From the NCBI GenBank assembly GCA_029261155.1, contig JAJDBW010000047.1:1-64000 (forward strand): a stretch of DNA of 64,000 nucleotides, given 5' to 3'. Under the pieces are notes generated by a model. It ran no database searches. It saw only the letters and a program-made list of their open reading frames with translations, and had not been told where the DNA came from. Of the stretch, positions 1 through 64,000 are shown piece by piece. The DNA is from Nitrospirota bacterium (GTDB taxonomy: Bacteria > Nitrospirota > Nitrospiria > SBBL01 > JAADHI01). A program made the position numbers and the translations under genes. Each line of letters begins with the position of its first letter. The first letter of the stretch is position 1.

Positions 1-2
1 AG

Positions 3-119
3 ATCAGCCTGTTGCGTTTCATTAACTTTTATAATACCGTCAAACCCCATAAGGGCATTGGCGACATGACCCCTTATGAAAAGCTATTTGAACACTTTCA
101 TGGATCAACAAATGTGTAA
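3..119 (+). pseudogene. Transposase C-terminal fragment (IS3/IS481-type integrase core)
   Basis: The reading frame is open from the window edge and ends with TAA at 117-119. It encodes about 38 residues including FYNTVKPHKGIG and DMTPYEKL, which match the usual end of rve-type transposases (YN..RPH..L....TP). Only the tail lies inside the window, so it may be intact upstream; it is listed here as partial. The RCC1 frame begins directly after its stop, so the right end of the insertion sequence lies roughly between 120 and 147. No terminal inverted repeat can be defined without the left end. It is too short for the ORF track. Confidence 0.6.
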
Positions 120-860
120 ACAACGCGATGTTTTCTAACAAGTAAGGTAAAATGCTGGGGCGGCAATTCAGTAGGACAGCTCGTCATTGGGACAAAAGGG
201 AGGTTCTCTACCCCTGCCATGTTCGTGAGCGGTGTAACTGATGCCAGAGCCATTTCGGCTGGAGGTGATCACACCTGTGCATTGTTGTCCGGTGGATCTG
301 TAAAATGCTGGGGCTGGTTTTGGCATAAAAATTCACTCCCTAAAGGAATCGTTGCGAACGCGGTCGCATCCGGATACGGGGATACCTGCTTCCTTCTGGA
401 TGGATCAGCGAAGTGTTGGGGAAGTAATCCTCACCGAAATTTATGGTCGATCAAAGGTCTGAGCAACGCCAAGAGGATTACAGCAGGTCTGAATCATTAT
501 TGTGCTTTGCTCACGAATGGAACCGTGAAGTGTTGGGGGAAAAATGATCAAGGCCAATTTGGAGATCATTCAAAGGAAAGTTCCTTTAACCCAGTCACGG
601 TGGATGGCGTTTCATCCGCTACCGCCCTAGCAGCTGGAGAATCTCATACATGCGCACTTTTGTCAGACGGTAGTGTGGATTGCTGGGGAGGGAACCACCA
701 AGGCCAGCTGGGTGACGGAACAACGGTGAGTTCTCTTGCTCCTGTGACAGTCAGTGGAATTACTAACGCGACTACCATTACCGCTAGCGGTAACAATTCT
801 TGTGCTACCTTGGAAGACGGCACTGCAAAATGTTGGGGGCCAAACTACTCTCTTGAGTAA
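120..860 (+). pseudogene. RCC1-repeat protein, 5'-truncated
   Basis: The ORF track starts at ATG 219, but the same frame is open back to 120 and already carries repeat sequence there (VKCWGGNSVGQL). The coding region therefore once extended further upstream. At least five repeats of the type 'A..I.AGG.HTCALLS.G.VKCWG.N..GQLG' are visible, as in RCC1-like seven-bladed propellers of secreted bacterial proteins. No signal peptide remains, and a transposase tail ends at 119, which points to interruption by an IS. The 3' end is also abrupt (KCWGPNYSLE then stop) in the middle of a repeat. The original role was probably extracellular or surface binding; the fragment is unlikely to be exported. Confidence 0.65.
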
Positions 861-945
861 GATTATGTCATGGAGGGCATCGCCAACCGCATCGTTTACG
901 ACGTCTCCTCCAAGCCCCCCAGTACCATCGAATAATAGCCTCCGT

Positions 946-3660
946 TTAGAGATTGCCCTCCGGAATCAAGGCCGTACTCACCGAGCGCGTTAAGCTTTCT
1001 TCCTGGTCTGTCTTGATATAAAAGATGTCGACATTCGTGACTTCGCTGTCCACATAGCCTTCGCCCAAGAGCTCATTCCCCTGGCCGAGGAAGAACATCG
1101 CATCGATGTCGCCGGGTACGGCGCCCAAGGCCAGTGCGCTGGAGAGGTCCGCGCCCGCCGTTGAGACCAGCGTGCCGTCCTTGCAGGTGAAGAGCCCAAA
1201 GGCGTTGCAATTCACGATGCTAAATACCCGTGTTTCCGTTTGTCCGGCCATCGTGGCGTTTTCGGTTTCCTTCGTCGCCTGCGAACCGTCCGCCCGCGCC
1301 GCGTAGACTTGAGCATAGACGCCGGGGTTCGGCAGCTCTTCCTTGGTCTGCAGGGTTTGGAAATAGACGTAGTGCCAGGCCGGATCGGTCACCAAGTTGA
1401 GCACGGATTTCTGCGTATCCGGATGCAGGAAAATCGCGCCCCCGCCGCCCTTGGCAATGGATTTGACCGAACTGATTGGGCGTTCGGGGCCAAGATCCAC
1501 AGGTGTGTAAACGAGATTGTTCGCCGTGAGTTTCATATCCAAAATCTTTCGCCCTCCCTCGTTGGCCAATTGAACGGCCTTGCCGTCCCCGAAGAGCGGC
1601 ATGCGATAGATTTTTCCGAAGTCCGAAAAATAGAGCATGTCGCCATCGTAGACGGAGAAAAGCCCGTCGGGAAAGGACGACTTGTCGTCGTCTATTTCGT
1701 GCGACGAAATGTACTTGAGCGTCGCAGCGTTTATCAGATTGTTGATGCTCAGGTCGTTGGTGTTGTAAGGCGCATCGACGCTGAGGGTGTTGGCGTCGAT
1801 ATCGTAGACATAGAGCAGGCCTTGTGTCCCAGCTTTGTTGGCCTTGCTGCTGTCGTCGCTCGTCCATTCCGGTTTGTAGAGTAGGTCGATGCGAAGGGCG
1901 ACCTTGCCGGAGAAGGCGGCCTTGGACCCGCGGGTAGAGAGCGGAAAGACGCCGAGCATGTAGAATTTTTCCCGCCGCTTGCAAAAGGGCGGCGAGAATT
2001 CCTCCGGCGCGGGCGGCTTGGAGGCCGCGAAGACGATAGGGGAGCCGATGCCATTGGCCTTCGCCTTGAAGACGTTCCAACCCGGCGTGGTGTCGTCGTC
2101 GCCCAGCTTGCCCGTAAAGCCGACCTTGCCGGCGCCGTTTGTCGTTGTGTGGTCTTCCTCCTCGAATTCCGGATCGTCCACGCGCGTCCATTGAACGAGT
2201 TCCCCGCTTACCGGATTTTTAAAGGCGTCGTAGGCCCCGACGATGAAAGGATCAGCGAGCCATTCGCCTTCGTTTCCGACTTGATCGAAGCCCGATTCCG
2301 CACAAAAGAGCATAAAGTTTGTTTCCTTCAAGGCCGTGCCGCAGTCACTCAAATCGATGTTGCAGCGATGAAGCGCAATATAACTGGCCTGCGTGTTCAG
2401 TGTGACATCGCCGCTGGCCGTGAGGTCCACGGCTTCTTCGATGACGATGGCTTTAACGACGCGCCGTCCGGCGATTTGGGTTTCGAGATTGGCCAGTTCG
2501 GAATCGCTGGCGTCGAATCGAATCGTCTGGACGGTGCCATCCGCGAGGCAGATCTTTTTCGTACGTTTTTTTAATTTTAAGTTGAAAGCGTTTTGTCCCA
2601 GCTTTTCGAGATCGTCGTTGAAGATCTCAGGGTCGGTTGTCGGATCGGCCGTCTGCGGAAAATGGACCTCGACTTCGTTTTTGCCGTTCGGGCAGGGGAA
2701 GGTAATGTCCGCCGGTTGATCTGGATTCACAAAATAGCTCGTGTTCGTGTCAAGCCCGCCCACGGCGGCGGGGCCGGAGACCAGTACAGGCGTGCCCGTG
2801 AAAAAGCCGAGGGGATAGGGTTTCGAGGGATCGCCCGCCTTGTGCGGCTTTAGCACGTCTAGGTTCGCATCGGCCTGCGTCGTGTAGTTGGGCAGACTCC
2901 GTTCTTGTCTTCGGGATTTAATGGCGAGCCAGCCGGTGATTGCGCCTGTGTCCATGTCTACCAATTCGCCAATCGTAAAGATGTCGCGGCCCCTCGGCAG
3001 GGTGATGGGATCGTCATTCGGTCCCATACCGAGCTGGATAATTTTTTCGACATTGTCGTCGCCGATGGTGCAGCTGTCGTCCGGGCCGGGCATTGCATAG
3101 ACATAGAGTGAATTGTCGATGTTGGCATAATCTTCCAAAAGTGCGATCACGCCGCACATCTTATTCGCTTTATCTTCGCTGGAAACTTGAAGGGGCGTTT
3201 GCGATTGGGCTTTCAGCGCGCTGACCTTGTAGAAACGTCCGTTCGCAAATTCGTCGCCGGGTAATAGTTTTTCGTCGTCGAAAAACTGTTCGGACGGAAT
3301 GAGGTTTTCGCCCTGGGCGTAAAGAACAGCGTGAAGCTGTTTGTCCGTGACTTTTTGCGCGCCGGTGTTCCAAGTGCCGTTCACCACTTTTTGGAGCGAG
3401 CCCGCAATAAAGTCCGGTGCAATCTGCGCCGGAGCAGTGGGTTGCGCGGGATCGACGGCCCAAAGGCCGCAGCCCGTAAAAAAGAGCAGGCCGCCTGATC
3501 CGCCGGTGGGCCCGATCGCGGGGGCATTGTCCGGACAAGGATTGGCGGCGGCGTTTTGTCCGCCCCCTTCTCCGCCGCCCCCTCCGACACAGCTGGCGGC
3601 AAGACAAAACACCACCAATAAAATGAAGTGACTGAACCCTAAGCCGAAGCCTTTTTTCAT
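946..3660 (-). CDS. Large secreted lipoprotein of unknown function (904 aa)
   Basis: The N-terminus is a lipoprotein signal: Met-Lys-Lys, a hydrophobic stretch, then lipobox LAASC with Cys at about residue 24, followed by a Gly-rich linker (GGGGGEGGG). The start is supported by a GGAGGGG Shine-Dalgarno sequence. The mature part is rich in Asp, Gly and Thr with beta-type sequence, and includes phrases such as LYFSDFGKIYRMPLFGDG that resemble beta-propeller blades. I do not recognise a named family. It is transcribed away from the sigma-54 cluster, probably anchored to the outer membrane or exported. Many shadow ORFs lie on both strands inside it. Confidence 0.7.
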   Translation of the reverse strand: MKKGFGLGFSHFILLVVFCLAASCVGGGGGEGGGQNAAANPCPDNAPAIGPTGGSGGLLFFTGCGLWAVDPAQPTAPAQIAPDFIAGSLQKVVNGTWNTGAQKVTDKQLHAVLYAQGENLIPSEQFFDDEKLLPGDEFANGRFYKVSALKAQSQTPLQVSSEDKANKMCGVIALLEDYANIDNSLYVYAMPGPDDSCTIGDDNVEKIIQLGMGPNDDPITLPRGRDIFTIGELVDMDTGAITGWLAIKSRRQERSLPNYTTQADANLDVLKPHKAGDPSKPYPLGFFTGTPVLVSGPAAVGGLDTNTSYFVNPDQPADITFPCPNGKNEVEVHFPQTADPTTDPEIFNDDLEKLGQNAFNLKLKKRTKKICLADGTVQTIRFDASDSELANLETQIAGRRVVKAIVIEEAVDLTASGDVTLNTQASYIALHRCNIDLSDCGTALKETNFMLFCAESGFDQVGNEGEWLADPFIVGAYDAFKNPVSGELVQWTRVDDPEFEEEDHTTTNGAGKVGFTGKLGDDDTTPGWNVFKAKANGIGSPIVFAASKPPAPEEFSPPFCKRREKFYMLGVFPLSTRGSKAAFSGKVALRIDLLYKPEWTSDDSSKANKAGTQGLLYVYDIDANTLSVDAPYNTNDLSINNLINAATLKYISSHEIDDDKSSFPDGLFSVYDGDMLYFSDFGKIYRMPLFGDGKAVQLANEGGRKILDMKLTANNLVYTPVDLGPERPISSVKSIAKGGGGAIFLHPDTQKSVLNLVTDPAWHYVYFQTLQTKEELPNPGVYAQVYAARADGSQATKETENATMAGQTETRVFSIVNCNAFGLFTCKDGTLVSTAGADLSSALALGAVPGDIDAMFFLGQGNELLGEGYVDSEVTNVDIFYIKTDQEESLTRSVSTALIPEGNL

Positions 3661-3919
3661 TTTCCCCTCCGAAATTTCATCTTCTATAAATACGGCTTGT
3701 CATGATCTAAGCGGACATAGTGCAGGAAACGGACCAAGCCGATGAGAGGGGATGTTTAGATCTTGCGCTCGCCAAATTCAAAAGACAGCGGCGAATCGAA
3801 AAGGCCGGAAGGAGAAGGAATCGCCCTATCTAATAGAGAAGTGTGGGCGAGGATCGTCAGAAAGAAAGAACGGGCGTATCCATACGGCTTGTTTGTCGTG
3901 CCGATGTTAGGGGTTTTTA
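3661..3919. other. Divergent intergenic region, no convincing gene
   Basis: It separates the minus-strand lipoprotein from the sigma-54 cluster. The track's ORF at 3763-4002 runs through the activator repeats and into the promoter, has no good ribosome binding site and no recognisable domain, so it is not called. Confidence 0.5.
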
Positions 3920-3958
3920 TTTCCGGAAAACAAAAGGGGAATTTCCGGAAACCGAAAG
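3920..3958 (+). promoter_or_regulatory. Tandem upstream activator-like sites (copy 1)
   Basis: Two related sites lie here, TTTCCGGAAAACAAAAG and TTTCCGGAAACCGAAAG, about 22 bp apart and so on one DNA face, ending about 50 bp upstream of the sigma-54 -24 element. Variants of the same pair precede the other two sigma-54 promoters (5921-5961 and 6658-6695). The shared form is roughly TTCCGGAAnCCGAAAG. This arrangement is expected for a bacterial enhancer-binding protein; its identity is inferred only. Confidence 0.6.
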
Positions 3959-4007
3959 GTAAGCGGCCAAAAAGGCGATTTAATCCCCTTGTGGGCTCTT
4001 AAAATTT

Positions 4008-4023
4008 TGGCACGGCCCTTGCT
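4008..4023 (+). promoter_or_regulatory. Sigma-54 promoter 1
   Basis: TGGCACGGCCCTTGCT fits the -24/-12 consensus (TGGCAC-N5-TTGCW) with correct GG-to-GC spacing. The identical 16-mer occurs at 6010 and 6757, each time about 100 bp upstream of a paralogous small secreted protein gene. Transcription should start near 4034. Confidence 0.9.
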
Positions 4024-4056
4024 CTATACACATCCCGTTAGGCAATGACGAGGGTT

Positions 4057-4075
4057 GAGAAGGAAAGTCCTTCTC
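4057..4075 (+). promoter_or_regulatory. Leader hairpin, copy 1
   Basis: A perfect 8-bp stem, GAGAAGGA/TCCTTCTC with a 3-nt loop, sits in the 5' leader between the sigma-54 promoter and the start codon. A matching stem with a 6-nt loop is in the leader of copy 2 (6056-6077). Copy 3 shares the preceding CGTTAGGCAA block but not the stem. A role in mRNA stability or translation is possible but unproven. Confidence 0.45.
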
Positions 4076-4120
4076 GGGATGACCCATAAACTTAAATTAA
4101 AAACATAAGGAGAAACGAAA

Positions 4121-4495
4121 ATGAAAAAGATGACCGCATTGGCAGCGTTTTTAGGATTGGCAATTATGTTTGGCGCACCGGCGAAAAGCGAGGCCTTCTG
4201 CTTGCTGCTTTGCGACGACAGCGACGAAGTCGCGATTGTGCAAGTGGAAGAATTTGCAGAAGTGACCGACTCTTCTTTAACCGCCGGTGATGGCAACACC
4301 ACGGCGATCAAAAACAGCAACAGTGTGGTGATTGGTGACGACGTAAGCAATCGTCAGAGCAACTTCATGGGCGGCATCGGCCTCAACGGCGGTGACCTCA
4401 GCCAGAGCAACTCGGCCAACATCACCGGTCAGCAAAATACCAATATCCACGACAACGACATGCGTTCTTTCCGAGGCGTTGCAGGAAACAACTAA
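4121..4495 (+). CDS. Small secreted Asn/Ser/Gly-rich protein, paralogue 1 (124 aa)
   Basis: The start has a strong Shine-Dalgarno sequence (AAGGAG). A Sec signal peptide ends near AKSEA at residue 25. The mature protein starts with a Cys pair (FCLLLC), then an acidic segment, then a repetitive polar region with GDGNTTAIKNSNS, VVIGDDVSNRQSN and SQSNSANITGQQNTN. Alternating Asn, Ser, Gly and Gln with small hydrophobics resembles curlin-type or beta-solenoid subunits, but I do not recognise a named family. The mature part is almost identical to paralogue 2 and close to paralogue 3, all exactly 124 residues. It has its own sigma-54 promoter and terminator, so it is probably made in large amounts. 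A structural surface-fibre or matrix role is inferred. Confidence 0.8.
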   Translation: MKKMTALAAFLGLAIMFGAPAKSEAFCLLLCDDSDEVAIVQVEEFAEVTDSSLTAGDGNTTAIKNSNSVVIGDDVSNRQSNFMGGIGLNGGDLSQSNSANITGQQNTNIHDNDMRSFRGVAGNN

Positions 4496-4509
4496 TGCCT
4501 TTTGAATGA

Positions 4510-4545
4510 AAGGGGCGAGGCCGATGGCTTCGCCCCTTTTTTTTT
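4510..4545 (+). terminator. Intrinsic terminator after paralogue 1
   Basis: A GC-rich stem (AAGGGGCGA...TCGCCCCTT) is followed by nine T residues, directly downstream of the stop codon. It should isolate copy 1 from the aquaporin gene. Confidence 0.9.
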
Positions 4546-4765
4546 GTCATTTTCTCCATTTTCAAATCGATTCCGATGTTTTTAACTTTATCTTTTTCGC
4601 GTCTTGTCCTTATGGATTCCTTCCAATGAATAGACTTTATGTTTTCCATCAAAATCCTTAGGCTCGTTATTGTCAAAGTTGAAGTATTTAAGCTTGCTTG
4701 CTATCATCCGGCATAAGGACACGCGAAGGTGTTCGTCGTCTTTGAATTTGTTTTATGAGGAGCTT

Positions 4766-5422
4766 ATGTCGAAAAAGTGCATTGCCGAGTATATTGGCAC
4801 GTTCGTTCTTGTTTTTTCGGGGACCTCCGCCATTGTCGTGAATGACTTAAGCGATGGCAGGGTCACCCATGTCGGCATCGCGATGGTCTTCGGTCTTGTT
4901 GTCGCTGCGATGATTTACACATTGGGCGATATATCAGGGGCCCATCTTAATCCCGCGGTGACCATCGGGTTTTGGTGCGCAAAACGTTTCCCGAGAAAAA
5001 ACGTCATTCCCTATATTCTCAGCCAAATTTTGGGTGCTGTGAGTGCCAGCCTGCTGGTCTATCTTTTGTTTTTAAACCATGAAACCTTTGGCGCGACCTT
5101 ACCCTCCGGGACGCAGGGGCAGTCCTTTATATTGGAGTTGGTTCTTACGTTCATTCTTATGCTCACCATTATTAATGTTTCAAGCGAGGCAAAAGAAAAG
5201 GGGATTATTGCCGGATTGGCAATTGGCAGTGTTGTGGGCTTGGAGGCTTTATTTGCAGGCCCCATCTCCGGTGCCTCAATGAATCCGGCCCGTTCTATCG
5301 GACCCGCGTTATTGAGCGGTCACTTCAATTCGCTTTGGTTGTATATTGTCGCGCCAATCCTCGGGGCATGCCTGGCGATTGTTTGTTGTCGCTGTGTTAG
5401 GGAAAAGGAATGTTGTCGCTAA
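4766..5422 (+). CDS. MIP-family aquaporin/glyceroporin, AqpS-like
   Basis: Six-helix MIP channel with both pore motifs in order, HLNPAVT in the first half and SMNPARS in the second. The start chosen is the internal ATG at 4766 (MSKKCIAEYIGTF), preceded by TGAGGAG; the track start at 4670 adds a non-conserved N-terminus. It overlaps the downstream arsenate reductase gene by 13 bp, so the two are translationally coupled. In Sinorhizobium meliloti such a pair detoxifies arsenic: ArsC makes As(III), which leaves through AqpS. That role fits here but rests on context. The pair lies between paralogues 1 and 2 of the sigma-54 family, which suggests insertion between duplicated copies. Confidence 0.85.
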   Translation: MSKKCIAEYIGTFVLVFSGTSAIVVNDLSDGRVTHVGIAMVFGLVVAAMIYTLGDISGAHLNPAVTIGFWCAKRFPRKNVIPYILSQILGAVSASLLVYLLFLNHETFGATLPSGTQGQSFILELVLTFILMLTIINVSSEAKEKGIIAGLAIGSVVGLEALFAGPISGASMNPARSIGPALLSGHFNSLWLYIVAPILGACLAIVCCRCVREKECCR

Positions 5423-5841
5423 GGAAAACCGTTTTATTTGTCTGTGTTGAGAATTCCTGCCGCAGTCAGATGGCGGAAGCCTTCGGAAAAATTTTAGGAC
5501 AAGACGTGATTGAATCTTATTCCAGTGGTTCCCATCCCTCCGGTAGGGTTAATGAAAAAGCGATTCGCTCGATGAGAGAATTGGGATATGACTTAAGTGC
5601 TCATCGATCGAAACAGACTGATCGTCTTCCGCAGCAAAGGTTCGATTATGTCGTGACAATGGGCTGTGGTGAGGCCTGTCCAAATATCCAAGCAAGGGAA
5701 CGCGTGGATTGGCAGATACCCGATCCAAAGCACATGGAAATGAAAGCATTCAATGTGGTTCGGGACACCATTAAAGATAAAGTCATTTGTTTAATTGAGA
5801 AGATAAAGTCCACAAACGCGCCCATCCAGATACAGCGCTAA
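5410..5841 (+). CDS. arsC: Arsenate reductase, low-Mr phosphatase type
   Basis: The N-terminal P-loop has the Cys-x5-Arg signature (C12-VENSC-R18) inside VLFVCVENSCRSQMAEA, typical of thioredoxin- or mycothiol-linked ArsC of the low-molecular-weight tyrosine phosphatase fold. A second Cys pair sits in MGCGEACP, followed by the conserved W.IPDP segment that carries the catalytic Asp. Length (143 aa) is normal. It reduces As(V) to As(III) in the cytoplasm. The gene overlaps the aquaporin gene, giving an efflux route for the product. No ArsR or ArsB is visible nearby. Confidence 0.88.
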   Translation: MLSLRKTVLFVCVENSCRSQMAEAFGKILGQDVIESYSSGSHPSGRVNEKAIRSMRELGYDLSAHRSKQTDRLPQQRFDYVVTMGCGEACPNIQARERVDWQIPDPKHMEMKAFNVVRDTIKDKVICLIEKIKSTNAPIQIQR

Positions 5842-5920
5842 GTCCGCGTATTTATCAGGGGCATCTTCGCCCCTATCCCTTCATTAGGTTCTTGCATCTG
5901 CTCCCAAGGTTCATCTTCTC

Positions 5921-5961
5921 TTTTCCGAATTCCGAAAGTCTTTTTCTAGAAACCGAAAGTC
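5921..5961 (+). promoter_or_regulatory. Tandem upstream activator-like sites (copy 2)
   Basis: TTTTCCGAATTCCGAAAGTC is followed directly by a second site containing AGAAACCGAAAGTC, about 21 bp apart and ending about 50 bp before the sigma-54 core, the same geometry as at copy 1. The CCGAAAG half is the best conserved part. Confidence 0.55.
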
Positions 5962-6009
5962 AGATCTCGGAAGATTGACCTTAAACCTCATTTTTGGTCT
6001 TTAAAATTT

Positions 6010-6025
6010 TGGCACGGCCCTTGCT
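6010..6025 (+). promoter_or_regulatory. Sigma-54 promoter 2
   Basis: TGGCACGGCCCTTGCT is identical to copy 1, and the match extends into the flanks (TTAAAATTT upstream and CTATACACATCCCG downstream). The duplication that made paralogues 1 and 2 therefore included the promoter. Confidence 0.9.
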
Positions 6026-6055
6026 CTATACACATCCCGTTAGGCAATGACAGTG

Positions 6056-6077
6056 GAGAAGGAGAAAAGTCCTTCTC
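6056..6077 (+). promoter_or_regulatory. Leader hairpin, copy 2
   Basis: The stem GAGAAGGA/TCCTTCTC is kept while the loop differs from copy 1 (6 nt instead of 3). This suggests selection on pairing, or simply recent common origin. Confidence 0.4.
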
Positions 6078-6124
6078 ATGATGATCAAAAAAAATAAAAC
6101 TTAAATAATAAAGGAGAAACGAAA

Positions 6125-6499
6125 ATGAAAAAGATGACTGTGTTCGCGACGTTTTTGGGATTGGCGATGATGTTTGCAGCTCCGGCGAAGAGTGAAGCCT
6201 TCTGCCTGATCTTCTGCTCCGACGGCGACGAAGTGGCCGTGGTTGAAGTCGAAGAGTTTGCCGAAGTGACCGATTCTTCTTTAACCGCCGGTGATGGCAA
6301 CACCACGGCGATCAAAAATAGCAACAGTGTTGTGATTGGTGACGATGTCTCCAATCGTCAAAGCAACTTCATGGGCGGCATTGGCATGAACCGTGGCGAT
6401 CTCAGCCAGAGCAACTCGGCCAACATCACCGGTCAGCAAAACACCAACATCCATGACAACGACATGCGTTCGTTCCGAGGCGTAACCGGAAACAACTAA
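6125..6499 (+). CDS. Small secreted Asn/Ser/Gly-rich protein, paralogue 2 (124 aa)
   Basis: Same architecture as paralogue 1: signal peptide ending KSEA, a Cys pair (FCLIFC), an acidic stretch and a polar repeat region ending NTNIHDNDMRSFRG. From residue 45 onward it differs from paralogue 1 at only a few positions, for example LNGG versus MNRG and GVAGNN versus GVTGNN. Shine-Dalgarno and leader are also conserved. It has its own sigma-54 promoter and strong terminator and is probably an alternative or additional source of the same abundant subunit. Confidence 0.8.
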   Translation: MKKMTVFATFLGLAMMFAAPAKSEAFCLIFCSDGDEVAVVEVEEFAEVTDSSLTAGDGNTTAIKNSNSVVIGDDVSNRQSNFMGGIGMNRGDLSQSNSANITGQQNTNIHDNDMRSFRGVTGNN

Positions 6500-6512
6500 T
6501 GCGGTATGGATA

Positions 6513-6546
6513 AAGGGGCGGCGCTTCGGTGCCGCCCCTTTTTTTT
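6513..6546 (+). terminator. Intrinsic terminator after paralogue 2
   Basis: A long stem (AAGGGGCGGCGC...GTGCCGCCCCTT) with a TTCG-type loop is followed by a run of T. It should block read-through from paralogue 2 into paralogue 3. Confidence 0.9.
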
Positions 6547-6657
6547 GTTTCGATTTTATTTCCCTTTCGCAAAGGAGGAATAAACCTTCGCCGATAATTA
6601 TATTAATTTTGAAATTTTAGCACTGCGCCCCCTTAGCCTTTCTCGCGTTCAAGCCAG

Positions 6658-6695
6658 CTTCCGGAATCCGAAAGGGTTTTTCCAGAATCCAAAAG
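6658..6695 (+). promoter_or_regulatory. Tandem upstream activator-like sites (copy 3)
   Basis: CTTCCGGAATCCGAAAG and TTTTTCCAGAATCCAAAAG, about 20 bp apart, end about 62 bp upstream of the third sigma-54 core. The flanking DNA differs from copies 1 and 2, so conservation of these sites is more informative here. Confidence 0.6.
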
Positions 6696-6756
6696 TTCTG
6701 CGGTCTCGAAAAGACGGAAACCCCATTATACCGGGCGCTTTTCCCTGTTTTCGCCG

Positions 6757-6772
6757 TGGCACGGCCCTTGCT
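6757..6772 (+). promoter_or_regulatory. Sigma-54 promoter 3
   Basis: TGGCACGGCCCTTGCT again, although the surrounding sequence has diverged from the other copies. This promoter probably drives paralogue 3 and, through a weak downstream hairpin, the CsgG-like operon. Confidence 0.88.
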
Positions 6773-6864
6773 CTATAGCTTTGACGTTAGGCAAGACAAG
6801 AAGGAGTAAGGGCGTCCTCATTGGGATGATCCTTCAAACATTAAAAAACAAAGGAGAAACGAAA

Positions 6865-7239
6865 ATGAAAAAGATGATTGTCTTAGCAACATTTTTAGGA
6901 TTGGCGGTGATGTTTGCGGCACCGGCGAAGAGTGAAGCCTTCTGCTTGATTTTCTGCTCCGATAGCGACGAAGTCGCGGTGGTGGAAGTCGAAGCGTTTG
7001 CCGAAGTGACCGATTCGTCCTTAACGGCCGGCGACGGCAACACGACGGCGCTGAAGAACAGCAACACCGTGGTGATCGGCGGTGACGTGAACACCAACCA
7101 AAGGAATTTTATCGGCGGCATCGGTGTGAACCACGGCGATATTAGCCAGAGCAACTCGGCCAACATCACCGGCCAGCAAAACACCAACATCCACGACAAC
7201 GACATGCGTTCCTTCCGTGGACGCACGGGGAACAACTAA
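6865..7239 (+). CDS. Small secreted Asn/Ser/Gly-rich protein, paralogue 3 (124 aa)
   Basis: The track start at 6781 is upstream of the real ATG at 6865, which has the same AAGGAGAAACGAAA leader as the paralogues and gives exactly 124 residues. Signal peptide, Cys pair (FCLIFC) and the SQSNSANITGQQNTNIHDND block are kept. The middle is more diverged (TVVIGGDVNTNQRNF). It is the last copy before the CsgG-like operon and is not followed by a U-tract terminator. It may be the minor or founding subunit co-expressed with the export machinery. Confidence 0.8.
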   Translation: MKKMIVLATFLGLAVMFAAPAKSEAFCLIFCSDSDEVAVVEVEAFAEVTDSSLTAGDGNTTALKNSNTVVIGGDVNTNQRNFIGGIGVNHGDISQSNSANITGQQNTNIHDNDMRSFRGRTGNN

Positions 7240-7257
7240 TCGAAACAAAAGCGAGAC

Positions 7258-7276
7258 GGGGGTGCGGTGCACCCCC
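7258..7276 (+). terminator. Weak hairpin after paralogue 3 (possible attenuator)
   Basis: The stem GGGGGTGC/GCACCCCC with a 3-nt loop lies between paralogue 3 and the next gene and lacks a T-run. Unlike the terminators after copies 1 and 2 it should allow partial read-through, or protect the 3' end of the upstream message. Confidence 0.45.
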
Positions 7277-7299
7277 TACCGCTTAAAGGGAGAAGTCGG

Positions 7300-7767
7300 A
7301 TGAACAAGACAAAACAAATACTCATGACCAGCCTCATCATTTTTGGCCTTTTCCTTGCCGGAACGTTTGTCGTGGCGAATGCAGCGCCTCCGATTGAATC
7401 GGAAGAGGTGCAGGGGGAAGAGGCAGAAGAAGAAAAAGAAGAGCTGACGGCAGAAGAAAAGAAGGAAGCGAAAGAGAAAAAGAAACTGGGTGGCACACTC
7501 AGCAAGTTACGAAAATACCTCGAAGGCGAGGAAAAAAAATTACGCGTAAGCGGCAATCTGTTTAGTTCGAAACTGGATGTTTCGGACTGCACTTCGGCCG
7601 ATAAAGCGCGGGCCCGATTAAACGATGTGGGCGACGAAGGCGGGATTATTGTGAAGGAAGATTTGAACATCGGGGCCCACAACGAAGCCAATATCGAAAA
7701 GAACGAAGGCAGTATTACAAATGTGACGGAAGTCAATATTATTAACGAAGTTTACAAACGGTGCTAG
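7300..7767 (+). CDS. Secreted protein with Glu/Lys-rich segment and Asn-rich tail (155 aa)
   Basis: The track start at 7267 falls in the hairpin; the ATG at 7300 (MNKTKQILMTSLII) begins a good signal peptide ending near VANAA. A highly charged stretch follows (GEEAEEEKEELTAEEKKEAKEKKK), probably helical or coiled-coil. The C-terminal half carries DLNIGAHNEANIEKNEGSITNVTEVNI, similar in style to the polar repeats of the three small paralogues. It has two Cys, one being the last residue. No known family recognised. Position between the subunit genes and the CsgG-like gene suggests an anchoring or nucleating partner, by analogy with CsgB; this is inference. Confidence 0.7.
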   Translation: MNKTKQILMTSLIIFGLFLAGTFVVANAAPPIESEEVQGEEAEEEKEELTAEEKKEAKEKKKLGGTLSKLRKYLEGEEKKLRVSGNLFSSKLDVSDCTSADKARARLNDVGDEGGIIVKEDLNIGAHNEANIEKNEGSITNVTEVNIINEVYKRC

Positions 7768-7798
7768 TCGAAGCTGTTGAAACAAGGCGGAGGATGAG

Positions 7799-8884
7799 AT
7801 GTTGAAACAAGGGGAATTCAAAATAAAATGGGGCTTGATGCTGATCCTGTTCTGGATCGTAAGCCTTGCACCGGCTGGGCTTAGGGGCCCGGCCTGGGCG
7901 GCGGCTGCCGGAGAGACCGGCGGGGTCAAGGTCCGTGTCGCCGTGGCGAAGTTTGGGGCGAACGATAGCTTTACGCAGCGCTATGGCGGTTGGGATGTCG
8001 GCGGTGGGCTCTCGGCCCAGTTGGTGACGGAATTGATCAACAGCGGTCAAGTCATCGTCGTCGAGCGCGGCATCCTGTCGCAGATTATCCGGGAACAGGA
8101 GTTGGCCAATTCCAAATTGGTGACGAAAGAAACCGCAGCCCAAGTCGGCAAGCTGCTCGGTGTCGATTATCTGATTGTTGGCGAGGTTACGGAATTCGAA
8201 CAAAAGGCCGTCGGCGCGGGCGGGCATTTCGGTCTATTTGATTGGTTTTTTCCAAAAGTTTCTGGAGATTTTACTGCGGCGCATGTCGGCATCGATCTGA
8301 GGGTCATTGACACCACCACCGGCGAAATCTTACATTCACACCGGGCCTCGGGCCGGGCTTGGGACAAGGCCGGCGCCGTGGAGCTGAATTCGCCCATTAG
8401 TTTTACCTTCGGCGCGGACGCCTTCCATAAAACCCCCCTGGGAAAAGCGACGCGTAAGGTCATCAACGATGCCCTGGGTTTTATCCTGGGATCGATACAA
8501 GAACGGCTGGAATCCTACTCCAATTGGGTTGGAAAGGTGATCCATGTCGAAGGTCAGCTCATTTACATTAATGCCGGGTCCATTTCACAGGTGAACGTGG
8601 GTGATCGCCTTTCCGTGTTTTCGATCAAAAAGGTGTTGACCGATCCAGAAACGAATCAGGTGGTCGGCCTAATCGAAAGCCCCATTGGTGAACTGGGCGT
8701 GGTGTCGACGAAAGAAAAGTTCTCCATGGCACGGGTAGTCGAAGGCAGGGTGCTCCCTAAAAAAGGCGATGTGGTCCGCTTCGCAAAACCCAGTGCCATA
8801 CCGGGAGCCAGCGGAGCGAGGCCGGGCGCGAAGGGACTCGAACAACTCAGTTATCAGGACGCGGATTACTTGGTGCTAGAGTAA
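7799..8884 (+). CDS. CsgG-family outer-membrane export/assembly protein
   Basis: The start has a GGAGG ribosome site, and a signal peptide ends near AWA. Residues about 40-200 match the CsgG fold: a hydrophobic strand (VAVAKFG), then LSAQLVTELINSGQVIVVERG, EQELANSK, the GKLLGVDYLIVGEVTEF motif and DLRVIDTTTGEIL. Curli CsgG is a lipoprotein forming a nonameric pore; this protein has no lipobox Cys. A C-terminal domain (about 235-345) with INAGSISQVNVGDRLSVF resembles FlgT/FlgO-type C-terminal folds. Its place right after the secreted small proteins makes it the best candidate for their exporter or assembly platform. Confidence 0.8.
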   Translation: MLKQGEFKIKWGLMLILFWIVSLAPAGLRGPAWAAAAGETGGVKVRVAVAKFGANDSFTQRYGGWDVGGGLSAQLVTELINSGQVIVVERGILSQIIREQELANSKLVTKETAAQVGKLLGVDYLIVGEVTEFEQKAVGAGGHFGLFDWFFPKVSGDFTAAHVGIDLRVIDTTTGEILHSHRASGRAWDKAGAVELNSPISFTFGADAFHKTPLGKATRKVINDALGFILGSIQERLESYSNWVGKVIHVEGQLIYINAGSISQVNVGDRLSVFSIKKVLTDPETNQVVGLIESPIGELGVVSTKEKFSMARVVEGRVLPKKGDVVRFAKPSAIPGASGARPGAKGLEQLSYQDADYLVLE

Positions 8885-8930
8885 TTCTGTTTGGGCAAAG
8901 CGTTTGACCCTTTAAGAAAGGTCGCATAAG

Positions 8931-10418
8931 ATGCACAGTCTCATGATAAAACGAATCCTTGTTATTCTCATCGCATTGGCGCAGGGGACCCTCTTGTCGG
9001 CATGTTTCCGCCAGGTGGCTCCGGATGAAGGCGGACCCACTTACTTGGAAGAAGGGCTCATCGCCTATGATCAGGGTCATTTCGATGAGGCCATCGGCCA
9101 TTTGAACAATGCCCTGAAGATTAATCCCGAAAACACCGAGGCCCGCTTTAAATTAGGCCTTATCTATCAAAAACAAAAACGGTTCGATGAAGCCCTTGCG
9201 GCTTATCGGGAAACGGTCCGGGTCGATCGCGCTCATATCAAGGCCCATTATAATTTGGCCAATCTCTATTCTTACGAAAAGGCCGACATGGTCCAGTCCA
9301 TATTCCATTACCGGCGCTTTTTGAGTCTCTCCCCCGGCCATCCCCACGCTGCCAGGGTGAGAAAACGGCTTCGTGAATTAACGGAGTCGCCGGACGAAAA
9401 AGGCTTGCATCACGCCATTGTGCCGCAAGGGAGAGTCCCCGAAACGGCCGTACTGGGGGGAGATTTGATTCAGCCGCCAACGCGGCCCCCTCAACTCCCT
9501 CTGGTACACCTCTCCTCTCAGCCGAGCGAAGTGTTTTCTTTTCCGCAAGTCGTTTGCCTCGAAGGGCGCGCGGGTCAAAACAAGGTCGAGGGCAGCGCCT
9601 TCGTCGTCGGCGCGGGCGGTTATCTCCTATCCAGCGGACATCAAGTAGATAAGGCGACGCAACTGATGGCGCGTTTCCAAGATGGAAAAAGTTATCCCGC
9701 GACTGTGCTTGCGGTCAGTGAAGCCCTCGATTTGGCCCTGCTTCAAATCCCCTATCCGGGTCTCGCGCCTCTGGAATTCGATAGGGCCCCATCGCCACGG
9801 GTTGGCGATACGGTCCTTGCCGTGGGCTGCCCCTTGGGGCTCGATCACAGCGCTTCGCAGGGGATTATCAGTGCGCCGGAGCGGAAGCTGGGTGGCATGC
9901 GACTTTTGCAAACCGACGTGTCGATTAATCCGGGCAATAGCGGCGGTCCCTTGCTTAATCAGGCGGGTGAGGTGACGGGCGTGATTGTGGGCGTGCTGCC
10001 CAAGGCCAATGGCATCGCCTTTGCGCTCCCAGCGGAAGAAGCGAAACGTTTTCTAGGCGCGACTTTTTTCCAAATCGGAAACTTGTTCGCCGAAGCCAAA
10101 CGCTATGACGAAGCGGCGGAGGCCCTGCAAACGAGTCTGCATTTCTCCCCCGAATCGGCGACGACACAGAGCAATCTGGGGGAGGTCTACCGGCGGATGA
10201 AACAATTTAAAAATGCGGAAAGCGCTTTTCTGAAAGCGGTTTCTCTCGATCCGCGTTATGCGGAAGCCCACTACAACCTCGGTGTGCTCTACGGCAATCA
10301 CCTGGGAGCCGAGGACAAGGCGGGAAGCCATTTTAGGGCTTATCTCAAACTGCAGCCGAATGCCGCCGATGCAAGCGAAGTGGGACAATGGCTGGCGGCG
10401 GCCGAGTCCACGGAATGA
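8931..10418 (+). CDS. Lipoprotein with TPR repeats flanking a trypsin-like serine protease
   Basis: The lipobox LLSAC follows a hydrophobic signal (MHSLMIKRILV). TPR units occupy about residues 38-145, for example ALKINPENTEARFKLG. An HtrA-like chymotrypsin-fold domain spans about 200-365 with a complete triad: His237 in SSGH, Asp267 in ALDLALL and Ser337 in GNSGGP. More TPRs follow at about 380-480. No PDZ domain is evident. It would act on the periplasmic side of a membrane, perhaps processing or quality-controlling exported subunits. The kinase gene starts inside its stop codon (ATGA), so the two are coupled. Confidence 0.82.
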   Translation: MHSLMIKRILVILIALAQGTLLSACFRQVAPDEGGPTYLEEGLIAYDQGHFDEAIGHLNNALKINPENTEARFKLGLIYQKQKRFDEALAAYRETVRVDRAHIKAHYNLANLYSYEKADMVQSIFHYRRFLSLSPGHPHAARVRKRLRELTESPDEKGLHHAIVPQGRVPETAVLGGDLIQPPTRPPQLPLVHLSSQPSEVFSFPQVVCLEGRAGQNKVEGSAFVVGAGGYLLSSGHQVDKATQLMARFQDGKSYPATVLAVSEALDLALLQIPYPGLAPLEFDRAPSPRVGDTVLAVGCPLGLDHSASQGIISAPERKLGGMRLLQTDVSINPGNSGGPLLNQAGEVTGVIVGVLPKANGIAFALPAEEAKRFLGATFFQIGNLFAEAKRYDEAAEALQTSLHFSPESATTQSNLGEVYRRMKQFKNAESAFLKAVSLDPRYAEAHYNLGVLYGNHLGAEDKAGSHFRAYLKLQPNAADASEVGQWLAAAESTE

Positions 10419-11776
10419 ATGAAGATCAAATGGGTAAGGATAGAACAATGGAAAGCTTAGGGCGTTATAAAATTATCGAAGAAATCGGCCGTGGGGCGAT
10501 GGGCATCGTCTACAAAGGGAACGATCCGAAGATCAATCGGACCGTGGCCTTGAAGTGTTTGCGCGCCAACCTGCTTGATGGACGCGAGGGGGCCGGGCGA
10601 CGATTTCAATTGGAAATGCGCGCCTTGGGCCGCTTAATCCATCCCAATATTGTGACGATATTCGACGCCGGCGAAGAGGAGGAAAAGGGACAGGCCTATA
10701 TCGTCATGGAGTATGTCGAAGGCATTTCACTGGCCCAACTCATCAAACAGGGCCGGGCGCTCTCGATCGAACAGGCCGTTCAAATCGTCATTCAAATTTG
10801 CCGCGGGCTCGATTTTGCGCATTCAAAAGAAGTGATCCACCGCGACATTAAGCCAGGGAACATCCTGCTTTCGGAGGATTTTCAAACAGTTAAAATCACA
10901 GATTTCGGCATCGCCCGCCTCGACAATACCGCGCTAACGCAAACGGACCGCCTGACTGGGACCCCGCACTACATGTCACCGGAGCAATGCCGAGGCGAAG
11001 AACTCGACGGCCGTTCCGATCTCTTCGCCGTGGGGGCCCTGCTCTACGAGCTCCTGACCCGGCAGAAAGCTTTTGTTGGAGACTCGGTCGCCACAGTGAT
11101 GCATCAGGTGCTTCATACGAGTCCCTATCCCCCTGCCCTGGTCGATGGGACGATCCCAGAGGGCCTAAGCAGTGTGGCGATGCAGGCCTTGGAGAAGGAG
11201 GTCGATGACCGCTTCGCATCGGGCCAGGAGATGGCCGATGCCTTGTATGATGCAGCGGAGGCGAGCGGAACGCTCAGTATCAGTCAAACTTTTACAACAG
11301 AAGCGCTTGAAGCAAAGGAAGCCAAGACCCCCTTCCGATTCCAATATGCCCTTTATCTAAGTGTTTTCCTGATCGTGCTGGCGGTCTTTGTTGGCGCGAT
11401 TCGGCGGGAAGCCGTCACGAAGGATACTTTGTCCCAGGGACCGGCGGGCCTGGCGGAGACGCAAGCCGGGGTCGATGCGCCTGAAGTGCATCCGCCTTCG
11501 GTGTCTGTGGCCTTGCCGCCTGTTCCGGAAAAAAGTGCGGGGGCTCCGACCACTTTTCTCTCGAAAGGCCATGTGGCATTTTCGACCACGCCTTCGGGCG
11601 CGGATATTTTCATTAACGGCGACTTGGTGGGGAAGAGCCCGCTTTCGATTCAACTGCCGGCCGGTCCGCACGAACTGGTCGTTTTGAAAAAGGGCTTCCA
11701 TGCCTTGGAGGCCTCATTGGACGTTCCCTCCGGGGAGCGGATCCCCATTAACCTAAAACTGATAGAGGAGGAATGA
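10415..11776 (+). CDS. Membrane Ser/Thr protein kinase with PEGA domain
   Basis: The ATG at 10415 overlaps the previous stop as ATGA; the track start at 10388 is less likely. A PknB-type kinase domain covers about residues 18-280 with Gly-rich loop GRGAMG, Lys in VALKCLR, catalytic HRDIKPGN (His142), DFG at about 163, and APE-region GTPHYMSPEQ. One transmembrane segment lies at about 308-328, then a Pro/Ala-rich linker and an extracytoplasmic PEGA domain (STTPSGADIFINGDLVGKSPL). The kinase would signal from the envelope to the cytoplasm. A kinase embedded in an export operon is unusual and suggests feedback from assembly. Its start and stop both use ATGA overlaps. Confidence 0.9.
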   Translation: MNEDQMGKDRTMESLGRYKIIEEIGRGAMGIVYKGNDPKINRTVALKCLRANLLDGREGAGRRFQLEMRALGRLIHPNIVTIFDAGEEEEKGQAYIVMEYVEGISLAQLIKQGRALSIEQAVQIVIQICRGLDFAHSKEVIHRDIKPGNILLSEDFQTVKITDFGIARLDNTALTQTDRLTGTPHYMSPEQCRGEELDGRSDLFAVGALLYELLTRQKAFVGDSVATVMHQVLHTSPYPPALVDGTIPEGLSSVAMQALEKEVDDRFASGQEMADALYDAAEASGTLSISQTFTTEALEAKEAKTPFRFQYALYLSVFLIVLAVFVGAIRREAVTKDTLSQGPAGLAETQAGVDAPEVHPPSVSVALPPVPEKSAGAPTTFLSKGHVAFSTTPSGADIFINGDLVGKSPLSIQLPAGPHELVVLKKGFHALEASLDVPSGERIPINLKLIEEE

Positions 11777-13692
11777 CCATGAAACCGATAAAGTGTTTGA
11801 TCCTGGTCGGTCTCAGCCTTTTCTTTCTCCTCGACGCTTGGCATGGAGAGGCGGCCCTTCAAAAAGGCACGATCGCCCCATCGATCCCGTCGTTGGAGAA
11901 AAAAGAAAAACGGCCGATGACCGTTGTTTACTTTTTTAAGCTCGACTCCAAGCCGGGCCGCGAAGGACTGGCGCATCTCCAATCGCTCTATAAACAGTAC
12001 GAAGCGGCAGGCATCGCCATCGTCGCCGTCAGCAAGGACGATCCCAAGGCCGTCGATGCCTATTTCAAATCGAAGCCAGTGCACTTTCCCGTCGTCAAGG
12101 ATTCAGGAAAGTTGTTTGACGGTTACGATCTGGGCTTCATCCTGCCAACGACTTATGTCTTGGGGCCGGGCGGCCGAGTGACGGATGTGCTTGAAGGCGG
12201 CGGGGCCTCCTCGCACCGCTTCGTGACCACAGTGGCGCAACGCGCACTTCAATTGAAAAAAACCGATTTGGCAAAGCAGCTCTTTACGAAGGCGGTCGAG
12301 GCGAATCCCAAAGACGCCGCCGGTCAAACGGGTTTGGGCCATGTCTTCTTAAAGGAAGGCAAGTTGGATAAAGCCGAGGCGGTTTTTTCCAAGGTGGCCC
12401 AACTGAAAGCCCCCGAGGCCATACTTGGAAAAGAGGGTTTGGCCGCTGTCCACATGAAAAAGGGGGAAAACGACAAGGCCCTCGCGCTTGCCGAAGACCT
12501 CCAGAAAAGCGATCCGGAGAACGGCCTGGTGCATCTTATCAAGGGCAACATCCTTGCCGGCCAAGGCAATCAGCAAGCGGCCTTGGTGTCCTACAACAAG
12601 GCCATCGAAGGCAAGCTCAGCAACGATTGGCAAGCGGCCGAGGCCCTGAACAAAGCCGGGCGGATTTATTCTGAGCAGGGCGAATACGATCAGGCGGAGT
12701 CGATGTATACGCGGGCCGTCAATCAAAATCCCTACTCCGCCGAAATCCTCACCAACCGCGGGGCCCTCTACGAAAAGAAGGGCGAACCTCAAAAGGCCCT
12801 GGCGCTCTATCAAGAGGCGCTCACCGTCGATCCGGAGGACAATGTCGCTCATCTGCTCGCCAAGCGCATGATGCAGCATTTGGCCTTTAAGGAAGACATG
12901 GCGCGGCAAAAGCGCATCGACGACTTGGTGGGCCAACTGACAGACCGTTTCAAGGCGGGTGACTTTAAAACAGCCGCCGATGCCGATGCCTGGTCTTCGC
13001 GGCCCATGACCGTGGCCTTTCTGGGGATGAAATCCATGGGCGGCGCCCTGCTCCGAGAAGGCATGGTGGAAGTGATTCAACAGGAGATCGGCCAAAGCTT
13101 GTCGGCCTCCGGCCGCATCTCCGTGGTCGAACGCGAAATCATGGACAAGCTTCTGGGCGAGTTAAAACTCGGTTCGTCTGAATTGGCCGATCCCGACACG
13201 GCTCTGAAATTGGGCCGACTCTTGGCTGCCCGCTTGGTGGTCACAGGATCGCTGGTCCAGGTCCCCGGCGGCCTTCGTCTCAGCCTGCGGCTGATCGATC
13301 CGGAAACCTCGGAAATCAAGATCCGCTATGCCGACGAAATGGGCGCGAATCAAAACCTCATTACGACCGCCGAGAAAAGCGCAGCCGCCCTGGGCGAACG
13401 GATCAAAGCCACCTATCCGCTGCGTGGGAAGATCGCCCTGGTCGAGGATGAAGGCCAGGTGATCATCAACCTCGGCAAGAAGCACGGTATCCTTGCCGGC
13501 ACCCAGATGAAGATCATTGCCGAGGGCAGTCCCATCGTCATCGACGGCAAGGTGATCGGGCATCGTAAAAAGAAAGTCGGCCTGCTTGAAATAACGGAGG
13601 TTGAAGAAAAACTGTCCTACGGCCGCTTGCAAGAGCAAGTGGCGAAAGTCGAAGTGAATCAAATGGTGATGGAGCGTGTGGACGGTCGTTAA
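11773..13692 (+). CDS. Periplasmic thioredoxin-like/TPR/CsgG-like multidomain protein
   Basis: Signal peptide (about 1-28), then an AhpC/TlpA-like thioredoxin fold at about 35-155 that lacks the active-site Cys pair (VVYFFKLDSKPG where TlpA has WCxxC). TPR repeats fill about 155-370. A CsgG-like domain follows at about 410-545 (VAFLGMKSMGG, ISVVEREIMDKLLGELKLG, LGRLLAARLVVTGSL, LRLIDPETSEI) and a beta-rich C-terminal domain (IINLGKKHGILAGTQMKI). It is probably a structural scaffold rather than a redox enzyme. It is coupled by ATGA to the kinase and overlaps the next gene by 17 bp. Confidence 0.75.
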   Translation: MTMKPIKCLILVGLSLFFLLDAWHGEAALQKGTIAPSIPSLEKKEKRPMTVVYFFKLDSKPGREGLAHLQSLYKQYEAAGIAIVAVSKDDPKAVDAYFKSKPVHFPVVKDSGKLFDGYDLGFILPTTYVLGPGGRVTDVLEGGGASSHRFVTTVAQRALQLKKTDLAKQLFTKAVEANPKDAAGQTGLGHVFLKEGKLDKAEAVFSKVAQLKAPEAILGKEGLAAVHMKKGENDKALALAEDLQKSDPENGLVHLIKGNILAGQGNQQAALVSYNKAIEGKLSNDWQAAEALNKAGRIYSEQGEYDQAESMYTRAVNQNPYSAEILTNRGALYEKKGEPQKALALYQEALTVDPEDNVAHLLAKRMMQHLAFKEDMARQKRIDDLVGQLTDRFKAGDFKTAADADAWSSRPMTVAFLGMKSMGGALLREGMVEVIQQEIGQSLSASGRISVVEREIMDKLLGELKLGSSELADPDTALKLGRLLAARLVVTGSLVQVPGGLRLSLRLIDPETSEIKIRYADEMGANQNLITTAEKSAAALGERIKATYPLRGKIALVEDEGQVIINLGKKHGILAGTQMKIIAEGSPIVIDGKVIGHRKKKVGLLEITEVEEKLSYGRLQEQVAKVEVNQMVMERVDGR

Positions 13693-14413
13693 AACATTAA
13701 AGCCTTGGAAACGGGACGCGATGGTTTTCTTTGCCGCCCTGTCTTTAAGCGCCTGTGCCCATGGACCCGATCCGAAGGTTGCGGGTGAGATTCTTGCTGA
13801 AGAAGACCGGGCCCAGATTCTTACGGTGGCGGTTCTGCCCTTCGAGGACAACAGTCTCGCGGCTTCGCCGGAGACGGCGGGCTTGGGCCGCACGCTTGCA
13901 GACGGGATCGCGGACAGGCTTTCGGATGAAAGGGCCTTGGTCTTTATCGACCGAGAATCCATCGACAAAATCCTGGAGGAATTGGCCTTGTCGAGCGGAG
14001 GCCTGACCGAATCGGATCACCGCTTGCGCTTGGGCCACTTGCTGGGCGCGCAGTATTTGGTTGTGGGAGGCTACATGGCCATCGGGACCTCGCTTCGTGT
14101 GGATGCGCGCGTCATCGAAGTGGAACGGGGCTTGGCGGAGGGCCGCGCGGTTGAAGGCGGACTTGAGGCGCGAAGGGACATCGAACGCGCCTTGTCTCAA
14201 AAGATTTCCGAGGTCCTCCTGGCCAAGGCCAATCGCGGCAGCGTTTTAAGGCCGACAAGCAGCTTGGATTATTATCGAAGCGGGCTAGCGCTCGAAAAGA
14301 AAAAGCGATTCCAACAGGCATTAAGCCACTACCAACAGGCCTTGGCGCTCGACGTGGAAAATCAGCCCGCGCGCGAACGCATGGAGGCCTTGTTACTCAA
14401 GGAGCTCGAATAA
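13676..14413 (+). CDS. CsgG-like lipoprotein with C-terminal TPR
   Basis: The track start is a GTG at 13676 inside the previous gene; an ATG at 13721 is an alternative but leaves a very short signal. The lipobox is LSAC followed by AHG. The CsgG-like core (about 45-175) has VAVLPFEDNS, LADGIADRLSDERALVFIDRESIDKILEELALSSGG and LGHLLGAQYLVVGGYM, and a TPR pair lies at the C-terminus (YYRSGLALEKKKRFQQALSHYQQAL). It is predicted to be attached to a membrane on the periplasmic side. It is a paralogue of the domains in the two flanking genes and may form a mixed ring with them. Confidence 0.75.
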   Translation: MWTVVKTLKPWKRDAMVFFAALSLSACAHGPDPKVAGEILAEEDRAQILTVAVLPFEDNSLAASPETAGLGRTLADGIADRLSDERALVFIDRESIDKILEELALSSGGLTESDHRLRLGHLLGAQYLVVGGYMAIGTSLRVDARVIEVERGLAEGRAVEGGLEARRDIERALSQKISEVLLAKANRGSVLRPTSSLDYYRSGLALEKKKRFQQALSHYQQALALDVENQPARERMEALLLKELE

Positions 14414-14415
14414 AG

Positions 14416-15750
14416 ATGCAATCCATAGATCATAAACGAAAAAAAGGTGTTATCCCCTGGCGCGCACATCGTGCTTTTAGATCGATTATTCTTGGGGCTA
14501 TCGTTGTTCTCACTTTTTGTTCCATTATTGTGGAATCGGCATGGTCGATGGAACTGAAAGTGTTGAGAGGGCTTTATCAAAATGCACAATACGCGGAGAT
14601 TGTGAAGGACCTCGGGGAAGAAGGCGCATGGCGCGCCGATGAATCGCTCTATCTGGGATTAAGCCATTTGCGGCTTGGCAATTCTGAAAAGGCCATCCGC
14701 GCCTGGAAACGCTACGTGACCTTGGAAAAAGGAAGCGAAGGGGGCCGAAAGATAAACCAATACCTCACGCTGCTCAGGCAACAACATGCAAAGCAAGAGG
14801 CCCGCCGACTGATCGCGCAAGAAAAATCGCTATCGGAAAATTTGGATGCCAAGGCCATCGCGGTTTCTCTTTTTCAAAACCTGGGGCGCGCGGAGTATGC
14901 CCGGCTTTCTAAGGGCTTGGCCGAGATGATCATTACGGATTTGTCGCAAGTGAAGGCCTTGCGGGTGGTGGAGCGCATCCAAATCCAGGCCATTCTCAAC
15001 GAATTGAAATTGGCGGAGTCCGGCCTCGTCGATAAAAGCAGCGCAGCCCGGGTCGGCAAGTTGGTGGGTGCCGCGCGGGTGACCACCGGCAGTTATGTCG
15101 ATTTCGATGCCGAAAAAATTCGTCTTGATGCGGCGGTCAGCCGAACCGAAACCGGCAAGCTGCTGACGGCGAGCGAGGCCAGCGGGGCATTGGCCACTTT
15201 TTACGAATTGGAAAAAACCTTGGTTTTTAAAATTCTGTGCGGCATCGGTTACTGTCCGGAATCCTTGGAGAGCCGGGAGCGCCTTGCCGTCGAAAAAATA
15301 CACACGAAAAATTTTAAGGCCTTTGAACACTACTCTGAAGGCCTGGCACTTCGGGATCAGGGCGAGTATGTCGAGGCGGCGCGGGCCTTCTCGTTTGCGC
15401 TGGAAGAAGATCCGACATTCGACTTGGCCCGAAAGGCCCTCCTTGAAACCCCCATTGCCGAATTCGATCTTGCGGCCATGGTGAGCGGGGGAGAAGGGTT
15501 GGGAAAAGGGGGTCCGCCCATCCTTGATCTTCAGGCCATGTCGGCCTCGGCGCTTTTGGACGCGCCGATACTGCAGGGCAAGACGAGCCCGAAATCACTC
15601 CAATTGTCCGCCATTCAATCACAGGTGCCACTCTTTCCACTCATCTCACAACAACCCATGGGCAATACAGGTGGGACAACGGGCGGTGGCGGAACGGGGG
15701 CCGGCGCACCTCCGAACGTGAATGTTCAGATTCAAATTCAATTGCCATGA
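14416..15750 (+). CDS. TPR/CsgG-like secreted protein with Gly/Gln-rich tail
   Basis: A cytoplasmic basic N-terminus is followed by a signal anchor or signal peptide (about 22-44). TPR-like helices occupy about 45-130, then a CsgG/FlgO-like domain at about 150-260: GLAEMIITDLSQVKALRVVERIQIQAILNELKLAESG and GKLVGAARVTTGSYV. A further TPR follows (EHYSEGLALRDQGEYVEAA), then a low-complexity tail with GNTGGTTGGGGTGAGAPP and NVQIQIQLP. The gene begins 2 bp after the previous stop and overlaps the next by ATGA. The tail may dock on the outer-membrane complex; the function is inferred from context. Confidence 0.72.
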   Translation: MQSIDHKRKKGVIPWRAHRAFRSIILGAIVVLTFCSIIVESAWSMELKVLRGLYQNAQYAEIVKDLGEEGAWRADESLYLGLSHLRLGNSEKAIRAWKRYVTLEKGSEGGRKINQYLTLLRQQHAKQEARRLIAQEKSLSENLDAKAIAVSLFQNLGRAEYARLSKGLAEMIITDLSQVKALRVVERIQIQAILNELKLAESGLVDKSSAARVGKLVGAARVTTGSYVDFDAEKIRLDAAVSRTETGKLLTASEASGALATFYELEKTLVFKILCGIGYCPESLESRERLAVEKIHTKNFKAFEHYSEGLALRDQGEYVEAARAFSFALEEDPTFDLARKALLETPIAEFDLAAMVSGGEGLGKGGPPILDLQAMSASALLDAPILQGKTSPKSLQLSAIQSQVPLFPLISQQPMGNTGGTTGGGGTGAGAPPNVNVQIQIQLP

Positions 15751-17384
15751 GAGGAAGACAAGACATGTGCTTTCCAAAAGATTGCAGAACGAATTCGGCA
15801 CAACGGCGATTCCGGTTTATCAAGAGCACAGCGAGGGGCGGTGTTTTATCTTCTGCCCGACTGATGTTTTTTTTACTTCTTCCCCTCTTGTTTTCCTGCG
15901 GCCAAAACAATTCAAATCATTCCGATTCCTTGGGGATTACGCTCGAAATACCGCTCGGAGGATCTGAAAAGGGCCTTTCCAAATTACGTGCGGCCGAAGG
16001 CGAAGTCATCGGAGAAGTCCACTTCCGTGTTTCCACTGCAAGCGATGAAGAAGTCGTTGGGCAGGTTCAGGATCTTTTATTTGGACAACAAGCGATTTCG
16101 GTAACGCTCAATGTGCCCACGGCCGTGCCCCTGACTTTCTCGGTAGAAATTTTTGATAAGGACGGCCCGCGCCTCTTGTCTGGATCGACGGTGAAGACCC
16201 TTGTTCCCGCGAATAGCAGCGATCCGATTGTGATTCAACTTTTTCCGGAGCCTATCGTGGAATTTCCTATCGCGGTGAAAACCCATATCGAATTTGGCGC
16301 GAGCCTGGCCTTTGACGGCGAGAACTACTTGGTCGGCCTCTGGGAGGACACAGGCAATGGGGAAGGGATACAAACCCAGCGGGTTTCGCCTGCCGGAAGC
16401 CTCGTCGGTCCACCAACCGATATTTCGAGCCTGAGTGGAGACGCCTTGGGCGTGCCTTTCGTGGCCTTTGACGGCGCGAATTATTTGCTGGCGGCGCAGA
16501 TTTCCGATGAGGGTGTGCGATTGGATGGGCAAATTATTTCTACAGCGGGCGCGCTCGACGGTGAGCCCTTCAATATTGGAACTTCTTCCATTATCATCGA
16601 AGAAGAAAAGGGTGGCATGGCCTTTGGCGGGGGGAATTACTTGGTCGTTATCGAAAAGGACGATCAACAGGTTTTCGGCTACATCGTTACACCCGACGGC
16701 CAGGTCGGACGCCCCTTCTTGGTGAGCCAAAACGGCCATACGGGCGTGCACAATGTGAGCTTCGACGGCGTGAACTTTCTCGTGGTTTGGGCCGATGGCC
16801 AAAGCAATGCCGAGGTCAAGGGGCGCTTCGTCGATCCGACGGATTTGACTGGAAAAATGGGTGAGGAATTTACCGTTCATTCCGGTCAGTTTCCCAGCGA
16901 CGAATTCGTCACGCTGGCCTTCGGCGAAAGCCGGTACTTGGTGTTGTGGCAAGAAGAAGTCGGCGGGGCCGGGAGCAGCGATTGGGATATTTTCGGACAG
17001 TTGGTCGATCCCGCCGGGACCTTGATCGGCGAGCGCATAGCCATTGCGCAAGGCGCGGGTCCGCAGGTTTTTCCGAACGCTGTTTTTGATGGGGAGCAGT
17101 TCTTGGTGTCTTGGACCGAGGCCGCGAATCTATTCGATATTAAAATTCAAAAGCGCGCCTTCGATCTTTCCGGAAACCCTTTGGGCGCGGAATCGACCTT
17201 GTTTGTCTCGGCCGGTGACGGGCGCTTTCCCTGGTACAGCCGCATTGGGTTTAATGACACAAAATATTTTGCCGTGGTCAATCGCGGTCGGCCGGGAGAC
17301 GATCCCTTCGACATTAAGCAGTATCAAAATCAAGATGTTTTCGGGGCGGTTTTTTCGCTCTTGCAGCTGTCCGTATTGGATTAA
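15747..17384 (+). CDS. Lipoprotein with YLVVW-type beta repeats
   Basis: The start ATGA overlaps the previous stop; the hydrophobic segment and lipobox LLFSC come late (about residue 50), so a downstream start is possible. After the Cys comes a domain (SLGITLEIPLGG to TLVPANSSDPIVIQL) that resembles the N-terminal domain of the 19067-23227 protein. Then at least six repeats of about 45-50 residues appear, each with a core such as DGENYLVGLW, DGANYLLAAQ, DGVNFLVVWADG or GESRYLVLWQEE, consistent with a beta-propeller. It is predicted to be surface or periplasmic. No enzymatic motif seen. Confidence 0.7.
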   Translation: MRGRQDMCFPKDCRTNSAQRRFRFIKSTARGGVLSSARLMFFLLLPLLFSCGQNNSNHSDSLGITLEIPLGGSEKGLSKLRAAEGEVIGEVHFRVSTASDEEVVGQVQDLLFGQQAISVTLNVPTAVPLTFSVEIFDKDGPRLLSGSTVKTLVPANSSDPIVIQLFPEPIVEFPIAVKTHIEFGASLAFDGENYLVGLWEDTGNGEGIQTQRVSPAGSLVGPPTDISSLSGDALGVPFVAFDGANYLLAAQISDEGVRLDGQIISTAGALDGEPFNIGTSSIIIEEEKGGMAFGGGNYLVVIEKDDQQVFGYIVTPDGQVGRPFLVSQNGHTGVHNVSFDGVNFLVVWADGQSNAEVKGRFVDPTDLTGKMGEEFTVHSGQFPSDEFVTLAFGESRYLVLWQEEVGGAGSSDWDIFGQLVDPAGTLIGERIAIAQGAGPQVFPNAVFDGEQFLVSWTEAANLFDIKIQKRAFDLSGNPLGAESTLFVSAGDGRFPWYSRIGFNDTKYFAVVNRGRPGDDPFDIKQYQNQDVFGAVFSLLQLSVLD

Positions 17385-17443
17385 TGGGAAGGTCGCGTTT
17401 CAAGATAATAGGATTCAAAAATGAAAATAGAAAAGGTGGGGTC

Positions 17444-19006
17444 ATGATCCGAACAAGATTTAAGGTCGTTTTCGTTTTAATTTTGAGTGTCGCATTTCTG
17501 GGTTCAGTGCGGGTGGCGCACGCCGAAGCGGATAACTTATATCAGCGGCTGCTTTCGAAAGGCATTGGCGGTTTGGAGCGACGCGACCTGGGGCTCGCGC
17601 TACAAAATTTTGAAGAGGCCCTTGCGATGCAGCCCGAGGGCGTTGAGGCTAACTACTACCTGGGTGTGACGCATGCGCGGGCCAATCGCTTCAATAAAGC
17701 GGAGAGGCATTTTCTCAAAGCGATTTCGATCGAACGTACTTTTATGCCGGCCCAGTTTGACTTGGGGGTCCTTTATTATCAAAACAAGAAGGATCAAAAG
17801 GCGCTTCGCCTCTTCTCTATGGTGCAAGGGATGGACCCGGATCGGGCACGCGTTTATTTTTATCAGGGCGTAATTCTCCGTCGAAATGGAAAAACGGAAG
17901 AAGGCGATGCGAAGCTCGATCGGGCGCTTGCGCTCGATTCCGAGCTTGCGGCGGAAATTAATTTTTTAAGAGGGGCCGGCCACTTGCAGGCCGGACAATC
18001 CCGTGCCGCGCGAAAATCCTTACAAGAGGTGATTACCCTAACGCCGGAAGGTGAACTGGCGGACGCGGCGCGAGATTTGTTGGCACAAACGGGGGGGGCT
18101 TCCGGCAAGAAAAAACGCCTCAGTCTGCAGGCCTCCTTGGGCCTGCAGTACGACGACAATGTCATCCTCGAACCACGTTCGGCTTCCGCTTCAGCGGCGG
18201 GGATTACGAAGAAAAGCGATTTCGTCGGCCTGCTCTATCTACTGGCGAAATATGCCTGGTTGCAAGGGGACGATTGGCGCGGCGATCTCAAATACACTTA
18301 CTTTCTTAATTTCCACCAGGACAGTTCCTTGACTGATTTCGATGTCCAGGATAATCATTTTTCCGCAAGTGTTGGTCGCCGTTTCGGGAAGTTTGATGCC
18401 GACATCGAATATACCTTTCAAGTGGCCACCTTGGGCGGCGAAACCTACATACTTGCACATCGATTTCGCCCCAGAGCCATGCTTCATCATTCGAGGGCAC
18501 AAATTTCTGAGCTGGTGTATCAGTTCGGCATGAAGGATTTTGAAGATATTCCCTTGCTCTTTCCCGCCAATTCCGAACGCGATGTAAAGACCCATTTCCT
18601 CGGATTCAGTCATTATTTGGTTTACCTTCAAGATGGCGTGGTCTACGGAACGCTCTTGTATGAAATGGAAGCGGCGGGCGACAGTATTGCCGAAGACGAT
18701 TGGGGCTACGATGCCTTCGGCTTGAAATTGGGTACGGCCCTGCCGCCTTGGCACAGCCTAACGGCGGCCTTCGAATTGAATTGGCGGATGCGTCAATACA
18801 AAAACCCAAACCAACTTGCGCCGCTTGCGAACCCCGGGTTAAAACGGGAGGACGACGATCTTCTCTTCATCGTTTCCTTGAGCCGGCCCCTGAATGACGC
18901 CCTCGATCTATCGGCCCAGTACTTATATCAATTGAACGATTCGAATATCGCGGCTTTCGATTACCGACGGAATATTGTGGGATTTATCATCACGGCCAAG
19001 TATTAA
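17444..19006 (+). CDS. TPR protein with C-terminal outer-membrane beta-barrel
   Basis: The start is placed at ATG 17444 (MIRTRFKVVFVLILSV), behind AGGTGGGG, giving a signal peptide ending near AHAEA. TPR units span about 25-210 (ALQNFEEALAMQPEGVEANYYLGVTHA and successors). From about residue 225 the sequence switches to amphipathic beta strands beginning LSLQASLGLQYDDNVIL and ending in an aromatic-rich strand (YRRNIVGFIITAKY). This resembles the TPR-plus-barrel layout of surface-lipoprotein assembly modulators and exopolysaccharide porins. It could move one of the two neighbouring lipoproteins, or the small subunits, to the cell surface. Confidence 0.72.
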   Translation: MIRTRFKVVFVLILSVAFLGSVRVAHAEADNLYQRLLSKGIGGLERRDLGLALQNFEEALAMQPEGVEANYYLGVTHARANRFNKAERHFLKAISIERTFMPAQFDLGVLYYQNKKDQKALRLFSMVQGMDPDRARVYFYQGVILRRNGKTEEGDAKLDRALALDSELAAEINFLRGAGHLQAGQSRAARKSLQEVITLTPEGELADAARDLLAQTGGASGKKKRLSLQASLGLQYDDNVILEPRSASASAAGITKKSDFVGLLYLLAKYAWLQGDDWRGDLKYTYFLNFHQDSSLTDFDVQDNHFSASVGRRFGKFDADIEYTFQVATLGGETYILAHRFRPRAMLHHSRAQISELVYQFGMKDFEDIPLLFPANSERDVKTHFLGFSHYLVYLQDGVVYGTLLYEMEAAGDSIAEDDWGYDAFGLKLGTALPPWHSLTAAFELNWRMRQYKNPNQLAPLANPGLKREDDDLLFIVSLSRPLNDALDLSAQYLYQLNDSNIAAFDYRRNIVGFIITAKY

Positions 19007-19066
19007 GGAAAGACAACAAGCTTGCGATCAAAAAAATCGGAGCCGATCCGCGAATGCGAGAAGACG

Positions 19067-22000
19067 ATGGAGATCTTAAAGAAAAAGACCCTGGCGAATG
19101 GGACAAGGCATTGTGTTGGATTACGGACCCTTGCGCTTTTTTTTCTGCTTTTGTTTTTCGCAGCCTGTGGTCCCGGTGCTTCGGGCGGGGGCGCACCGGA
19201 GTCCACAAGCGCCGTCGGCATTACACTTTCCCTTCCCCAATCGAATACGGGGAATCGATCTAAAGCCCTTCGCGCCCCGTCGGTTTCCGAATCCATTGCG
19301 TCCTTACGTATCACGGTGAGCAGTGCCGACGGCGATGCCTTGACTTCGGCGGATCTGGATGTTTCCACGGGTGGAACCGTGACCGTTCCCTTGGCCGTGC
19401 CTTCCGGTTCTGCACGTCTTTTTGTTGTCGAAATCCTCGACAATAAAAAGAGGGTCTTGTTTCTGGGCAGCGCGATGGCCGATCTCTTGCCCGGTGTGTC
19501 CGTGACCCTGCCTGTCAGCGTTAGCCCACCCATGACGATCAGCCCGAATGTGATTAGCATTCCGGTCCGGGGCAGTCAGCAGTTTCAAGCGGCCTTGAGT
19601 CCCGCTTTGCTGGGGCTACTGATGGATGCGACACTCGATTGGCGCATCGAAGATGAAAATGGAACCGTCATCAAGGTCGGGATCCTTCCCGAAACAGGCG
19701 CGGCAGTGACCTACACCGCGCCGGATCAATTGCCAATTCAAAGCGACTTGATTATTAAAGTCTCCCTGCGCTCGAATCCAAATATTTATCAAAGCCTGCC
19801 GCTCTCCATTGTTCTGGCGCGCCTTGTGGATGGTCAGCTCGGCAATGATGGAGGGGATTGCGGCAGCGAACTTTCCCCCTGCAAAACCATCGGCAAGGCC
19901 ATGAACTTGGCAAAGGCGGGTGAGGTGGTCCTGGTCAAACCGGGCGTCTATCCTTTCGGCGGCGCCAATGGTGAAGCGGTGCCCTTGCCCTTGACCGAAG
20001 GCGTCACCTTGGAAGGCCAGGCGATCGACGGGCAATTGGCCATTCTCGATTTTATCTCTCCAAACAAGGACGACGATGAGACGCCGGGACCCGGCATTCT
20101 AGGTGCAAACGATGCGACCATTCGTGGCCTGACCCTTCAGGAAAACGGCCAATTTGACAGCCTCATCGACACGAAGGGATCGACGCTGGTCATTGAAAAT
20201 AATGTTTTTAAAGATTTGTGTGGGCAGTGCGGGGCTGTGGCGCTATGGGTTCAAGGCGGGGGCAGCCCGGAGATCTTGGGCAATCTCTTCGGGGATTTCG
20301 ATGCCGATGGTTTTACAAGGGCGTTACAAATTGATGACGCAAGCACACCGCGAATCCAATCCAACAGTTTTATTGGAAACAAAACTGGCGTTTCCATCCA
20401 AAACCCGGCTCAACCGGATATGGGCGGTGGGGCAAAGGGAAGCCTTGGCCACAATCGGCTTAGCTGTAATGAGGATGCCGATTTAACTAACAATTCATCC
20501 ACAGGAATTCTTTTTGCGCAAAACAACCAATGGGACCACGCGCCTCCGGAAGAGGGTGTGTTCGCGGTCGGGAGTGGAATCGACATTTTCGACGCGGGGC
20601 GTTTCATCGATGCAAGCAATGACAGCCTTTTTCCCAATTCGCGTTGCAATTACGGCATTCGCGTTTCGCCGGTATCCGGGTTGGTCACGACGGAAGATGG
20701 CGGAACCGCGAATTTTACAGTGGTATTGAACACCCCTCCGAAGGCCGATGTCTTCATTACCCTTTCGTCGAACGATACCAGTGAGGGGACGGTTTCTGTG
20801 CCAAGCTTAACGTTCACATCGGAGAATTGGAATCAGGTACAAACAGTGACGATTACCGGGAAGGACGATGACTCGGTAGACGGGGATGTCTCTTATACGA
20901 TTGAAATCGATCCCGCGCAAAGTGAGGATCTTCATTACGAGGGCAGGGATGCCGAGGATGTGTCTGTGCTCAATCAGGATAACGATTCGGCCTCCGGCGC
21001 GGGCATTACTGTGAACCCGACTACTGGCCTCGTTACGACGGAGGCAGGCGGCACGGACACCTTCACTGTCGTCCTGCGATCGCAGCCGACGGCGCCGGTC
21101 ACCATTGGGCTGACTTCGGATAACACCTTAGAAGGCACCGTTTCTCCGAACAGCCTAACCTTCACAGTCGCCAACTGGAACCGAGAACAAGTCGTGACGA
21201 TCACGGGTCAGAATGATGACGTGGCCGATGGCGATGTGGACTACACCATTGTGACGGCAGCGGCAAGCAGCAGCGATGCAATCTACAACGGCATGGATGC
21301 GGAAGATGTGACGCTTACAAATCAAGACAACGATACGGTCGGCATTACCGTGAATCCCATCGCCGGTCTGGTGACGACCGAGGCGGGCGGAAGCGACAGC
21401 TTTAGCCTTGTGCTCAATTCGCAGCCGAGGGCACCGGTGACCATTCGATTGCGGTCGAGCGACACGACAGAAGGAAGCCTTTCACTCAGCAGCCTCACTT
21501 TTACGGCGACCAATTGGAACATCGAACAGCGCGTGACGGTGACAGGCGTCAATGACGACATTGATGATGAAGATGTCGATTACTTAATCATCACCACCGC
21601 ATCGAGCAATGATGCAGCGTACAACGTGATCGATCCTGACGATGTGGGTGTCACGAATCGTGATGACGATCAGTTCGGCATTCTTGTTAATCCACTCATC
21701 GGCTTGGTGACCACCGAAGCGGGCGGAACGGCGACCTTTACCGTTGTCCTTCAGTCTCAACCGACGGCAAACGTGAATATTGGACTTTCTTCCAGTGACG
21801 GAACGGAAGGCCGGGTCTCAGCCCAGAGCCTCACCTTTACTTCCACAAACTGGAACCAGGCACAAACCGTGACCGTCACGGGACAAGATGACGATGTGGC
21901 CGATGGACCGGTTGCGTACACCATTTTCACGGATCCTGCAACAAGCAACGACCCGAGCTATAACGGACTGGATCCCGCGGATGTCTCACTTACGAACCAA

Positions 22001-23227
22001 GACAACGATGCTGTCGGCATCACCGTGAATCCCATCGCTGGTTTGGTGACCACCGAGGCGGGCGGAACGGACCGCTTTACCCTCGTTCTAAACTCACAAC
22101 CGATTGCCGACGTTACGGTCCGTATTTCATCAAGCGATACGAGTGAAGGAAGCGTTTCGCCGATTAGCGTAAGCTTTGGTTTGGCGAATTGGAATCAAGC
22201 CCAAACTGTGGTCGTGACCGGACTGGATGATAGTGTGGTGGATGGTGATATCGCTTACACGATTGTGACGGCACCCGCCGGGAGCAACGATCCGAATTAC
22301 AATGGCCTCGATCCCTCCGATGTCGCGGTGACGAACCAGGACAATGATGTGCTCTCGCACACCCTCACCGTTCGGACGGCCGGAACGGGACGCGGATCTG
22401 TCAGTTCTCTTCCCGCCGGGATTGATTGCGGCCAGGACTGTTCAGAAAGCTTTCCGGCGGGTACACAGGTCCGCTTAACCGCGATTCCAGACAAAGCCTC
22501 GGTCTTTAGCGGTTGGAGCGGCGATCCGGATTGCAGTGCAGCAGGCGCGGCAACTTCGGTGACCATGAATGGCGATAAAACCTGCGTGGCGACCTTCACG
22601 CTGCTTTATATCTTCAAGGCCAACTTCGATTCCGACGATGTCGGCAAACCCCCGAATATCAGTCCGCCCGCGCAGGGCGACCAGGTTTGGGATCGCTTGG
22701 AACTCATTACAGGCCAGAGCGGAAGGGTTCACGTTCAGGACCAGGTGGGTGACTTGAGTAAAAACCCGCTTTTACTCGATTCGCCGACACGCCAAAATGG
22801 ATCCGTTGCTTTCCGCGGATTTGTGGAAGGGGCGCCGCCCGGAAGAGGTGTCTATCTATTGCGCTGGCAGTCCCTTTTGAACTCGGACCCCCAGGTTCCT
22901 GTTGCGGCCAATATCGGCATCCTCGACAGCGAGGGGACGATCATCGGGGTCCTGACTTACCGCGCAGGTAATTTGCTCGACTTCAATAATATTTCCCCGG
23001 AGGAAGGCATTGGCGTGCCCTGGAAATTGGATGTCGCTCAAACCTTTGAGGTGACTGTAAATCTCGACATAAACAGGCTGAGCCTTACTATTGACGGTGT
23101 CGCAGTTTCGGGATTTCAGGATGTCCCCTTCTTTAGTCAGAATACGGGGGGTCTTGCAGAGATTATTATGAGTGTGGGTGTGCTTCAGAAGATGGGTGTG
23201 GACGATATCGAAGTGATCGTCCAGTAA
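19067..23227 (+). CDS. Giant lipoprotein with parallel beta-helix and five Calx-beta repeats
   Basis: The track start at 19022 is a TTG; the ATG at 19067 gives 1386 residues with a signal ending in lipobox FFAAC. Order: a post-Cys domain shared with the 15747-17384 protein; a beta-sandwich; a DUF1565-like right-handed beta-helix (GNDGGDCGSELSPCKTIGKAM onward); five Calx-beta-like modules (GITVNP..GLVTTEAGG...LTNQDND); an InlB-type bacterial repeat (GWSGDPDCS); and a lectin-like C-terminal domain. Asp-rich DND turns suggest Ca2+ binding. It is the last gene of the operon and is probably a surface adhesin or scaffold. Confidence 0.8.
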   Translation: MEILKKKTLANGTRHCVGLRTLALFFLLLFFAACGPGASGGGAPESTSAVGITLSLPQSNTGNRSKALRAPSVSESIASLRITVSSADGDALTSADLDVSTGGTVTVPLAVPSGSARLFVVEILDNKKRVLFLGSAMADLLPGVSVTLPVSVSPPMTISPNVISIPVRGSQQFQAALSPALLGLLMDATLDWRIEDENGTVIKVGILPETGAAVTYTAPDQLPIQSDLIIKVSLRSNPNIYQSLPLSIVLARLVDGQLGNDGGDCGSELSPCKTIGKAMNLAKAGEVVLVKPGVYPFGGANGEAVPLPLTEGVTLEGQAIDGQLAILDFISPNKDDDETPGPGILGANDATIRGLTLQENGQFDSLIDTKGSTLVIENNVFKDLCGQCGAVALWVQGGGSPEILGNLFGDFDADGFTRALQIDDASTPRIQSNSFIGNKTGVSIQNPAQPDMGGGAKGSLGHNRLSCNEDADLTNNSSTGILFAQNNQWDHAPPEEGVFAVGSGIDIFDAGRFIDASNDSLFPNSRCNYGIRVSPVSGLVTTEDGGTANFTVVLNTPPKADVFITLSSNDTSEGTVSVPSLTFTSENWNQVQTVTITGKDDDSVDGDVSYTIEIDPAQSEDLHYEGRDAEDVSVLNQDNDSASGAGITVNPTTGLVTTEAGGTDTFTVVLRSQPTAPVTIGLTSDNTLEGTVSPNSLTFTVANWNREQVVTITGQNDDVADGDVDYTIVTAAASSSDAIYNGMDAEDVTLTNQDNDTVGITVNPIAGLVTTEAGGSDSFSLVLNSQPRAPVTIRLRSSDTTEGSLSLSSLTFTATNWNIEQRVTVTGVNDDIDDEDVDYLIITTASSNDAAYNVIDPDDVGVTNRDDDQFGILVNPLIGLVTTEAGGTATFTVVLQSQPTANVNIGLSSSDGTEGRVSAQSLTFTSTNWNQAQTVTVTGQDDDVADGPVAYTIFTDPATSNDPSYNGLDPADVSLTNQDNDAVGITVNPIAGLVTTEAGGTDRFTLVLNSQPIADVTVRISSSDTSEGSVSPISVSFGLANWNQAQTVVVTGLDDSVVDGDIAYTIVTAPAGSNDPNYNGLDPSDVAVTNQDNDVLSHTLTVRTAGTGRGSVSSLPAGIDCGQDCSESFPAGTQVRLTAIPDKASVFSGWSGDPDCSAAGAATSVTMNGDKTCVATFTLLYIFKANFDSDDVGKPPNISPPAQGDQVWDRLELITGQSGRVHVQDQVGDLSKNPLLLDSPTRQNGSVAFRGFVEGAPPGRGVYLLRWQSLLNSDPQVPVAANIGILDSEGTIIGVLTYRAGNLLDFNNISPEEGIGVPWKLDVAQTFEVTVNLDINRLSLTIDGVAVSGFQDVPFFSQNTGGLAEIIMSVGVLQKMGVDDIEVIVQ
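20656..22350 (+). repeat. Five tandem Calx-beta-encoding repeats
   Basis: Units of about 330 bp start near 20656, 21001, 21339, 21676 and 22014. Each encodes a start like GITVNPIAGLVTTEAGG and an end like ADVSLTNQDND. DNA similarity between units is high enough to allow recombinational changes in copy number. Confidence 0.75.
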
Positions 23228-23250
23228 TGCGCAAAGGATGGGGCTTGACC

Positions 23251-23967
23251 TTAGTTTTCTGGCCGCTTGTACCAGTACCAACAAAGCGAACGGAAAAAGA
23301 TCAGAAAAGGGAAGAAGAGGCAGAGTGCTGTCATTAAGATCACCCGTTCCGGATGATCTAATTTCCGTGCGGAGGTGGTGATCGGATATTCCGTAATGAC
23401 ACAAAAAGACATCCGCTTTTTCTTCCCCCAGCGTTTTAAATCTCGCGAAAATCGAATTTCTTCTCCGGCATACAAATATTTGCTAAATCCCCCGATGTCC
23501 TCAAAGGCCTCCCGTAAACAGTAGACGAAGCTGCCTGCCGCCAGTTGAAATCGCCGCGAGACGCCTGTCCAAAACATTAGGATGAGTTTGGAAAAAACGC
23601 CGGTCTGCCGGTCGAAGCGGATGAGTGTGCCGCCGCCACAACAGCGTCCGTCTTCGAGCTTGTCGAGCGCGGTTTTTAGGAGTTGGGGGGAAATCAGGCT
23701 GTCGGCATCTAAAAAGATGAGGTAGTGTCCGGTCGCGAGGGCTGCGCCGGCATTGCGGGCCCGGGAGATTTGGTTTTTCCCTTCGAAGGCGACCTTGGCG
23801 CCGTGGGCCTCGGCCACTTGGGCGGTGTTGTCGGTGGAATTATTATCGGCCACAATAATTTCACCCTTTAGTGCTATTGTCGCCATGGCCGCTTTTAAGG
23901 TGGCCAGCGATTTAGGTAACCAGGCGGCTTCGTTGTAAGCCGGAATGATGACAGAATAGTGCGGCAT
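23251..23967 (-). CDS. Family 2 glycosyltransferase
   Basis: The start is placed at the internal ATG (MPHYSVIIPAYNEAAWL); the track adds 11 residues. GT-A fold motifs are present in order: VIIPAYNE, ADNNSTDNT, and a DxD-like LDADSL. C-terminal hydrophobic segments (LMTALCLFFPFLIFF) suggest membrane association. It transfers a sugar from a nucleotide sugar to an unknown acceptor, perhaps a surface glycan. It is convergent with the giant lipoprotein gene, with no obvious terminator between them. Confidence 0.85.
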   Translation of the reverse strand: MPHYSVIIPAYNEAAWLPKSLATLKAAMATIALKGEIIVADNNSTDNTAQVAEAHGAKVAFEGKNQISRARNAGAALATGHYLIFLDADSLISPQLLKTALDKLEDGRCCGGGTLIRFDRQTGVFSKLILMFWTGVSRRFQLAAGSFVYCLREAFEDIGGFSKYLYAGEEIRFSRDLKRWGKKKRMSFCVITEYPITTSARKLDHPERVILMTALCLFFPFLIFFRSLCWYWYKRPEN

Positions 23968-24030
23968 GTGCGTTAATCTAGGAAAGGGGCGCTTGTTCAT
24001 GCGCAGGGCGAAATAGAGAGTTGTAGGCGA

Positions 24031-24303
24031 TTATTCTAGTACGACGGCGACGCCGCCGCCTTCTTTGTCGACCACGGGCATGGATTTGTTGCAATGGGGA
24101 CATTTGACATAGACGAGGTTGTCGAAAAGGCCGATGCTGTAGTGATTGACGAGTAAGTCGAATTCTTTTTTGCAGGCGGGGCAGGCAGTGAGATAACGCT
24201 TGAGGAAGACCGTGATATCGGATTGGATGGTTTCGATTTGATGTTGCAATCGAAGAACTTCCGATTCGAGGCGGTCGACCCGCTTGGCGATCTCTTCGGA
24301 CAT
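24031..24303 (-). CDS. Small coiled-coil/zinc-ribbon protein (90 aa)
   Basis: Residues 1-35 form a leucine-heptad coiled coil (VDRLESEVLRLQHQIETIQ). Then come two Cys pairs, CPAC (41/44) and CPHC (68/71), which would bind one zinc. The remainder is hydrophobic beta. Family not recognised; probably a cytoplasmic adaptor. Confidence 0.6.
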   Translation of the reverse strand: MSEEIAKRVDRLESEVLRLQHQIETIQSDITVFLKRYLTACPACKKEFDLLVNHYSIGLFDNLVYVKCPHCNKSMPVVDKEGGGVAVVLE

Positions 24304-24499
24304 GCTTATATCATAGGTTATATCGGGTCTGCACGCAAGAGAATTACTACAAAATTGTTTAGAAAATACGCGTGGCCTTGCTTAGCACCCTAATTCTGCA
24401 TTATCCTAAGCGCAGAGGCTTTCGCCTTGTTTTTTCGCGTGTAGCCCGTTATCATGTCGATCCGACTCGGGCCAAACTCAAGGTTTTGAAGAGCTTAAG

Positions 24500-24919
24500 A
24501 TGCAAGATCAGGTACAAATGGATATTGAGATGAAAGACAGCCCGCAAGAAGCGGTTCAAGAAACCTACATTGATCACAAAGATCTCGCCGTGCTCTGGGC
24601 GGTGGGCGTGCTGGTTTCTTTGTTGATTTCCCTTGCCGGGACGATGTGGAACCCATCCAGCTACGATGCCATTCAGAGCACCGCCGTCGACGAAACGGAA
24701 GCGCGGGTGGAAAACAGCCAAAACCAGCTCGTGGCCAATGCCTTAAACAATGGAGAAATCGAATACCACTTCTCCATGGACAAGTTGGTGAAGCTCAAGC
24801 CGGGCTACGTGCGTTTTTCCGTCGATTTGGTTCGCCTCATCCTCTTTCCCTGTGGTCCCATTGTGATTCTCGGCCTGCTCATTCGGAAATCCATACAACA
24901 TTCGAAGCAAAAGCGCTAG
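24500..24919 (+). CDS. Small two-helix membrane protein (139 aa)
   Basis: Two predicted transmembrane segments (about 31-50, LWAVGVLVSLLISLAG; about 108-128, LILFPCGPIVILGLLI) flank an extracytoplasmic loop. No family recognised. It lies 36 bp upstream of the ABC exporter gene and is probably co-transcribed with it. Confidence 0.6.
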   Translation: MQDQVQMDIEMKDSPQEAVQETYIDHKDLAVLWAVGVLVSLLISLAGTMWNPSSYDAIQSTAVDETEARVENSQNQLVANALNNGEIEYHFSMDKLVKLKPGYVRFSVDLVRLILFPCGPIVILGLLIRKSIQHSKQKR

Positions 24920-24955
24920 CGCCCGGCGAAGCAGAGAAAACAAAGAACAGACCGA

Positions 24956-26710
24956 ATGGCGAAGGCTTCAAACAGCTGGCGAATTTTAAACTACGCCCGT
25001 CCCTATGTCCGCACTTTGGCGATTGCGACGGCCTTCCTCCTCATATCCTCCGGCATCAGCCTCAGCATTCCCTGGATTGTTCGCGGGCCTATCGACGACA
25101 TCCTTACGCGCCGCGAGATTCCATCCCTGCTGGCGCTCTTTGGCCTGATCCTCCTTTTTATGGTTCAAGCCCTCTTTTCCTTTACACACAATTATCTTTC
25201 GGGTGCGGTCGGGCAACGTGTGCTCGCCGATCTTCGCGTCCATCTTTTTTCGCATCTTCAGTCTTTATCGCTTCCTTTTTTCAGCGGCCGCCGAACGGGT
25301 GAGCTGCTCTCCAGGTTGACCAACGACCTGGGCGTGGTCCAATCTCTGGCCACGGAGATGCCGGTTAATATCATACGGCAGGGCCTGATTCTTATCGGCG
25401 GCATCATCATCATTATCTACATGAATTGGCGGTTAACCGTTCTGGCCCTCTTCCTCATCCCGATCGTGGTTATCGCCGCGCGTTTCATGGGAAGGCGATT
25501 GCGGGCCTTGTCCACATCGGTCCAAGACCAGTTGGCCCATACGACCACCTTAATGGAAGAGATGATTACGGGGATACGGACGATCAAGTCTTTTGGCCGG
25601 GAAAACTATGAGGCGGAGCGCTTTTCCGCGCAAACGAACAAAACCCTCGAGGTGATGTTGAAACGCTTGCGGATTTCCACGGCCTTTGGGCCTTTGATGG
25701 TTTTTCTTGGCTTCAGCACGGCCTGCGGCCTGATGTGGTACGGGGCGCGGGAGGTCGTGTTGGGGAAGATTACACCGGGCGAAGTCATCGCCTTTGTCAT
25801 GTATGCCGTGATTATTACCGGACCGGTAGGTAGTTTTGCACGCCTTTTTTCTCAGCTGCAAGAAGGCCTCGGAGCCAGTCGACGGGTCTTCGAACTCCTG
25901 GATACCCCGGCTCTCATTGCAGATGCGCCCAATGCCTTTCGCCTTCCGCCCATTGCCGGCGCGGTGCGCTTCGATGGGGTTTCTTTTTATTATGACGAAA
26001 GCCAGCCCGTCTTACAGGCCATCGATTTCGAGATTCAACCCGGCGAGAAGGTCGCCCTTGTGGGCCCCAGCGGCGCGGGGAAGAGCACGCTCATTCACCT
26101 CTTGCATCGCTTTTACGATCCGGTGTCTGGGACAGTTTCGATTGATGGGCATCCACTCAAGAAGGTCCAGATTAAAAGTTATTACGATCAGATCGCTTAC
26201 GTGCCTCAGGAGGTTCTCCTTTTTGGCGGGAGCCTGCGGGACAATATTCGCTATGGTCGGCTGGAGGCCACGGAAGAAGAAGTGATTGCGGCCTCACAGG
26301 CGGCCCACGCCCACGACTTTATCACGACCTTTGTAAAAGGCTACGATACGGTTGTTGGCGAAAAGGGCTTAACCCTTTCCGGCGGGCAGCGGCAGCGCAT
26401 TGCTATTGCCCGCGCGTTTTTAAAAAATCCCAGAGTGCTTATCCTCGACGAGGCCACGGCCTATCTCGACAACGAGTCTGAGCTGTTTATCCAGGAGGCC
26501 TTGGAGGTTTTAATGGCGGATAAGACGACCTTTATGATTGCACACCGGCTTTCGACGATTCAAAAGGCAGACCGCATCCTTGTCTTCAATAAAGGAAAGC
26601 TTGTGGAGCAAGGGAACCATGCCGAACTCATGACCTTGGGCGCACTGTACTATCACCTCTACACCCTCAAAGCCGCAGGCGCGGAGCTTCCTATTTCGGA
26701 TCAAGTCTAA
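24956..26710 (+). CDS. MsbA-like ABC exporter, fused permease and ATPase
   Basis: 584 residues: six transmembrane helices in about 1-315, then an ATP-binding domain. Walker A is GPSGAGKST, the Q-loop is in YVPQEVLLF, the signature is LSGGQRQR, Walker B is VLILDEAT and the switch His is in IAHRLST. The layout and length match lipid A or lipid exporters of the MsbA group, but substrates of this family are diverse. The 3' end overlaps the convergent prepilin gene by 20 bp. Confidence 0.88.
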   Translation: MAKASNSWRILNYARPYVRTLAIATAFLLISSGISLSIPWIVRGPIDDILTRREIPSLLALFGLILLFMVQALFSFTHNYLSGAVGQRVLADLRVHLFSHLQSLSLPFFSGRRTGELLSRLTNDLGVVQSLATEMPVNIIRQGLILIGGIIIIIYMNWRLTVLALFLIPIVVIAARFMGRRLRALSTSVQDQLAHTTTLMEEMITGIRTIKSFGRENYEAERFSAQTNKTLEVMLKRLRISTAFGPLMVFLGFSTACGLMWYGAREVVLGKITPGEVIAFVMYAVIITGPVGSFARLFSQLQEGLGASRRVFELLDTPALIADAPNAFRLPPIAGAVRFDGVSFYYDESQPVLQAIDFEIQPGEKVALVGPSGAGKSTLIHLLHRFYDPVSGTVSIDGHPLKKVQIKSYYDQIAYVPQEVLLFGGSLRDNIRYGRLEATEEEVIAASQAAHAHDFITTFVKGYDTVVGEKGLTLSGGQRQRIAIARAFLKNPRVLILDEATAYLDNESELFIQEALEVLMADKTTFMIAHRLSTIQKADRILVFNKGKLVEQGNHAELMTLGALYYHLYTLKAAGAELPISDQV

Positions 26711-27200
26711 GCGAAGAATCTTCTTTTTGGGGGATCGATTCGTTCACGTGGATCGGGAGTTGAAGCTTGTGGCTTCCGGCTTGATCTTGCCAGCTGAGCT
26801 TGAGATCGACTTTTTGGGGGCTTTGTTTCGAATCTAGGGCAATGGAGAGGTCGCCTTTTGGAAGGGCCGACACGGCGTTCTGCCATTCCTTAAAATCCTC
26901 ATCGCAAGTGGAGAGCGGGTTTTGTTCGGGGCAGTTTGTTTTTAGATTGGCCGCCGTTTGCATGCCATCGTAAAGTTGAACATTGGCGCCGTTTTCTTGG
27001 ATACGCGCGCTCACTTTTTGCACAATCCGATTGGCCAAGATCGTGTGTTCCGAGTCGTTTGCCTTTCGCAGCGCGGAAACCTTCATTGAAAGCAGGGCGA
27101 GCAAGCCAAAAGTTACGATAATCATCACGCCGAAAATCTCAATCAGCGTAAAGCCGTTTTCCTCCTTTGTCCAATTCGTTTTTAAAAAGTAAAGGCGCAT
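26691..27200 (-). CDS. PilV-like type IV prepilin protein
   Basis: A class III signal is visible: cleavage after Gly in EENG|FTLIE, with Glu at +5 followed by a hydrophobic helix. The rest (MKVSALRKANDSEHTILANRIVQ) resembles minor pilins of the PilV/GspI type. No other pilus genes are nearby, so it depends on machinery encoded elsewhere or is a remnant. Confidence 0.7.
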   Translation of the reverse strand: MRLYFLKTNWTKEENGFTLIEIFGVMIIVTFGLLALLSMKVSALRKANDSEHTILANRIVQKVSARIQENGANVQLYDGMQTAANLKTNCPEQNPLSTCDEDFKEWQNAVSALPKGDLSIALDSKQSPQKVDLKLSWQDQAGSHKLQLPIHVNESIPQKEDSSLRLDPK

Positions 27201-27466
27201 AATCTCTTCAATAACAAGGGGTTTTGGGCTAAGAGCCCTTTAACAAGGCCCAAGCCGTATCTCTGTGATGAGCAATCCTTATGCCTAAGCTTTTTGGAAG
27301 GACTGAATGATTAAATAACAATTAATTTCAATGTGTTATGGATTTGTAATTTATAAGAGAAGGATGGGCTATGAAACGCGCACTTCTTATTTATGAGAAA
27401 GGTCTTACATAATGCCGGGGGGAGATGGAAATAAATAAACTGAGATGAATAATACCGCTTTGCTGG

Positions 27467-28123
27467 TTATTCTTCCTTGATTGTTTGCTGTGCCGCGAGT
27501 GTTCTTAGGCGATCTAAGCTTGTCTCGCTAGGAACTTGATCGAGTTGAAGGGAGGAAATGGTTTCTTCGGAATTCAGTTTGAAGGTGCAGGAAGGCGGCG
27601 GGCCGGGCTGACAAGCATAGTGTTGAATCTCCTCATGCTGGATGACCCGCGGTTTCTCAGCGAAGACATAAATGCGTTTATTCGTGAGCAGATAAGACCC
27701 CGGCACGATCGCGAGAAAGAATTCGTCTTTTTCTGGGGGGATGATTTTAAATGCGGTATCGAGTGCGGTCTGCATTGCTTTGTCCGAGAGTAGCAGCTCC
27801 ACCAGCAGGGCGAGCGATCTTTTCCGTGTTTTCAATTCGTATTGATCGTTAAAATCCGAGAGCCGACCCGATTGCCAAGCCCCATAAGAATGCTTCAGGA
27901 AGGCCACGGCCTTCGGGTCTGCAGCGAGGGTGTGGACGCCCATGCCCTGATTAATCTTAAGATTTTTCCGACCCCGAAAAGCGGCGTTGAGACCAATGGC
28001 AATTAACGGAAGGGCCACCATCCAGATCTGCTTTTCTCCAATACCCAGGGCCGAAGAAACGAGCGCCGCGATCCCCAGCAGCAGCCCAATAATCCCCACG
28101 GCAAGATCAATTTTAGGCGTCAT
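27467..28123 (-). CDS. Membrane protein with PH-like domain (218 aa)
   Basis: Two N-terminal transmembrane helices (about 6-26 and 32-48) are followed by a soluble part. At about 140-185 the segment GSYLLTNKRIYVFAEKPRVIQHEEIQHY matches the core of bacterial PH-like (bPH) domains. Function unknown. It marks the border before the cassette-like region. Confidence 0.6.
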   Translation of the reverse strand: MTPKIDLAVGIIGLLLGIAALVSSALGIGEKQIWMVALPLIAIGLNAAFRGRKNLKINQGMGVHTLAADPKAVAFLKHSYGAWQSGRLSDFNDQYELKTRKRSLALLVELLLSDKAMQTALDTAFKIIPPEKDEFFLAIVPGSYLLTNKRIYVFAEKPRVIQHEEIQHYACQPGPPPSCTFKLNSEETISSLQLDQVPSETSLDRLRTLAAQQTIKEE

Positions 28124-28321
28124 GTTTTCCTTGTGTGATATTTAAATACGAACCGATATTATGAAAAACGACAAGGGGATTTTAACACAAGCGAAAAAGA
28201 AGATGAACGCCTTGCTCGAAAAAAAAATTAAGTGGTTTTGGAAAATACGAATGGCCGGCGCTAGGCCTAAATGATGAAAGGCCAAAAGCCGCGCGGCGAG
28301 ATGCGCTTGTGCCGTATATCT

Positions 28322-28639
28322 TTAACCTGGCATCTTCATTAACTCAGACACTTCAAGCGAACCGCCAATATCAAGAAAGGGGCAGGCCTTTGCCATCTCC
28401 AATGCCGCCTCCATTGTATCCGCTTCAATAATGGTGTACCCCGACATGGATGTTGTGCTTCCTGTTGTGACCGTCCCATCGGCATTCACGGTGCGTGTAT
28501 CTTTAAAAGGATTGGCGGGACTCACTGCCGCATCGCCCAAAGCGGACAACCATGCTTTATATTTCGCGAAATGTTTCTGACCTTCCTCAGGGCTAGAGGG
28601 CTGATCGCCGCCGAGGTAAGTAATAATGTACTGAGCCAT
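28322..28639 (-). CDS. YCII/DGPF-domain protein (105 aa)
   Basis: MAQYIITYLGG at the start and SGYTIIEADTMEAALEMAKACPFLDIGGSLEV at the end are typical of the YCII-related (DGPF) family: small ferredoxin-like cytoplasmic proteins often found as single genes in mobile cassettes. Catalytic role unproven. Confidence 0.75.
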   Translation of the reverse strand: MAQYIITYLGGDQPSSPEEGQKHFAKYKAWLSALGDAAVSPANPFKDTRTVNADGTVTTGSTTSMSGYTIIEADTMEAALEMAKACPFLDIGGSLEVSELMKMPG

Positions 28640-28804
28640 GTGCTGATCTCCTTATCTTAAGAGTTAAATTCGAATGGTCTAGCAAAAATACATAAGCTAA
28701 AAACAATTTTTACGCGTTAAGGGCTTGGGTAGAGCTTTGTGCCCCAGCCTGCATTTGGATGTGGTGGCATGCGCAGCAGGCCCGACCTTACTTGCAAGGT
28801 CTTG

Positions 28805-29191
28805 TTATCCCGCGGCGCCATTGGCTTCTGGCAATTGAACAAATACTGCAGAGAGACCCGCACTCCCGACGACTTCCGTTAGGTGACCCTTTCCGGTTGT
28901 GTCGTCCAACAAAACGAGGCTGCCTGCAGAGAATTTTCGCATTTCCCCATCACACACCGTGACCTGCAGCTGTCCCGATAATTGAAAGTAGAACTGACGT
29001 TTTGGCGTGGGATGCCAATTTCCGCCCCATGCGGGGGGAACGTCGCAGAGGATTACGCGCTCAGCCTCGACGGGTTCGGCAATGTTCAAGGGTGGCGCTG
29101 GGGGCGCAAAATCAACCGGTGCCACCGCTACGGAAACATCCTCGAAGTGCGACTCGCCCGCGGCATCGCAATAAATACGTGTGTAGTTCAC
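28805..29191 (-). CDS. Cupin-domain protein (128 aa)
   Basis: Starts with GTG behind AGGAG. The single cupin fold has a partly degenerate metal motif (GGNWHPTPKRQFYFQLSGQLQVTV, then SAGSLVLLDDTTGKGHLTEV). It probably binds a small molecule or metal. The stop TAA is followed by C, giving GGATAAC, a weak echo of the cassette core seen at neighbouring genes. Confidence 0.65.
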   Translation of the reverse strand: MNYTRIYCDAAGESHFEDVSVAVAPVDFAPPAPPLNIAEPVEAERVILCDVPPAWGGNWHPTPKRQFYFQLSGQLQVTVCDGEMRKFSAGSLVLLDDTTGKGHLTEVVGSAGLSAVFVQLPEANGAAG

Positions 29192-29301
29192 TATTTTCTC
29201 CTATTGCTTCGCTGTGAATCATAGGGTTGTTTAAGATGACCTCGTTTGTGGTTGAGCTGACCGTGCCCGCCCCGAAAAACAGCCTAACACTAAAAAAGTA
29301 T

Positions 29302-30271
29302 ATGCCTCTTAACAATACTCAGCAATTGGAGTACAATTCAATAAATTCAATTTGTTAGGAGGTAAGTGATGAAGATGGAACAAGTCAGTTTTCTCGAATG
29401 GCAAGAACGTTATGGCAGTGAAACCGCGTGTGTTGATGCCTTGCGCATGATCCGGTGGCCCGAAGGGTTTCAGTGCCCGAAATGTGGACATCATGCAGCG
29501 TCTCTCATTTCTACCCGTCGCCTTCATCAGTGCAGTCAGTGCTTTCATCAGGTTTCCGCAACAGCGGGAACCCTCTTTCATTCGACCAAGCTGCCACTGG
29601 TAAAGTGGTTTTGGACTATCTACCTGGTTGGAGCAGACAAAGGGGGTATTTCGGCCTTGCGCCTCGCTAAGTTTTTGGGTATCTCCTGGTTGACGGCGCA
29701 CCGGATGCTTCGGAAAATCCGAACTGCCATGGGAGATCGGGATCGTGGCTATAAACTGACCGACTTGATTGAGCTTGACGATGCCTATGTCGGTGGAAAA
29801 CGCTCGGGAGGAAAGCGGGGGCGCGGTGCTGAAGGCAAACGGGGCGTACTGCTTGCGGTTGAAAAGCGGGGTTCGGGGCCGGGTTTATGTCGGCACAAGT
29901 CGTTGACTCGATCTCGCAAAAAACAGTGAAACGCTTTGTTGATGAGTGTATCAGCCCCGGTCAAACCGTCCGCACAGATGCTTTTCGGTCTATGAATGTA
30001 ATCGGTCAGACACAGTTTCATGAAAGCCGTGTAACGCCCGGCAAGGAAGCTGGAAAATGGCTGCCTTGGGTACACATCGTCATTAGCAACCTGAAGACTT
30101 TTTTGAACGGCACATTTCATGGTGTTTCCGGGGGCTACTTGCAAGAATACCTTGATGAATGTTGCTATCGTTTTAATCGCAGATTCTGGGAAAATGAACT
30201 CCCATTTCGTTTGCTCAATGCTTGTTTAATCCATAAGCCCCTTCCAATCACTGACTTTCGTTAAGAGGCAT
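29302..30271 (+). mobile_element. IS1595-type insertion sequence, 970 bp, complete ends
   Basis: Perfect terminal inverted repeats ATGCCTCTTAAC/GTTAAGAGGCAT bound a single transposase gene. Both flanks carry the same 10-bp repeat, so the insertion is recent enough for the target duplication to be intact. The transposase is frameshifted (next entry), so the copy is probably immobile unless helped in trans. Confidence 0.85.
29369..30264 (+). pseudogene. IS1595-family transposase, frameshifted
   Basis: ATG at 29369 follows AGGAGGT. The N-terminal zinc ribbon (CPKCG...CSQC), the helix-turn-helix region and the DDE-type start (ELDDAYVGGKRSGG) are in one frame (to 29929). The C-terminal half (SMSAQVVDSISQKTV to PITDFR) is in another. 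The join lies near 29870-29880 in a run of G and T (GCGGGGTTCGGGGCC): deleting one base restores the expected GRVYVG. It is either a disabling mutation or, less likely, a programmed shift. Confidence 0.8.
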
Positions 30272-30315
30272 AAAAAAGTATTACGAGGTCTGGTTGAGCG
30301 AGCGGTTAGTTAGAC

Positions 30316-30978
30316 TCAAGCACCTGAAATACCCATATGTGAATCATTTTTTAGCAGCCAAACATTCTCTTTTGCCGCACATATTCCCTTTAGTCCGTCC
30401 GGTATATTCGTGCTTGAAATGAGCGCGAGATCATAACGATCTCTATAGTGTTGATTCACCTCCTCTTTACTAATTGAAAAAGGAGGGCCTTCCATTAATT
30501 TTTGGTCGTACTCATAGCAAATGAGCAACTGCGGCGCTTTATCCGTAATTTCCGTTAAATGTGCAGTGTATCGATTGCGCATTTCTTTCGGCAGGGCGAC
30601 TTAAGTGGCCCTGTCATAAGTTGCATTGACCGAGCCAAGGATTTTATGAGACAAATGAAAAATATCACCCGCAAATATATCGATATTATTTGCGCTATAG
30701 TGATCGACTTCACTCATTTTTGATATTTTTGGCTCCACCCCAAGCTCTGTAAATAATTGCTCAAGGGCTATTTTGCTCAATTCAGATCCAGCAACGCGAT
30801 AGCCATTGGAAAGTAGCCACCCAATATCAAGCGTTTTACCGCACAGTGGTAAAAACACACGGCTGCCTTTAGCTAAAGATAGTTCATTGAAGTACCTAAC
30901 GAGTAGTGGGTTCGCTTCACTTACGTGGAAAGCAATATTATTGTTTTCCCACCGTTGATGCCAAAAACGAGTATCCAG
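30316..30978 (-). pseudogene. Thiopurine S-methyltransferase family, broken
   Basis: One continuous frame of 221 codons reads as a full TPMT: RFWHQRWENNNIAFH near the start, the SAM site VFLPLCGKTLDIGWLLSNGYRVAGSE, then YDRAT, a TAA stop, VALPKEMRNRY and a normal C-terminus. Family members read YDRAALVALP there, so a single TTA-to-TAA change explains the stop. The expected start position holds CTG rather than ATG. Usual length is about 218 residues. It would have methylated thiol or metalloid substrates. It lies in the cassette-like array. Confidence 0.75.
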
Positions 30979-31045
30979 AATAGCCTTTTTAGAAGTTTAC
31001 TTGCCCATAAGGGTTCGAGCTAAGTTGCACCCTATTTAGCTCACA

Positions 31046-31156
31046 GGCACAACGACGTTGTGACGGCGAGTGAAAAAGGCGAAGCCGCGAAACGGTATCT
31101 GCTTCAGCGATTGTTCGGCGGCGGATGAAACATCCGATTGCAAGGCATTGTTAGGC
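31046..31156 (-). other. attC-like cassette site
   Basis: GCCTAAC (reverse of 31150-31156) overlaps the TAA stop of the methyltransferase gene. About 110 bp of imperfect dyad sequence follows, and the far end is GTTGTGCC, one mismatch from the GTTRRRY core. This is a longer attC-type layout than the other two. Confidence 0.4.
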
Positions 31157-31810
31157 GCAAGGGACTGCTTTGATGATGATCGATCCATTTGGAAAGGAGA
31201 TATCTCCCAATTTCCCTTCTCCTTCATCGTAATGTGTAATTAATATTTCACCGAAGCCCTGTGTTCGCATTGCGTCTTCGATTTCCTCGGGCGAGCGAAT
31301 TTGATGGCCCAACTCATGGAAACGTAAGCTTTCGAGAGTGCGCACTGGCCGAATGCCAAAGACGCACCTGCTTTTCGGTTTAAACCAAGGGCGGATGTGT
31401 GTAAGCAGTGCATTTAAGTCATCAATGAAGTAAAGGACATTCACTGCGATCAGCCCATCGATGCTTTCATCCTCTACTCGTGCGTCGTAACAATTTCCAG
31501 AATGAACATCTATTCGGGCAGAGCTCGCGCAGCGCAGGGCTTTCTCTGCGACCTGAGCCATATCATTAGAAATCTCTATACCAAGATAACGCCCCTTGAA
31601 ACCGATTTTTTTTACGAGACCGGAAGACAAAGCGCCATTACCGGGTCCAATCTCGATAATGAATTCTCCCTCATTTGGAGCTAATGCCTCAAGCGTGCGA
31701 GCCGTGATAAATGCGTTGGTGTCATTCATTTTAGTCGCAATTTCGGCCCCCTGTTCTCCGTTTGGATAGGCTAGCTGTGCCACTATATTTTTCAGCTGCT
31801 TCGCTTCCAC
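31151..31810 (-). CDS. Class I SAM-dependent methyltransferase (219 aa)
   Basis: The track starts at a TTG inside the attC-like site; a GTG at 31810 with AGGAG upstream is a better start. A Rossmann methyltransferase is shown by EFIIEIGPGNGALSSGL (motif I), GRYLGIEIS and DGLIAVNVLYFIDDLNALL. Substrate unknown. A single-gene unit bounded by attC-like sites on both sides. Confidence 0.75.
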   Translation of the reverse strand: MEAKQLKNIVAQLAYPNGEQGAEIATKMNDTNAFITARTLEALAPNEGEFIIEIGPGNGALSSGLVKKIGFKGRYLGIEISNDMAQVAEKALRCASSARIDVHSGNCYDARVEDESIDGLIAVNVLYFIDDLNALLTHIRPWFKPKSRCVFGIRPVRTLESLRFHELGHQIRSPEEIEDAMRTQGFGEILITHYDEGEGKLGDISFPNGSIIIKAVPCA

Positions 31811-31823
31811 TTTCTCTCCTAGC

Positions 31824-31886
31824 GCCAAACGTAATGTTGAGGGGCGCGCCGCTTTTGGCGCGTCTCTCTCGTGCGAAATGTTAGGC
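31824..31886 (-). other. attC-like cassette site (best example)
   Basis: 63 bp from GCCTAAC, which overlaps the VOC stop codon, to GTTTGGC. The centre has the strong inverted repeat GCGCGCC/GGCGCGC around AAAAGC. Length, dyad and placement directly after a gene match an integron attC; the R' core has T where the consensus has a purine. Confidence 0.55.
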
Positions 31887-32327
31887 TGACCTTATAAATT
31901 TCTTGGTATCAGATAAATAGTCATTTGCCATATCAGCCGTGAGGAGCTCAATCATGACGCTATTCTCTATCCAGAACTCAATTACATTGAATCCGCCTCT
32001 CGGCAACTCTAAAGCTTTCCATCCCTGTGTTGCCGCAACCTTGAAAATTTCTTCTCTCGAACGATTGATGGAGATCGTGGCATGTGTCGCGCAGAATCTG
32101 GAGTGTGAAGGGTTGTGCTGAAAATTCGCTTGATCTTCACCTGCATCAGGGTACATCTCCGTACCCGTAGGATATAACTCTATCGCCGAGCCGTGTTCAT
32201 CTCCAAACCAAACAATGTATGAGTTCGGGTAAGGGCCAAACCGGGTAATGGTTCCACCGAAAAGGTCAGCCATCACCTCAGAAACATTTTTGGTATCTTG
32301 AACGGAAATCGAATAGTGATGAATCAT
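31881..32327 (-). CDS. VOC-family (glyoxalase/bleomycin-resistance fold) protein
   Basis: ATG at 32327 (MIHHYSISVQDTKN) is preferred over the TTG of the track. The betaalphabetabetabeta fold pattern is visible: HHYSISV at the start, AIELYPTG in the first half, and HATISINRSREEI and FWIENSVMIELL in the second. Metal-ligand positions are plausible, but activity cannot be assigned. Cassette-like single gene. Confidence 0.7.
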   Translation of the reverse strand: MIHHYSISVQDTKNVSEVMADLFGGTITRFGPYPNSYIVWFGDEHGSAIELYPTGTEMYPDAGEDQANFQHNPSHSRFCATHATISINRSREEIFKVAATQGWKALELPRGGFNVIEFWIENSVMIELLTADMANDYLSDTKKFIRSA

Positions 32328-32463
32328 ATGAGTTGAGTCCAAAGAGCGCCTTGTATCACCAGTGCCGCCAACAAACTTGCCGCGGCCGTGCCGCCGCGCT
32401 TCTCGCCATCTGGTGCATACAATTGTTCTGTGATTACTGCTTTATTTTCAATTCGTTACTGGT

Positions 32464-33447
32464 TCAATTTCTTTTTATAGATAAGCTACTATCTAATTCA
32501 TACATCACAATTGCTGTTTGAAAAACCACCCGTCTGCCATCCTCCCAGACTAAAGGCTCATTTTCTTTCTGGCCACCATGCTCCTGCCGTTGCACAATGT
32601 CATTTACTGCTCGCCAAAAGTTCAATAAAGACTCTAATAATTCTTTTTCTGCCTCACCCAACTTGGCCGCCTGTTTTTTTAATACAGCCATAATTCTCCT
32701 GACAGTCTTGGTTATATCTTTATCAACCTCATCTGGTTTGTGTAGTTGAACAAGCGCAGTGGCAAACTCTTGCATCGCTTCTCTACAATTATGGCCAATA
32801 GTAGTAAGTTGTTTTTCTGAATCGCTTGCCCACAACATCTCCTCTGCATCAAACCACCTCTGGTATGCGCTAGGATATTTTTGTTGAAAAACGTCACTAG
32901 ATAAATAACTTTTCATCGTAGACTCAAGGCGTTGTACGGGCTGGCCTTCATGTTCTTTTAATTGTTCGTAATATTTAAAACCTTTTGGGGTTACATCGAA
33001 ATTTGGGGTTCCCTGTGACCCGGAACCTTTAGAGATAAGATTTTCACTAGCAAGGACGTTAAGGTCTCCTAGATAAGCTGGGATTTTGCCATTTAGTAGG
33101 CCTGGATGAATAATATCTGATCCACCCATATACTCGATTGCAGTAAATTTCTGGCGATTTTGATGAGTTAAATTTCTTGAGGCTTCAACTAATAACTTGA
33201 AAAGTTCTTTTTGTTCCGGCTCTAGTAAGATTTGAAATTCAAATTGTTTTTTGAGGTATTCTTCCTCTTTTAATTCGCTATAACGCCTTTCAACAGCTGA
33301 ATAGTATGGATCAGACTTAAAGCGAGCGCATTCATTCATTACAAACTCAAGTTCGTCCTTGGTATAGGACGATATTATGCTTTTATCACCTAATTTGATA
33401 AACCGCTCGAATGCATTAATAATTTTCCATGTCGAATCTTTTAACAT
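32464..33447 (-). CDS. Hypothetical protein, AT-rich accessory gene (327 aa)
   Basis: No family recognised. The N-terminal part is helical; the middle (IPAYLGDLNVLASENLISKGSGSQGTPNFDVTPKGFKYYEQL) looks like a winged helix. The C-terminal part (about 205-310) is all-helical with VDKDITKTVRRIMAVLKKQ and EKELLESLLNFWRAV, reminiscent of helical bundles in phage-defence proteins. No catalytic motif can be named. Base composition is clearly more AT-rich than the flanking chromosomal genes, which supports horizontal acquisition. Confidence 0.65.
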   Translation of the reverse strand: MLKDSTWKIINAFERFIKLGDKSIISSYTKDELEFVMNECARFKSDPYYSAVERRYSELKEEEYLKKQFEFQILLEPEQKELFKLLVEASRNLTHQNRQKFTAIEYMGGSDIIHPGLLNGKIPAYLGDLNVLASENLISKGSGSQGTPNFDVTPKGFKYYEQLKEHEGQPVQRLESTMKSYLSSDVFQQKYPSAYQRWFDAEEMLWASDSEKQLTTIGHNCREAMQEFATALVQLHKPDEVDKDITKTVRRIMAVLKKQAAKLGEAEKELLESLLNFWRAVNDIVQRQEHGGQKENEPLVWEDGRRVVFQTAIVMYELDSSLSIKRN

Positions 33448-33783
33448 TCCAATTCACATCACTTTTAATAAGGGATCCAGTTTATGATTTAAACACAGAA
33501 CATATACTTTACGGCCCAATTGCCGAATTTAATTACGGGCTTGATTGATGTATAAAGATTTCGATTAAAAATGTCAAAAGCGTGCAGGCTTTATTGGGAA
33601 TAAGGGTTTAATAAAATGTTGTACCTGGGGCGACTGCGAAATGGTTCATTAAGCGAGGGAAGGAAGCCCTAGCTCCATTTCGGGCTAGGCACTGGGATAG
33701 GGCTGGAGCCCTAGAAGGATGGGCTCCTTTTACAGTGTTTTATAAGGGTGTTGATTCAGGAGTAAACATCAGGATGATGATGC
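33448..33783. other. Intergenic border region with a hairpin
   Basis: 336 bp without a convincing gene, AT-rich on the accessory side. TAGGGCT/AGCCCTA at 33698-33713 forms a tight stem, and related GCCCTAG/GGGCTAG words lie just upstream. It may end the hemC transcript, but no T-run follows. Confidence 0.4.
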
Positions 33784-34710
33784 TTAGCCTTTGCCGTTTC
33801 CTTCGGAATAGATGGCTTCGAGTATGGGGCCGGCGCCTTTTTCCAACAAGGCATCAGCGACGGCTTCCCCGAGTGTGCCCGCTTCTAAATAGGGGGCGGT
33901 TTTGCTTTCTCGGATCACTTGCGTGCCGTCGAGGTTGGCGACGAGTCCTTGCAGGCTGAGCTTGCCATCCGCGAAGGTGGCATGCCCTCCAATGGGCACT
34001 TGGCAACCCCCTTCAAGCTTGGCAAGCAAATCGCGTTCGGCTTTAACGGCGATGGAGGTATTGGAATGATTCAAGGGGAGAACAATTTCTTGGATCTCGG
34101 GATCGAACTTTCGAATTTCGATGCCGAGCGCGCCTTGAGCGATGGCGGGGAGCATCTGATCTGTCGGCAAGTATTCTGTAATGTCGTCCTTTAAACCCAA
34201 GCGATGCAGGCCGGCGGCGGCAAGGATGATGGCATCGAATTCGCCCTTCTTGGCTTTTTGAAGACGCGTATCGAGATTGCCCCGGAGGGCGACGATTTCA
34301 AGATCGGGCCGAAGGGCCAAAAGCTGGGCCTGTCGCCGAAGCGAGCTGGTGCCGACGCGCGCGCCTTTAGGCAACTCGGCCAGCTTTTTTCCATCGTGGC
34401 TAATGAGGGCGTCGCGCGGATCTTCCCGTTCTGGAATGGCGGCGATCATGAGGCCCTTGGGGAGTTCGCTGGGCACGTCTTTCATGCTGTGTACGGCGAG
34501 ATCAATTTTTTCTTCCAGCAGGGCTTCATCGATTTCTTTGACGAAGAGGCCCTTGCCACCCACCTTGGCAAGCGGAACATCTAAAATTTTATCCCCGGTG
34601 GTTTGTATTTGTTTGATCTCGCATTCAATACCTTTGGCCTGCAATTGTTCACGCACCCAATTGGCTTGCCACAGTGCCAGCTTACTTCCTCGACTTCCAA
34701 TCCTAATCAT
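33784..34710 (-). CDS. hemC: Hydroxymethylbilane synthase (porphobilinogen deaminase)
   Basis: Joins four porphobilinogens to hydroxymethylbilane in haem synthesis. MIRIGSRGSKLALWQA at the N-terminus (start moved to the second Met), HSMKDVPSELP, and the dipyrromethane-cofactor Cys in EGGCQVPIGGHA are all present. Length (308 aa) is normal. It is the last gene of a minus-strand run with hemA and the ccsA-like gene, so early haem synthesis and cytochrome assembly are grouped. Confidence 0.95.
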   Translation of the reverse strand: MIRIGSRGSKLALWQANWVREQLQAKGIECEIKQIQTTGDKILDVPLAKVGGKGLFVKEIDEALLEEKIDLAVHSMKDVPSELPKGLMIAAIPEREDPRDALISHDGKKLAELPKGARVGTSSLRRQAQLLALRPDLEIVALRGNLDTRLQKAKKGEFDAIILAAAGLHRLGLKDDITEYLPTDQMLPAIAQGALGIEIRKFDPEIQEIVLPLNHSNTSIAVKAERDLLAKLEGGCQVPIGGHATFADGKLSLQGLVANLDGTQVIRESKTAPYLEAGTLGEAVADALLEKGAGPILEAIYSEGNGKG

Positions 34711-34777
34711 CCTCATCCTTTCCGGTTTTTAAGGGTTGTGGTTGGTGGGAGATTTTCTTTCTTACGCTGATCCCAGT

Positions 34778-36142
34778 TTAATGCGGACTGCCTTGTGATC
34801 GGGCGATTAAGACATCAACCCCGCCTTTTTCTCCGAGCCATATCCGTTTTTCCGTGTCGATGGCGACGGCGTAAACATTTTCATTGGCGAGGCCATGTTG
34901 TGCTGTAAAACGTGTCCATGTTTTTCCGTCGAAGCGCGAGACCCCGTGGTTGGTGCCAAACCAGAGCGCGCCATCGTGCGGATCGACGGTGACATCATAG
35001 ACGATGTTGCCCGCCAAGCCGTCCTCGGTGGTATAGCTTTGCCACTGGCTGCCATCGAAGCGGCTCACCCCGCCGCCCCAGGTGCCGAACCATTTGTTGC
35101 CTGCCGGATCGATGGCCATCGAAAAAACATAATTTTCATTATAGGTTTCGTTGCCGCTAGGGTCCAAGACCGATAGATTGTGCGAATGTTTGTAGGCTTC
35201 TTCGCCTTCACCGAATTGCGTGCCGAATCCGGTATTATCGCTCTTGGAGAGGCGGTGTTTGTTGGGCGCGCCCAAGCCGTCTTGGTGTACCCAGGTTTGC
35301 CATTGGCCATTGGGTGCAAGTCGGCTGACGCCGCCTTCGGTGCCGAACCAAATGGCGCCCTCTGCGTCGATCGCAATGGCATAGACCCAGCGGTCGGCGA
35401 GGCCGTCTCCGGTGTTAAAGTTTTTAAAGTGCTTTCCGTCGAAACGGCTTACGCCGTTCCAAGTGGCGATCCAAGTGGTGCCATCGGCGGCGAAATCGAC
35501 GCCGTAGACCCAAAAATCGGCAAGGCCATCGGAAGGAAGATAGGTCTTCCAATCCTTGCCGTCGAAGCGGCTGATTCCGCCATTGTTGGTGCCGAACCAA
35601 TAGATTCCTTTGGGGTCTTTGTTCATTGTAAAGATGTAGGGGCTCATGAGGCCGTCTTTTGTCGTATAGGTTTGGGTGGCTTGGCCTGATCGGCTTGAGA
35701 CTTGAATGATGCCTTCGGTCGTGCCGACCCAAACGGATTGATCGTCCGAGAGTAGGGAGCGAACATAGCTGCCTTCGCCGGTGCTGAAGCTGCCGCCTAT
35801 GCTGTAATCGGCGTGGCGCACGAGGGTGAGGGGCGGCGGCGTTTCCACCGGAGGGGCACCCGGAGGTTTTGAGGGCACGAGTCTATGGGGCGCTGGGGAT
35901 GGCGCCGTTTTGGGCGGCGGGACAGTGCGGGGCGGTGCTGAACTTTGGGTCTCGCGTGTTTGCGCTTCCCTTTTTTCTGGGGCTTTTTCCGGCCTTCTTT
36001 CGGCTGTTTTTTCTGAAGAGCGTTCTCTTGACGGCGGGCTGATGGGTTGGATGAGACCTTGACCGCAAGCAGTGAGAAAAAATAAAAAGAAAATTGAAAT
36101 GAGCAAAGGCTTGGCGGGCCTTTTCGGACCGATCGTCATCAA
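34778..36142 (-). CDS. Lipoprotein with two-component-regulator-type beta-propeller
   Basis: Lipobox LTACGQG near residue 27, then a Pro/Glu/Arg-rich low-complexity linker (about 35-105). Then at least seven blades of the reg_prop type: SVWVGTTEGIIQVS, IYWFGTNNGGISRFDGKDW, TTWIATWNGVSRFDGKHF, AIWFGTEGGVSRL, NKWFGTWGGGVSRFDG and ALWFGTNHGVSRFDGKTW. No histidine kinase domain follows, unlike hybrid sensors with such propellers. It overlaps hemA by ATGA. Why it sits in the haem operon is not known. Confidence 0.8.
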   Translation of the reverse strand: MMTIGPKRPAKPLLISIFFLFFLTACGQGLIQPISPPSRERSSEKTAERRPEKAPEKREAQTRETQSSAPPRTVPPPKTAPSPAPHRLVPSKPPGAPPVETPPPLTLVRHADYSIGGSFSTGEGSYVRSLLSDDQSVWVGTTEGIIQVSSRSGQATQTYTTKDGLMSPYIFTMNKDPKGIYWFGTNNGGISRFDGKDWKTYLPSDGLADFWVYGVDFAADGTTWIATWNGVSRFDGKHFKNFNTGDGLADRWVYAIAIDAEGAIWFGTEGGVSRLAPNGQWQTWVHQDGLGAPNKHRLSKSDNTGFGTQFGEGEEAYKHSHNLSVLDPSGNETYNENYVFSMAIDPAGNKWFGTWGGGVSRFDGSQWQSYTTEDGLAGNIVYDVTVDPHDGALWFGTNHGVSRFDGKTWTRFTAQHGLANENVYAVAIDTEKRIWLGEKGGVDVLIARSQGSPH

Positions 36143-37443
36143 GGGTTTTTCTCTTCCTCCTTGGCGGGCGAGAGTTCCTCTTTGAGATCGAAGAGTTTTC
36201 GCGTGGCTTCAAGAATCATGTTGCCGTTTGTCGAGTGGACTTCTGCTTTGAGTACGGTGAGGGGTTTGTGCAAGAGCTTGTTCACGATTGAGGCGGTCAG
36301 GCCTTCTAAGGCTTGAAGCTGCGCCGGGCTGAGTTCGCCAAGTTTAGAGGTGATCTTTCCGAGCTCTGCAAGGCGGATACGCTCTGCGCGATCTTTAATG
36401 GCGATGATCATGGGGACGGCATCGAGCGATTTAAACCACCGCGCAAACTGCTCGATCTCTTCGCTAATAATGTCTTCCGCTTTGAGCGCTTCTTTCTTAC
36501 GCGATTCGAGATTGGTTTCAACGGCGACTTGCAAATCGTCAATGTCATAGAGAAAGACATTGTCCAGATCGTTGATCTTGGGGTCGATATTGCGCGGGAC
36601 GGAGATGTCGATAAAAAAGATGGGCCGGTTTTGCCGGAGGGCGATGGCCTTGGCCACCTCTTCGGGCTTGATCAGGTAGTGCGGCGCCCCGGCGGAGCAA
36701 AGCACGATATCCGATTTGATCATCTCCGAGGCGTAGTCTTCGAACTTGATCGGGATGCCCTTGAAGGTTTTGGCCAATTCGAGCGCGCGGTCGTAGCTTC
36801 GGTTGGCGATGGCGATGGATTCGACCCCGCTGTTGACGAAGTGACGCGCGGCCAATTCGGCCATTTCGCCCGCGCCGATTAGGAGCGCGGATTTTTTATC
36901 GAGCCGCCCGAAGATTTTCTTTGCCAATTCCACTGCGGCATAACTGATTGACACGGCGTTCTGGGCGATTTTGGTTTCTGTGCGAATTCGCTTGGCGACC
37001 GAGATGGCTTTTTTAAGCGCCTTCGTTAACACGAGCCCGGTTGTTTTATGGAGCACCGCGTGGTCGAAGGCCTCTTTGATTTGGCCAAGGATCTGCGGTT
37101 CGCCGATAATCATGGAGTCAAGGCTGGAGGCGACCCGGAAGAGATGCCGAATGGCGTTGCTTGAGGCATACATATAAAAACAAGGGTCGAGTGTTTCGAA
37201 GGCGATATCGGGGTGCGATCGGGCGAAAAATTGTTTGACGGCTTGGAAACCTTTGTGGGTTTCCTTAACCACGGCGCAGACCTCCACGCGATTGCATGTG
37301 GAGAGGATGAGTCCCTCTTCAATGCAGGGGTCGGCCGTGAGCGCGCAGAGCGCTTCGCCCATTTTGTCATCCGAGATCGAAAGGCGTTCTCGAATTTCCA
37401 CGGGGGCGGTGCGGTGGTTAATGCCGATTAAAACAATGTTCAT
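36139..37443 (-). CDS. hemA: Glutamyl-tRNA reductase
   Basis: First step of C5 haem synthesis: reduces glutamyl-tRNA to glutamate-1-semialdehyde with NADPH. MNIVLIGINHRTAPVEIRE starts the protein, the nucleophilic Cys50 is in STCNRVEV, and the NADPH domain has LLIGAGEMAELAARHF. 434 aa, normal length. It is co-directional with the ccsA-like gene 18 bp upstream. Confidence 0.96.
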   Translation of the reverse strand: MNIVLIGINHRTAPVEIRERLSISDDKMGEALCALTADPCIEEGLILSTCNRVEVCAVVKETHKGFQAVKQFFARSHPDIAFETLDPCFYMYASSNAIRHLFRVASSLDSMIIGEPQILGQIKEAFDHAVLHKTTGLVLTKALKKAISVAKRIRTETKIAQNAVSISYAAVELAKKIFGRLDKKSALLIGAGEMAELAARHFVNSGVESIAIANRSYDRALELAKTFKGIPIKFEDYASEMIKSDIVLCSAGAPHYLIKPEEVAKAIALRQNRPIFFIDISVPRNIDPKINDLDNVFLYDIDDLQVAVETNLESRKKEALKAEDIISEEIEQFARWFKSLDAVPMIIAIKDRAERIRLAELGKITSKLGELSPAQLQALEGLTASIVNKLLHKPLTVLKAEVHSTNGNMILEATRKLFDLKEELSPAKEEEKNP

Positions 37444-37461
37444 AACAACACGTTCCGAGTT

Positions 37462-38274
37462 CTAGGCCAAGGTCACAAAAATAAAAATAACGCCGACGAA
37501 GCCGATAATCGCCAAGCGTGCGGCTTTCGTGGCCCGCCATCCAATTGTAATTCGCCCGTGCAAGACCAAGAGATAAAAAAACCAGATACCCAAAGATAAG
37601 GCCTGTTTAGAGTTGTTGCCACCCCAATAGGAACCTAAGGCGTATTGGGCCCACAAGGCACCAGTAATGATGCCCAGGGTGAGCAGGGGAAAGCCCAAAA
37701 GGATGGCCGTTTTGTTCCATTGGTCGAGCTGGTCGAGGGGGGGCAGTCGTTGATAGAGGGTATTAAGTTGTTTCGATTTTAAAAATTTTTCTTGAAGCAG
37801 ATACATAATGCCCGCGATAAAGGCAAGCGTGAAGGCCACAATGCCAAGGACCGAAAGGGTGGTATGGATACCCAGCAGAGTGTTGACGAGCGTGGGATTG
37901 AGGTCCGGAATTTTATTGGGCAAGGCCGAGGCCGAAATGAGCGATAGAAAAGCGAGCGGAAGAATAAAGGAACCGAGGATATAGATATGGTATTTGAATT
38001 CTACCCAAAAAAAGATGAGCACGATGGCCCAAGAAAAAAAGGAGACCGCTTCTTGAAGATTGGCTAAGGGGACATAGCCGCTTTCTTTTAAACGGATGGC
38101 AAGGGCGACGGTGTGCGAGAGAAATCCGCTCCCCGTGACAATGACCGCCAGGCGTTGCGTCCACGAGGGTGCGCCCGTGCCTTGCCGCTGGTCCCAGCTG
38201 AGGATTAATAAAAAAAACAGGGTTCCCAAAAAATAGAAAATGAGGGTCGCTTTAAAAAAGAAAATGTTCAGCAT
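37462..38274 (-). CDS. CcsA/HemX-like cytochrome c assembly membrane protein, altered WWD motif
   Basis: About eight hydrophobic helices, a conserved His in SHTVALAIR and LHGRITIGW near the end give the CcsA/CcsB/HemX profile: haem delivery for c-type cytochromes or control of HemA. The tryptophan-rich loop that normally reads GSYWSWDPKE is GSYWGGNNSK here, so the WDP core is missing. The place next to hemA is typical. Symbol left blank because haem handling may differ. Confidence 0.85.
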   Translation of the reverse strand: MLNIFFFKATLIFYFLGTLFFLLILSWDQRQGTGAPSWTQRLAVIVTGSGFLSHTVALAIRLKESGYVPLANLQEAVSFFSWAIVLIFFWVEFKYHIYILGSFILPLAFLSLISASALPNKIPDLNPTLVNTLLGIHTTLSVLGIVAFTLAFIAGIMYLLQEKFLKSKQLNTLYQRLPPLDQLDQWNKTAILLGFPLLTLGIITGALWAQYALGSYWGGNNSKQALSLGIWFFYLLVLHGRITIGWRATKAARLAIIGFVGVIFIFVTLA

Positions 38275-38368
38275 GTTTATTGTTTAAACCAATTCAGTTT
38301 GATGCTTCAAGCGCGAAGGGTCTTTCTGCTTTTCTTTTACCTCGATCACGTTTAGTGTGGGTGATGCC

Positions 38369-39127
38369 TCATGTTTTCGTCAGGGTATTTTCTGCATTCT
38401 TTCTAAGCACCACCAGGGTGCGTGCCGCCTTGCTAAAAGGAAGCTGAAAGGGTGCGTGCATTTCTAATCCCAATAAGGGATAGTTATTTAAGCGATGCTC
38501 CCAGGCGTTTCGGTCCGAGCGTGCTTGGAAAAAGAGTAGCCTTCCCCCGGCGCGCACAAGAGAGAGTCCTTTGTCCAAAACGAGCGTCGGAGAAAGCGCA
38601 CGCGTTAAAAGCAAGTCGTAGCCTCCCGGTGGCCCTTCCTCGCTCGCATGCTCAATCCTCGCGTTGATTACGGAAACATAACGCATTCCGAGTAGGCCAA
38701 TCAAGTGATGAAGAAAGGCGGCCTTTTTTTGGACAGGCTCCACCAGGGTGATCCTCAAATCGGGAAGGGCGATTTTTAGGACCAAGGCGGGAAAACCGGC
38801 GCCGCTTCCCACATCGATCCAATGCGCATCGGCTTCAGGTTCTAATAGAGTCAGGGGGCTAAGGGAATCCAAAAAATGCTTAATAATCACCTCATCTTCT
38901 TGCCGGATTGCAGTGAGGTTGATTTTTTTATTCCAGCGGAAGAGTTCGCGCAGGTAGCGCATCATTTGGTCGATTTGCGTTGGTGAGAGCAGGAGGCCGA
39001 GCTGGGCAGCGCCGGAAATGAGCAAAGTGCTGGGATCTTTGGGGTCTTCTGGAACCAAAGGTTCAGCTTGAGATGCGACGTTTTTTTTCTGTTTCATTTG
39101 AAGGGTCGATGGCGTCTTGCTGTACAT
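38369..39127 (-). CDS. rsmG: 16S rRNA (guanine-527-N7)-methyltransferase
   Basis: GidB fold: [66 protein letters not shown]. 252 aa from the track start is longer than the usual 210; the extra N-terminus overlaps mnmG by 65 bp, and an internal Met at 39097 is an alternative. It methylates 16S rRNA near position 527. Confidence 0.93.
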
Positions 39128-40997
39128 GCCGTTGACGCCCTTTTTTGGCCAGTGCGATCATGAGGATAGAAATCGCTGCGGGGGTAATGCCTGAAATACG
39201 AGCGGCCTGGCCCAAAGACTGCGGCTTAATGTTCAGGAGCTTTTCTTGGACCTCTTTCGAAAGACCTTTTAATTCTAAGTAATTGAAATTATTTGGAATT
39301 AATTTCTGTTCGATTTCTTGCAAGCGCGAGACGTGGGACAACTCCCGCTGGATATAGCCTTCGTACTTGATCTGAATTTCCAGTTCTTCCGAAACGGAAG
39401 GGTCTTCCTGAACCTCAAGTTTTGCCCAGCGGGCGATTTTTGCGAAATCGATCTCGGGACGTTTCATGAGTTTTCCAAGGCTAAGGGCAAAAAGGTTTCC
39501 TGATATACCTTCCTCTTTTGCGAGGCGATCTGCCTCAGGCAAGTTTCCAAAACGTGTTTCATCGAGCCAGGACCTGCGGGATTTTATTTTATCTATTTTA
39601 ATCATGTACTTACGATAAGCCTGTTCAGCTAAGAGGCCGATCGCGTAGCCTTTTTCCATCAGCCTCAGGTCGGCATTGCCGTGTCGAAGGAGGAGGCGGT
39701 ATTCGGCCCGCGAGGTAAACATCCGATAAGGCTCCTCCGTGCCCAGGGTGACCAAGTCGTCAATAAGGACCCCGATATAGGCCTCTGATCGCTTTAGTAT
39801 GAGAGGTTCCGCGTTACTTTGCTTCAGGGCGGCGTTAATTCCGGCCATGAGGCCTTGGGCGGCGGCTTCTTCATAGCCCGAGGTGCCGTTGATTTGTCCC
39901 GCGTGATAGAGCCCGGAGACCGCTTTGGTCTCTAAGGTGGGGTAGAGCTGGGTGGGCGGGATGAAGTCATATTCGATTGCATAACCGGGCCGAATCATCT
40001 TAACCTTTTCGAGTCCGGGGATGCTCTGGACAAATTTGAGTTGAACCGCTTCAGGTAGTGAGGTGGAGATGCCGTTGGGGTAGACGACCGAAGTCGTTTT
40101 TCCTTCTGGCTCCAGAAAAACCTGATGGCGGGGGTGATCGGAAAAACGCACGACTTTATCTTCGATCGAAGGGCAGTAACGGGGTCCGATCCCAGTGATG
40201 ACGCCGGAATAAAGCGGAGATTCTCCCAGGTGTGCATTTATTATTTCATGCGTCTTTTCATTGGTATAGGTCAGGTGACAGGCAATTTGCTCAACATTGA
40301 GTTTTTCCGTGGAATAAGAAAAAGGCAGCGGTGGATCGTCACCGTACTGGGGTGCGAGTTTCGAGTAGTCGATGCTTTTTCCCTCAAGGCGTGGCGGTGT
40401 TCCGGTTTTTAGGCGCCCCAGGCGAAAGCCGAGCGCCAGGAGGCTGTCGGAGGCTTTTTCTGCCCTTTTTTCTCCGATGCGTCCCGCTGGAAAGGATTCC
40501 TTTCCAATATGAATGAGTCCTTTTAAAAAGGTGCCGGTGGTGAGGATGACCGCATTGGCGTAATATTCCGTCCCGTCCGATAAGGCCACGCCTTGGATCC
40601 GCTCTTTTTTAACCAGAAGGCGGTCGACCATGCCTTCAAGTACGGTGAGCTTCGGCGTATTCAGTAGGGTATGGGTCATCACCCGTCGATAGATGTCGCG
40701 ATCAGCCTGGGCACGAAGGGCACGTACTGCGGGCCCCTTACGCATATTCAGCATACGAAATTGGATGCCCGCCTGATCGATGGCTCGCGCCATCTCTCCG
40801 CCCAGGGCGTCGATTTCTCTAACCAAATGACCCTTTGCAATCCCGCCTATTGCAGGATTGCAGGACATCTGGCCGATATTCTCCAGCTTAAGCGTGATTA
40901 GCAGGGTTTCTGTGCCCATTCTCGCAGAGGCCAGGGCGGCTTCGCTTCCGGCATGGCCTGCCCCGACAACGATGATGGGGAATTTATTATTCATCAC
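39063..40997 (-). CDS. mnmG: tRNA uridine-5-carboxymethylaminomethyl modification enzyme, FAD subunit
   Basis: FAD-binding [17 protein letters not shown] at the N-terminus, [16 protein letters not shown], and the C-terminal helical domain (GYIQREL...[16 protein letters not shown]). 644 aa, full length. With MnmE it modifies the wobble uridine of certain tRNAs. Gene order mnmE-mnmG-rsmG is the common one. Confidence 0.96.
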
Positions 40998-41113
40998 TTT
41001 ATACTCTTTGACAGTTTTTCTTTATGTTTAGGTCTTTGGCAGTGGGTTTCCCCTGCTTTCTCTCTCTGTAAAATTTCGTTTACTGTTCCACGTGGAACAC
41101 GATGTTCAAGAAC

Positions 41114-42499
41114 TTACTTTCCAATGCAAAATTGGTCAAATATTTGATCAAGAATTTCATCTACCGTGGTTTCTCCCGTAATTTCTCCTAAGGCATCAAG
41201 GGATTCTCGAAGGTCGATGGCGGGGAATTCCCAGGAAAGGCCTTGATTTACGGAGGCCAATGCGTGGACCAGGCTTTTTTTAGCGGACTCCAAGGCTTTT
41301 TTGTGGCGAAGGAGGCCGATTGCGGGCGGTTCTTTTTCGGAGCGAGTTATGAGTTGGGCTTTGATTTTATCACGGAGTTCGGGAAAGCCCTGGCTGGTTC
41401 TTGCAGATAAGTTTAAAAACTGCTCTTCTGGCGGGTCTCCCGGAATCGAGTCCATCTCTAGCGCCCTGGGTAGGTCTGATTTATTCAATACAATGATTTT
41501 GGGCCCATTTTTTAGGGTCTCAGACAATTTGATGTCTTCTTTGGAGAGGGCTTCACTGGCATCAAGGAGCCAAAGCGTTAAATCGGCATTTTTTTGGGCG
41601 GCCTCTCCACGGCGGACGCCTTCTTGTTCAATGGGATGTTCTGCTTCCCTGTAGCCTGCGGTATCAACCAATTTAATCAAAATGCCACCGAAGTCTATGG
41701 TTTCTTGTAGTAAATCTCGCGTGGTGCCCGGGTAGGGCGTGACAATGGCGCGGTCCTCCTTTAAGAAAAGATTTAAAAGGCTCGATTTTCCAACATTGGG
41801 ACGCCCAACGATGACGACGGTATAGCCTTCTCGAATTTGTCTCCCGTAGCTATAATCCGCGAGCATGGCCGAAACGGATTGAAGTACAGCCGAAATTTGC
41901 TTGCTCAGGGTTTCGGGGCTGCAGAGGGGGATTTCGTCTTCCGAGAAATCAATCGAGGCTTCTATTTGAGCAATCATAGGAAGCAGGCGTCCTTGAAGGC
42001 TGAGGATTTTCTTTGAGAGCTGTCCTTTCATCTGGGCCATAGCCCATTGATGATGTGTCTCGGATTGGGAGGCGATCAGTTCCATAACCGCTTCGGCCTG
42101 CGCTAAATCTATTTTTCCGGAAAGAAAGGCCCGGCGTGTAAATTCACCTGGTGCTGCCAGACGCGCCCCTTGTTTTAAAAGCAAGGCTATGATTTTTTCC
42201 AGCAGAAAATTATTTCCATGTGATTGAATTTCAACGGTATTTTCGCCTGTATAGGAATTGGGGGCCTTCATGATGAGGAAGATCGCTTCGTCCACAAGGG
42301 TCTGCGTCTCTGGGTCGATGACCTTACCGTGATGAAGAGTGTGGCTATCAAATTCGGAGAGGGTCCCTTTGCCGCGAAAAAGTGCTCCGCTTATCGGGAT
42401 TGCTGCTTTCCCGCTAATGCGGATGACGCCGATTCCCGCATTGCCGGGTGGTGTTGATATTGCGCAAATTGTATCGTGTTCCCCAAGACGCCCTTTCAT
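41114..42499 (-). CDS. mnmE: tRNA modification GTPase
   Basis: N-terminal formyl-THF-binding domain (DTICAISTPPGNAGIGVIRISG), an inserted G domain with GRPNVGKSSLLN, DTAGYRE and NKSD, and the C-terminal CIGK motif needed for activity. 461 aa. A folate-dependent partner of MnmG, encoded next to it. Confidence 0.96.
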   Translation of the reverse strand: MKGRLGEHDTICAISTPPGNAGIGVIRISGKAAIPISGALFRGKGTLSEFDSHTLHHGKVIDPETQTLVDEAIFLIMKAPNSYTGENTVEIQSHGNNFLLEKIIALLLKQGARLAAPGEFTRRAFLSGKIDLAQAEAVMELIASQSETHHQWAMAQMKGQLSKKILSLQGRLLPMIAQIEASIDFSEDEIPLCSPETLSKQISAVLQSVSAMLADYSYGRQIREGYTVVIVGRPNVGKSSLLNLFLKEDRAIVTPYPGTTRDLLQETIDFGGILIKLVDTAGYREAEHPIEQEGVRRGEAAQKNADLTLWLLDASEALSKEDIKLSETLKNGPKIIVLNKSDLPRALEMDSIPGDPPEEQFLNLSARTSQGFPELRDKIKAQLITRSEKEPPAIGLLRHKKALESAKKSLVHALASVNQGLSWEFPAIDLRESLDALGEITGETTVDEILDQIFDQFCIGK

Positions 42500-42547
42500 T
42501 TCTTTAGCGATCCTCCCGACACAACAGACAGGCCCAGTAGAGGTCCT

Positions 42548-44206
42548 TTACTTGTCTTCTCTTTTAATTAAATATTGCTGCGTAATGGTCAGGACGTTAT
42601 TGACGAGCCAGTAGAGGACGAGACCGGAAGGGAAATTCAGGAAGAAAAAGGTGTAGACGATGGGCAAAAAAAGCATCAGTTTTGCCTGCGTCGGGTCCAT
42701 GGTCGAAGGCTGGGTATATTGCTGAAGAAACATCGTTGCGCCCATGACGATGGGCAGGACGTAAAAGGGATCGGGTTCGGAGAGATCTTGCACCCAAGCA
42801 AAAAAAGGTGCTTGCCTCAACTCGATGGTTGTATAGAGAATATTATAGAGCGAAATAAAGACTGGAATTTGAAGCAACATAGGAAGACAGCCCCCGAGCG
42901 GGTTTACTTTTTCTGTCTTATACAAGTTAATGAGTTCCTTATTCATTTTTTCTTTATCTTTGCCCCATTGTTTTCGAATGGCGGCAACTTTGGGCTGGAT
43001 TGAAGACATAGACTTCATCGATTGAAGGCTTTTTTTCGTGATGGGAAAAAAGAGAATTTTGACCAGCCCGGTCACCATCATGATGGCGACCCCATAATTA
43101 TGCGTGAATTGGTAGAAAAATCCGAGGAGATAAAAAATAGGCTTTGAAATCAGGCGAACAGGGAGCAAACTACCAAAGATAAACCAACCGAAGTCGATGC
43201 TTTCGTCGAGATTCACTTTTAGTTTTGACAGGCGATCATATTCTTTCGGTCCGGCATAAAGCGAGAATTCACGCGCCCCTTGCCCTTCAACTCGGATCTG
43301 GGCGAAAAGAGCCGTCTCGTCTTTTTTTACGATGGATACAGGTCCGAAAGGTTTATCCCCTCTTGGGATAAGTGCGCTAATAAAATACTTGTCTTGAAGC
43401 CCAAACCACTTCGTCTTGTCTTCGTAAACGACCTTCTCACTCTCCATTTTGGAAGGGGTGTTTCGCAAAACTTCCGTCTCGACCAGCGCAATGGAGCCCG
43501 TGCTTCGTCCGACGCCTCCTTGTTCGTTCCATTCGTTGATGCCGAAGTTGGTCCCAAGCGAAAGGTCATAAGTCTCCGAATAGCCTTCGGTGACAATACT
43601 GAGGTCGACAAGATAGGTGTCGTTACGAAAACGGAGTTCTTTGATGATTTTTCTGCCATCCGGTTCGATAGAGATCATTCGAACCTTTCCTTCAGGAAGG
43701 CCCTCGCTCAGTTGTAGCGGGTTTGCTTCAAATTGGTAGACTCTCTTACCCGGTTCAGTATCTCCTGGCATGATGAGCGTTAAAGGGAGGTTTTCAGATC
43801 CGTCTTGAATCAGCTGAATTCGCTCTTCTGTTTTGTCCTCGTTCTTTTTCGTATATTTTTTTAATTCCCAACTTTTAAGGGTGCCCCCAATGTTGGAGAG
43901 GGTGATGCGATAGAGGTCGCTCTCAATAACCTTTATCTTTTCAAGGGCATGGATTCGTTCTTGCTCGATTTGTCGTGGGTCTTCGACTGGCGTGTTTAAA
44001 GGACCGGGTGTTTCTGATGGGGCAGTCGGGCTTTCTTCGCTTCCTGAGCGATGCTCAGGGTCCGATCGATGCGATTCTTCTGCTGAATCCTCGATAGAAG
44101 GAGATAGATTCGGCTGGACGGGGCCGGAGACCCAAGTAATAAAAACAGGATAAAGAAAGATAATTACAAGGGATATTGTAACAAAAACAATAAGTCGGCG
44201 TTCCAT
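42548..44206 (-). CDS. yidC: Membrane protein insertase YidC
   Basis: Gram-negative type: one N-terminal helix (FVTISLVIIFLYPVFI), a large periplasmic beta-sandwich domain (about 60-340) and five C-terminal helices including GVAIMMVTGLVKILFFPITKKSLQSMKSM and NFPSGLVLYWLVNN. 552 aa. Inserts and folds inner-membrane proteins with or without SecYEG. The usual jag/khg gene between yidC and mnmE is absent. Confidence 0.96.
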   Translation of the reverse strand: MERRLIVFVTISLVIIFLYPVFITWVSGPVQPNLSPSIEDSAEESHRSDPEHRSGSEESPTAPSETPGPLNTPVEDPRQIEQERIHALEKIKVIESDLYRITLSNIGGTLKSWELKKYTKKNEDKTEERIQLIQDGSENLPLTLIMPGDTEPGKRVYQFEANPLQLSEGLPEGKVRMISIEPDGRKIIKELRFRNDTYLVDLSIVTEGYSETYDLSLGTNFGINEWNEQGGVGRSTGSIALVETEVLRNTPSKMESEKVVYEDKTKWFGLQDKYFISALIPRGDKPFGPVSIVKKDETALFAQIRVEGQGAREFSLYAGPKEYDRLSKLKVNLDESIDFGWFIFGSLLPVRLISKPIFYLLGFFYQFTHNYGVAIMMVTGLVKILFFPITKKSLQSMKSMSSIQPKVAAIRKQWGKDKEKMNKELINLYKTEKVNPLGGCLPMLLQIPVFISLYNILYTTIELRQAPFFAWVQDLSEPDPFYVLPIVMGATMFLQQYTQPSTMDPTQAKLMLFLPIVYTFFFLNFPSGLVLYWLVNNVLTITQQYLIKREDK

Positions 44207-44236
44207 TAAGCTCTTATCATCCCCAGCATCATTCGG

Positions 44237-44449
44237 TTATTTAACAGGATCGTAGCCACCGGTGCAGAAGGGATGGCAGCGTGAGAGGCGTTTTAAGGTC
44301 ATGACGATACCGGTGAAGGACCCATATTGTTTAAGCGCCTGAATGGAATAAGACGAACAACTTGGATAAAACCGGCAAACGGGAGGGAAGAGCGGTGAAA
44401 TAATCCAACGATAAAACCGGACGAAAGCCGTAAGTAGGAAGGTCATCAT
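44237..44449 (-). CDS. yidD: Membrane protein insertion efficiency factor YidD
   Basis: 70 aa with the family core FYRWIISPLFPPVCRFYPSCSSY and C-terminal HPFCTGGYDPV. A peripheral inner-membrane factor helping YidC. It overlaps rnpA by 4 bp. Confidence 0.95.
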   Translation of the reverse strand: MMTFLLTAFVRFYRWIISPLFPPVCRFYPSCSSYSIQALKQYGSFTGIVMTLKRLSRCHPFCTGGYDPVK

Positions 44450-44841
44450 GCCTGTCTTGAGCGTCCAGATTTATTAAAAAGTTGTTGTAATTCATCGACA
44501 ATCTGCTTTAAGCCCAGTCCTTTCATTTTTGTTCTCGGTATCAATACCATGTCATATCCAAGGATCGTATGTCTCATTTGATGCAAGGCGGCACGAATAA
44601 GGCGTTTTGCATGATTTCGTTCAACGGCGATGCCAAAGTGCTTTTTCATGAAGATGGCATAGCAGGGTGTCTCGGCGGCGCTTCTTAAAGTGTATAAGAC
44701 AAAGACATCGGAGACCCGTTTTTTCCCCTCATGGAAGACGGTTTGCACCGACCTTTTATCCACAAGCTTTCCAAGGACGATCTTAGACGGAAAGGCGCTT
44801 TCTTCCTTTGGCCCTGCGTCGATTAATAACTCTCCTGCCAT
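44446..44841 (-). CDS. rnpA: Ribonuclease P protein component
   Basis: Core [18 protein letters not shown] and the RNA-contact helix [14 protein letters not shown] identify RnpA. The ATG at 44841 lies within rpmH in another frame (59-bp overlap) and gives a longer N-terminus ([17 protein letters not shown]) than usual; a start after the rpmH stop (GTG in LVDKRSV) is possible but would trim the fold close to its first strand. Rpm/rnp overlaps are known in Thermus. Confidence 0.9.
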
Positions 44842-44920
44842 TGGATGTTTCCATGCGTTTTAAGAAACCATGCGTTCTTTTTCTTTTCAATTTACTCGGT
44901 TGACGAAATGTCGTGGACAT
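44783..44920 (-). CDS. rpmH: 50S ribosomal protein L34 (not in the ORF track)
   Basis: 45 codons read as [20 protein letters not shown], continuing [25 protein letters not shown], a complete L34. AAGGAG lies 6 nt upstream of the ATG. It heads the rpmH-rnpA-yidD-yidC run and overlaps the 5' part of rnpA. Confidence 0.95.
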
Positions 44921-44950
44921 CTTATGCTCCTTTTTTTAGACTGACCGACC

Positions 44951-44979
44951 ATAATCTATAATTTTTCGGCTCTTGTCAA
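44951..44979 (-). promoter_or_regulatory. Sigma-70 promoter for rpmH
   Basis: TTGACA (reverse of 44974-44979), a 17-bp spacer and GATTAT (reverse of 44951-44956), about 30 bp upstream of the rpmH start. Confidence 0.65.
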
Positions 44980-45102
44980 GTATTTGCCTAAGACGCGCTC
45001 GATATTGATAGAAAGGGGGAGAAGGGCCTCTCTGTGAAAGGCATGTATCGGGATTCTTAAAAAGGGGATGTGTTACAAGGAAGGAGATGTTCGCCTTGGG
45101 AT

Positions 45103-45873
45103 TTAATTGAGTATATAGCTAATGCCGCTGCTAATAATGTAGTCTGGCGCGTCTTTTGTGAGCCCAAAGCCGGCGAGGACATCGATAATAAAAGCGTCCG
45201 TCGGTTGAATTGAAAAGCCTCCCATGGCGGTCATCGGATCTCCAGATGTTCCACTGCCGACATTCGAACGCCCAAAAAGCTCGCCCAGAATTTTTAAAGG
45301 GGTATCCGGGACCTCCACCGCCAGCCCGAGGGCATAGCGCACCTGATCCGGCAAGTCCTGTCCTGGGGGATTGCCTATAAAATAATAACCCAGGTTGATG
45401 TGGGCCGTTAAGGGTGAGAAGGTTTTACTGGCAATTGCGCGGAAGCCCACATCGACCACGCCGGTCGTATTAAATTCCGCTTTTCGTCCCGCTGTTGGAA
45501 ACTTTAGGATCATTTGACCGGCAACCGAAAGCGGATTGGCTGCGCGTCCTTTTAAAAATCGAACCTTTGTCTTCAAAAGAAGATCGCCGGGGCGATTCTT
45601 GCTGTTGCCTTGGTTGCTCACAAATATATAGGGTATCTCAAGGTTGAATTCTAAATTATGAATAAGGCCGTACCTTATTCCAAGATTAAATATCGTTTGT
45701 TTCTGGTCGGCGGCGACCCGGTTGAAGATGAGGCCGCTTTCCAATAGATAGCGTCCGCGATCGGTGGGAATAGCCGTTTCCGTTTCTATAAACGGTCGCT
45801 CGGCAAAGCCCGGATTCGGCGTCAGCGCGATGAGGGTCATGAGTATAAAGGAGAGAAAAAAGAAGCGTTTCAC
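45103..45873 (-). CDS. Outer-membrane beta-barrel protein
   Basis: GTG at 45873 begins a proper signal peptide (VKRFFFLSFILMTLIALTPNPGFAE); the track start adds 12 residues and overlaps panB. The mature part has alternating amphipathic strands (YLLESGLIFNRV, HNLEFNLEIPYIFV, HINLGYYFIG) and ends in a hydrophobic strand, ISSGISYILN. It resembles the 'MetA-pathway/transporter' barrel group. Substrate unknown. Confidence 0.65.
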   Translation of the reverse strand: MKRFFFLSFILMTLIALTPNPGFAERPFIETETAIPTDRGRYLLESGLIFNRVAADQKQTIFNLGIRYGLIHNLEFNLEIPYIFVSNQGNSKNRPGDLLLKTKVRFLKGRAANPLSVAGQMILKFPTAGRKAEFNTTGVVDVGFRAIASKTFSPLTAHINLGYYFIGNPPGQDLPDQVRYALGLAVEVPDTPLKILGELFGRSNVGSGTSGDPMTAMGGFSIQPTDAFIIDVLAGFGLTKDAPDYIISSGISYILN

Positions 45874-45905
45874 GCGACCTATCTTACATAGGCGCGGTAT
45901 GGCTG

Positions 45906-46727
45906 TCAAGACCGGTGGCTGTCGGAATAGCCTTCTTCTTCAGATGGAAATTTTCCGGATTGCACGTCGGATTTGTAACGTAAAAAGGCCTCGCCCGCAA
46001 TTGTGGCCAGGTCGGCATAGCGTCGAACGAATTTGGGTTGAAAGCGCGTGAATAGGCCGAGCAGGTCGTGGAGGACGAGGACTTGTCCATCGCAGTGGGG
46101 TCCGGCGCCGATGCCAATGGTCGGAATATCGATTGCGGCGGTAATGTCCTTCGCCAAGTCCGTTGGGATGCCTTCCAAAACAAGGGAAAAGGCGCCCGCC
46201 GACTCCAGGGCCTTGGCATCGCTTAAAAGCTCTTGAGCCTCCTGGGTGTTTCGGCCTTGAACTTTGTAGCCCCCCATGCGGTGAAGCGATTGAGGGGTGA
46301 GGCCGATATGGGCCATAACCGGAATATCTTGTCGGGTCAAGGCTTCGACGCGGTCAAGCACCCGGGCACCGCCTTCTAATTTAACCGCGCCGGCCCGACC
46401 CTCTTTCAAAAAACGACCGGCGTTGGTCAAGGTCTCTTCGAGGCTGGCTTGGTAAGACATAAAGGGCATGTCGCCGACGACCAGCGCCCGCTTTGCGGCG
46501 CGGGAGACCATCTGCGTGTGATAGATCATCTGGTCCATCGTCACCGGCAGAGTGCTTTCTTCGCCCTGAACGACGATACCCAGGGTATCGCCCACGAGAA
46601 GAATATCGATCCCCGCTTCGTCAATGAGTTTTGCGAAAGGATAGTCGTAGGCCGTTAAGACGGCGATTTTTTCGCCGATTTCTTTTTTCTTCCGAATGAG
46701 GGGAACGGTGACGCGATCGCTCGGCAT
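45906..46727 (-). CDS. panB: 3-methyl-2-oxobutanoate hydroxymethyltransferase
   Basis: First step of pantothenate synthesis: transfers a hydroxymethyl group from 5,10-methylene-THF to ketoisovalerate. Motifs IAVLTAYDYPFAKLIDEAG, LVGDTLGIVVQG, MPFMSYQ and the Mg/substrate residues in VKLEGG are present. 273 aa. It abuts metF, so enzymes using methylene-THF are grouped. Confidence 0.95.
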   Translation of the reverse strand: MPSDRVTVPLIRKKKEIGEKIAVLTAYDYPFAKLIDEAGIDILLVGDTLGIVVQGEESTLPVTMDQMIYHTQMVSRAAKRALVVGDMPFMSYQASLEETLTNAGRFLKEGRAGAVKLEGGARVLDRVEALTRQDIPVMAHIGLTPQSLHRMGGYKVQGRNTQEAQELLSDAKALESAGAFSLVLEGIPTDLAKDITAAIDIPTIGIGAGPHCDGQVLVLHDLLGLFTRFQPKFVRRYADLATIAGEAFLRYKSDVQSGKFPSEEEGYSDSHRS

Positions 46728-47633
46728 TTATCCCTCGACGAGGCCTGGGGCACAGGGGAGCAGGCCGGCGCGTTCGAGGATGACCGGAATTTGGTCTTCC
46801 GCGCCAATGGCCATGATGTGAATGCCGTCACAGAGGTCTCGAATGGATTCGATGGTCTCGACGGCGATTTCAAGACCCGTTTCCATCGCCCGCTCGGGAC
46901 CCGCATCCTCGAGTTTTTGGATTAGCGCGTCAGGAACCGTAATTCCCGGGATATGCTTGGAGACGAATCGGGCCATCTTTTCGGTCCGCAGCAACAGAAT
47001 GCCTGCGATGATTTTGACTTCAAAACCTCGCGCGAAGTCCATGAACTTATTGAAACGATCGGGGTTGAAGACCGCCTGGGTTTGAAAAAATCGTGCGCCC
47101 ACCATGACCTTTTTCCTGAATTTCATCAGGAGCGGCGCCAAGGGCTGGGTCTCTGGCAGGGCCACGCTTCCCGGAAAAAGATCCGTCTTGCCTTTGAGGA
47201 CATTGTCCACCATGTCGCGGCCTGCGTTGAGCCCCTCAATTACTTTTAAAATTTGTACCGAATCCAAATCGAAGACGGGCTTGGTTTCTTTTTGATTTCC
47301 GATGGTGACGTAATCGCCTGTCAGACAGAGCACATTTCTTATGCCCAAGATATGGGCCCCTAATAAATCGGACTGAATCGCGAGGCGGTTTCGGTCCCGA
47401 CCGGTAATTTGATAAACCGGGTCGTGGCCCATGTCGCGGAGGACTTTGCAAACGGCTAAGGACGAGGCCCGCATGATGGCGGCTTGGTTGTCGGTGACGT
47501 TAATGGCGTGAACCTTGCCCAATAAACGTGTGGCGCGTTCGATAAAGCGTCTCATGTCGCTCCCCTTGGGTGGCGGGGATTCGACCGTGACAATAAATTC
47601 TCCCAATTCGCAAGCGGCTTTAAGGGGCTTCAT
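46728..47633 (-). CDS. metF: Methylenetetrahydrofolate reductase
   Basis: TIM-barrel flavoenzyme fold: VESPPPKGSDM near the start, AINVTDNQAAIMR, QITGRDRNRLAIQSDLLGA and FFQTQAVFNPDRF. 301 aa. Reduces methylene-THF to methyl-THF. It is followed by panB and preceded by metV, the usual partner of short MetF in anaerobes and in bacteria with Wood-Ljungdahl-type enzymes. Confidence 0.92.
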   Translation of the reverse strand: MKPLKAACELGEFIVTVESPPPKGSDMRRFIERATRLLGKVHAINVTDNQAAIMRASSLAVCKVLRDMGHDPVYQITGRDRNRLAIQSDLLGAHILGIRNVLCLTGDYVTIGNQKETKPVFDLDSVQILKVIEGLNAGRDMVDNVLKGKTDLFPGSVALPETQPLAPLLMKFRKKVMVGARFFQTQAVFNPDRFNKFMDFARGFEVKIIAGILLLRTEKMARFVSKHIPGITVPDALIQKLEDAGPERAMETGLEIAVETIESIRDLCDGIHIMAIGAEDQIPVILERAGLLPCAPGLVEG

Positions 47634-47642
47634 GGGGCTCCT

Positions 47643-47927
47643 TTATTTAGCGCTTTCATTTTTTGTCTTCACCAGGTCGGCATAAAAGTTGGTGTTTCGG
47701 GCCTCTTGAATCTGGAGCATCTTATCCAAGTCGCCTTCTTGTTCCAGCTTGTTGTAAATGTTGACCCAAACGCAATCGAAGGTTTCAACCACTTCGCACT
47801 TTCCTCCATCGACCACGCCGCCGCAGGGGCCGTTGACGAGCTCCTTGGGGCAATGGACAATGGGACATATCCCGCCGGTCTGTTCGCAGAGGTGCTCGTG
47901 GACGCAGTCGGGATATTTATAGCGCAT
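47643..47927 (-). CDS. metV: MetV-like Cys-rich partner of MetF (94 aa)
   Basis: Contains CVHEHLCEQTGGICPIVHCPKELVNGPCGG and GGKCEV: a cluster of Cys and His that can hold zinc or an Fe-S centre. The protein matches the MTHFR C-terminal/MetV domain encoded as a separate subunit. GGAAG precedes the ATG. It lies 4 bp after folD and 9 bp before metF. Confidence 0.85.
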   Translation of the reverse strand: MRYKYPDCVHEHLCEQTGGICPIVHCPKELVNGPCGGVVDGGKCEVVETFDCVWVNIYNKLEQEGDLDKMLQIQEARNTNFYADLVKTKNESAK

Positions 47928-47931
47928 CGCG

Positions 47932-48789
47932 TTATCTTCCTTGTTGCTCCGACCACTTCGCGGATTGCAGGGTGTTTGATAGGAGCATGGCGATGGTCAT
48001 CGGTCCGACGCCGCCCGGCACGGGCGTGATGGCGCCCGCGCGATTTTTCACCGACTCAAAATCGACGTCGCCCGCCAGCTTGCCATCCGGAAGGCGGTTA
48101 ATGCCGACATCGATGACCGTGGCGCCGGCTTTGACCATGTTTTCCGTAATAAAACGAGGCCGCCCGATTGCCGCCACGAGGATGTCGGCCTGACTGCAGA
48201 TCTCCGCCAAATTCCGCGTTTTAGAATGACAAATTGTGACGGTGGCATGGCGATGGAGCAAGAGGCAGGCGGCGGGTTTTCCGACAATATCGCTGCGTCC
48301 CACAATTACGGCATGGGCACCCTGGATCGCAATGCCGGAGGCGCTTAACAATTCAATAATACCCAGCGGCGTGCAAGGCACGAAGCCGTCTTGATTCGCG
48401 ACCAGCTTGCCGACGTTCGTATAATGAAAGCCGTCCACATCCTTATCCGGGCTGACCGCATCAAGGATACGGCGTGTATTAATCTGTTTTGGGAGCGGGA
48501 GTTGAACCAGGATCCCATGGATTTTCGGGTCGGCATTTAAACGTCCGACCAATTCAAGGACTTGCGACTCGGATGCGTCTTCCGGCAAAGTGTATTCTTC
48601 GGAATAAATCCCGACTTCTTCGCACATCCGCCGCTTGTTCCGCACATAAATTTTCGAAGCAGGGTTTTCCCCGACTAAAACAGCGGCAAGGCCGGGTGGC
48701 CGGGTCGATCGCTCGGCTTCGATCTCTTTTTTAATGCGGTCACGCACCGCTTGTGCGATGCGTTTTCCATCAATCTGAATTGCGGTCAC
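47932..48789 (-). CDS. folD: Bifunctional methylene-THF dehydrogenase/cyclohydrolase
   Basis: The track start gives a false 84-residue N-terminus; the GTG at 48789 (VTAIQIDGKRIAQAV) has AGGAGG upstream and yields 285 aa, normal for FolD. Motifs: KIYVRNKRRMCEEVGI with the catalytic Lys, VQLPLPKQI, DKDVDGFHYTNVG and the NADP loop VIVGRSDIVGKP. It interconverts methylene-, methenyl- and formyl-THF. Confidence 0.95.
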   Translation of the reverse strand: MTAIQIDGKRIAQAVRDRIKKEIEAERSTRPPGLAAVLVGENPASKIYVRNKRRMCEEVGIYSEEYTLPEDASESQVLELVGRLNADPKIHGILVQLPLPKQINTRRILDAVSPDKDVDGFHYTNVGKLVANQDGFVPCTPLGIIELLSASGIAIQGAHAVIVGRSDIVGKPAACLLLHRHATVTICHSKTRNLAEICSQADILVAAIGRPRFITENMVKAGATVIDVGINRLPDGKLAGDVDFESVKNRAGAITPVPGGVGPMTIAMLLSNTLQSAKWSEQQGR

Positions 48790-49351
48790 GCTTAACCTCC
48801 TGGCAATGTAGGGTTCGTGTCTCCGTGATGATTTGGGAGACCGGTCGGTCTGTGGATTCGATAGGCAATCGATCCACGATTTGAAGATCAAAGGCAAGGC
48901 CGATGACCGGGGCCTCAACGGATTTGAGCGCGCGGTCGTAATAGCCGAAGCCGTAACCCAGGCGGTTTCCCTGGAGATCGAAGCCCACGCCGGGGATAAG
49001 CCATAGATCGATTGCGCTGCTGGGTATTCTTTCTTGGACACTGGCTTGGGCTTGCCGGATACCGAAGGGGCCGATTTCTAGGATGTTCGGATCAAAGCGG
49101 GGCAATGCGGAAAAATAGAGGGTCTTGTTCATAGGCTTAAGCACCGGCGTTACCACACGCTTTTTTAATCGAAAGGCTTCTTGGATTAAGAAATCCGTTC
49201 CGACTTCGCTTTCATGCGCGAGATAAATGTGGACCGATTGGGCAGATTGAAATGGATCGCTTCGCACGATTCGTTTGGCGATCTCAATGCTTTTTTCGCG
49301 GTGTGCCAAATCGGAGACGCTTTTTCTTAAAAGCAGCAATTCCCTGCGCAT
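48770..49351 (-). CDS. 5-formyltetrahydrofolate cyclo-ligase family protein
   Basis: The start is placed at Met49 of the track ORF (MRRELLLLRKSVSDL) because the promoter lies upstream of it. The family core is present: VHIYLAHESEVGTDFLIQEAF, DLWLIPGVGFDLQGNRLGYGFGYYDRAL and VIGLAFDLQIVDRLP. It makes methenyl-THF from 5-formyl-THF using ATP. First gene of the folate operon, overlapping folD by 20 bp. Confidence 0.9.
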   Translation of the reverse strand: MRRELLLLRKSVSDLAHREKSIEIAKRIVRSDPFQSAQSVHIYLAHESEVGTDFLIQEAFRLKKRVVTPVLKPMNKTLYFSALPRFDPNILEIGPFGIRQAQASVQERIPSSAIDLWLIPGVGFDLQGNRLGYGFGYYDRALKSVEAPVIGLAFDLQIVDRLPIESTDRPVSQIITETRTLHCQEVKRDRNSD

Positions 49352-49402
49352 GACAGTCTTCGATGCGGTATAATCCAATCGGGAATCCTTATGCGTGGCC
49401 CA

Positions 49403-49431
49403 AGGTAGCAGTCCCCCGAATCGCTTGTCAA
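49403..49431 (-). promoter_or_regulatory. Sigma-70 promoter for the folate operon
   Basis: TTGACA (reverse of 49426-49431), a 17-bp spacer and TACCTT (reverse of 49403-49408), with a TGC extended -10. The predicted start near 49396 leaves a leader of about 45 nt before the cyclo-ligase ATG. Confidence 0.65.
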
Positions 49432-49733
49432 GAAAGCCCAGGACTTCGCTTATTTGAGGGGCTTGTATCGTTTGTCCGCTTTGGATACAATTCATTTTGA
49501 CCTAGGTTATCTTACCCGATTTTGTTGAAACAAGAAATACATGATCAAAACAACACTCCATATTAAAGCGATACTGGCGAAGCCGATCGCCTTAAATCCG
49601 ATGTTTTGGTCCCCAAAGGCTAGCGCAGGCGCCTGAATTTAAAAAAGGAGACTCCCTAGTGTGGTTCGTTTTCATTTTCCCTGCTATATTTCCTGAATCC
49701 TTATCGTTCCCCTCGTTCGCGGGTTTAGGCTAA

Positions 49734-51830
49734 ATGGACACATTCCCTTACATGCTTCTCCCCACCTCAATCAGTATTGCACTTTGCATCGGCTTGGCCG
49801 CATTTATCGGATCGCGAGGTTTTCGACCGGCTGGAAACCTCGGCTTTACCCTCGCCATGTTGGGTTTGGCTTTAAAAGAGGCCGGAGTGCTTATGATGGG
49901 CGCCGCCCTTAGCCCGTCTCGTCTGCTTTTTTGGGGACAAGTTTTTTTGTTTGGCCAGGCCATTATGGGGGCCGGATGGTTACTTTTTTCGATGACCTTT
50001 GCCCGAGTTAATGCTTCGGAGCTTCTCAAAAAAGGATGGCCGCTCCTCACCGGATATACCATCGTATTGCTCGGCCTATTATGGTTTCCGCTCTTCTCGG
50101 GTCGCCCCGCCGGCCTGAGCGATTCTCCCCTGGTTTTCGTGAGTCGGCTCGGATATGTCTTCGATTTATTTTACTTACTTGCCATGGTTTTTTGTTTGAT
50201 GAATTTGGAGCAGACGTATCGCGCCGCTTCGGGTTCGCCCCGATTTCAAATTAAGTATATGGTCTTGGGTGTTGGGTCGGTCATGGCCTTAGAGGTCTAT
50301 CGAGCCGGTCAAGTTTTGCTCTTCTCCTCTATTGATCTCAATATTGCTCCTTATTATTCATCCGCGCTTATCTTGGCCTATGGCGTTATTTTATTTGCGA
50401 TTGTTCGACACCGCCTCTTAAACGTGGATGTTTTTGTCTCCCGCTACGTGGTTTATAAATCTGTCACCCTGCTGGCAGTGGGCTGTTATCTGGCTGTTGT
50501 GGGACTCATGGTGATTGGCGTCCAGCGCTTCGGGGGCGCGAGCTATGTCCATCTAATTCCGATTTTTGTATTTGCCGCGCTCTTAGGGATGGTAATCCTG
50601 CTCCTCTCCGAAGGTTTACGCCGACAGATGCAAACCTTTATCAATGTCCACTTTTATCGCAATAAATACGATTACCGCATCAAGTGGCAAGAGTTTACGA
50701 GTGCGGTCGGCAATCAACTCAACTTACCGGAATTGCTGCCTTCCTTAGTGTCTTGGTTGTCGGAGACGATCGGAACGAACGACGCGGCCATTTGGCTGCT
50801 TGACCGTGACCGTGATCGGTATTATCTCGCCAGCCGACGGAGTTTTTCCTCGGCACCCTCCATCTGGTCGGGGGAGGGGGCCTTGGTCCAGGCCATTCGG
50901 GACCGTGCAAATCCTTTGGTTTTAAGTTCAAAAGATGATCTCTTCGAGTCGATTCGCGCGGAAGCTTCCGATTTTTTCGAATCGAATCAAGACACAGCCT
51001 GGATTCCCATGTTGTCGAACGAGGAGATGGTGGGGATTATTGGTCTCGGAAAAAAAATCACCAAGGACCGTTACGATTATCACGATTTAGAACTCCTGAT
51101 GACCATTTCCGATCAGGCAGCCGGCCAGATCGACCGGGTGCGCCTCATCGAAGAACTGGGGGTGGTTCGAGAGCTCAAGGCGATACATACCTTGTCTTCC
51201 TTTTTCCTGCACGACTTAAAAAATTACACCTCCACTTTGTCGCTTTTGGCTCAGAATGTCAGAAAGCACGGTGAAAACCCCGATTTTCAAAAAGATGCCT
51301 TTCGAACCATCGAAGCCACGGTCGAAAAGATGAATCAATTGATTCGACACATTACGGTCGTGGCGAAAGGGCTTGTCTTGAACCGGACGATGGTGGACAT
51401 TAACCAGCTGATCGAGGAAACCCTTTCGGGTCTCAATGGCGCGCTGGGCTTGAAAGGGCGGGTCTATTCGCTCCTTTCCGACCTGCCGCTCCTCTTGGCG
51501 GATTCGGAGCAGCTGGCCAACGTATTGCGTAACTTAATCATCAATGCCTGCAATGCGGTCGATGAACAAGGTCATGTCGATATTGAAACGCGAGCTGACG
51601 ATGAGCAGATCTACATTATTATACGGGATAACGGCAGCGGGATGACGGAAGAGTTCATCGCGACCAAGCTGTTTAAGCCCCTCCGCACGACCAAAGCGGC
51701 CGGTTGGGGAATCGGCCTGTTTCAATGCCAGCAAATCGTCAAGGGGCACGGCGGACGGATTGGCGTTGAAAGTGAAGAAGGAGAAGGCAGCACTTTTACT
51801 GTCGCTTTGCCCTTGGTGAGTAAAACCTAA
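49734..51830 (+). CDS. PrsK-like membrane histidine kinase
   Basis: Eight or so transmembrane helices (1-290), a GAF domain (about 330-470: LPELLPSLVSWLSETIGTNDAAIWLL), a divergent dimerisation box with His493 in FFLHDLKNYTSTLSLL and a HATPase with NLIINACNAVDE, DNGSGM and GIGLFQCQQIVKGHGG. The membrane-GAF-HDLKN layout matches the PEP-CTERM-associated kinase PrsK. No exosortase, PEP-CTERM protein or PrsR regulator lies in the window. The sigma-54 activator 1.8 kb downstream could be a functional partner but lacks a receiver domain. Confidence 0.82.
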   Translation: MDTFPYMLLPTSISIALCIGLAAFIGSRGFRPAGNLGFTLAMLGLALKEAGVLMMGAALSPSRLLFWGQVFLFGQAIMGAGWLLFSMTFARVNASELLKKGWPLLTGYTIVLLGLLWFPLFSGRPAGLSDSPLVFVSRLGYVFDLFYLLAMVFCLMNLEQTYRAASGSPRFQIKYMVLGVGSVMALEVYRAGQVLLFSSIDLNIAPYYSSALILAYGVILFAIVRHRLLNVDVFVSRYVVYKSVTLLAVGCYLAVVGLMVIGVQRFGGASYVHLIPIFVFAALLGMVILLLSEGLRRQMQTFINVHFYRNKYDYRIKWQEFTSAVGNQLNLPELLPSLVSWLSETIGTNDAAIWLLDRDRDRYYLASRRSFSSAPSIWSGEGALVQAIRDRANPLVLSSKDDLFESIRAEASDFFESNQDTAWIPMLSNEEMVGIIGLGKKITKDRYDYHDLELLMTISDQAAGQIDRVRLIEELGVVRELKAIHTLSSFFLHDLKNYTSTLSLLAQNVRKHGENPDFQKDAFRTIEATVEKMNQLIRHITVVAKGLVLNRTMVDINQLIEETLSGLNGALGLKGRVYSLLSDLPLLLADSEQLANVLRNLIINACNAVDEQGHVDIETRADDEQIYIIIRDNGSGMTEEFIATKLFKPLRTTKAAGWGIGLFQCQQIVKGHGGRIGVESEEGEGSTFTVALPLVSKT

Positions 51831-51901
51831 AGCGATGTGCAAGATAAGTCGATTGAATCCAGGGGCTTGCCTAAGGAGCGCCGAGGGTTGCGTTCTAAAA
51901 G

Positions 51902-52435
51902 CTACATCTTTTTTATAGAGATTAATTGGTTTTCTTTGAAATAGATCGTCATTCTTTTACTGTAGTAGAACCACTTTTCTTTATCAGAAAGCGAACCCAC
52001 AACAGGCCGGACCTCTTCGGGTTTTCCTAGGCTGGCCTCAACTTGCGCTTTCGTCATGCCGACGAAAATGCGACTTTTTTCAATCGCCGTTTTGGTTTTC
52101 TCATCCAACTCTGGGTGTTTGTCGAGATAGGCACTTCGCCTACGAATCTCAAGTTTTACAAACACGGTGTCGTAGAGTGATCTGCGTTTGCGTTTGGAGA
52201 GCGAGTGTCCGGTGATATGGACCACATAGTCCATGTCACTGATTTTCTGCATATGGCTGAGTCCTTCATCCCCAGCGATGATGAGCAGAATTTCGAGCAA
52301 CTCGGCATCGCTGGCCACCTGTCCATGCTCGAAAAGGGTTTCTATCCGCGCCTTTGCATCCTTGTTGAAGGCATAGACCCAGGTCTGCGATAGAAAATGG
52401 AAAAGAACTAAAATGAGAAGAAGGCGGGTTTTCAT
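51902..52435 (-). CDS. Secreted protein with SmpA/BamE-like tail (177 aa)
   Basis: Signal peptide ending WVYA. A helical body follows, and at about 130-177 the segment FVGMTKAQVEASLGKPEEV, then KEKWFYYSKRMTIYFKENQL, matches the two-strand 'GMt..qV...lG.P' module of SmpA/OmlA-like envelope proteins. Role unknown; probably periplasmic. Confidence 0.65.
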   Translation of the reverse strand: MKTRLLLILVLFHFLSQTWVYAFNKDAKARIETLFEHGQVASDAELLEILLIIAGDEGLSHMQKISDMDYVVHITGHSLSKRKRRSLYDTVFVKLEIRRRSAYLDKHPELDEKTKTAIEKSRIFVGMTKAQVEASLGKPEEVRPVVGSLSDKEKWFYYSKRMTIYFKENQLISIKKM

Positions 52436-52879
52436 CTTATGGCGAATTCAATCATGTCTTGAGACGATGTGAAAATATCGCCCGAAACAACAAGATAATA
52501 GTAGCACAAGCGGTGTTGAATTTACAGAAGTGAATCGTTCGTTCTGACGGTCGGTGATTGAAACGGGGTAAAGACGCAAATTATCGAGCGAAGGTGGATG
52601 AGGGCTTAGATCGGGTTGTGACGCTTTAGTGGCTTGGATTAAAACCGAAACGCTTAAGGTTGGCGTCGTTTGAGGAAGGGGCATAGCCAAAACAAAGTCT
52701 AAATCTTCGCGGTTTTGATTCAGAACGTTCCACCCCGATATCGGCTTTCGATGCGTGGCCCTGAAAGATCGAAGGAATCGATTGAATGGCGTTTAGCCCA
52801 TTTCCCTGATCGGCCGCGTATTGGATAGAAATACCGATTAACATTGTTTTAGATAAACCCCCTCGGTGCATTGCAGGCA
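52436..52879. other. Intergenic stretch, no supported gene
   Basis: The short ORFs here (52448-52690, 52626-52880 minus) have no domain, signal or ribosome site. They may be decayed coding sequence. Nothing else seen. Confidence 0.4.
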
Positions 52880-53143
52880 TTATTTCGCGACCGTTTTGGT
52901 TTCTTCTGTATGGAAGAGCGGTCGAACCAATACCGGTTCACCTGTAAAGCGACCCTTAACGCTTTCGTAATCGGTTGGAATCGGAATACCCTGTTTCATA
53001 AACTTGAGCCAATCTTCGGTGATTTCTCTAAAGGTGCCGGTAATCGGTGCTCTAAAGATTCGTGCGGCGCCAAAAAGCAAAACGTTGAGAAAAACAAAAG
53101 CGAGTGGGATCGCCAATCCATAAGTAAATGTGAGATTAATCAT
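52880..53143 (-). CDS. Small single-helix membrane protein (87 aa)
   Basis: The start is moved to MINLTFTYGLAIP, behind AGGAGGCT. One transmembrane helix (about 8-28) and a C-terminal cytoplasmic or periplasmic part ITGTFREITEDWLKFMKQGIPIPTDYESVKGRF. No known family. Confidence 0.6.
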   Translation of the reverse strand: MINLTFTYGLAIPLAFVFLNVLLFGAARIFRAPITGTFREITEDWLKFMKQGIPIPTDYESVKGRFTGEPVLVRPLFHTEETKTVAK

Positions 53144-53623
53144 TGTAGCCTCCTGGGTTAATTGTTTATTGCTTAGCCTATATAGCAATCACTGTGCCAA
53201 AATAAATATACATATAATTCAACAGCTTATGCTAGATTATTCTACGTGGAAGATGTTCCATGTTTCACAAGGAAACATAATTTCGTTGATAAATGGAACG
53301 TTTTCGGTTTTGGATAGGTGCTTTGAAAGAAAGGGTCAAGACGAATAAAGAGACAAATGGTTATGATGCATTTGTATGCATGCCTCTTTTTAATAAGGTC
53401 GTTAGTCAGTCCTTTTCAGCCATGCATCTAAATGGGAAAGGGCTCAGAATATTCCCGAGCACGCATATTGTCCTTTCCGTCTAATACCGGAGGTTTCCTC
53501 TGGTGTTCGCTAAGCCTTCCTAAATTGATGTAAATCAACTAAAGCCTTAACTTCCATCATTGCCGATACGAAATAGATCCTGTAAAGTTTCGTTAACTTC
53601 TTGTTAAACGATGGAAAATTGAT
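53144..53623. other. Divergent upstream region, no supported gene
   Basis: AT-rich DNA between the small membrane protein and the sigma-54 activator. A short dyad GGAAGATGTTCC lies near 53249-53260. ORFs 53130-53348 and 53293-53484 show no recognisable protein. Confidence 0.35.
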
Positions 53624-54988
53624 ATGGCATTCCGACCGGATTACACAGCCGATCCTTTTTATCTCTCCATCCTCAACAGCATCACCGATACCATGATCGT
53701 CATAAAAAAAGATTTTACCGTGGATTATGCGAATCAATCGGTTCAATGCGATTCTGTAGACGAGGCCGTAGGCCAAAAGTGCTATGCCCTTTTACATGGG
53801 CGGACGACGCCATGTGAGGACTGTCCTTGCACTGATGTATTTAAAACGGGCAAACAGTCCCGATCCATTCGGCGGAGTGGGCATCAAGGTGAAGCCCTTC
53901 AAAAAGAACTTCGGGTTTACCCGATTTTAGATGTGGACGGTCAGGTGGCGCGCGCCATCGAAATTGTGCAAGACCTGCCTTTTTATACCGATTCCTCGCC
54001 TGTTGCCTTGCCCGCTTCACCCGGCGAAAAAACCGCTTTTTTCGGAATGATCGGACAGAGCAAAAAGATGCGGGCTTTGTTTCACATGACCTGCCTCGTT
54101 GCGCCGAGCAACGCTACCGTTTTGATTTGCGGGGAAAGCGGCACAGGAAAAGAACGGGTTGCGCAGGCCATTCATCAACTGAGCCCTCGACGCCAAGGTC
54201 CTTTCGTCGCGATCGATTGTGGTGCCTTGCCCGAGACCTTGTTGGAGAGCGAGCTCTTCGGTCATGTTAAAGGCGCCTTTACCGGCGCTTTTCAAAATAA
54301 GAAAGGACTTTTTGAAGAAGCCAAAGGGGGCACTCTGTTTCTGGACGAGATTGGCGACACGAGCTTGGTATTTCAATCGAAACTTCTACGGGCCCTGCAG
54401 GAAGGTGAAACACGTCCCGTCGGAGGAAACCGAAGTGTAAAGATCGATGTCAGGTTGATCGCCGCGACGAACCGGTCCTTAAAAGAAGCCATTGCCAAAA
54501 AAACCTTCCGGGAAGACCTCTACTATCGATTGGCCGTCATGCCAATTTTAATTCCTCCCTTACGCGGACGCCTAGACGATATTAGGCTTTTATGCGATTA
54601 CTTCATCAAGAAATATACCCAGCAAAATGGGAAGGGGCCCATGACATTGTCGAAAGAGGCTTTCGAAGTCCTGCTCCGCATGCCTTGGAAGGGAAATGTT
54701 AGGGAATTGGAGAACATTATCGAGCGCGGGGTCCTCGTATCCCAGCAATCCGAAATCTTACTTGAATCCCTCCTTATCGATGAAGAGGTGACTTCATTCG
54801 CCCCACCCATTTTCGGTTCTCTTTTAAGCGGAACAAAGGAGGTCCGTACCCGTGTCGAAAGAGAGCGTATCATTGATTCTCTAGAACAACATAATGGGAA
54901 TAAGTCACGAGCCGCACGTGCCCTCGGTATCTCACGTGCAAGTTTATATAACAAGTTAAAGCAATATCAGATCTCAAGCGCGGCCTAA
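53624..54988 (+). CDS. Sigma-54-dependent transcription activator (PAS-AAA+-Fis)
   Basis: N-terminal PAS domain (about 12-125) with a Cys cluster ([17 protein letters not shown]) that could hold a metal or act as a redox switch. AAA+ domain: Walker A GESGTGKE at about 170, the sigma-54 contact loop GAFTGA at 217-222, Walker [10 protein letters not shown] and the arginine-finger region REDLYYRL. C-terminal Fis-type helix-turn-helix ([21 protein letters not shown]). No receiver domain. It is the only sigma-54 activator in the window and so a reasonable but untested candidate for the TTCCGGAAnCCGAAAG sites. Confidence 0.92.
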
Positions 54989-55345
54989 TTCACATTTAAG
55001 CGATTTCCCATCTCGTGCTAGGATCAATACGCGACCTCCCTATCCAGTCATTCTCTCTGTTTAGCATCTTATGATTTACATTCGAGGGAGCTCCCTTGCG
55101 CGTATTCATCCTTCTGTTTTGTCGTTCTTTCTTAAAAGTATATTGACATTATTAGAAGGCATACTATTAAATGAATGGGGTTGAACAGTCGGTATTTTTT
55201 ATTCTATTTTTCCCTATAAGATGGGGACACCGGATAACCCATGATTGTCGGGCGAATCGATAAAGACGAGGGAGACGGCGATTGAAGACTTTAAGCCCAT
55301 GCGAAAGTTGAGAATAGAACGAGCGGAAAGCACTTTAAGGTTGAG
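54989..55345. other. Intergenic region upstream of the Crp/Fnr gene
   Basis: 357 bp without a supported gene. It carries the candidate promoter listed separately, then a predicted leader of about 170 nt, long enough for regulation, though no defined structure is visible. Confidence 0.4.
55143..55170 (+). promoter_or_regulatory. Candidate sigma-70 promoter for the Crp/Fnr regulator
   Basis: TTGACA at 55143-55148, a 16-bp spacer and TATTAA at 55165-55170. Confidence 0.4.
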
Positions 55346-56062
55346 ATGAAAACATTAAATGCACTCCCGATTATCGATTGCCGCCAGTGTCAGGCGCGTG
55401 CGCAATCGTCCTTCTGCGGTTTGCTAAAGGACGACGAAATTAATCTTTTTATGCAGTTAAAAAAAGACCATTTATATCAGAAAAATCAGGCCTTGTTTTA
55501 TGAGGGCCACAGTTGCGACACGATCTACCTCCTTTGCAACGGCAGTGTGAAATTGGTGCAATCTTCCGACGCAGGCCACCAACAGATCGATGAAGTGGTG
55601 TCTCCAGGCGGATGGGTCGACAAAGGCGCAGCATTCTCCAGCGGCCGTCATTCCGTGACCGCCCAAGCCTTGGAAAATTCGGTGGTCAGCCTCTTGTCGG
55701 TCGCCCAAATTTTGCCAAATTTAAAATCGCTCCCGAGCTTGTCGCTGACCTTGATCACCGCTTTGAGCAAGGAAGTGGATAAGGGGAGGGAGCGCCTTCG
55801 CCTACTCCGAACCAAAAGCGCCAAGGCGCGTTTGGCCAGCGTTCTCCTGGGGCTTTGCCGAACGCATGGTGTGAAGCAGGACCATGGCATTTCGATAAAA
55901 CTCGCCCTAAAACGGGAAGAGTTGGCCGAGATGGTTTGCGTGACTCAAGAAACAGTCGTTCGTCTTTTGACTTCGCTTAAAAAAGAAGGGCTCATACAAT
56001 TGTCTGGTAAAGAGATTACAATTCTTCAAGAACAAGGCCTCTCCCGCATCCTCAATCACTAA
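55346..56062 (+). CDS. Crp/Fnr-family transcription regulator
   Basis: An N-terminal Cys group (CRQCQARAQSSFC) precedes the cyclic-nucleotide-type beta-roll (LYQKNQALFYEGHSCDTIYLLCNGSVKL). A dimerisation helix follows, then a winged helix with KREELAEMVCVTQETVVRLLTSLKKEGLI. The Cys spacing differs from E. coli FNR, so an Fe-S cluster is possible but not shown. It lies 420 bp upstream of the multicopper oxidase on the same strand and may control it. Confidence 0.88.
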   Translation: MKTLNALPIIDCRQCQARAQSSFCGLLKDDEINLFMQLKKDHLYQKNQALFYEGHSCDTIYLLCNGSVKLVQSSDAGHQQIDEVVSPGGWVDKGAAFSSGRHSVTAQALENSVVSLLSVAQILPNLKSLPSLSLTLITALSKEVDKGRERLRLLRTKSAKARLASVLLGLCRTHGVKQDHGISIKLALKREELAEMVCVTQETVVRLLTSLKKEGLIQLSGKEITILQEQGLSRILNH

Positions 56063-56481
56063 AGCCTTCAGCGCCGCGATTTCCGCAATTTTAAGAACCG
56101 GTCCCTTTCGACACAAGTAAGCTGATTCGCGTTTTCTCTTTTTTTAAAAAAGCGTTTAAAGTGAACTATGCGCTGAGTCCTTCAGTCTTTATATCAAAAC
56201 CTCCCTGTATAAGATTGTCCAAAAAAGCGTCTATTTGTTTAGACATTTAGACACTTTATCTTTGGTCAATCGGATCCTTTATTATTCGGTGCGATATACA
56301 AGCAATGAATTTTGTTGTTGTTTTTTGCTTATCTGGTGTTAGGCATACCCTTTGCTATTTATCTACGCAACATTGTTTTGACGAAAAGTGACTCAAGCGA
56401 TTGAAAGACCAGACTGTGGAACCTTAATGGAATAACACCCGGAGTCAACCGAAACACATAAAGAAGAGAAAAGGAGATGTA
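56063..56481. other. Intergenic region upstream of the multicopper oxidase
   Basis: 419 bp, no gene. It contains the GTCTA repeats listed separately. The last 20 bases hold a good ribosome site (AAAAGGAGATGTA) for the oxidase gene. The promoter is not obvious. Confidence 0.4.
56229..56252 (+). promoter_or_regulatory. Inverted and direct GTCTA/TAGAC repeat, candidate operator
   Basis: GTCTA-TTTGTT-TAGAC forms an inverted repeat, and TTTAGACA-TTTAGACA a direct repeat immediately after. It lies about 230 bp upstream of the oxidase start. The binding protein is unknown; it does not match an FNR box. Confidence 0.4.
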
Positions 56482-59400
56482 ATGGAGAAAACAGGGAAAA
56501 CCAAGTTGAGGGTGCTTGCCGTATTCTTGCTGATCTTCTCGTCACAAGGCGGGGTCTATGCCGGCGGTGATCATCATTCTAGCCATGACACTTTAGAAAC
56601 GGAGCGAGGACATACTGTTGAGAATGTGGATGCCCAGAAGCTGGCCTCGGCGGACTGGAAAGCGAAACTTCGGGAACAGATTAAGCGGGAAGAGCGTCAT
56701 GAAGGCGATGAAGGCCGCACCGCCCTAGTGGATAAGGCCATGAATTCTTTGATGGGCGAGATCAAGGGGCACCAGGCGAAATCGGGAAGCTCCGGACCCT
56801 TCAGCGATTTAAGTGCCATGCAGCAGATGGATCGAAGCTGGTTTCTTGGGCCGACAGGTGCGGCGGAGACGGTAACGGCCGGTGGAAGATGCCCAAGCAA
56901 TGCACCCGTAAAAGAATTGGATGTCTCTGCAATCAACATCGAAATCACGCTGAACCAATGGCTCGATTTTCACCCGGGCTACATGTATGTCTTAACGGAA
57001 AACCTCGAGGCGGTTCGTGAAGAGGAACGATTGAACCGGGAGGCAAGAAAAAAACCGGGATACGATCCGGGTGCGGTGAGCTTGGGACATCAAACCGACT
57101 TGATCACGCCTTTGATCATTCGGGGTAACCAAGGCGACTGCATGATTATTACCCTCCACAATCAACTTGAGGGTGAAGATGCCAGCATGCACATTCATGG
57201 TTCCCAAATGGTGGTTCAGAAGACCGGACAACCCGCGACCTCGGTGAATCCCGACTCCACCGTTCCCGAAGGCGAGAGCCGGGTCTTCGAGTGGTATATT
57301 CAAGCGGATGCCCAAGAAGGCGGGCTGTCCTTCCACAGTCATGTCGGCCGCGAACCCGGCAGCCTTGGTCTCATCGGGTCTTTCATTGTCGAGCCGATGG
57401 GTTCACGCTATTTAAATCCAATCACGGGCAAAGAGGCCAAGAGCGGCTGGCAGATGATGATCGCCTACGACGATGACCTTGACCCCATATCAAAAGACTT
57501 CCGTGAGTTTGTGCTGGTCTACCATGAGGTCGGCGATGAATCCTTCCGGCCTTTAAATCGAGACGGCGAAATGATCCCGCAGCGCGACCCGAATACCGAT
57601 GCCTATCGGCCTTCGGCGCGGGCAATGAATTTTCGGAGCGAGCCTTTTGGTATTAACAATTTAGCCGTCCAAGAAAAATATTTCCATTTCGAAGACGAGT
57701 CGATGGCCTACAGCGCCTATACTTTTGGAGATGTGCCGACGACGATTCCGCGGTCTTACATGGGCGACCCCGCGAAATACCGCCTCGTGCACGGCGGCGG
57801 CGAGGTCTTTCACTCTCACCATCCCCATGGTGGATCGATCCGCTGGTTGCGTCAGCCCAAGGCGGACGGCAAGAGCGAGGAGTTGTTGACGGCGGCTTGG
57901 GACAACCCGGTGAAATTTCCGGTGATTCGAACCGTTTCGGATCGCGTCGATGTCGAAGTCATCGGGCCTTCTGAGGTCCTCGATTTACAGACCGAATGCG
58001 GTTCCGGCCTATGCCAGCAATTGGCAGGGGATTTTCTTTTTCACTGCCATGTCGCACATCATTATGTTGCCGGAATGTGGGGCTACTGGCGGGTTTACAA
58101 CACCCTTCAATCGGGCAACTATCCCTTTACCAGTACCGATGCCATGGTCCCTTTGCAGGAGCTTCCGGATCGAAAAGGGCGAATGAAACCGGCCGTGACC
58201 TCGGACAAGCTCGTCGGCAAGACCATGGACTGGTTTGACAAGAAGTGGAACATTACCAAGAAAAAAACCGATTGGTCGAAACCTATCCCCGATGTCTCGG
58301 TCAAGGATTGGGTAACCATGATGGTGCCGCCCGCCGGTGAGCCGGGTCATACTTCCGACGAAAAGGGGCAGATCCTTGCCTACGACGCAAGTGTTTGGGA
58401 TTGGACCTGGGACGGCCTGAAGGCCATGGGTGAAAAAGAGGCGACAGGTAAATTCAACAATCCGAAATACAAATCGCCCATGCCCGGCAAGCGGCCACCC
58501 ATCCTTTTCGATGCGAAGACGGGCAAGATTGCCTGGCCGCACTTTAAGCCGCATTTTGGCAAGCGGGTCCCTTTTGCCCGGCATCACGGCCCAGCCCCTT
58601 GGCTGGAGCCCATCCACATGGACAAGAATAATGGTTCGCTTTCGACTGATCCGGGGAGTGTCGGCGCACCAGGCGAGGAGACGACCCAACCGGCGCGACC
58701 CGGCGAGCAAGGTCGTTGGTCACTCTGTCCCGAAGGTGCGGGCCGGAAGCAGTACACCATCCACTTTATCCAAACCCCGATTACGATGAACGATGCCATC
58801 GGGGGCGATAAACGGGTGGTCGATCCGGACGGCACGATCTTCGTGCTGCAAGAAGAGGTGGCGAAAGTCCGGGCCAATCCTGATTTGGCGCGGCCCTTGG
58901 TCTACCGGGCCAATATCTACGACTGCATCGATGTCATCTTAAAGAGCGAGTGGGTCGATAATAATCCGACCAACTTCCAGATGTCGAAGATCAACATCCA
59001 CCCGCACTTCATCCAATTCGATAACCAGGCCTCGGACGGGGTCATCAGCGGCTTTTCCTACGAACAGTCGATGCGGCCTTTTACGATGCTGAGCAAGGAT
59101 GAAAAACGGGGCTTGCCCGCACCGATGAATGCGCTTCAGGTGGCGGATTCGGCACCCGGCGCGATTCAAATCAAGCTGAAGATGGGCAAGGGCACCGTGC
59201 CCTTCCATGAGAATACCGACATCATGCTCGGCATGCACGAGGTAGAAACCTCCGAGGTGCGCTGGATTCGGAAGATCGAACGCGATGCCGCAACCGGGGT
59301 CGATACCCTGACCTTTAGCGAGCCCCTCAAGAACGCCCATAAAAAAGACGAGATCATCTCGACGGAATTCGTCCGTTACCGCCTATGGGCGGATGCCGAT

Positions 59401-61449
59401 GTCGGGACGGTCTTCTGGCACGACCACGCCTTAGGCGGCACCACTTGGCCGCACGGCGCGGTCGGCGCGGTCATTATCGAGCCGGTGGGGTCCACCTATC
59501 ACGACCCGGTTACAGGGGATGAGATCCGCAGCGGCCCGATCGCCGATATTCACTCCATCGAGCCGATCGGCTACGGCTACAGCGGCAGCTTTCGAGAAAT
59601 GGCCCACTTCCTTCACGACACCGTGCCTTACACGGCCCAGGTCGTGACCGATGGCAATCCACCGGGTCAAAGCAAGCAGGCTGCCATCGATGCCGGGCAG
59701 GTGCTCTTTTTTCAGATGCCCAACGATCTGGACTATGCGGCAGTGACGCATCTCAACGGCGGTACGCATACGACGGGCGGCGGCTTTTTCTTCAAGGCGG
59801 AATCGATTGCCAAGCGTCTGAAGAACAATCCCGATCCCTCGCTGGTGTTCTCCAGCATCGCGCATAAAAAAGATCCGGGTACGCCCTTGCTCAGGGCCTA
59901 TCTCGGCGACACTATCGTGTTTAGAACGCTGCACACAATGATGAATGAAACGCACACCTGGCACATCGCGGGTCATGCCTTTCGAACCGAACGCTATGCG
60001 CAGAACTCCGATTTTAGGAATGCACATCATATCGGCATCGCGGAGCGCTATGACCTGGTGACCCGGGCGGGCGGTACAATGCAGATGGCGGGCGACTACC
60101 TTCATTTTGACGGACGCCCATCCCATCTTGGCGAAGGAAGCTGGGGCATTATCCGTGTCTTGGACGAGGAAGCCGGCGATCTAAAGAGGCTCCCAGGGAA
60201 AGACCTTGTTCCCAAATCGGCGAAGCAAGTCTGTCCCTCGGATGCCCCGCTCAAGCAATTCAAGGTGGTGGCGACCGATCATGCCTTAAAGTACAACCAA
60301 AACGCGCCAGACGTCATCGAGGTGGACTTCGATCGGACGCTTCAGGTGGCTAATCCTGAGGGCAAAATTTTTATGCTCGAAGGAGACATGGCGAAGGTCG
60401 CGGCGGGAGATCAGCCCCATCCTTTAACCCTGCATGTCAACTCCGGGGATTGCGTTAAAGTTACGCTCCGAAACAATCTAAAGGGAAAGAAGGCTTCGTT
60501 CTCTGCCGACATGCTGGCCTTCGATCCGCTCGATTCGCAGGGCGTAAACGTCGGGAACAATAAAGGTGATCAAACCGTTGCCCCCGGAAAGAGCAAGACC
60601 TACACCTTTTATGCGCCGCCGGAATACGGAGAGTTTTCTGCGCTGGTGTGGGACTGGGGGAATTTCATGAACAGCGTCCGTGATGGGCTTTATGGGGCGA
60701 TTGTTGTCGGTCCGCGGGGTGCGAATTACCGCGACCCAATTACCGGCGAAGACGTTTCCAATAAAAACGCCTGGGCGGTGGATGTCATCCTCGACCGGAG
60801 CAATCCGAAAATGGCGGGCCGATCCGATTATCGTGATGTGTCGCTCTTCTTTCAAGATGAAGACAACATCATCGGCACCGCCTTCATGCCTTATATCCAG
60901 CAGATTGCCGGATTGGCGGGCGTGAACTACCGCATCGAACCTTGGATGTACCGCGAAGAAAACGGGTGTGAATTGGGGACGATGTTTACGCCTTGCGTTG
61001 CGGGCGAGAACGATCCGGCCACGCCAACCATCTTGGCGCATGCCGGAGATCCGGTCCGCATTCATGTCTTCGGAGCCTTCAACGAGCAGAACCAGGTGTT
61101 CAGCCTCGAAGGACACTCCTGGCCTTTCAAGATCAATATGCCGGGGGCGGACGAGATGCATTCGGAAGAGTTCGGTTCGTCGGAAAACCTCGATGTCATG
61201 GTCCGGACGGCGGGTGGTCCGACTCAACTGCCGGGAATCTACCTTTGGCAGAACCACCGCCTGCCTTATGCAGCCGCAGGCCAGTGGGGCTACTTCAAGG
61301 TGTTGCCGTCGGGGAATCAATCGATTCTTCCTTTGAATACGGGCGGCGGGATCGGTAACCGGATGGCCGAAACACCGGAAGGCGGTGCACCGGAGGTGCT
61401 GTCGGGTTTGGACGAAGTTCCCGGCCCGGTCTCGATGCTCGAAAAATAA
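56482..61449 (+). CDS. Giant multicopper oxidase, MofA-like (1655 aa)
   Basis: Signal peptide ending VYAGG, then multiple cupredoxin domains. The first module has all four copper motifs: HIHGSQ (His237/239), FHSHVG (285/287), HSHHPHGG (444-449) and FHCHVAHHYVAGM (His521-Cys522-His523, His527, Met532), so a type 1 site and a trinuclear centre are complete. A second module keeps NIHPHFIQFD (840/842), WHDHALGG (980/982) and HTWHIAGHAF (1158-1165) but has no HCH; a third retains only EGHSWPF-type remnants. Length is close to Leptothrix MofA (about 1660 aa), a putative Mn(II) oxidase. It oxidises a metal or small molecule outside the cytoplasm and reduces O2. Mn(II) as substrate is inferred. Confidence 0.88.
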   Translation: MEKTGKTKLRVLAVFLLIFSSQGGVYAGGDHHSSHDTLETERGHTVENVDAQKLASADWKAKLREQIKREERHEGDEGRTALVDKAMNSLMGEIKGHQAKSGSSGPFSDLSAMQQMDRSWFLGPTGAAETVTAGGRCPSNAPVKELDVSAINIEITLNQWLDFHPGYMYVLTENLEAVREEERLNREARKKPGYDPGAVSLGHQTDLITPLIIRGNQGDCMIITLHNQLEGEDASMHIHGSQMVVQKTGQPATSVNPDSTVPEGESRVFEWYIQADAQEGGLSFHSHVGREPGSLGLIGSFIVEPMGSRYLNPITGKEAKSGWQMMIAYDDDLDPISKDFREFVLVYHEVGDESFRPLNRDGEMIPQRDPNTDAYRPSARAMNFRSEPFGINNLAVQEKYFHFEDESMAYSAYTFGDVPTTIPRSYMGDPAKYRLVHGGGEVFHSHHPHGGSIRWLRQPKADGKSEELLTAAWDNPVKFPVIRTVSDRVDVEVIGPSEVLDLQTECGSGLCQQLAGDFLFHCHVAHHYVAGMWGYWRVYNTLQSGNYPFTSTDAMVPLQELPDRKGRMKPAVTSDKLVGKTMDWFDKKWNITKKKTDWSKPIPDVSVKDWVTMMVPPAGEPGHTSDEKGQILAYDASVWDWTWDGLKAMGEKEATGKFNNPKYKSPMPGKRPPILFDAKTGKIAWPHFKPHFGKRVPFARHHGPAPWLEPIHMDKNNGSLSTDPGSVGAPGEETTQPARPGEQGRWSLCPEGAGRKQYTIHFIQTPITMNDAIGGDKRVVDPDGTIFVLQEEVAKVRANPDLARPLVYRANIYDCIDVILKSEWVDNNPTNFQMSKINIHPHFIQFDNQASDGVISGFSYEQSMRPFTMLSKDEKRGLPAPMNALQVADSAPGAIQIKLKMGKGTVPFHENTDIMLGMHEVETSEVRWIRKIERDAATGVDTLTFSEPLKNAHKKDEIISTEFVRYRLWADADVGTVFWHDHALGGTTWPHGAVGAVIIEPVGSTYHDPVTGDEIRSGPIADIHSIEPIGYGYSGSFREMAHFLHDTVPYTAQVVTDGNPPGQSKQAAIDAGQVLFFQMPNDLDYAAVTHLNGGTHTTGGGFFFKAESIAKRLKNNPDPSLVFSSIAHKKDPGTPLLRAYLGDTIVFRTLHTMMNETHTWHIAGHAFRTERYAQNSDFRNAHHIGIAERYDLVTRAGGTMQMAGDYLHFDGRPSHLGEGSWGIIRVLDEEAGDLKRLPGKDLVPKSAKQVCPSDAPLKQFKVVATDHALKYNQNAPDVIEVDFDRTLQVANPEGKIFMLEGDMAKVAAGDQPHPLTLHVNSGDCVKVTLRNNLKGKKASFSADMLAFDPLDSQGVNVGNNKGDQTVAPGKSKTYTFYAPPEYGEFSALVWDWGNFMNSVRDGLYGAIVVGPRGANYRDPITGEDVSNKNAWAVDVILDRSNPKMAGRSDYRDVSLFFQDEDNIIGTAFMPYIQQIAGLAGVNYRIEPWMYREENGCELGTMFTPCVAGENDPATPTILAHAGDPVRIHVFGAFNEQNQVFSLEGHSWPFKINMPGADEMHSEEFGSSENLDVMVRTAGGPTQLPGIYLWQNHRLPYAAAGQWGYFKVLPSGNQSILPLNTGGGIGNRMAETPEGGAPEVLSGLDEVPGPVSMLEK

Positions 61450-61531
61450 ACCGGGCCAAAAAAGGCATGGGGGCAAGGCGTTCCTCGTCTTCGTTTTGCC
61501 TCCAAGCCTCCGAGGCGAGAAAAGGAAATCG

Positions 61532-62500
61532 ATGCGAAGATATCTAGACTTGAGTATCGTTGTTCTTCTTATTGGGTGTGTCGGCTTCATTCCCTATTGT
61601 GAGGCGCAAGCCTATGAAGAGGTTGATGTTGCCAACGCGGGGTCGATTACCGGTCGAATCACCCTGAAAGGTCCGCGTCCGAAAGCCAGAGTCTTTGCCC
61701 TGGTTCTCTATCCCTTCGGCCCATTTTGCAAAAAAATATCGGATGGGGCAGGAAATGTTCGCCTCAATGATTTTGTCGTCAATGCGGGTGATGGCTTATG
61801 GGAAGCGGTGGTCGCCGTCAAGGCCGTCGATAAAGGCAAGCCTTATCGTCCGGCGGTCGCCGATTTTGTGGCGGTGGACTGTATGTTTCACCCAGCCGAC
61901 ATCGCCGACAGTGAGATTTTTTCTGTCGACGAGGCGGGCCAAATGCATCATGAACATCCGAATGTCGCGATCATTCATAATCATCAAAGAATGAATGTGA
62001 TCAACCGGGATCCGATTATCCATAACATCCAAGTCTTTCAAAACGAAAAAGGGAATATTATTTTGAATGCCCCTCTTCCGGGCGCAAAGAAGCCGAAGCC
62101 GGGGGTCCAGCCGCTTGCTTACAAACCGCGAGGTGGGGTCTTGCATTATAAAAAAGGGAAACGTATTTCGCAGATGATTTGCGGGATGCACGAGTTTATG
62201 CAGAGCTGGGGTTTTGTCGTGGACAATCCTTATTTTTCGAAAACGGAAAAAGATGGTCGCTATAAAATTGATGGACTGTTGCCAGGGACCTACACGGTGA
62301 GTATTTGGCATCCGCATTATGAAGTCTACGAGAGGAAAGTGACCGTGCGCGCGAATCGGACGACGACCCTCGATTTTGCATTCGATGCCAGCTTGATCAA
62401 TAATCCGGAATATGAGTCGCAAAAACAGTTTCGAATCAGCCCCGCAACGCCGGAAGACCATGAGCTGCGCGAAGGAGAAGAGCGCATCATCATGGATTAA
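61532..62500 (+). CDS. Periplasmic cupredoxin-like protein with carboxypeptidase-regulatory-like domain, paralogue 1
   Basis: The start is moved to ATG 61532 (MRRYLDLSIVVLL) behind AAAAGGA; a signal peptide ends near CEAQA. A first region (about 28-150) begins YEEVDVANAGSITGRI and contains CMFHPAD. A possible type 1 copper site is His164 in DPIIHNIQVF with Cys217-x2-His220-x2-Met223 in CGMHEFMQSWG. The C-terminal GRYKIDGLLPGTYTVSIWHPHYE is a carboxypeptidase-regulatory-like beta-sandwich. It follows the oxidase by 82 bp and may be its electron acceptor. Confidence 0.75.
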   Translation: MRRYLDLSIVVLLIGCVGFIPYCEAQAYEEVDVANAGSITGRITLKGPRPKARVFALVLYPFGPFCKKISDGAGNVRLNDFVVNAGDGLWEAVVAVKAVDKGKPYRPAVADFVAVDCMFHPADIADSEIFSVDEAGQMHHEHPNVAIIHNHQRMNVINRDPIIHNIQVFQNEKGNIILNAPLPGAKKPKPGVQPLAYKPRGGVLHYKKGKRISQMICGMHEFMQSWGFVVDNPYFSKTEKDGRYKIDGLLPGTYTVSIWHPHYEVYERKVTVRANRTTTLDFAFDASLINNPEYESQKQFRISPATPEDHELREGEERIIMD

Positions 62501-62534
62501 GAAGCCCCCTTTCCAGAGGGCAAGGGAATAGGCG

Positions 62535-63407
62535 ATGTCAAAATTTTTTATCCAGACAGGGGTTTTGAAGGGCGTTCTCTTCTTATTTATCCTGTGGGTC
62601 CCGGTTTTGGGCTGGACTTACGAGGAGGTCGAGGTGACCTCCGGTGGGACATTAAAGGGCCGCGCCTTTTTACAGGGGACCACGCCGCCTGCTCGCATCT
62701 ATCATCTCATTTTCTCTCCGAATATCGAATTCTGCCGGAATATTTCAGATGGAAATGGAAATCGAATCTTGCGTGAGTTCCGGGTTTCGGATGCGGGTGG
62801 GTTTGAAAATGTATTGGTGGCCATCATCGGTGTCGGGAAGGGCAAGCCCTTCGACTTTACGCCAAAAATTAATATTGAGCATTGCCGGATGACCCCCTTT
62901 GTGTCGGCCATACGTCATAGGCATCCCATCGCCCTTTCCAACAAAGATCCGATTACGCATGACGTTCAAGCCTATACCTTGAAGGGCGATTATACCTTTG
63001 CGATGTTCAACAAACCCATGCCCGCCAAGACGGAGGCGACACGGCAGGTCCTTTTCCGCGATGGTCATACTTTCTTCAGAACCCAGTGCGGGGTGCACGA
63101 TTATATGCAGTCTTGGGGGATGGCCGTTGGCAATCCCTACTTTGCCGTGACGGACGAGGACGGACACTTCGAAATTCCGGATGTGCCGCCGGGGACCTAT
63201 TATGTGGTGGCCTGGCATCCGCATCTAAAGCCGAAAGCGCAAGAAATTACGATTGAATCGGAAGAAAGCGTTTCAGTCGATTTTAATTTTGATGCCGCAG
63301 AGGTTCATATCCCCCTTCACGACCGTCAACTCAATTACCGCTTAAATACCTGGCTTGAGCCGCATCACCTTGTTCCTCCAACGGTTGAACTACAGATGTA
63401 CAACTAA
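62535..63407 (+). CDS. Periplasmic cupredoxin-like protein, paralogue 2
   Basis: Signal peptide ending near VLGWT, then the same plan as paralogue 1: YEEVEVTSGGTLKGRAF, His142 in DPITHDVQAY, Cys185-x2-His188-x2-Met191 in CGVHDYMQSWG, and the C-terminal HFEIPDVPPGTYYVVAWHPH. It lacks the His-rich HHEHP/HNH insert of paralogue 1. Spacing of 34 bp indicates the same transcript. The pair probably arose by duplication and may differ in redox potential. Confidence 0.75.
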   Translation: MSKFFIQTGVLKGVLFLFILWVPVLGWTYEEVEVTSGGTLKGRAFLQGTTPPARIYHLIFSPNIEFCRNISDGNGNRILREFRVSDAGGFENVLVAIIGVGKGKPFDFTPKINIEHCRMTPFVSAIRHRHPIALSNKDPITHDVQAYTLKGDYTFAMFNKPMPAKTEATRQVLFRDGHTFFRTQCGVHDYMQSWGMAVGNPYFAVTDEDGHFEIPDVPPGTYYVVAWHPHLKPKAQEITIESEESVSVDFNFDAAEVHIPLHDRQLNYRLNTWLEPHHLVPPTVELQMYN

Positions 63408-63408
63408 G

Positions 63409-63434
63409 GGCAAGTTCGTTTGGCAAAACTTGCC
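63409..63434 (+). terminator. Hairpin after the oxidase operon
   Basis: GGCAAGTT/AACTTGCC with a 10-nt loop lies directly after the last stop. No T-run follows, so it is at best a weak or Rho-assisted terminator. Confidence 0.35.
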
Positions 63435-63638
63435 ACGGGAAAAGCAGGACATAGTTGTCCAAAATTGGCGGAACGTATTTTATGTCCCATCAAAAAAATC
63501 CGCACGATCAATGTTGCCTTTTTTCCAAAGCGAAAGGAGATGATGCGCGCAGTTGAGAAGGTTCCGCGTTTTTTTAATGACACGACACTGAGATGGGCAA
63601 ACGAAAAAAAGTTTCCTTAATAAATTCAGACCTATAAA

Positions 63639-64000
63639 ATGACTCGTCGATCTTACAGGGGAAGTTTAAGCGCGCTTCAAAACGACCCGATCAGAATTTT
63701 AAAAGCCGAACACAATATATCACTTCTGCGATTGGATGCCATTGAGCGCTCGCTGCAATTTTTGGAAAGTCTTCCGAGGTCCGGAGTGCGAGAGGATAGT
63801 ACAGACGAACAGACGCACCTTCGAGATTGTTTAATCTCGCTTCAGCATCTGCTAGAACTTCATTTCCTTAAAGAGGAAGAGGCCTTATTCCCGGTATTGG
63901 CGGAATATATCGGTCGGGCAGGCGGCCCGATTGATGCGGTGGTCGACGAGCATACGCGTATTCGAAGCGCCTTGGGCGATTTAAGACAAAAGGTCACTGA
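63639..64000 (+). CDS. Hemerythrin-like protein, runs off the window
   Basis: Not in the ORF track because no stop lies in the window. ATG at 63639 reads MTRRSYRGSLSALQNDPIRI, then LKAEHNISLLRLDAIERSL, then LLELHFLKEEEALFPVL and VVDEHTRIRSAL. The spaced His/Glu residues (EHN, HFLKEEE, DEHTRIR) fit the di-iron four-helix hemerythrin/HHE fold. Possible roles are O2 or NO sensing or iron handling. At least 120 residues. Confidence 0.75.
   Translation, partial: MTRRSYRGSLSALQNDPIRILKAEHNISLLRLDAIERSLQFLESLPRSGVREDSTDEQTHLRDCLISLQHLLELHFLKEEEALFPVLAEYIGRAGGPIDAVVDEHTRIRSALGDLRQKVT

Follow-up and report, generated by a model that had tools for sequence, protein, structure and literature searches.

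A large MnxG-related multicopper oxidase and its cupredoxin neighbours in a relative of Ca. Manganitrophus and across its class

An MnxG-like multicopper oxidase (MCO) is conserved in Nitrospina and Ca. N. defluvii, the Nitrospira and Nitrospina enzymes lie in NXR gene regions together with cupredoxin-like proteins, and a Mn(III)-based protection against reactive oxygen has been suggested (Lücker et al. 2013, PMC3578206). In our search for literature on the function of the Nitrospira MCO, the Nitrospina genome paper was the only relevant find. For Ca. Manganitrophaceae, Yu et al. (2022, PMC9040806) state that every member encodes 'two novel MCOs', that a role of these in lithotrophy would require a periplasmic carrier, not O2, to receive the electrons, and that the model favours Cyc2 and PCC_1 cytochromes, with the MCOs having no clear path to energy conservation. 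In this study, we analysed a 64,000-nucleotide stretch of DNA (hereafter the window), contig C42 of a 3.56-Mb genome which belongs to the same order as Ca. Manganitrophus and, by the grouping used, to another family of that order than the genomes resembling Ca. Manganitrophus. The window encodes one large MCO followed by two cupredoxins (partners 1 and 2; Table 1). This set is an already known, general-purpose enzyme system, and its oxidase is probably of the same protein family as the Nitrospira/Nitrospina MCO, a family found throughout the window's class, Nitrospiria.

Table 1. Positions of the oxidase, its partners, their putative copper ligands, and flanking features in the window
Feature	Position	Strand	Remarks
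PAS-sigma54-dependent activator	53624..54988	+	relatives near several MCO loci
CRP/FNR-family regulator, upstream of MCO	55346..56062	+	also adjoins the copy in locus L093
MCO, MnxG-related	56482-61449	+	1655 aa, six cupredoxin domains
Domain 1 HxH (H237-I-H239), extra pair	57190..57198	+	unconserved class-wide; H in 43/54 and 49/54
Domain 1 HSH (H285, H287)	57334..57342	+	complete only in the window's clade; H287 in 26/54
Domain 2 L3 HxxHxH	57811..57828	+	H444 T1, H447 T2, H449 T3, assigned by motif; 54/54
Domain 2 L4 HCHxxxHxxxxM	58042..58077	+	H521, C522, H523, H527, M532; 54/54
Domain 3 L1 HxH	58999..59007	+	H840, H842; 54/54
Domain 3 L2 HxH	59419..59427	+	H980, H982; 54/54
Domain 6 Glu1543	61108..61110	+	at T3 ligand position by motif alignment; E in 52/54, D in 2
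Domain 6 His1592	61255..61257	+	only in the window's clade; H in 25/26 M-type (one gap), 0/28 N-type
Partner 1, secreted cupredoxin	61532-62500	+	322 aa; C-terminal prealbumin-like (CarboxypepD_reg) domain
Partner 1 type 1 copper ligands	62021..62200	+	H164 ... C217-x2-H220-x2-M223; invariant 27/27
Partner 2, paralogous cupredoxin	62535-63407	+	290 aa; same layout
Partner 2 type 1 copper ligands	62958..63107	+	H142 ... C185-x2-H188-x2-M191; invariant 27/27
Hairpin directly after last stop, possible transcript end	63409-63434		8-bp arms; terminator-like site count not above shuffles

The 1655-residue oxidase reading frame described in an earlier note on this DNA was confirmed on the + strand at 56482-61449. 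Its ATG is preceded by a good ribosome-binding site (AAGGAG), and a Sec-type signal peptide was recognised by inspection at the N-terminus of the product. Cu-oxidase_3 and Cu-oxidase_2 of Pfam both scored above cut-off, six cupredoxin domains could be traced by motif, and HxH, HxH, HxxHxH, and HCHxxxHxxxxM/L are all present with 12 invariant ligands, as in a multicopper oxidase. The nearest solved structure is that of MnxG, the Mn(II) oxidase of Bacillus (PDB 9bxa, E=5e-83), which the window MCO matches in several stretches that together span most of its length. Like MnxG and the MnxG-like protein of Priestia, the window MCO is a six-domain large MCO with L3/L4 in domain 2 followed by L1/L2 in domain 3, the motif order that places it among the MnxG-related large MCOs. 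It differs from MnxG in being ~430 residues longer than the 9bxa chain, owing to an N-terminal extension and inserts, and in having an extra HxH pair in domain 1. MofA of Leptothrix is similar in length to the window MCO.

The relationship to MnxG, along with the occurrence throughout the class and the near absence from other parts of the phylum, argues for a Mn(II)-to-Mn(III) oxidase with O2 as acceptor, which would serve protection against reactive oxygen species or Mn detoxification with the cupredoxins as accessory proteins, as proposed for the Nitrospira/Nitrospina MCO by Lücker et al. 2013 (PMC3578206). However, the MCO is far from the cut-off of the MnxG equivalog NF041487 of NCBIfam (102 versus 3100 bits), which the Priestia relative does not reach either (333 bits), Mn activity is not predictable from MCO sequence alone, and our literature search found no assay for any Nitrospira. 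Oxidation of Mn(II) with O2 by the MCO is possible, but this protective or detoxifying function, a more specific form of the explanation that we prefer below, is a tentative alternative that we consider unlikely on the whole.

The copper ligands were assessed in 54 long non-redundant MCO homologues from the class, 26 of the clade that includes the window (M-type) and 28 of the Nitrospira-type clade (N-type). Twelve residues are invariant in all of them (H444, H447, H449, H521, C522, H523, H527, M532, H840, H842, H980, and H982), and domains 4-6 contain no complete ligand set. The large MCOs of Priestia, Haladaptatus, and Streptomyces have the same order in domains 2 and 3 and lack the domain-1 pair. 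This invariance and the shared arrangement place the type 1 (T1) site in domain 2, and the most likely position of the trinuclear cluster is between domains 2 and 3, which corrects the location of the catalytic copper set. The earlier note had counted one complete set of copper motifs; the number is right, and the conserved set consists of L3/L4 of domain 2 and L1/L2 of domain 3, with the domain-1 HxH pair as a non-conserved extra. A trinuclear cluster formed by the canonical pairing of domains 1 and 2 was rejected because the domain-1 histidines, albeit canonical in appearance, are not conserved and thus do not seem to form the catalytic site. Since the AlphaFold model of residues 130-1250 (domains 1-4) has a mean pLDDT of 47.5 with an 18-row alignment, the domain 2/3 cluster is deduced from motifs and from the homology with MnxG-like enzymes.

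Outside the catalytic set, the window's clade carries further histidines in domains 1 and 6. Nitrospira-type copies differ from the window MCO in having neither H287 nor H1592, and H287 is replaced by Tyr, Phe, or Trp in all 28 of their sequences. The interface of domains 6 and 1 is the place of the trinuclear cluster in ceruloplasmin. It is conceivable, although doubtful, that MCOs of the window's clade have a second, T1-less metal site at this interface, composed of H237, H239, H285, and H287 together with H1592 and E1543, at which a substrate metal, for example Mn(II), could be bound and oxidised. The pattern of H287 and H1592 was also considered as covariation, and was rejected as independent evidence since it follows essentially one split of the tree. 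As a conservation pattern, this clade-specific histidine set is the sole trait without a match in the literature consulted, and it is possibly a new one.

These extra histidines, the six-domain ceruloplasmin-like layout, weak matches to CopA and ascorbate-oxidase models, and the CopC genes adjoining the Streptomyces and Priestia relatives are also consistent with copper or iron handling, where the MCO would be a cuprous or ferrous oxidase resembling CueO or ceruloplasmin and the cupredoxins would be copper carriers. However, neither a copper export gene nor one for CopC was recognised adjacent to the window locus, and the type 1 sites of the partners are of the electron-transfer kind, unlike the Met-rich motifs that bind copper. 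We therefore regard this function as rather improbable.

The two partners share 29% identity (E=7e-50), which makes them paralogues, and they have the His...Cys-x2-His-x2-Met sites described in the earlier note. These ligands are invariant in 27 of 27 homologues, as are two cysteines in the N-terminal region. The mechanical reading frame of partner 1 extends from a GTG at 61385 to 62500, whereas the supported start is the ATG at 61532 with the ribosome-binding site AAGGA. Pfam assigned CarboxypepD_reg to the C-termini of both partners, and the predicted partner model (pLDDT 84) has a prealbumin-like domain at the C-terminus. Single-domain cupredoxins, among them amicyanin and the purple cupredoxin 5fc9, are structural matches of this model (TM by target 0.5-0.7), and the match to the cupredoxin fold together with the invariant ligands identifies the partners as type 1 copper cupredoxins. 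The Cys-x2-His-x2-Met loop has the spacing of that in amicyanin. In addition to this loop, the partners have in common with amicyanin and other single-domain cupredoxins a distant N-terminal His and, according to the model, the fold, whereas the two-Cys N-terminal region and the C-terminal prealbumin-like domain are additions of the partners, and the structural match to amicyanin has ~9-17% identity. No amicyanin chain was found at E<=1 in a profile search, loop spacing and fold being the only points of agreement, and the neighbour genes examined included no recognisable methylamine dehydrogenase. Distant partner homologues (~30% identity) are found on plasmids, mostly rhizobial, and so this protein type is not limited to the MCO system; a partner profile search found no relatives of the partners beside the MCOs of Priestia, Streptomyces, and Haladaptatus.

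The three genes lie on one strand, with gaps of 82 nt between the MCO and partner 1 and 34 nt between partners 1 and 2, and the number of terminator-like sites between the MCO and partner 1 does not exceed that expected by chance from shuffled sequence. Because of the short gaps and the hairpin after the last stop, co-transcription of the MCO and the two partners, which the earlier note had stated, is predicted as likely. Downstream of the partners lies the gene for a hemerythrin-domain protein (182 aa; window 63639-64000, L012:15640-16188), relatives of which adjoin the MCO loci L093 and L019. Nitrospira-type loci often encode, after the partners, a HEAT-repeat protein and a secreted protein of 200 aa without known family, and in both clades a secreted protein of the FGE-sulfatase type is found repeatedly near MCO loci. 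In the window genome, an FGE-sulfatase-type protein and a molybdopterin (Oxidored_molyb) oxidoreductase are encoded beside the second MCO copy (L011:3758-5226). Another part of the window (7799-23227) holds a cluster of CsgG-type, TPR-trypsin, Ser/Thr kinase-PEGA, AhpC/TSA-TPR, and DUF1565 proteins, which resembles a surface-assembly cluster and has several CsgG-domain proteins in a row.

The MCO was detected in 163 of the 164 sampled genomes of the class, as against three weak matches in 232 other genomes of the phylum. Most class genomes contain two or more copies, these being minimum counts (at least two where two were recorded). In the window genome, the second copy (contig C17) is 73% identical to the first and has three partner cupredoxins; a further partner-type cupredoxin homologue is encoded on contig C4, away from any MCO (L013:6114-6953). 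The nearest named relatives of the window MCO include those of Ca. Manganitrophus GAC4 and other Ca. Manganitrophaceae (71-72% identity; loci L019, L020, and L028) and those of several Nitrospirota MAGs (OFTM series, 128-326; mostly 83-85%). With two MCOs per genome, the same order, and 71-72% identity, the window genome resembles what is reported as 'two novel MCOs' in the excerpted text of PMC9040806, where, by contrast, cupredoxin partners are not described.

In the tree, the MCOs of the class form two well-supported clades: M-type, with the window, Ca. Manganitrophus, and several other families, and N-type, with the Nitrospira-type family and others. M-type MCOs extend beyond the order to which the manganese oxidisers belong. 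The copies in the window and on C17 belong to different M-type subclades, each shared with other families, which suggests that they diverged before the family arose. A third, divergent MCO copy of GAC4 falls outside both clades; such a divergent third large MCO (~53% identical) is encoded directly upstream of an M-type copy in GAC4 (L020:3348-8180) and in genome G183 (L089:1-4272), separated from it by a 392-aa 'DGTIYVGS'-type repeat protein that looks beta-propeller-like by eye. AmoA (PF02461) was found in 40 genomes of the largest family of the class, which thus holds ammonia oxidisers and is the family of comammox Nitrospira. Of the non-redundant MCO loci, 20 of 23 in the window's clade and 22 of 28 in the Nitrospira-type clade have a partner immediately downstream. 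The other copies (9/51) have no cupredoxin neighbour, and at least two of these exceptions (L062 and L064) may be explained by the shortness of the flank, because in close relatives two partners come after one intervening gene. With partner homologues also present elsewhere in the genome, the partners are not strictly dedicated to the MCO, contrary to the earlier note. Judged from the genome sequences, the MCO-cupredoxin module is ancestral to the class, to Nitrospira-type nitrifiers and relatives of Ca. Manganitrophus alike.

The earlier note had proposed a pathway from an extracellular reductant, possibly Mn(II), to periplasmic electron carriers, of importance for energy conservation. Read as a model of Mn(II) lithotrophy, the MCO would accept the electrons of extracellular Mn(II) and hand them on to these carriers by way of the two cupredoxins, with conservation of energy. 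Several findings agree with such a model: a large MCO related to MnxG, two cupredoxins with intact type 1 ligands that are conserved as neighbours, a kept gene order, and a place in the order of the Mn(II)-oxidising Ca. Manganitrophus, whose whole family has two such MCOs (PMC9040806). The Mn(II)-dedicated, energy-conserving pathway itself was not borne out, as the near-universal MCO extends to ammonia-oxidising relatives and the module is equally present in nitrifying ones. Moreover, an MCO with a complete T1 and trinuclear cluster set passes electrons to O2, and hence offers no obvious energy conservation, and the potentials of amicyanin-type copper sites are as a rule much lower than that of Mn(III)/Mn(II). 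A reverse flow from Mn(II) through the MCO and cupredoxin to the respiratory chain would need a bypass of the trinuclear cluster as well as cupredoxins of very high potential. The published model favours Cyc2 and PCC_1 cytochromes (PMC9040806). In the loci read, none of the genes adjoining the module was recognised as encoding a cytochrome. The N-terminal heme motif of Cyc2 had no match in the genome, although the pattern is strict and Cyc2 may still be present. Taken together, a manganese-lithotrophic role of the module seems very unlikely.

The account that we prefer, with moderate confidence, is that of a secreted MnxG-related O2-reducing MCO with cupredoxin electron partners, which has a general role throughout the class, Mn(II) as a possible substrate, and no dedicated manganese-lithotrophy chain. 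A one-electron donor would reduce the T1 copper in domain 2 (H444, C522, H527, and M532), from which electrons would pass to the trinuclear cluster provided by domain 2 (L3/L4) and domain 3 (L1/L2), and O2 would there be reduced to water; the ligand set is given by conservation, and from it we infer the cluster geometry and the reaction. The two partners would be secreted type 1 copper electron carriers, which most likely bring electrons, or copper, to the MCO rather than drain energy-yielding electrons. In the simplest reading, the cupredoxins feed the MCO or serve its copper supply. Since the module appears ancestral to the class and is usually present in at least two copies, its role should be general, probably in periplasmic redox or metal homeostasis, and its equal presence in nitrifiers suggests that the basic function is common to them.

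In summary, cultivable Nitrospira would provide a test case for this system, and the histidine difference between the clades could be checked by mutation or structure. The oxidase-cupredoxin module appears to be a core trait of the whole chemolithotroph class rather than a marker of Mn(II) lithotrophy.
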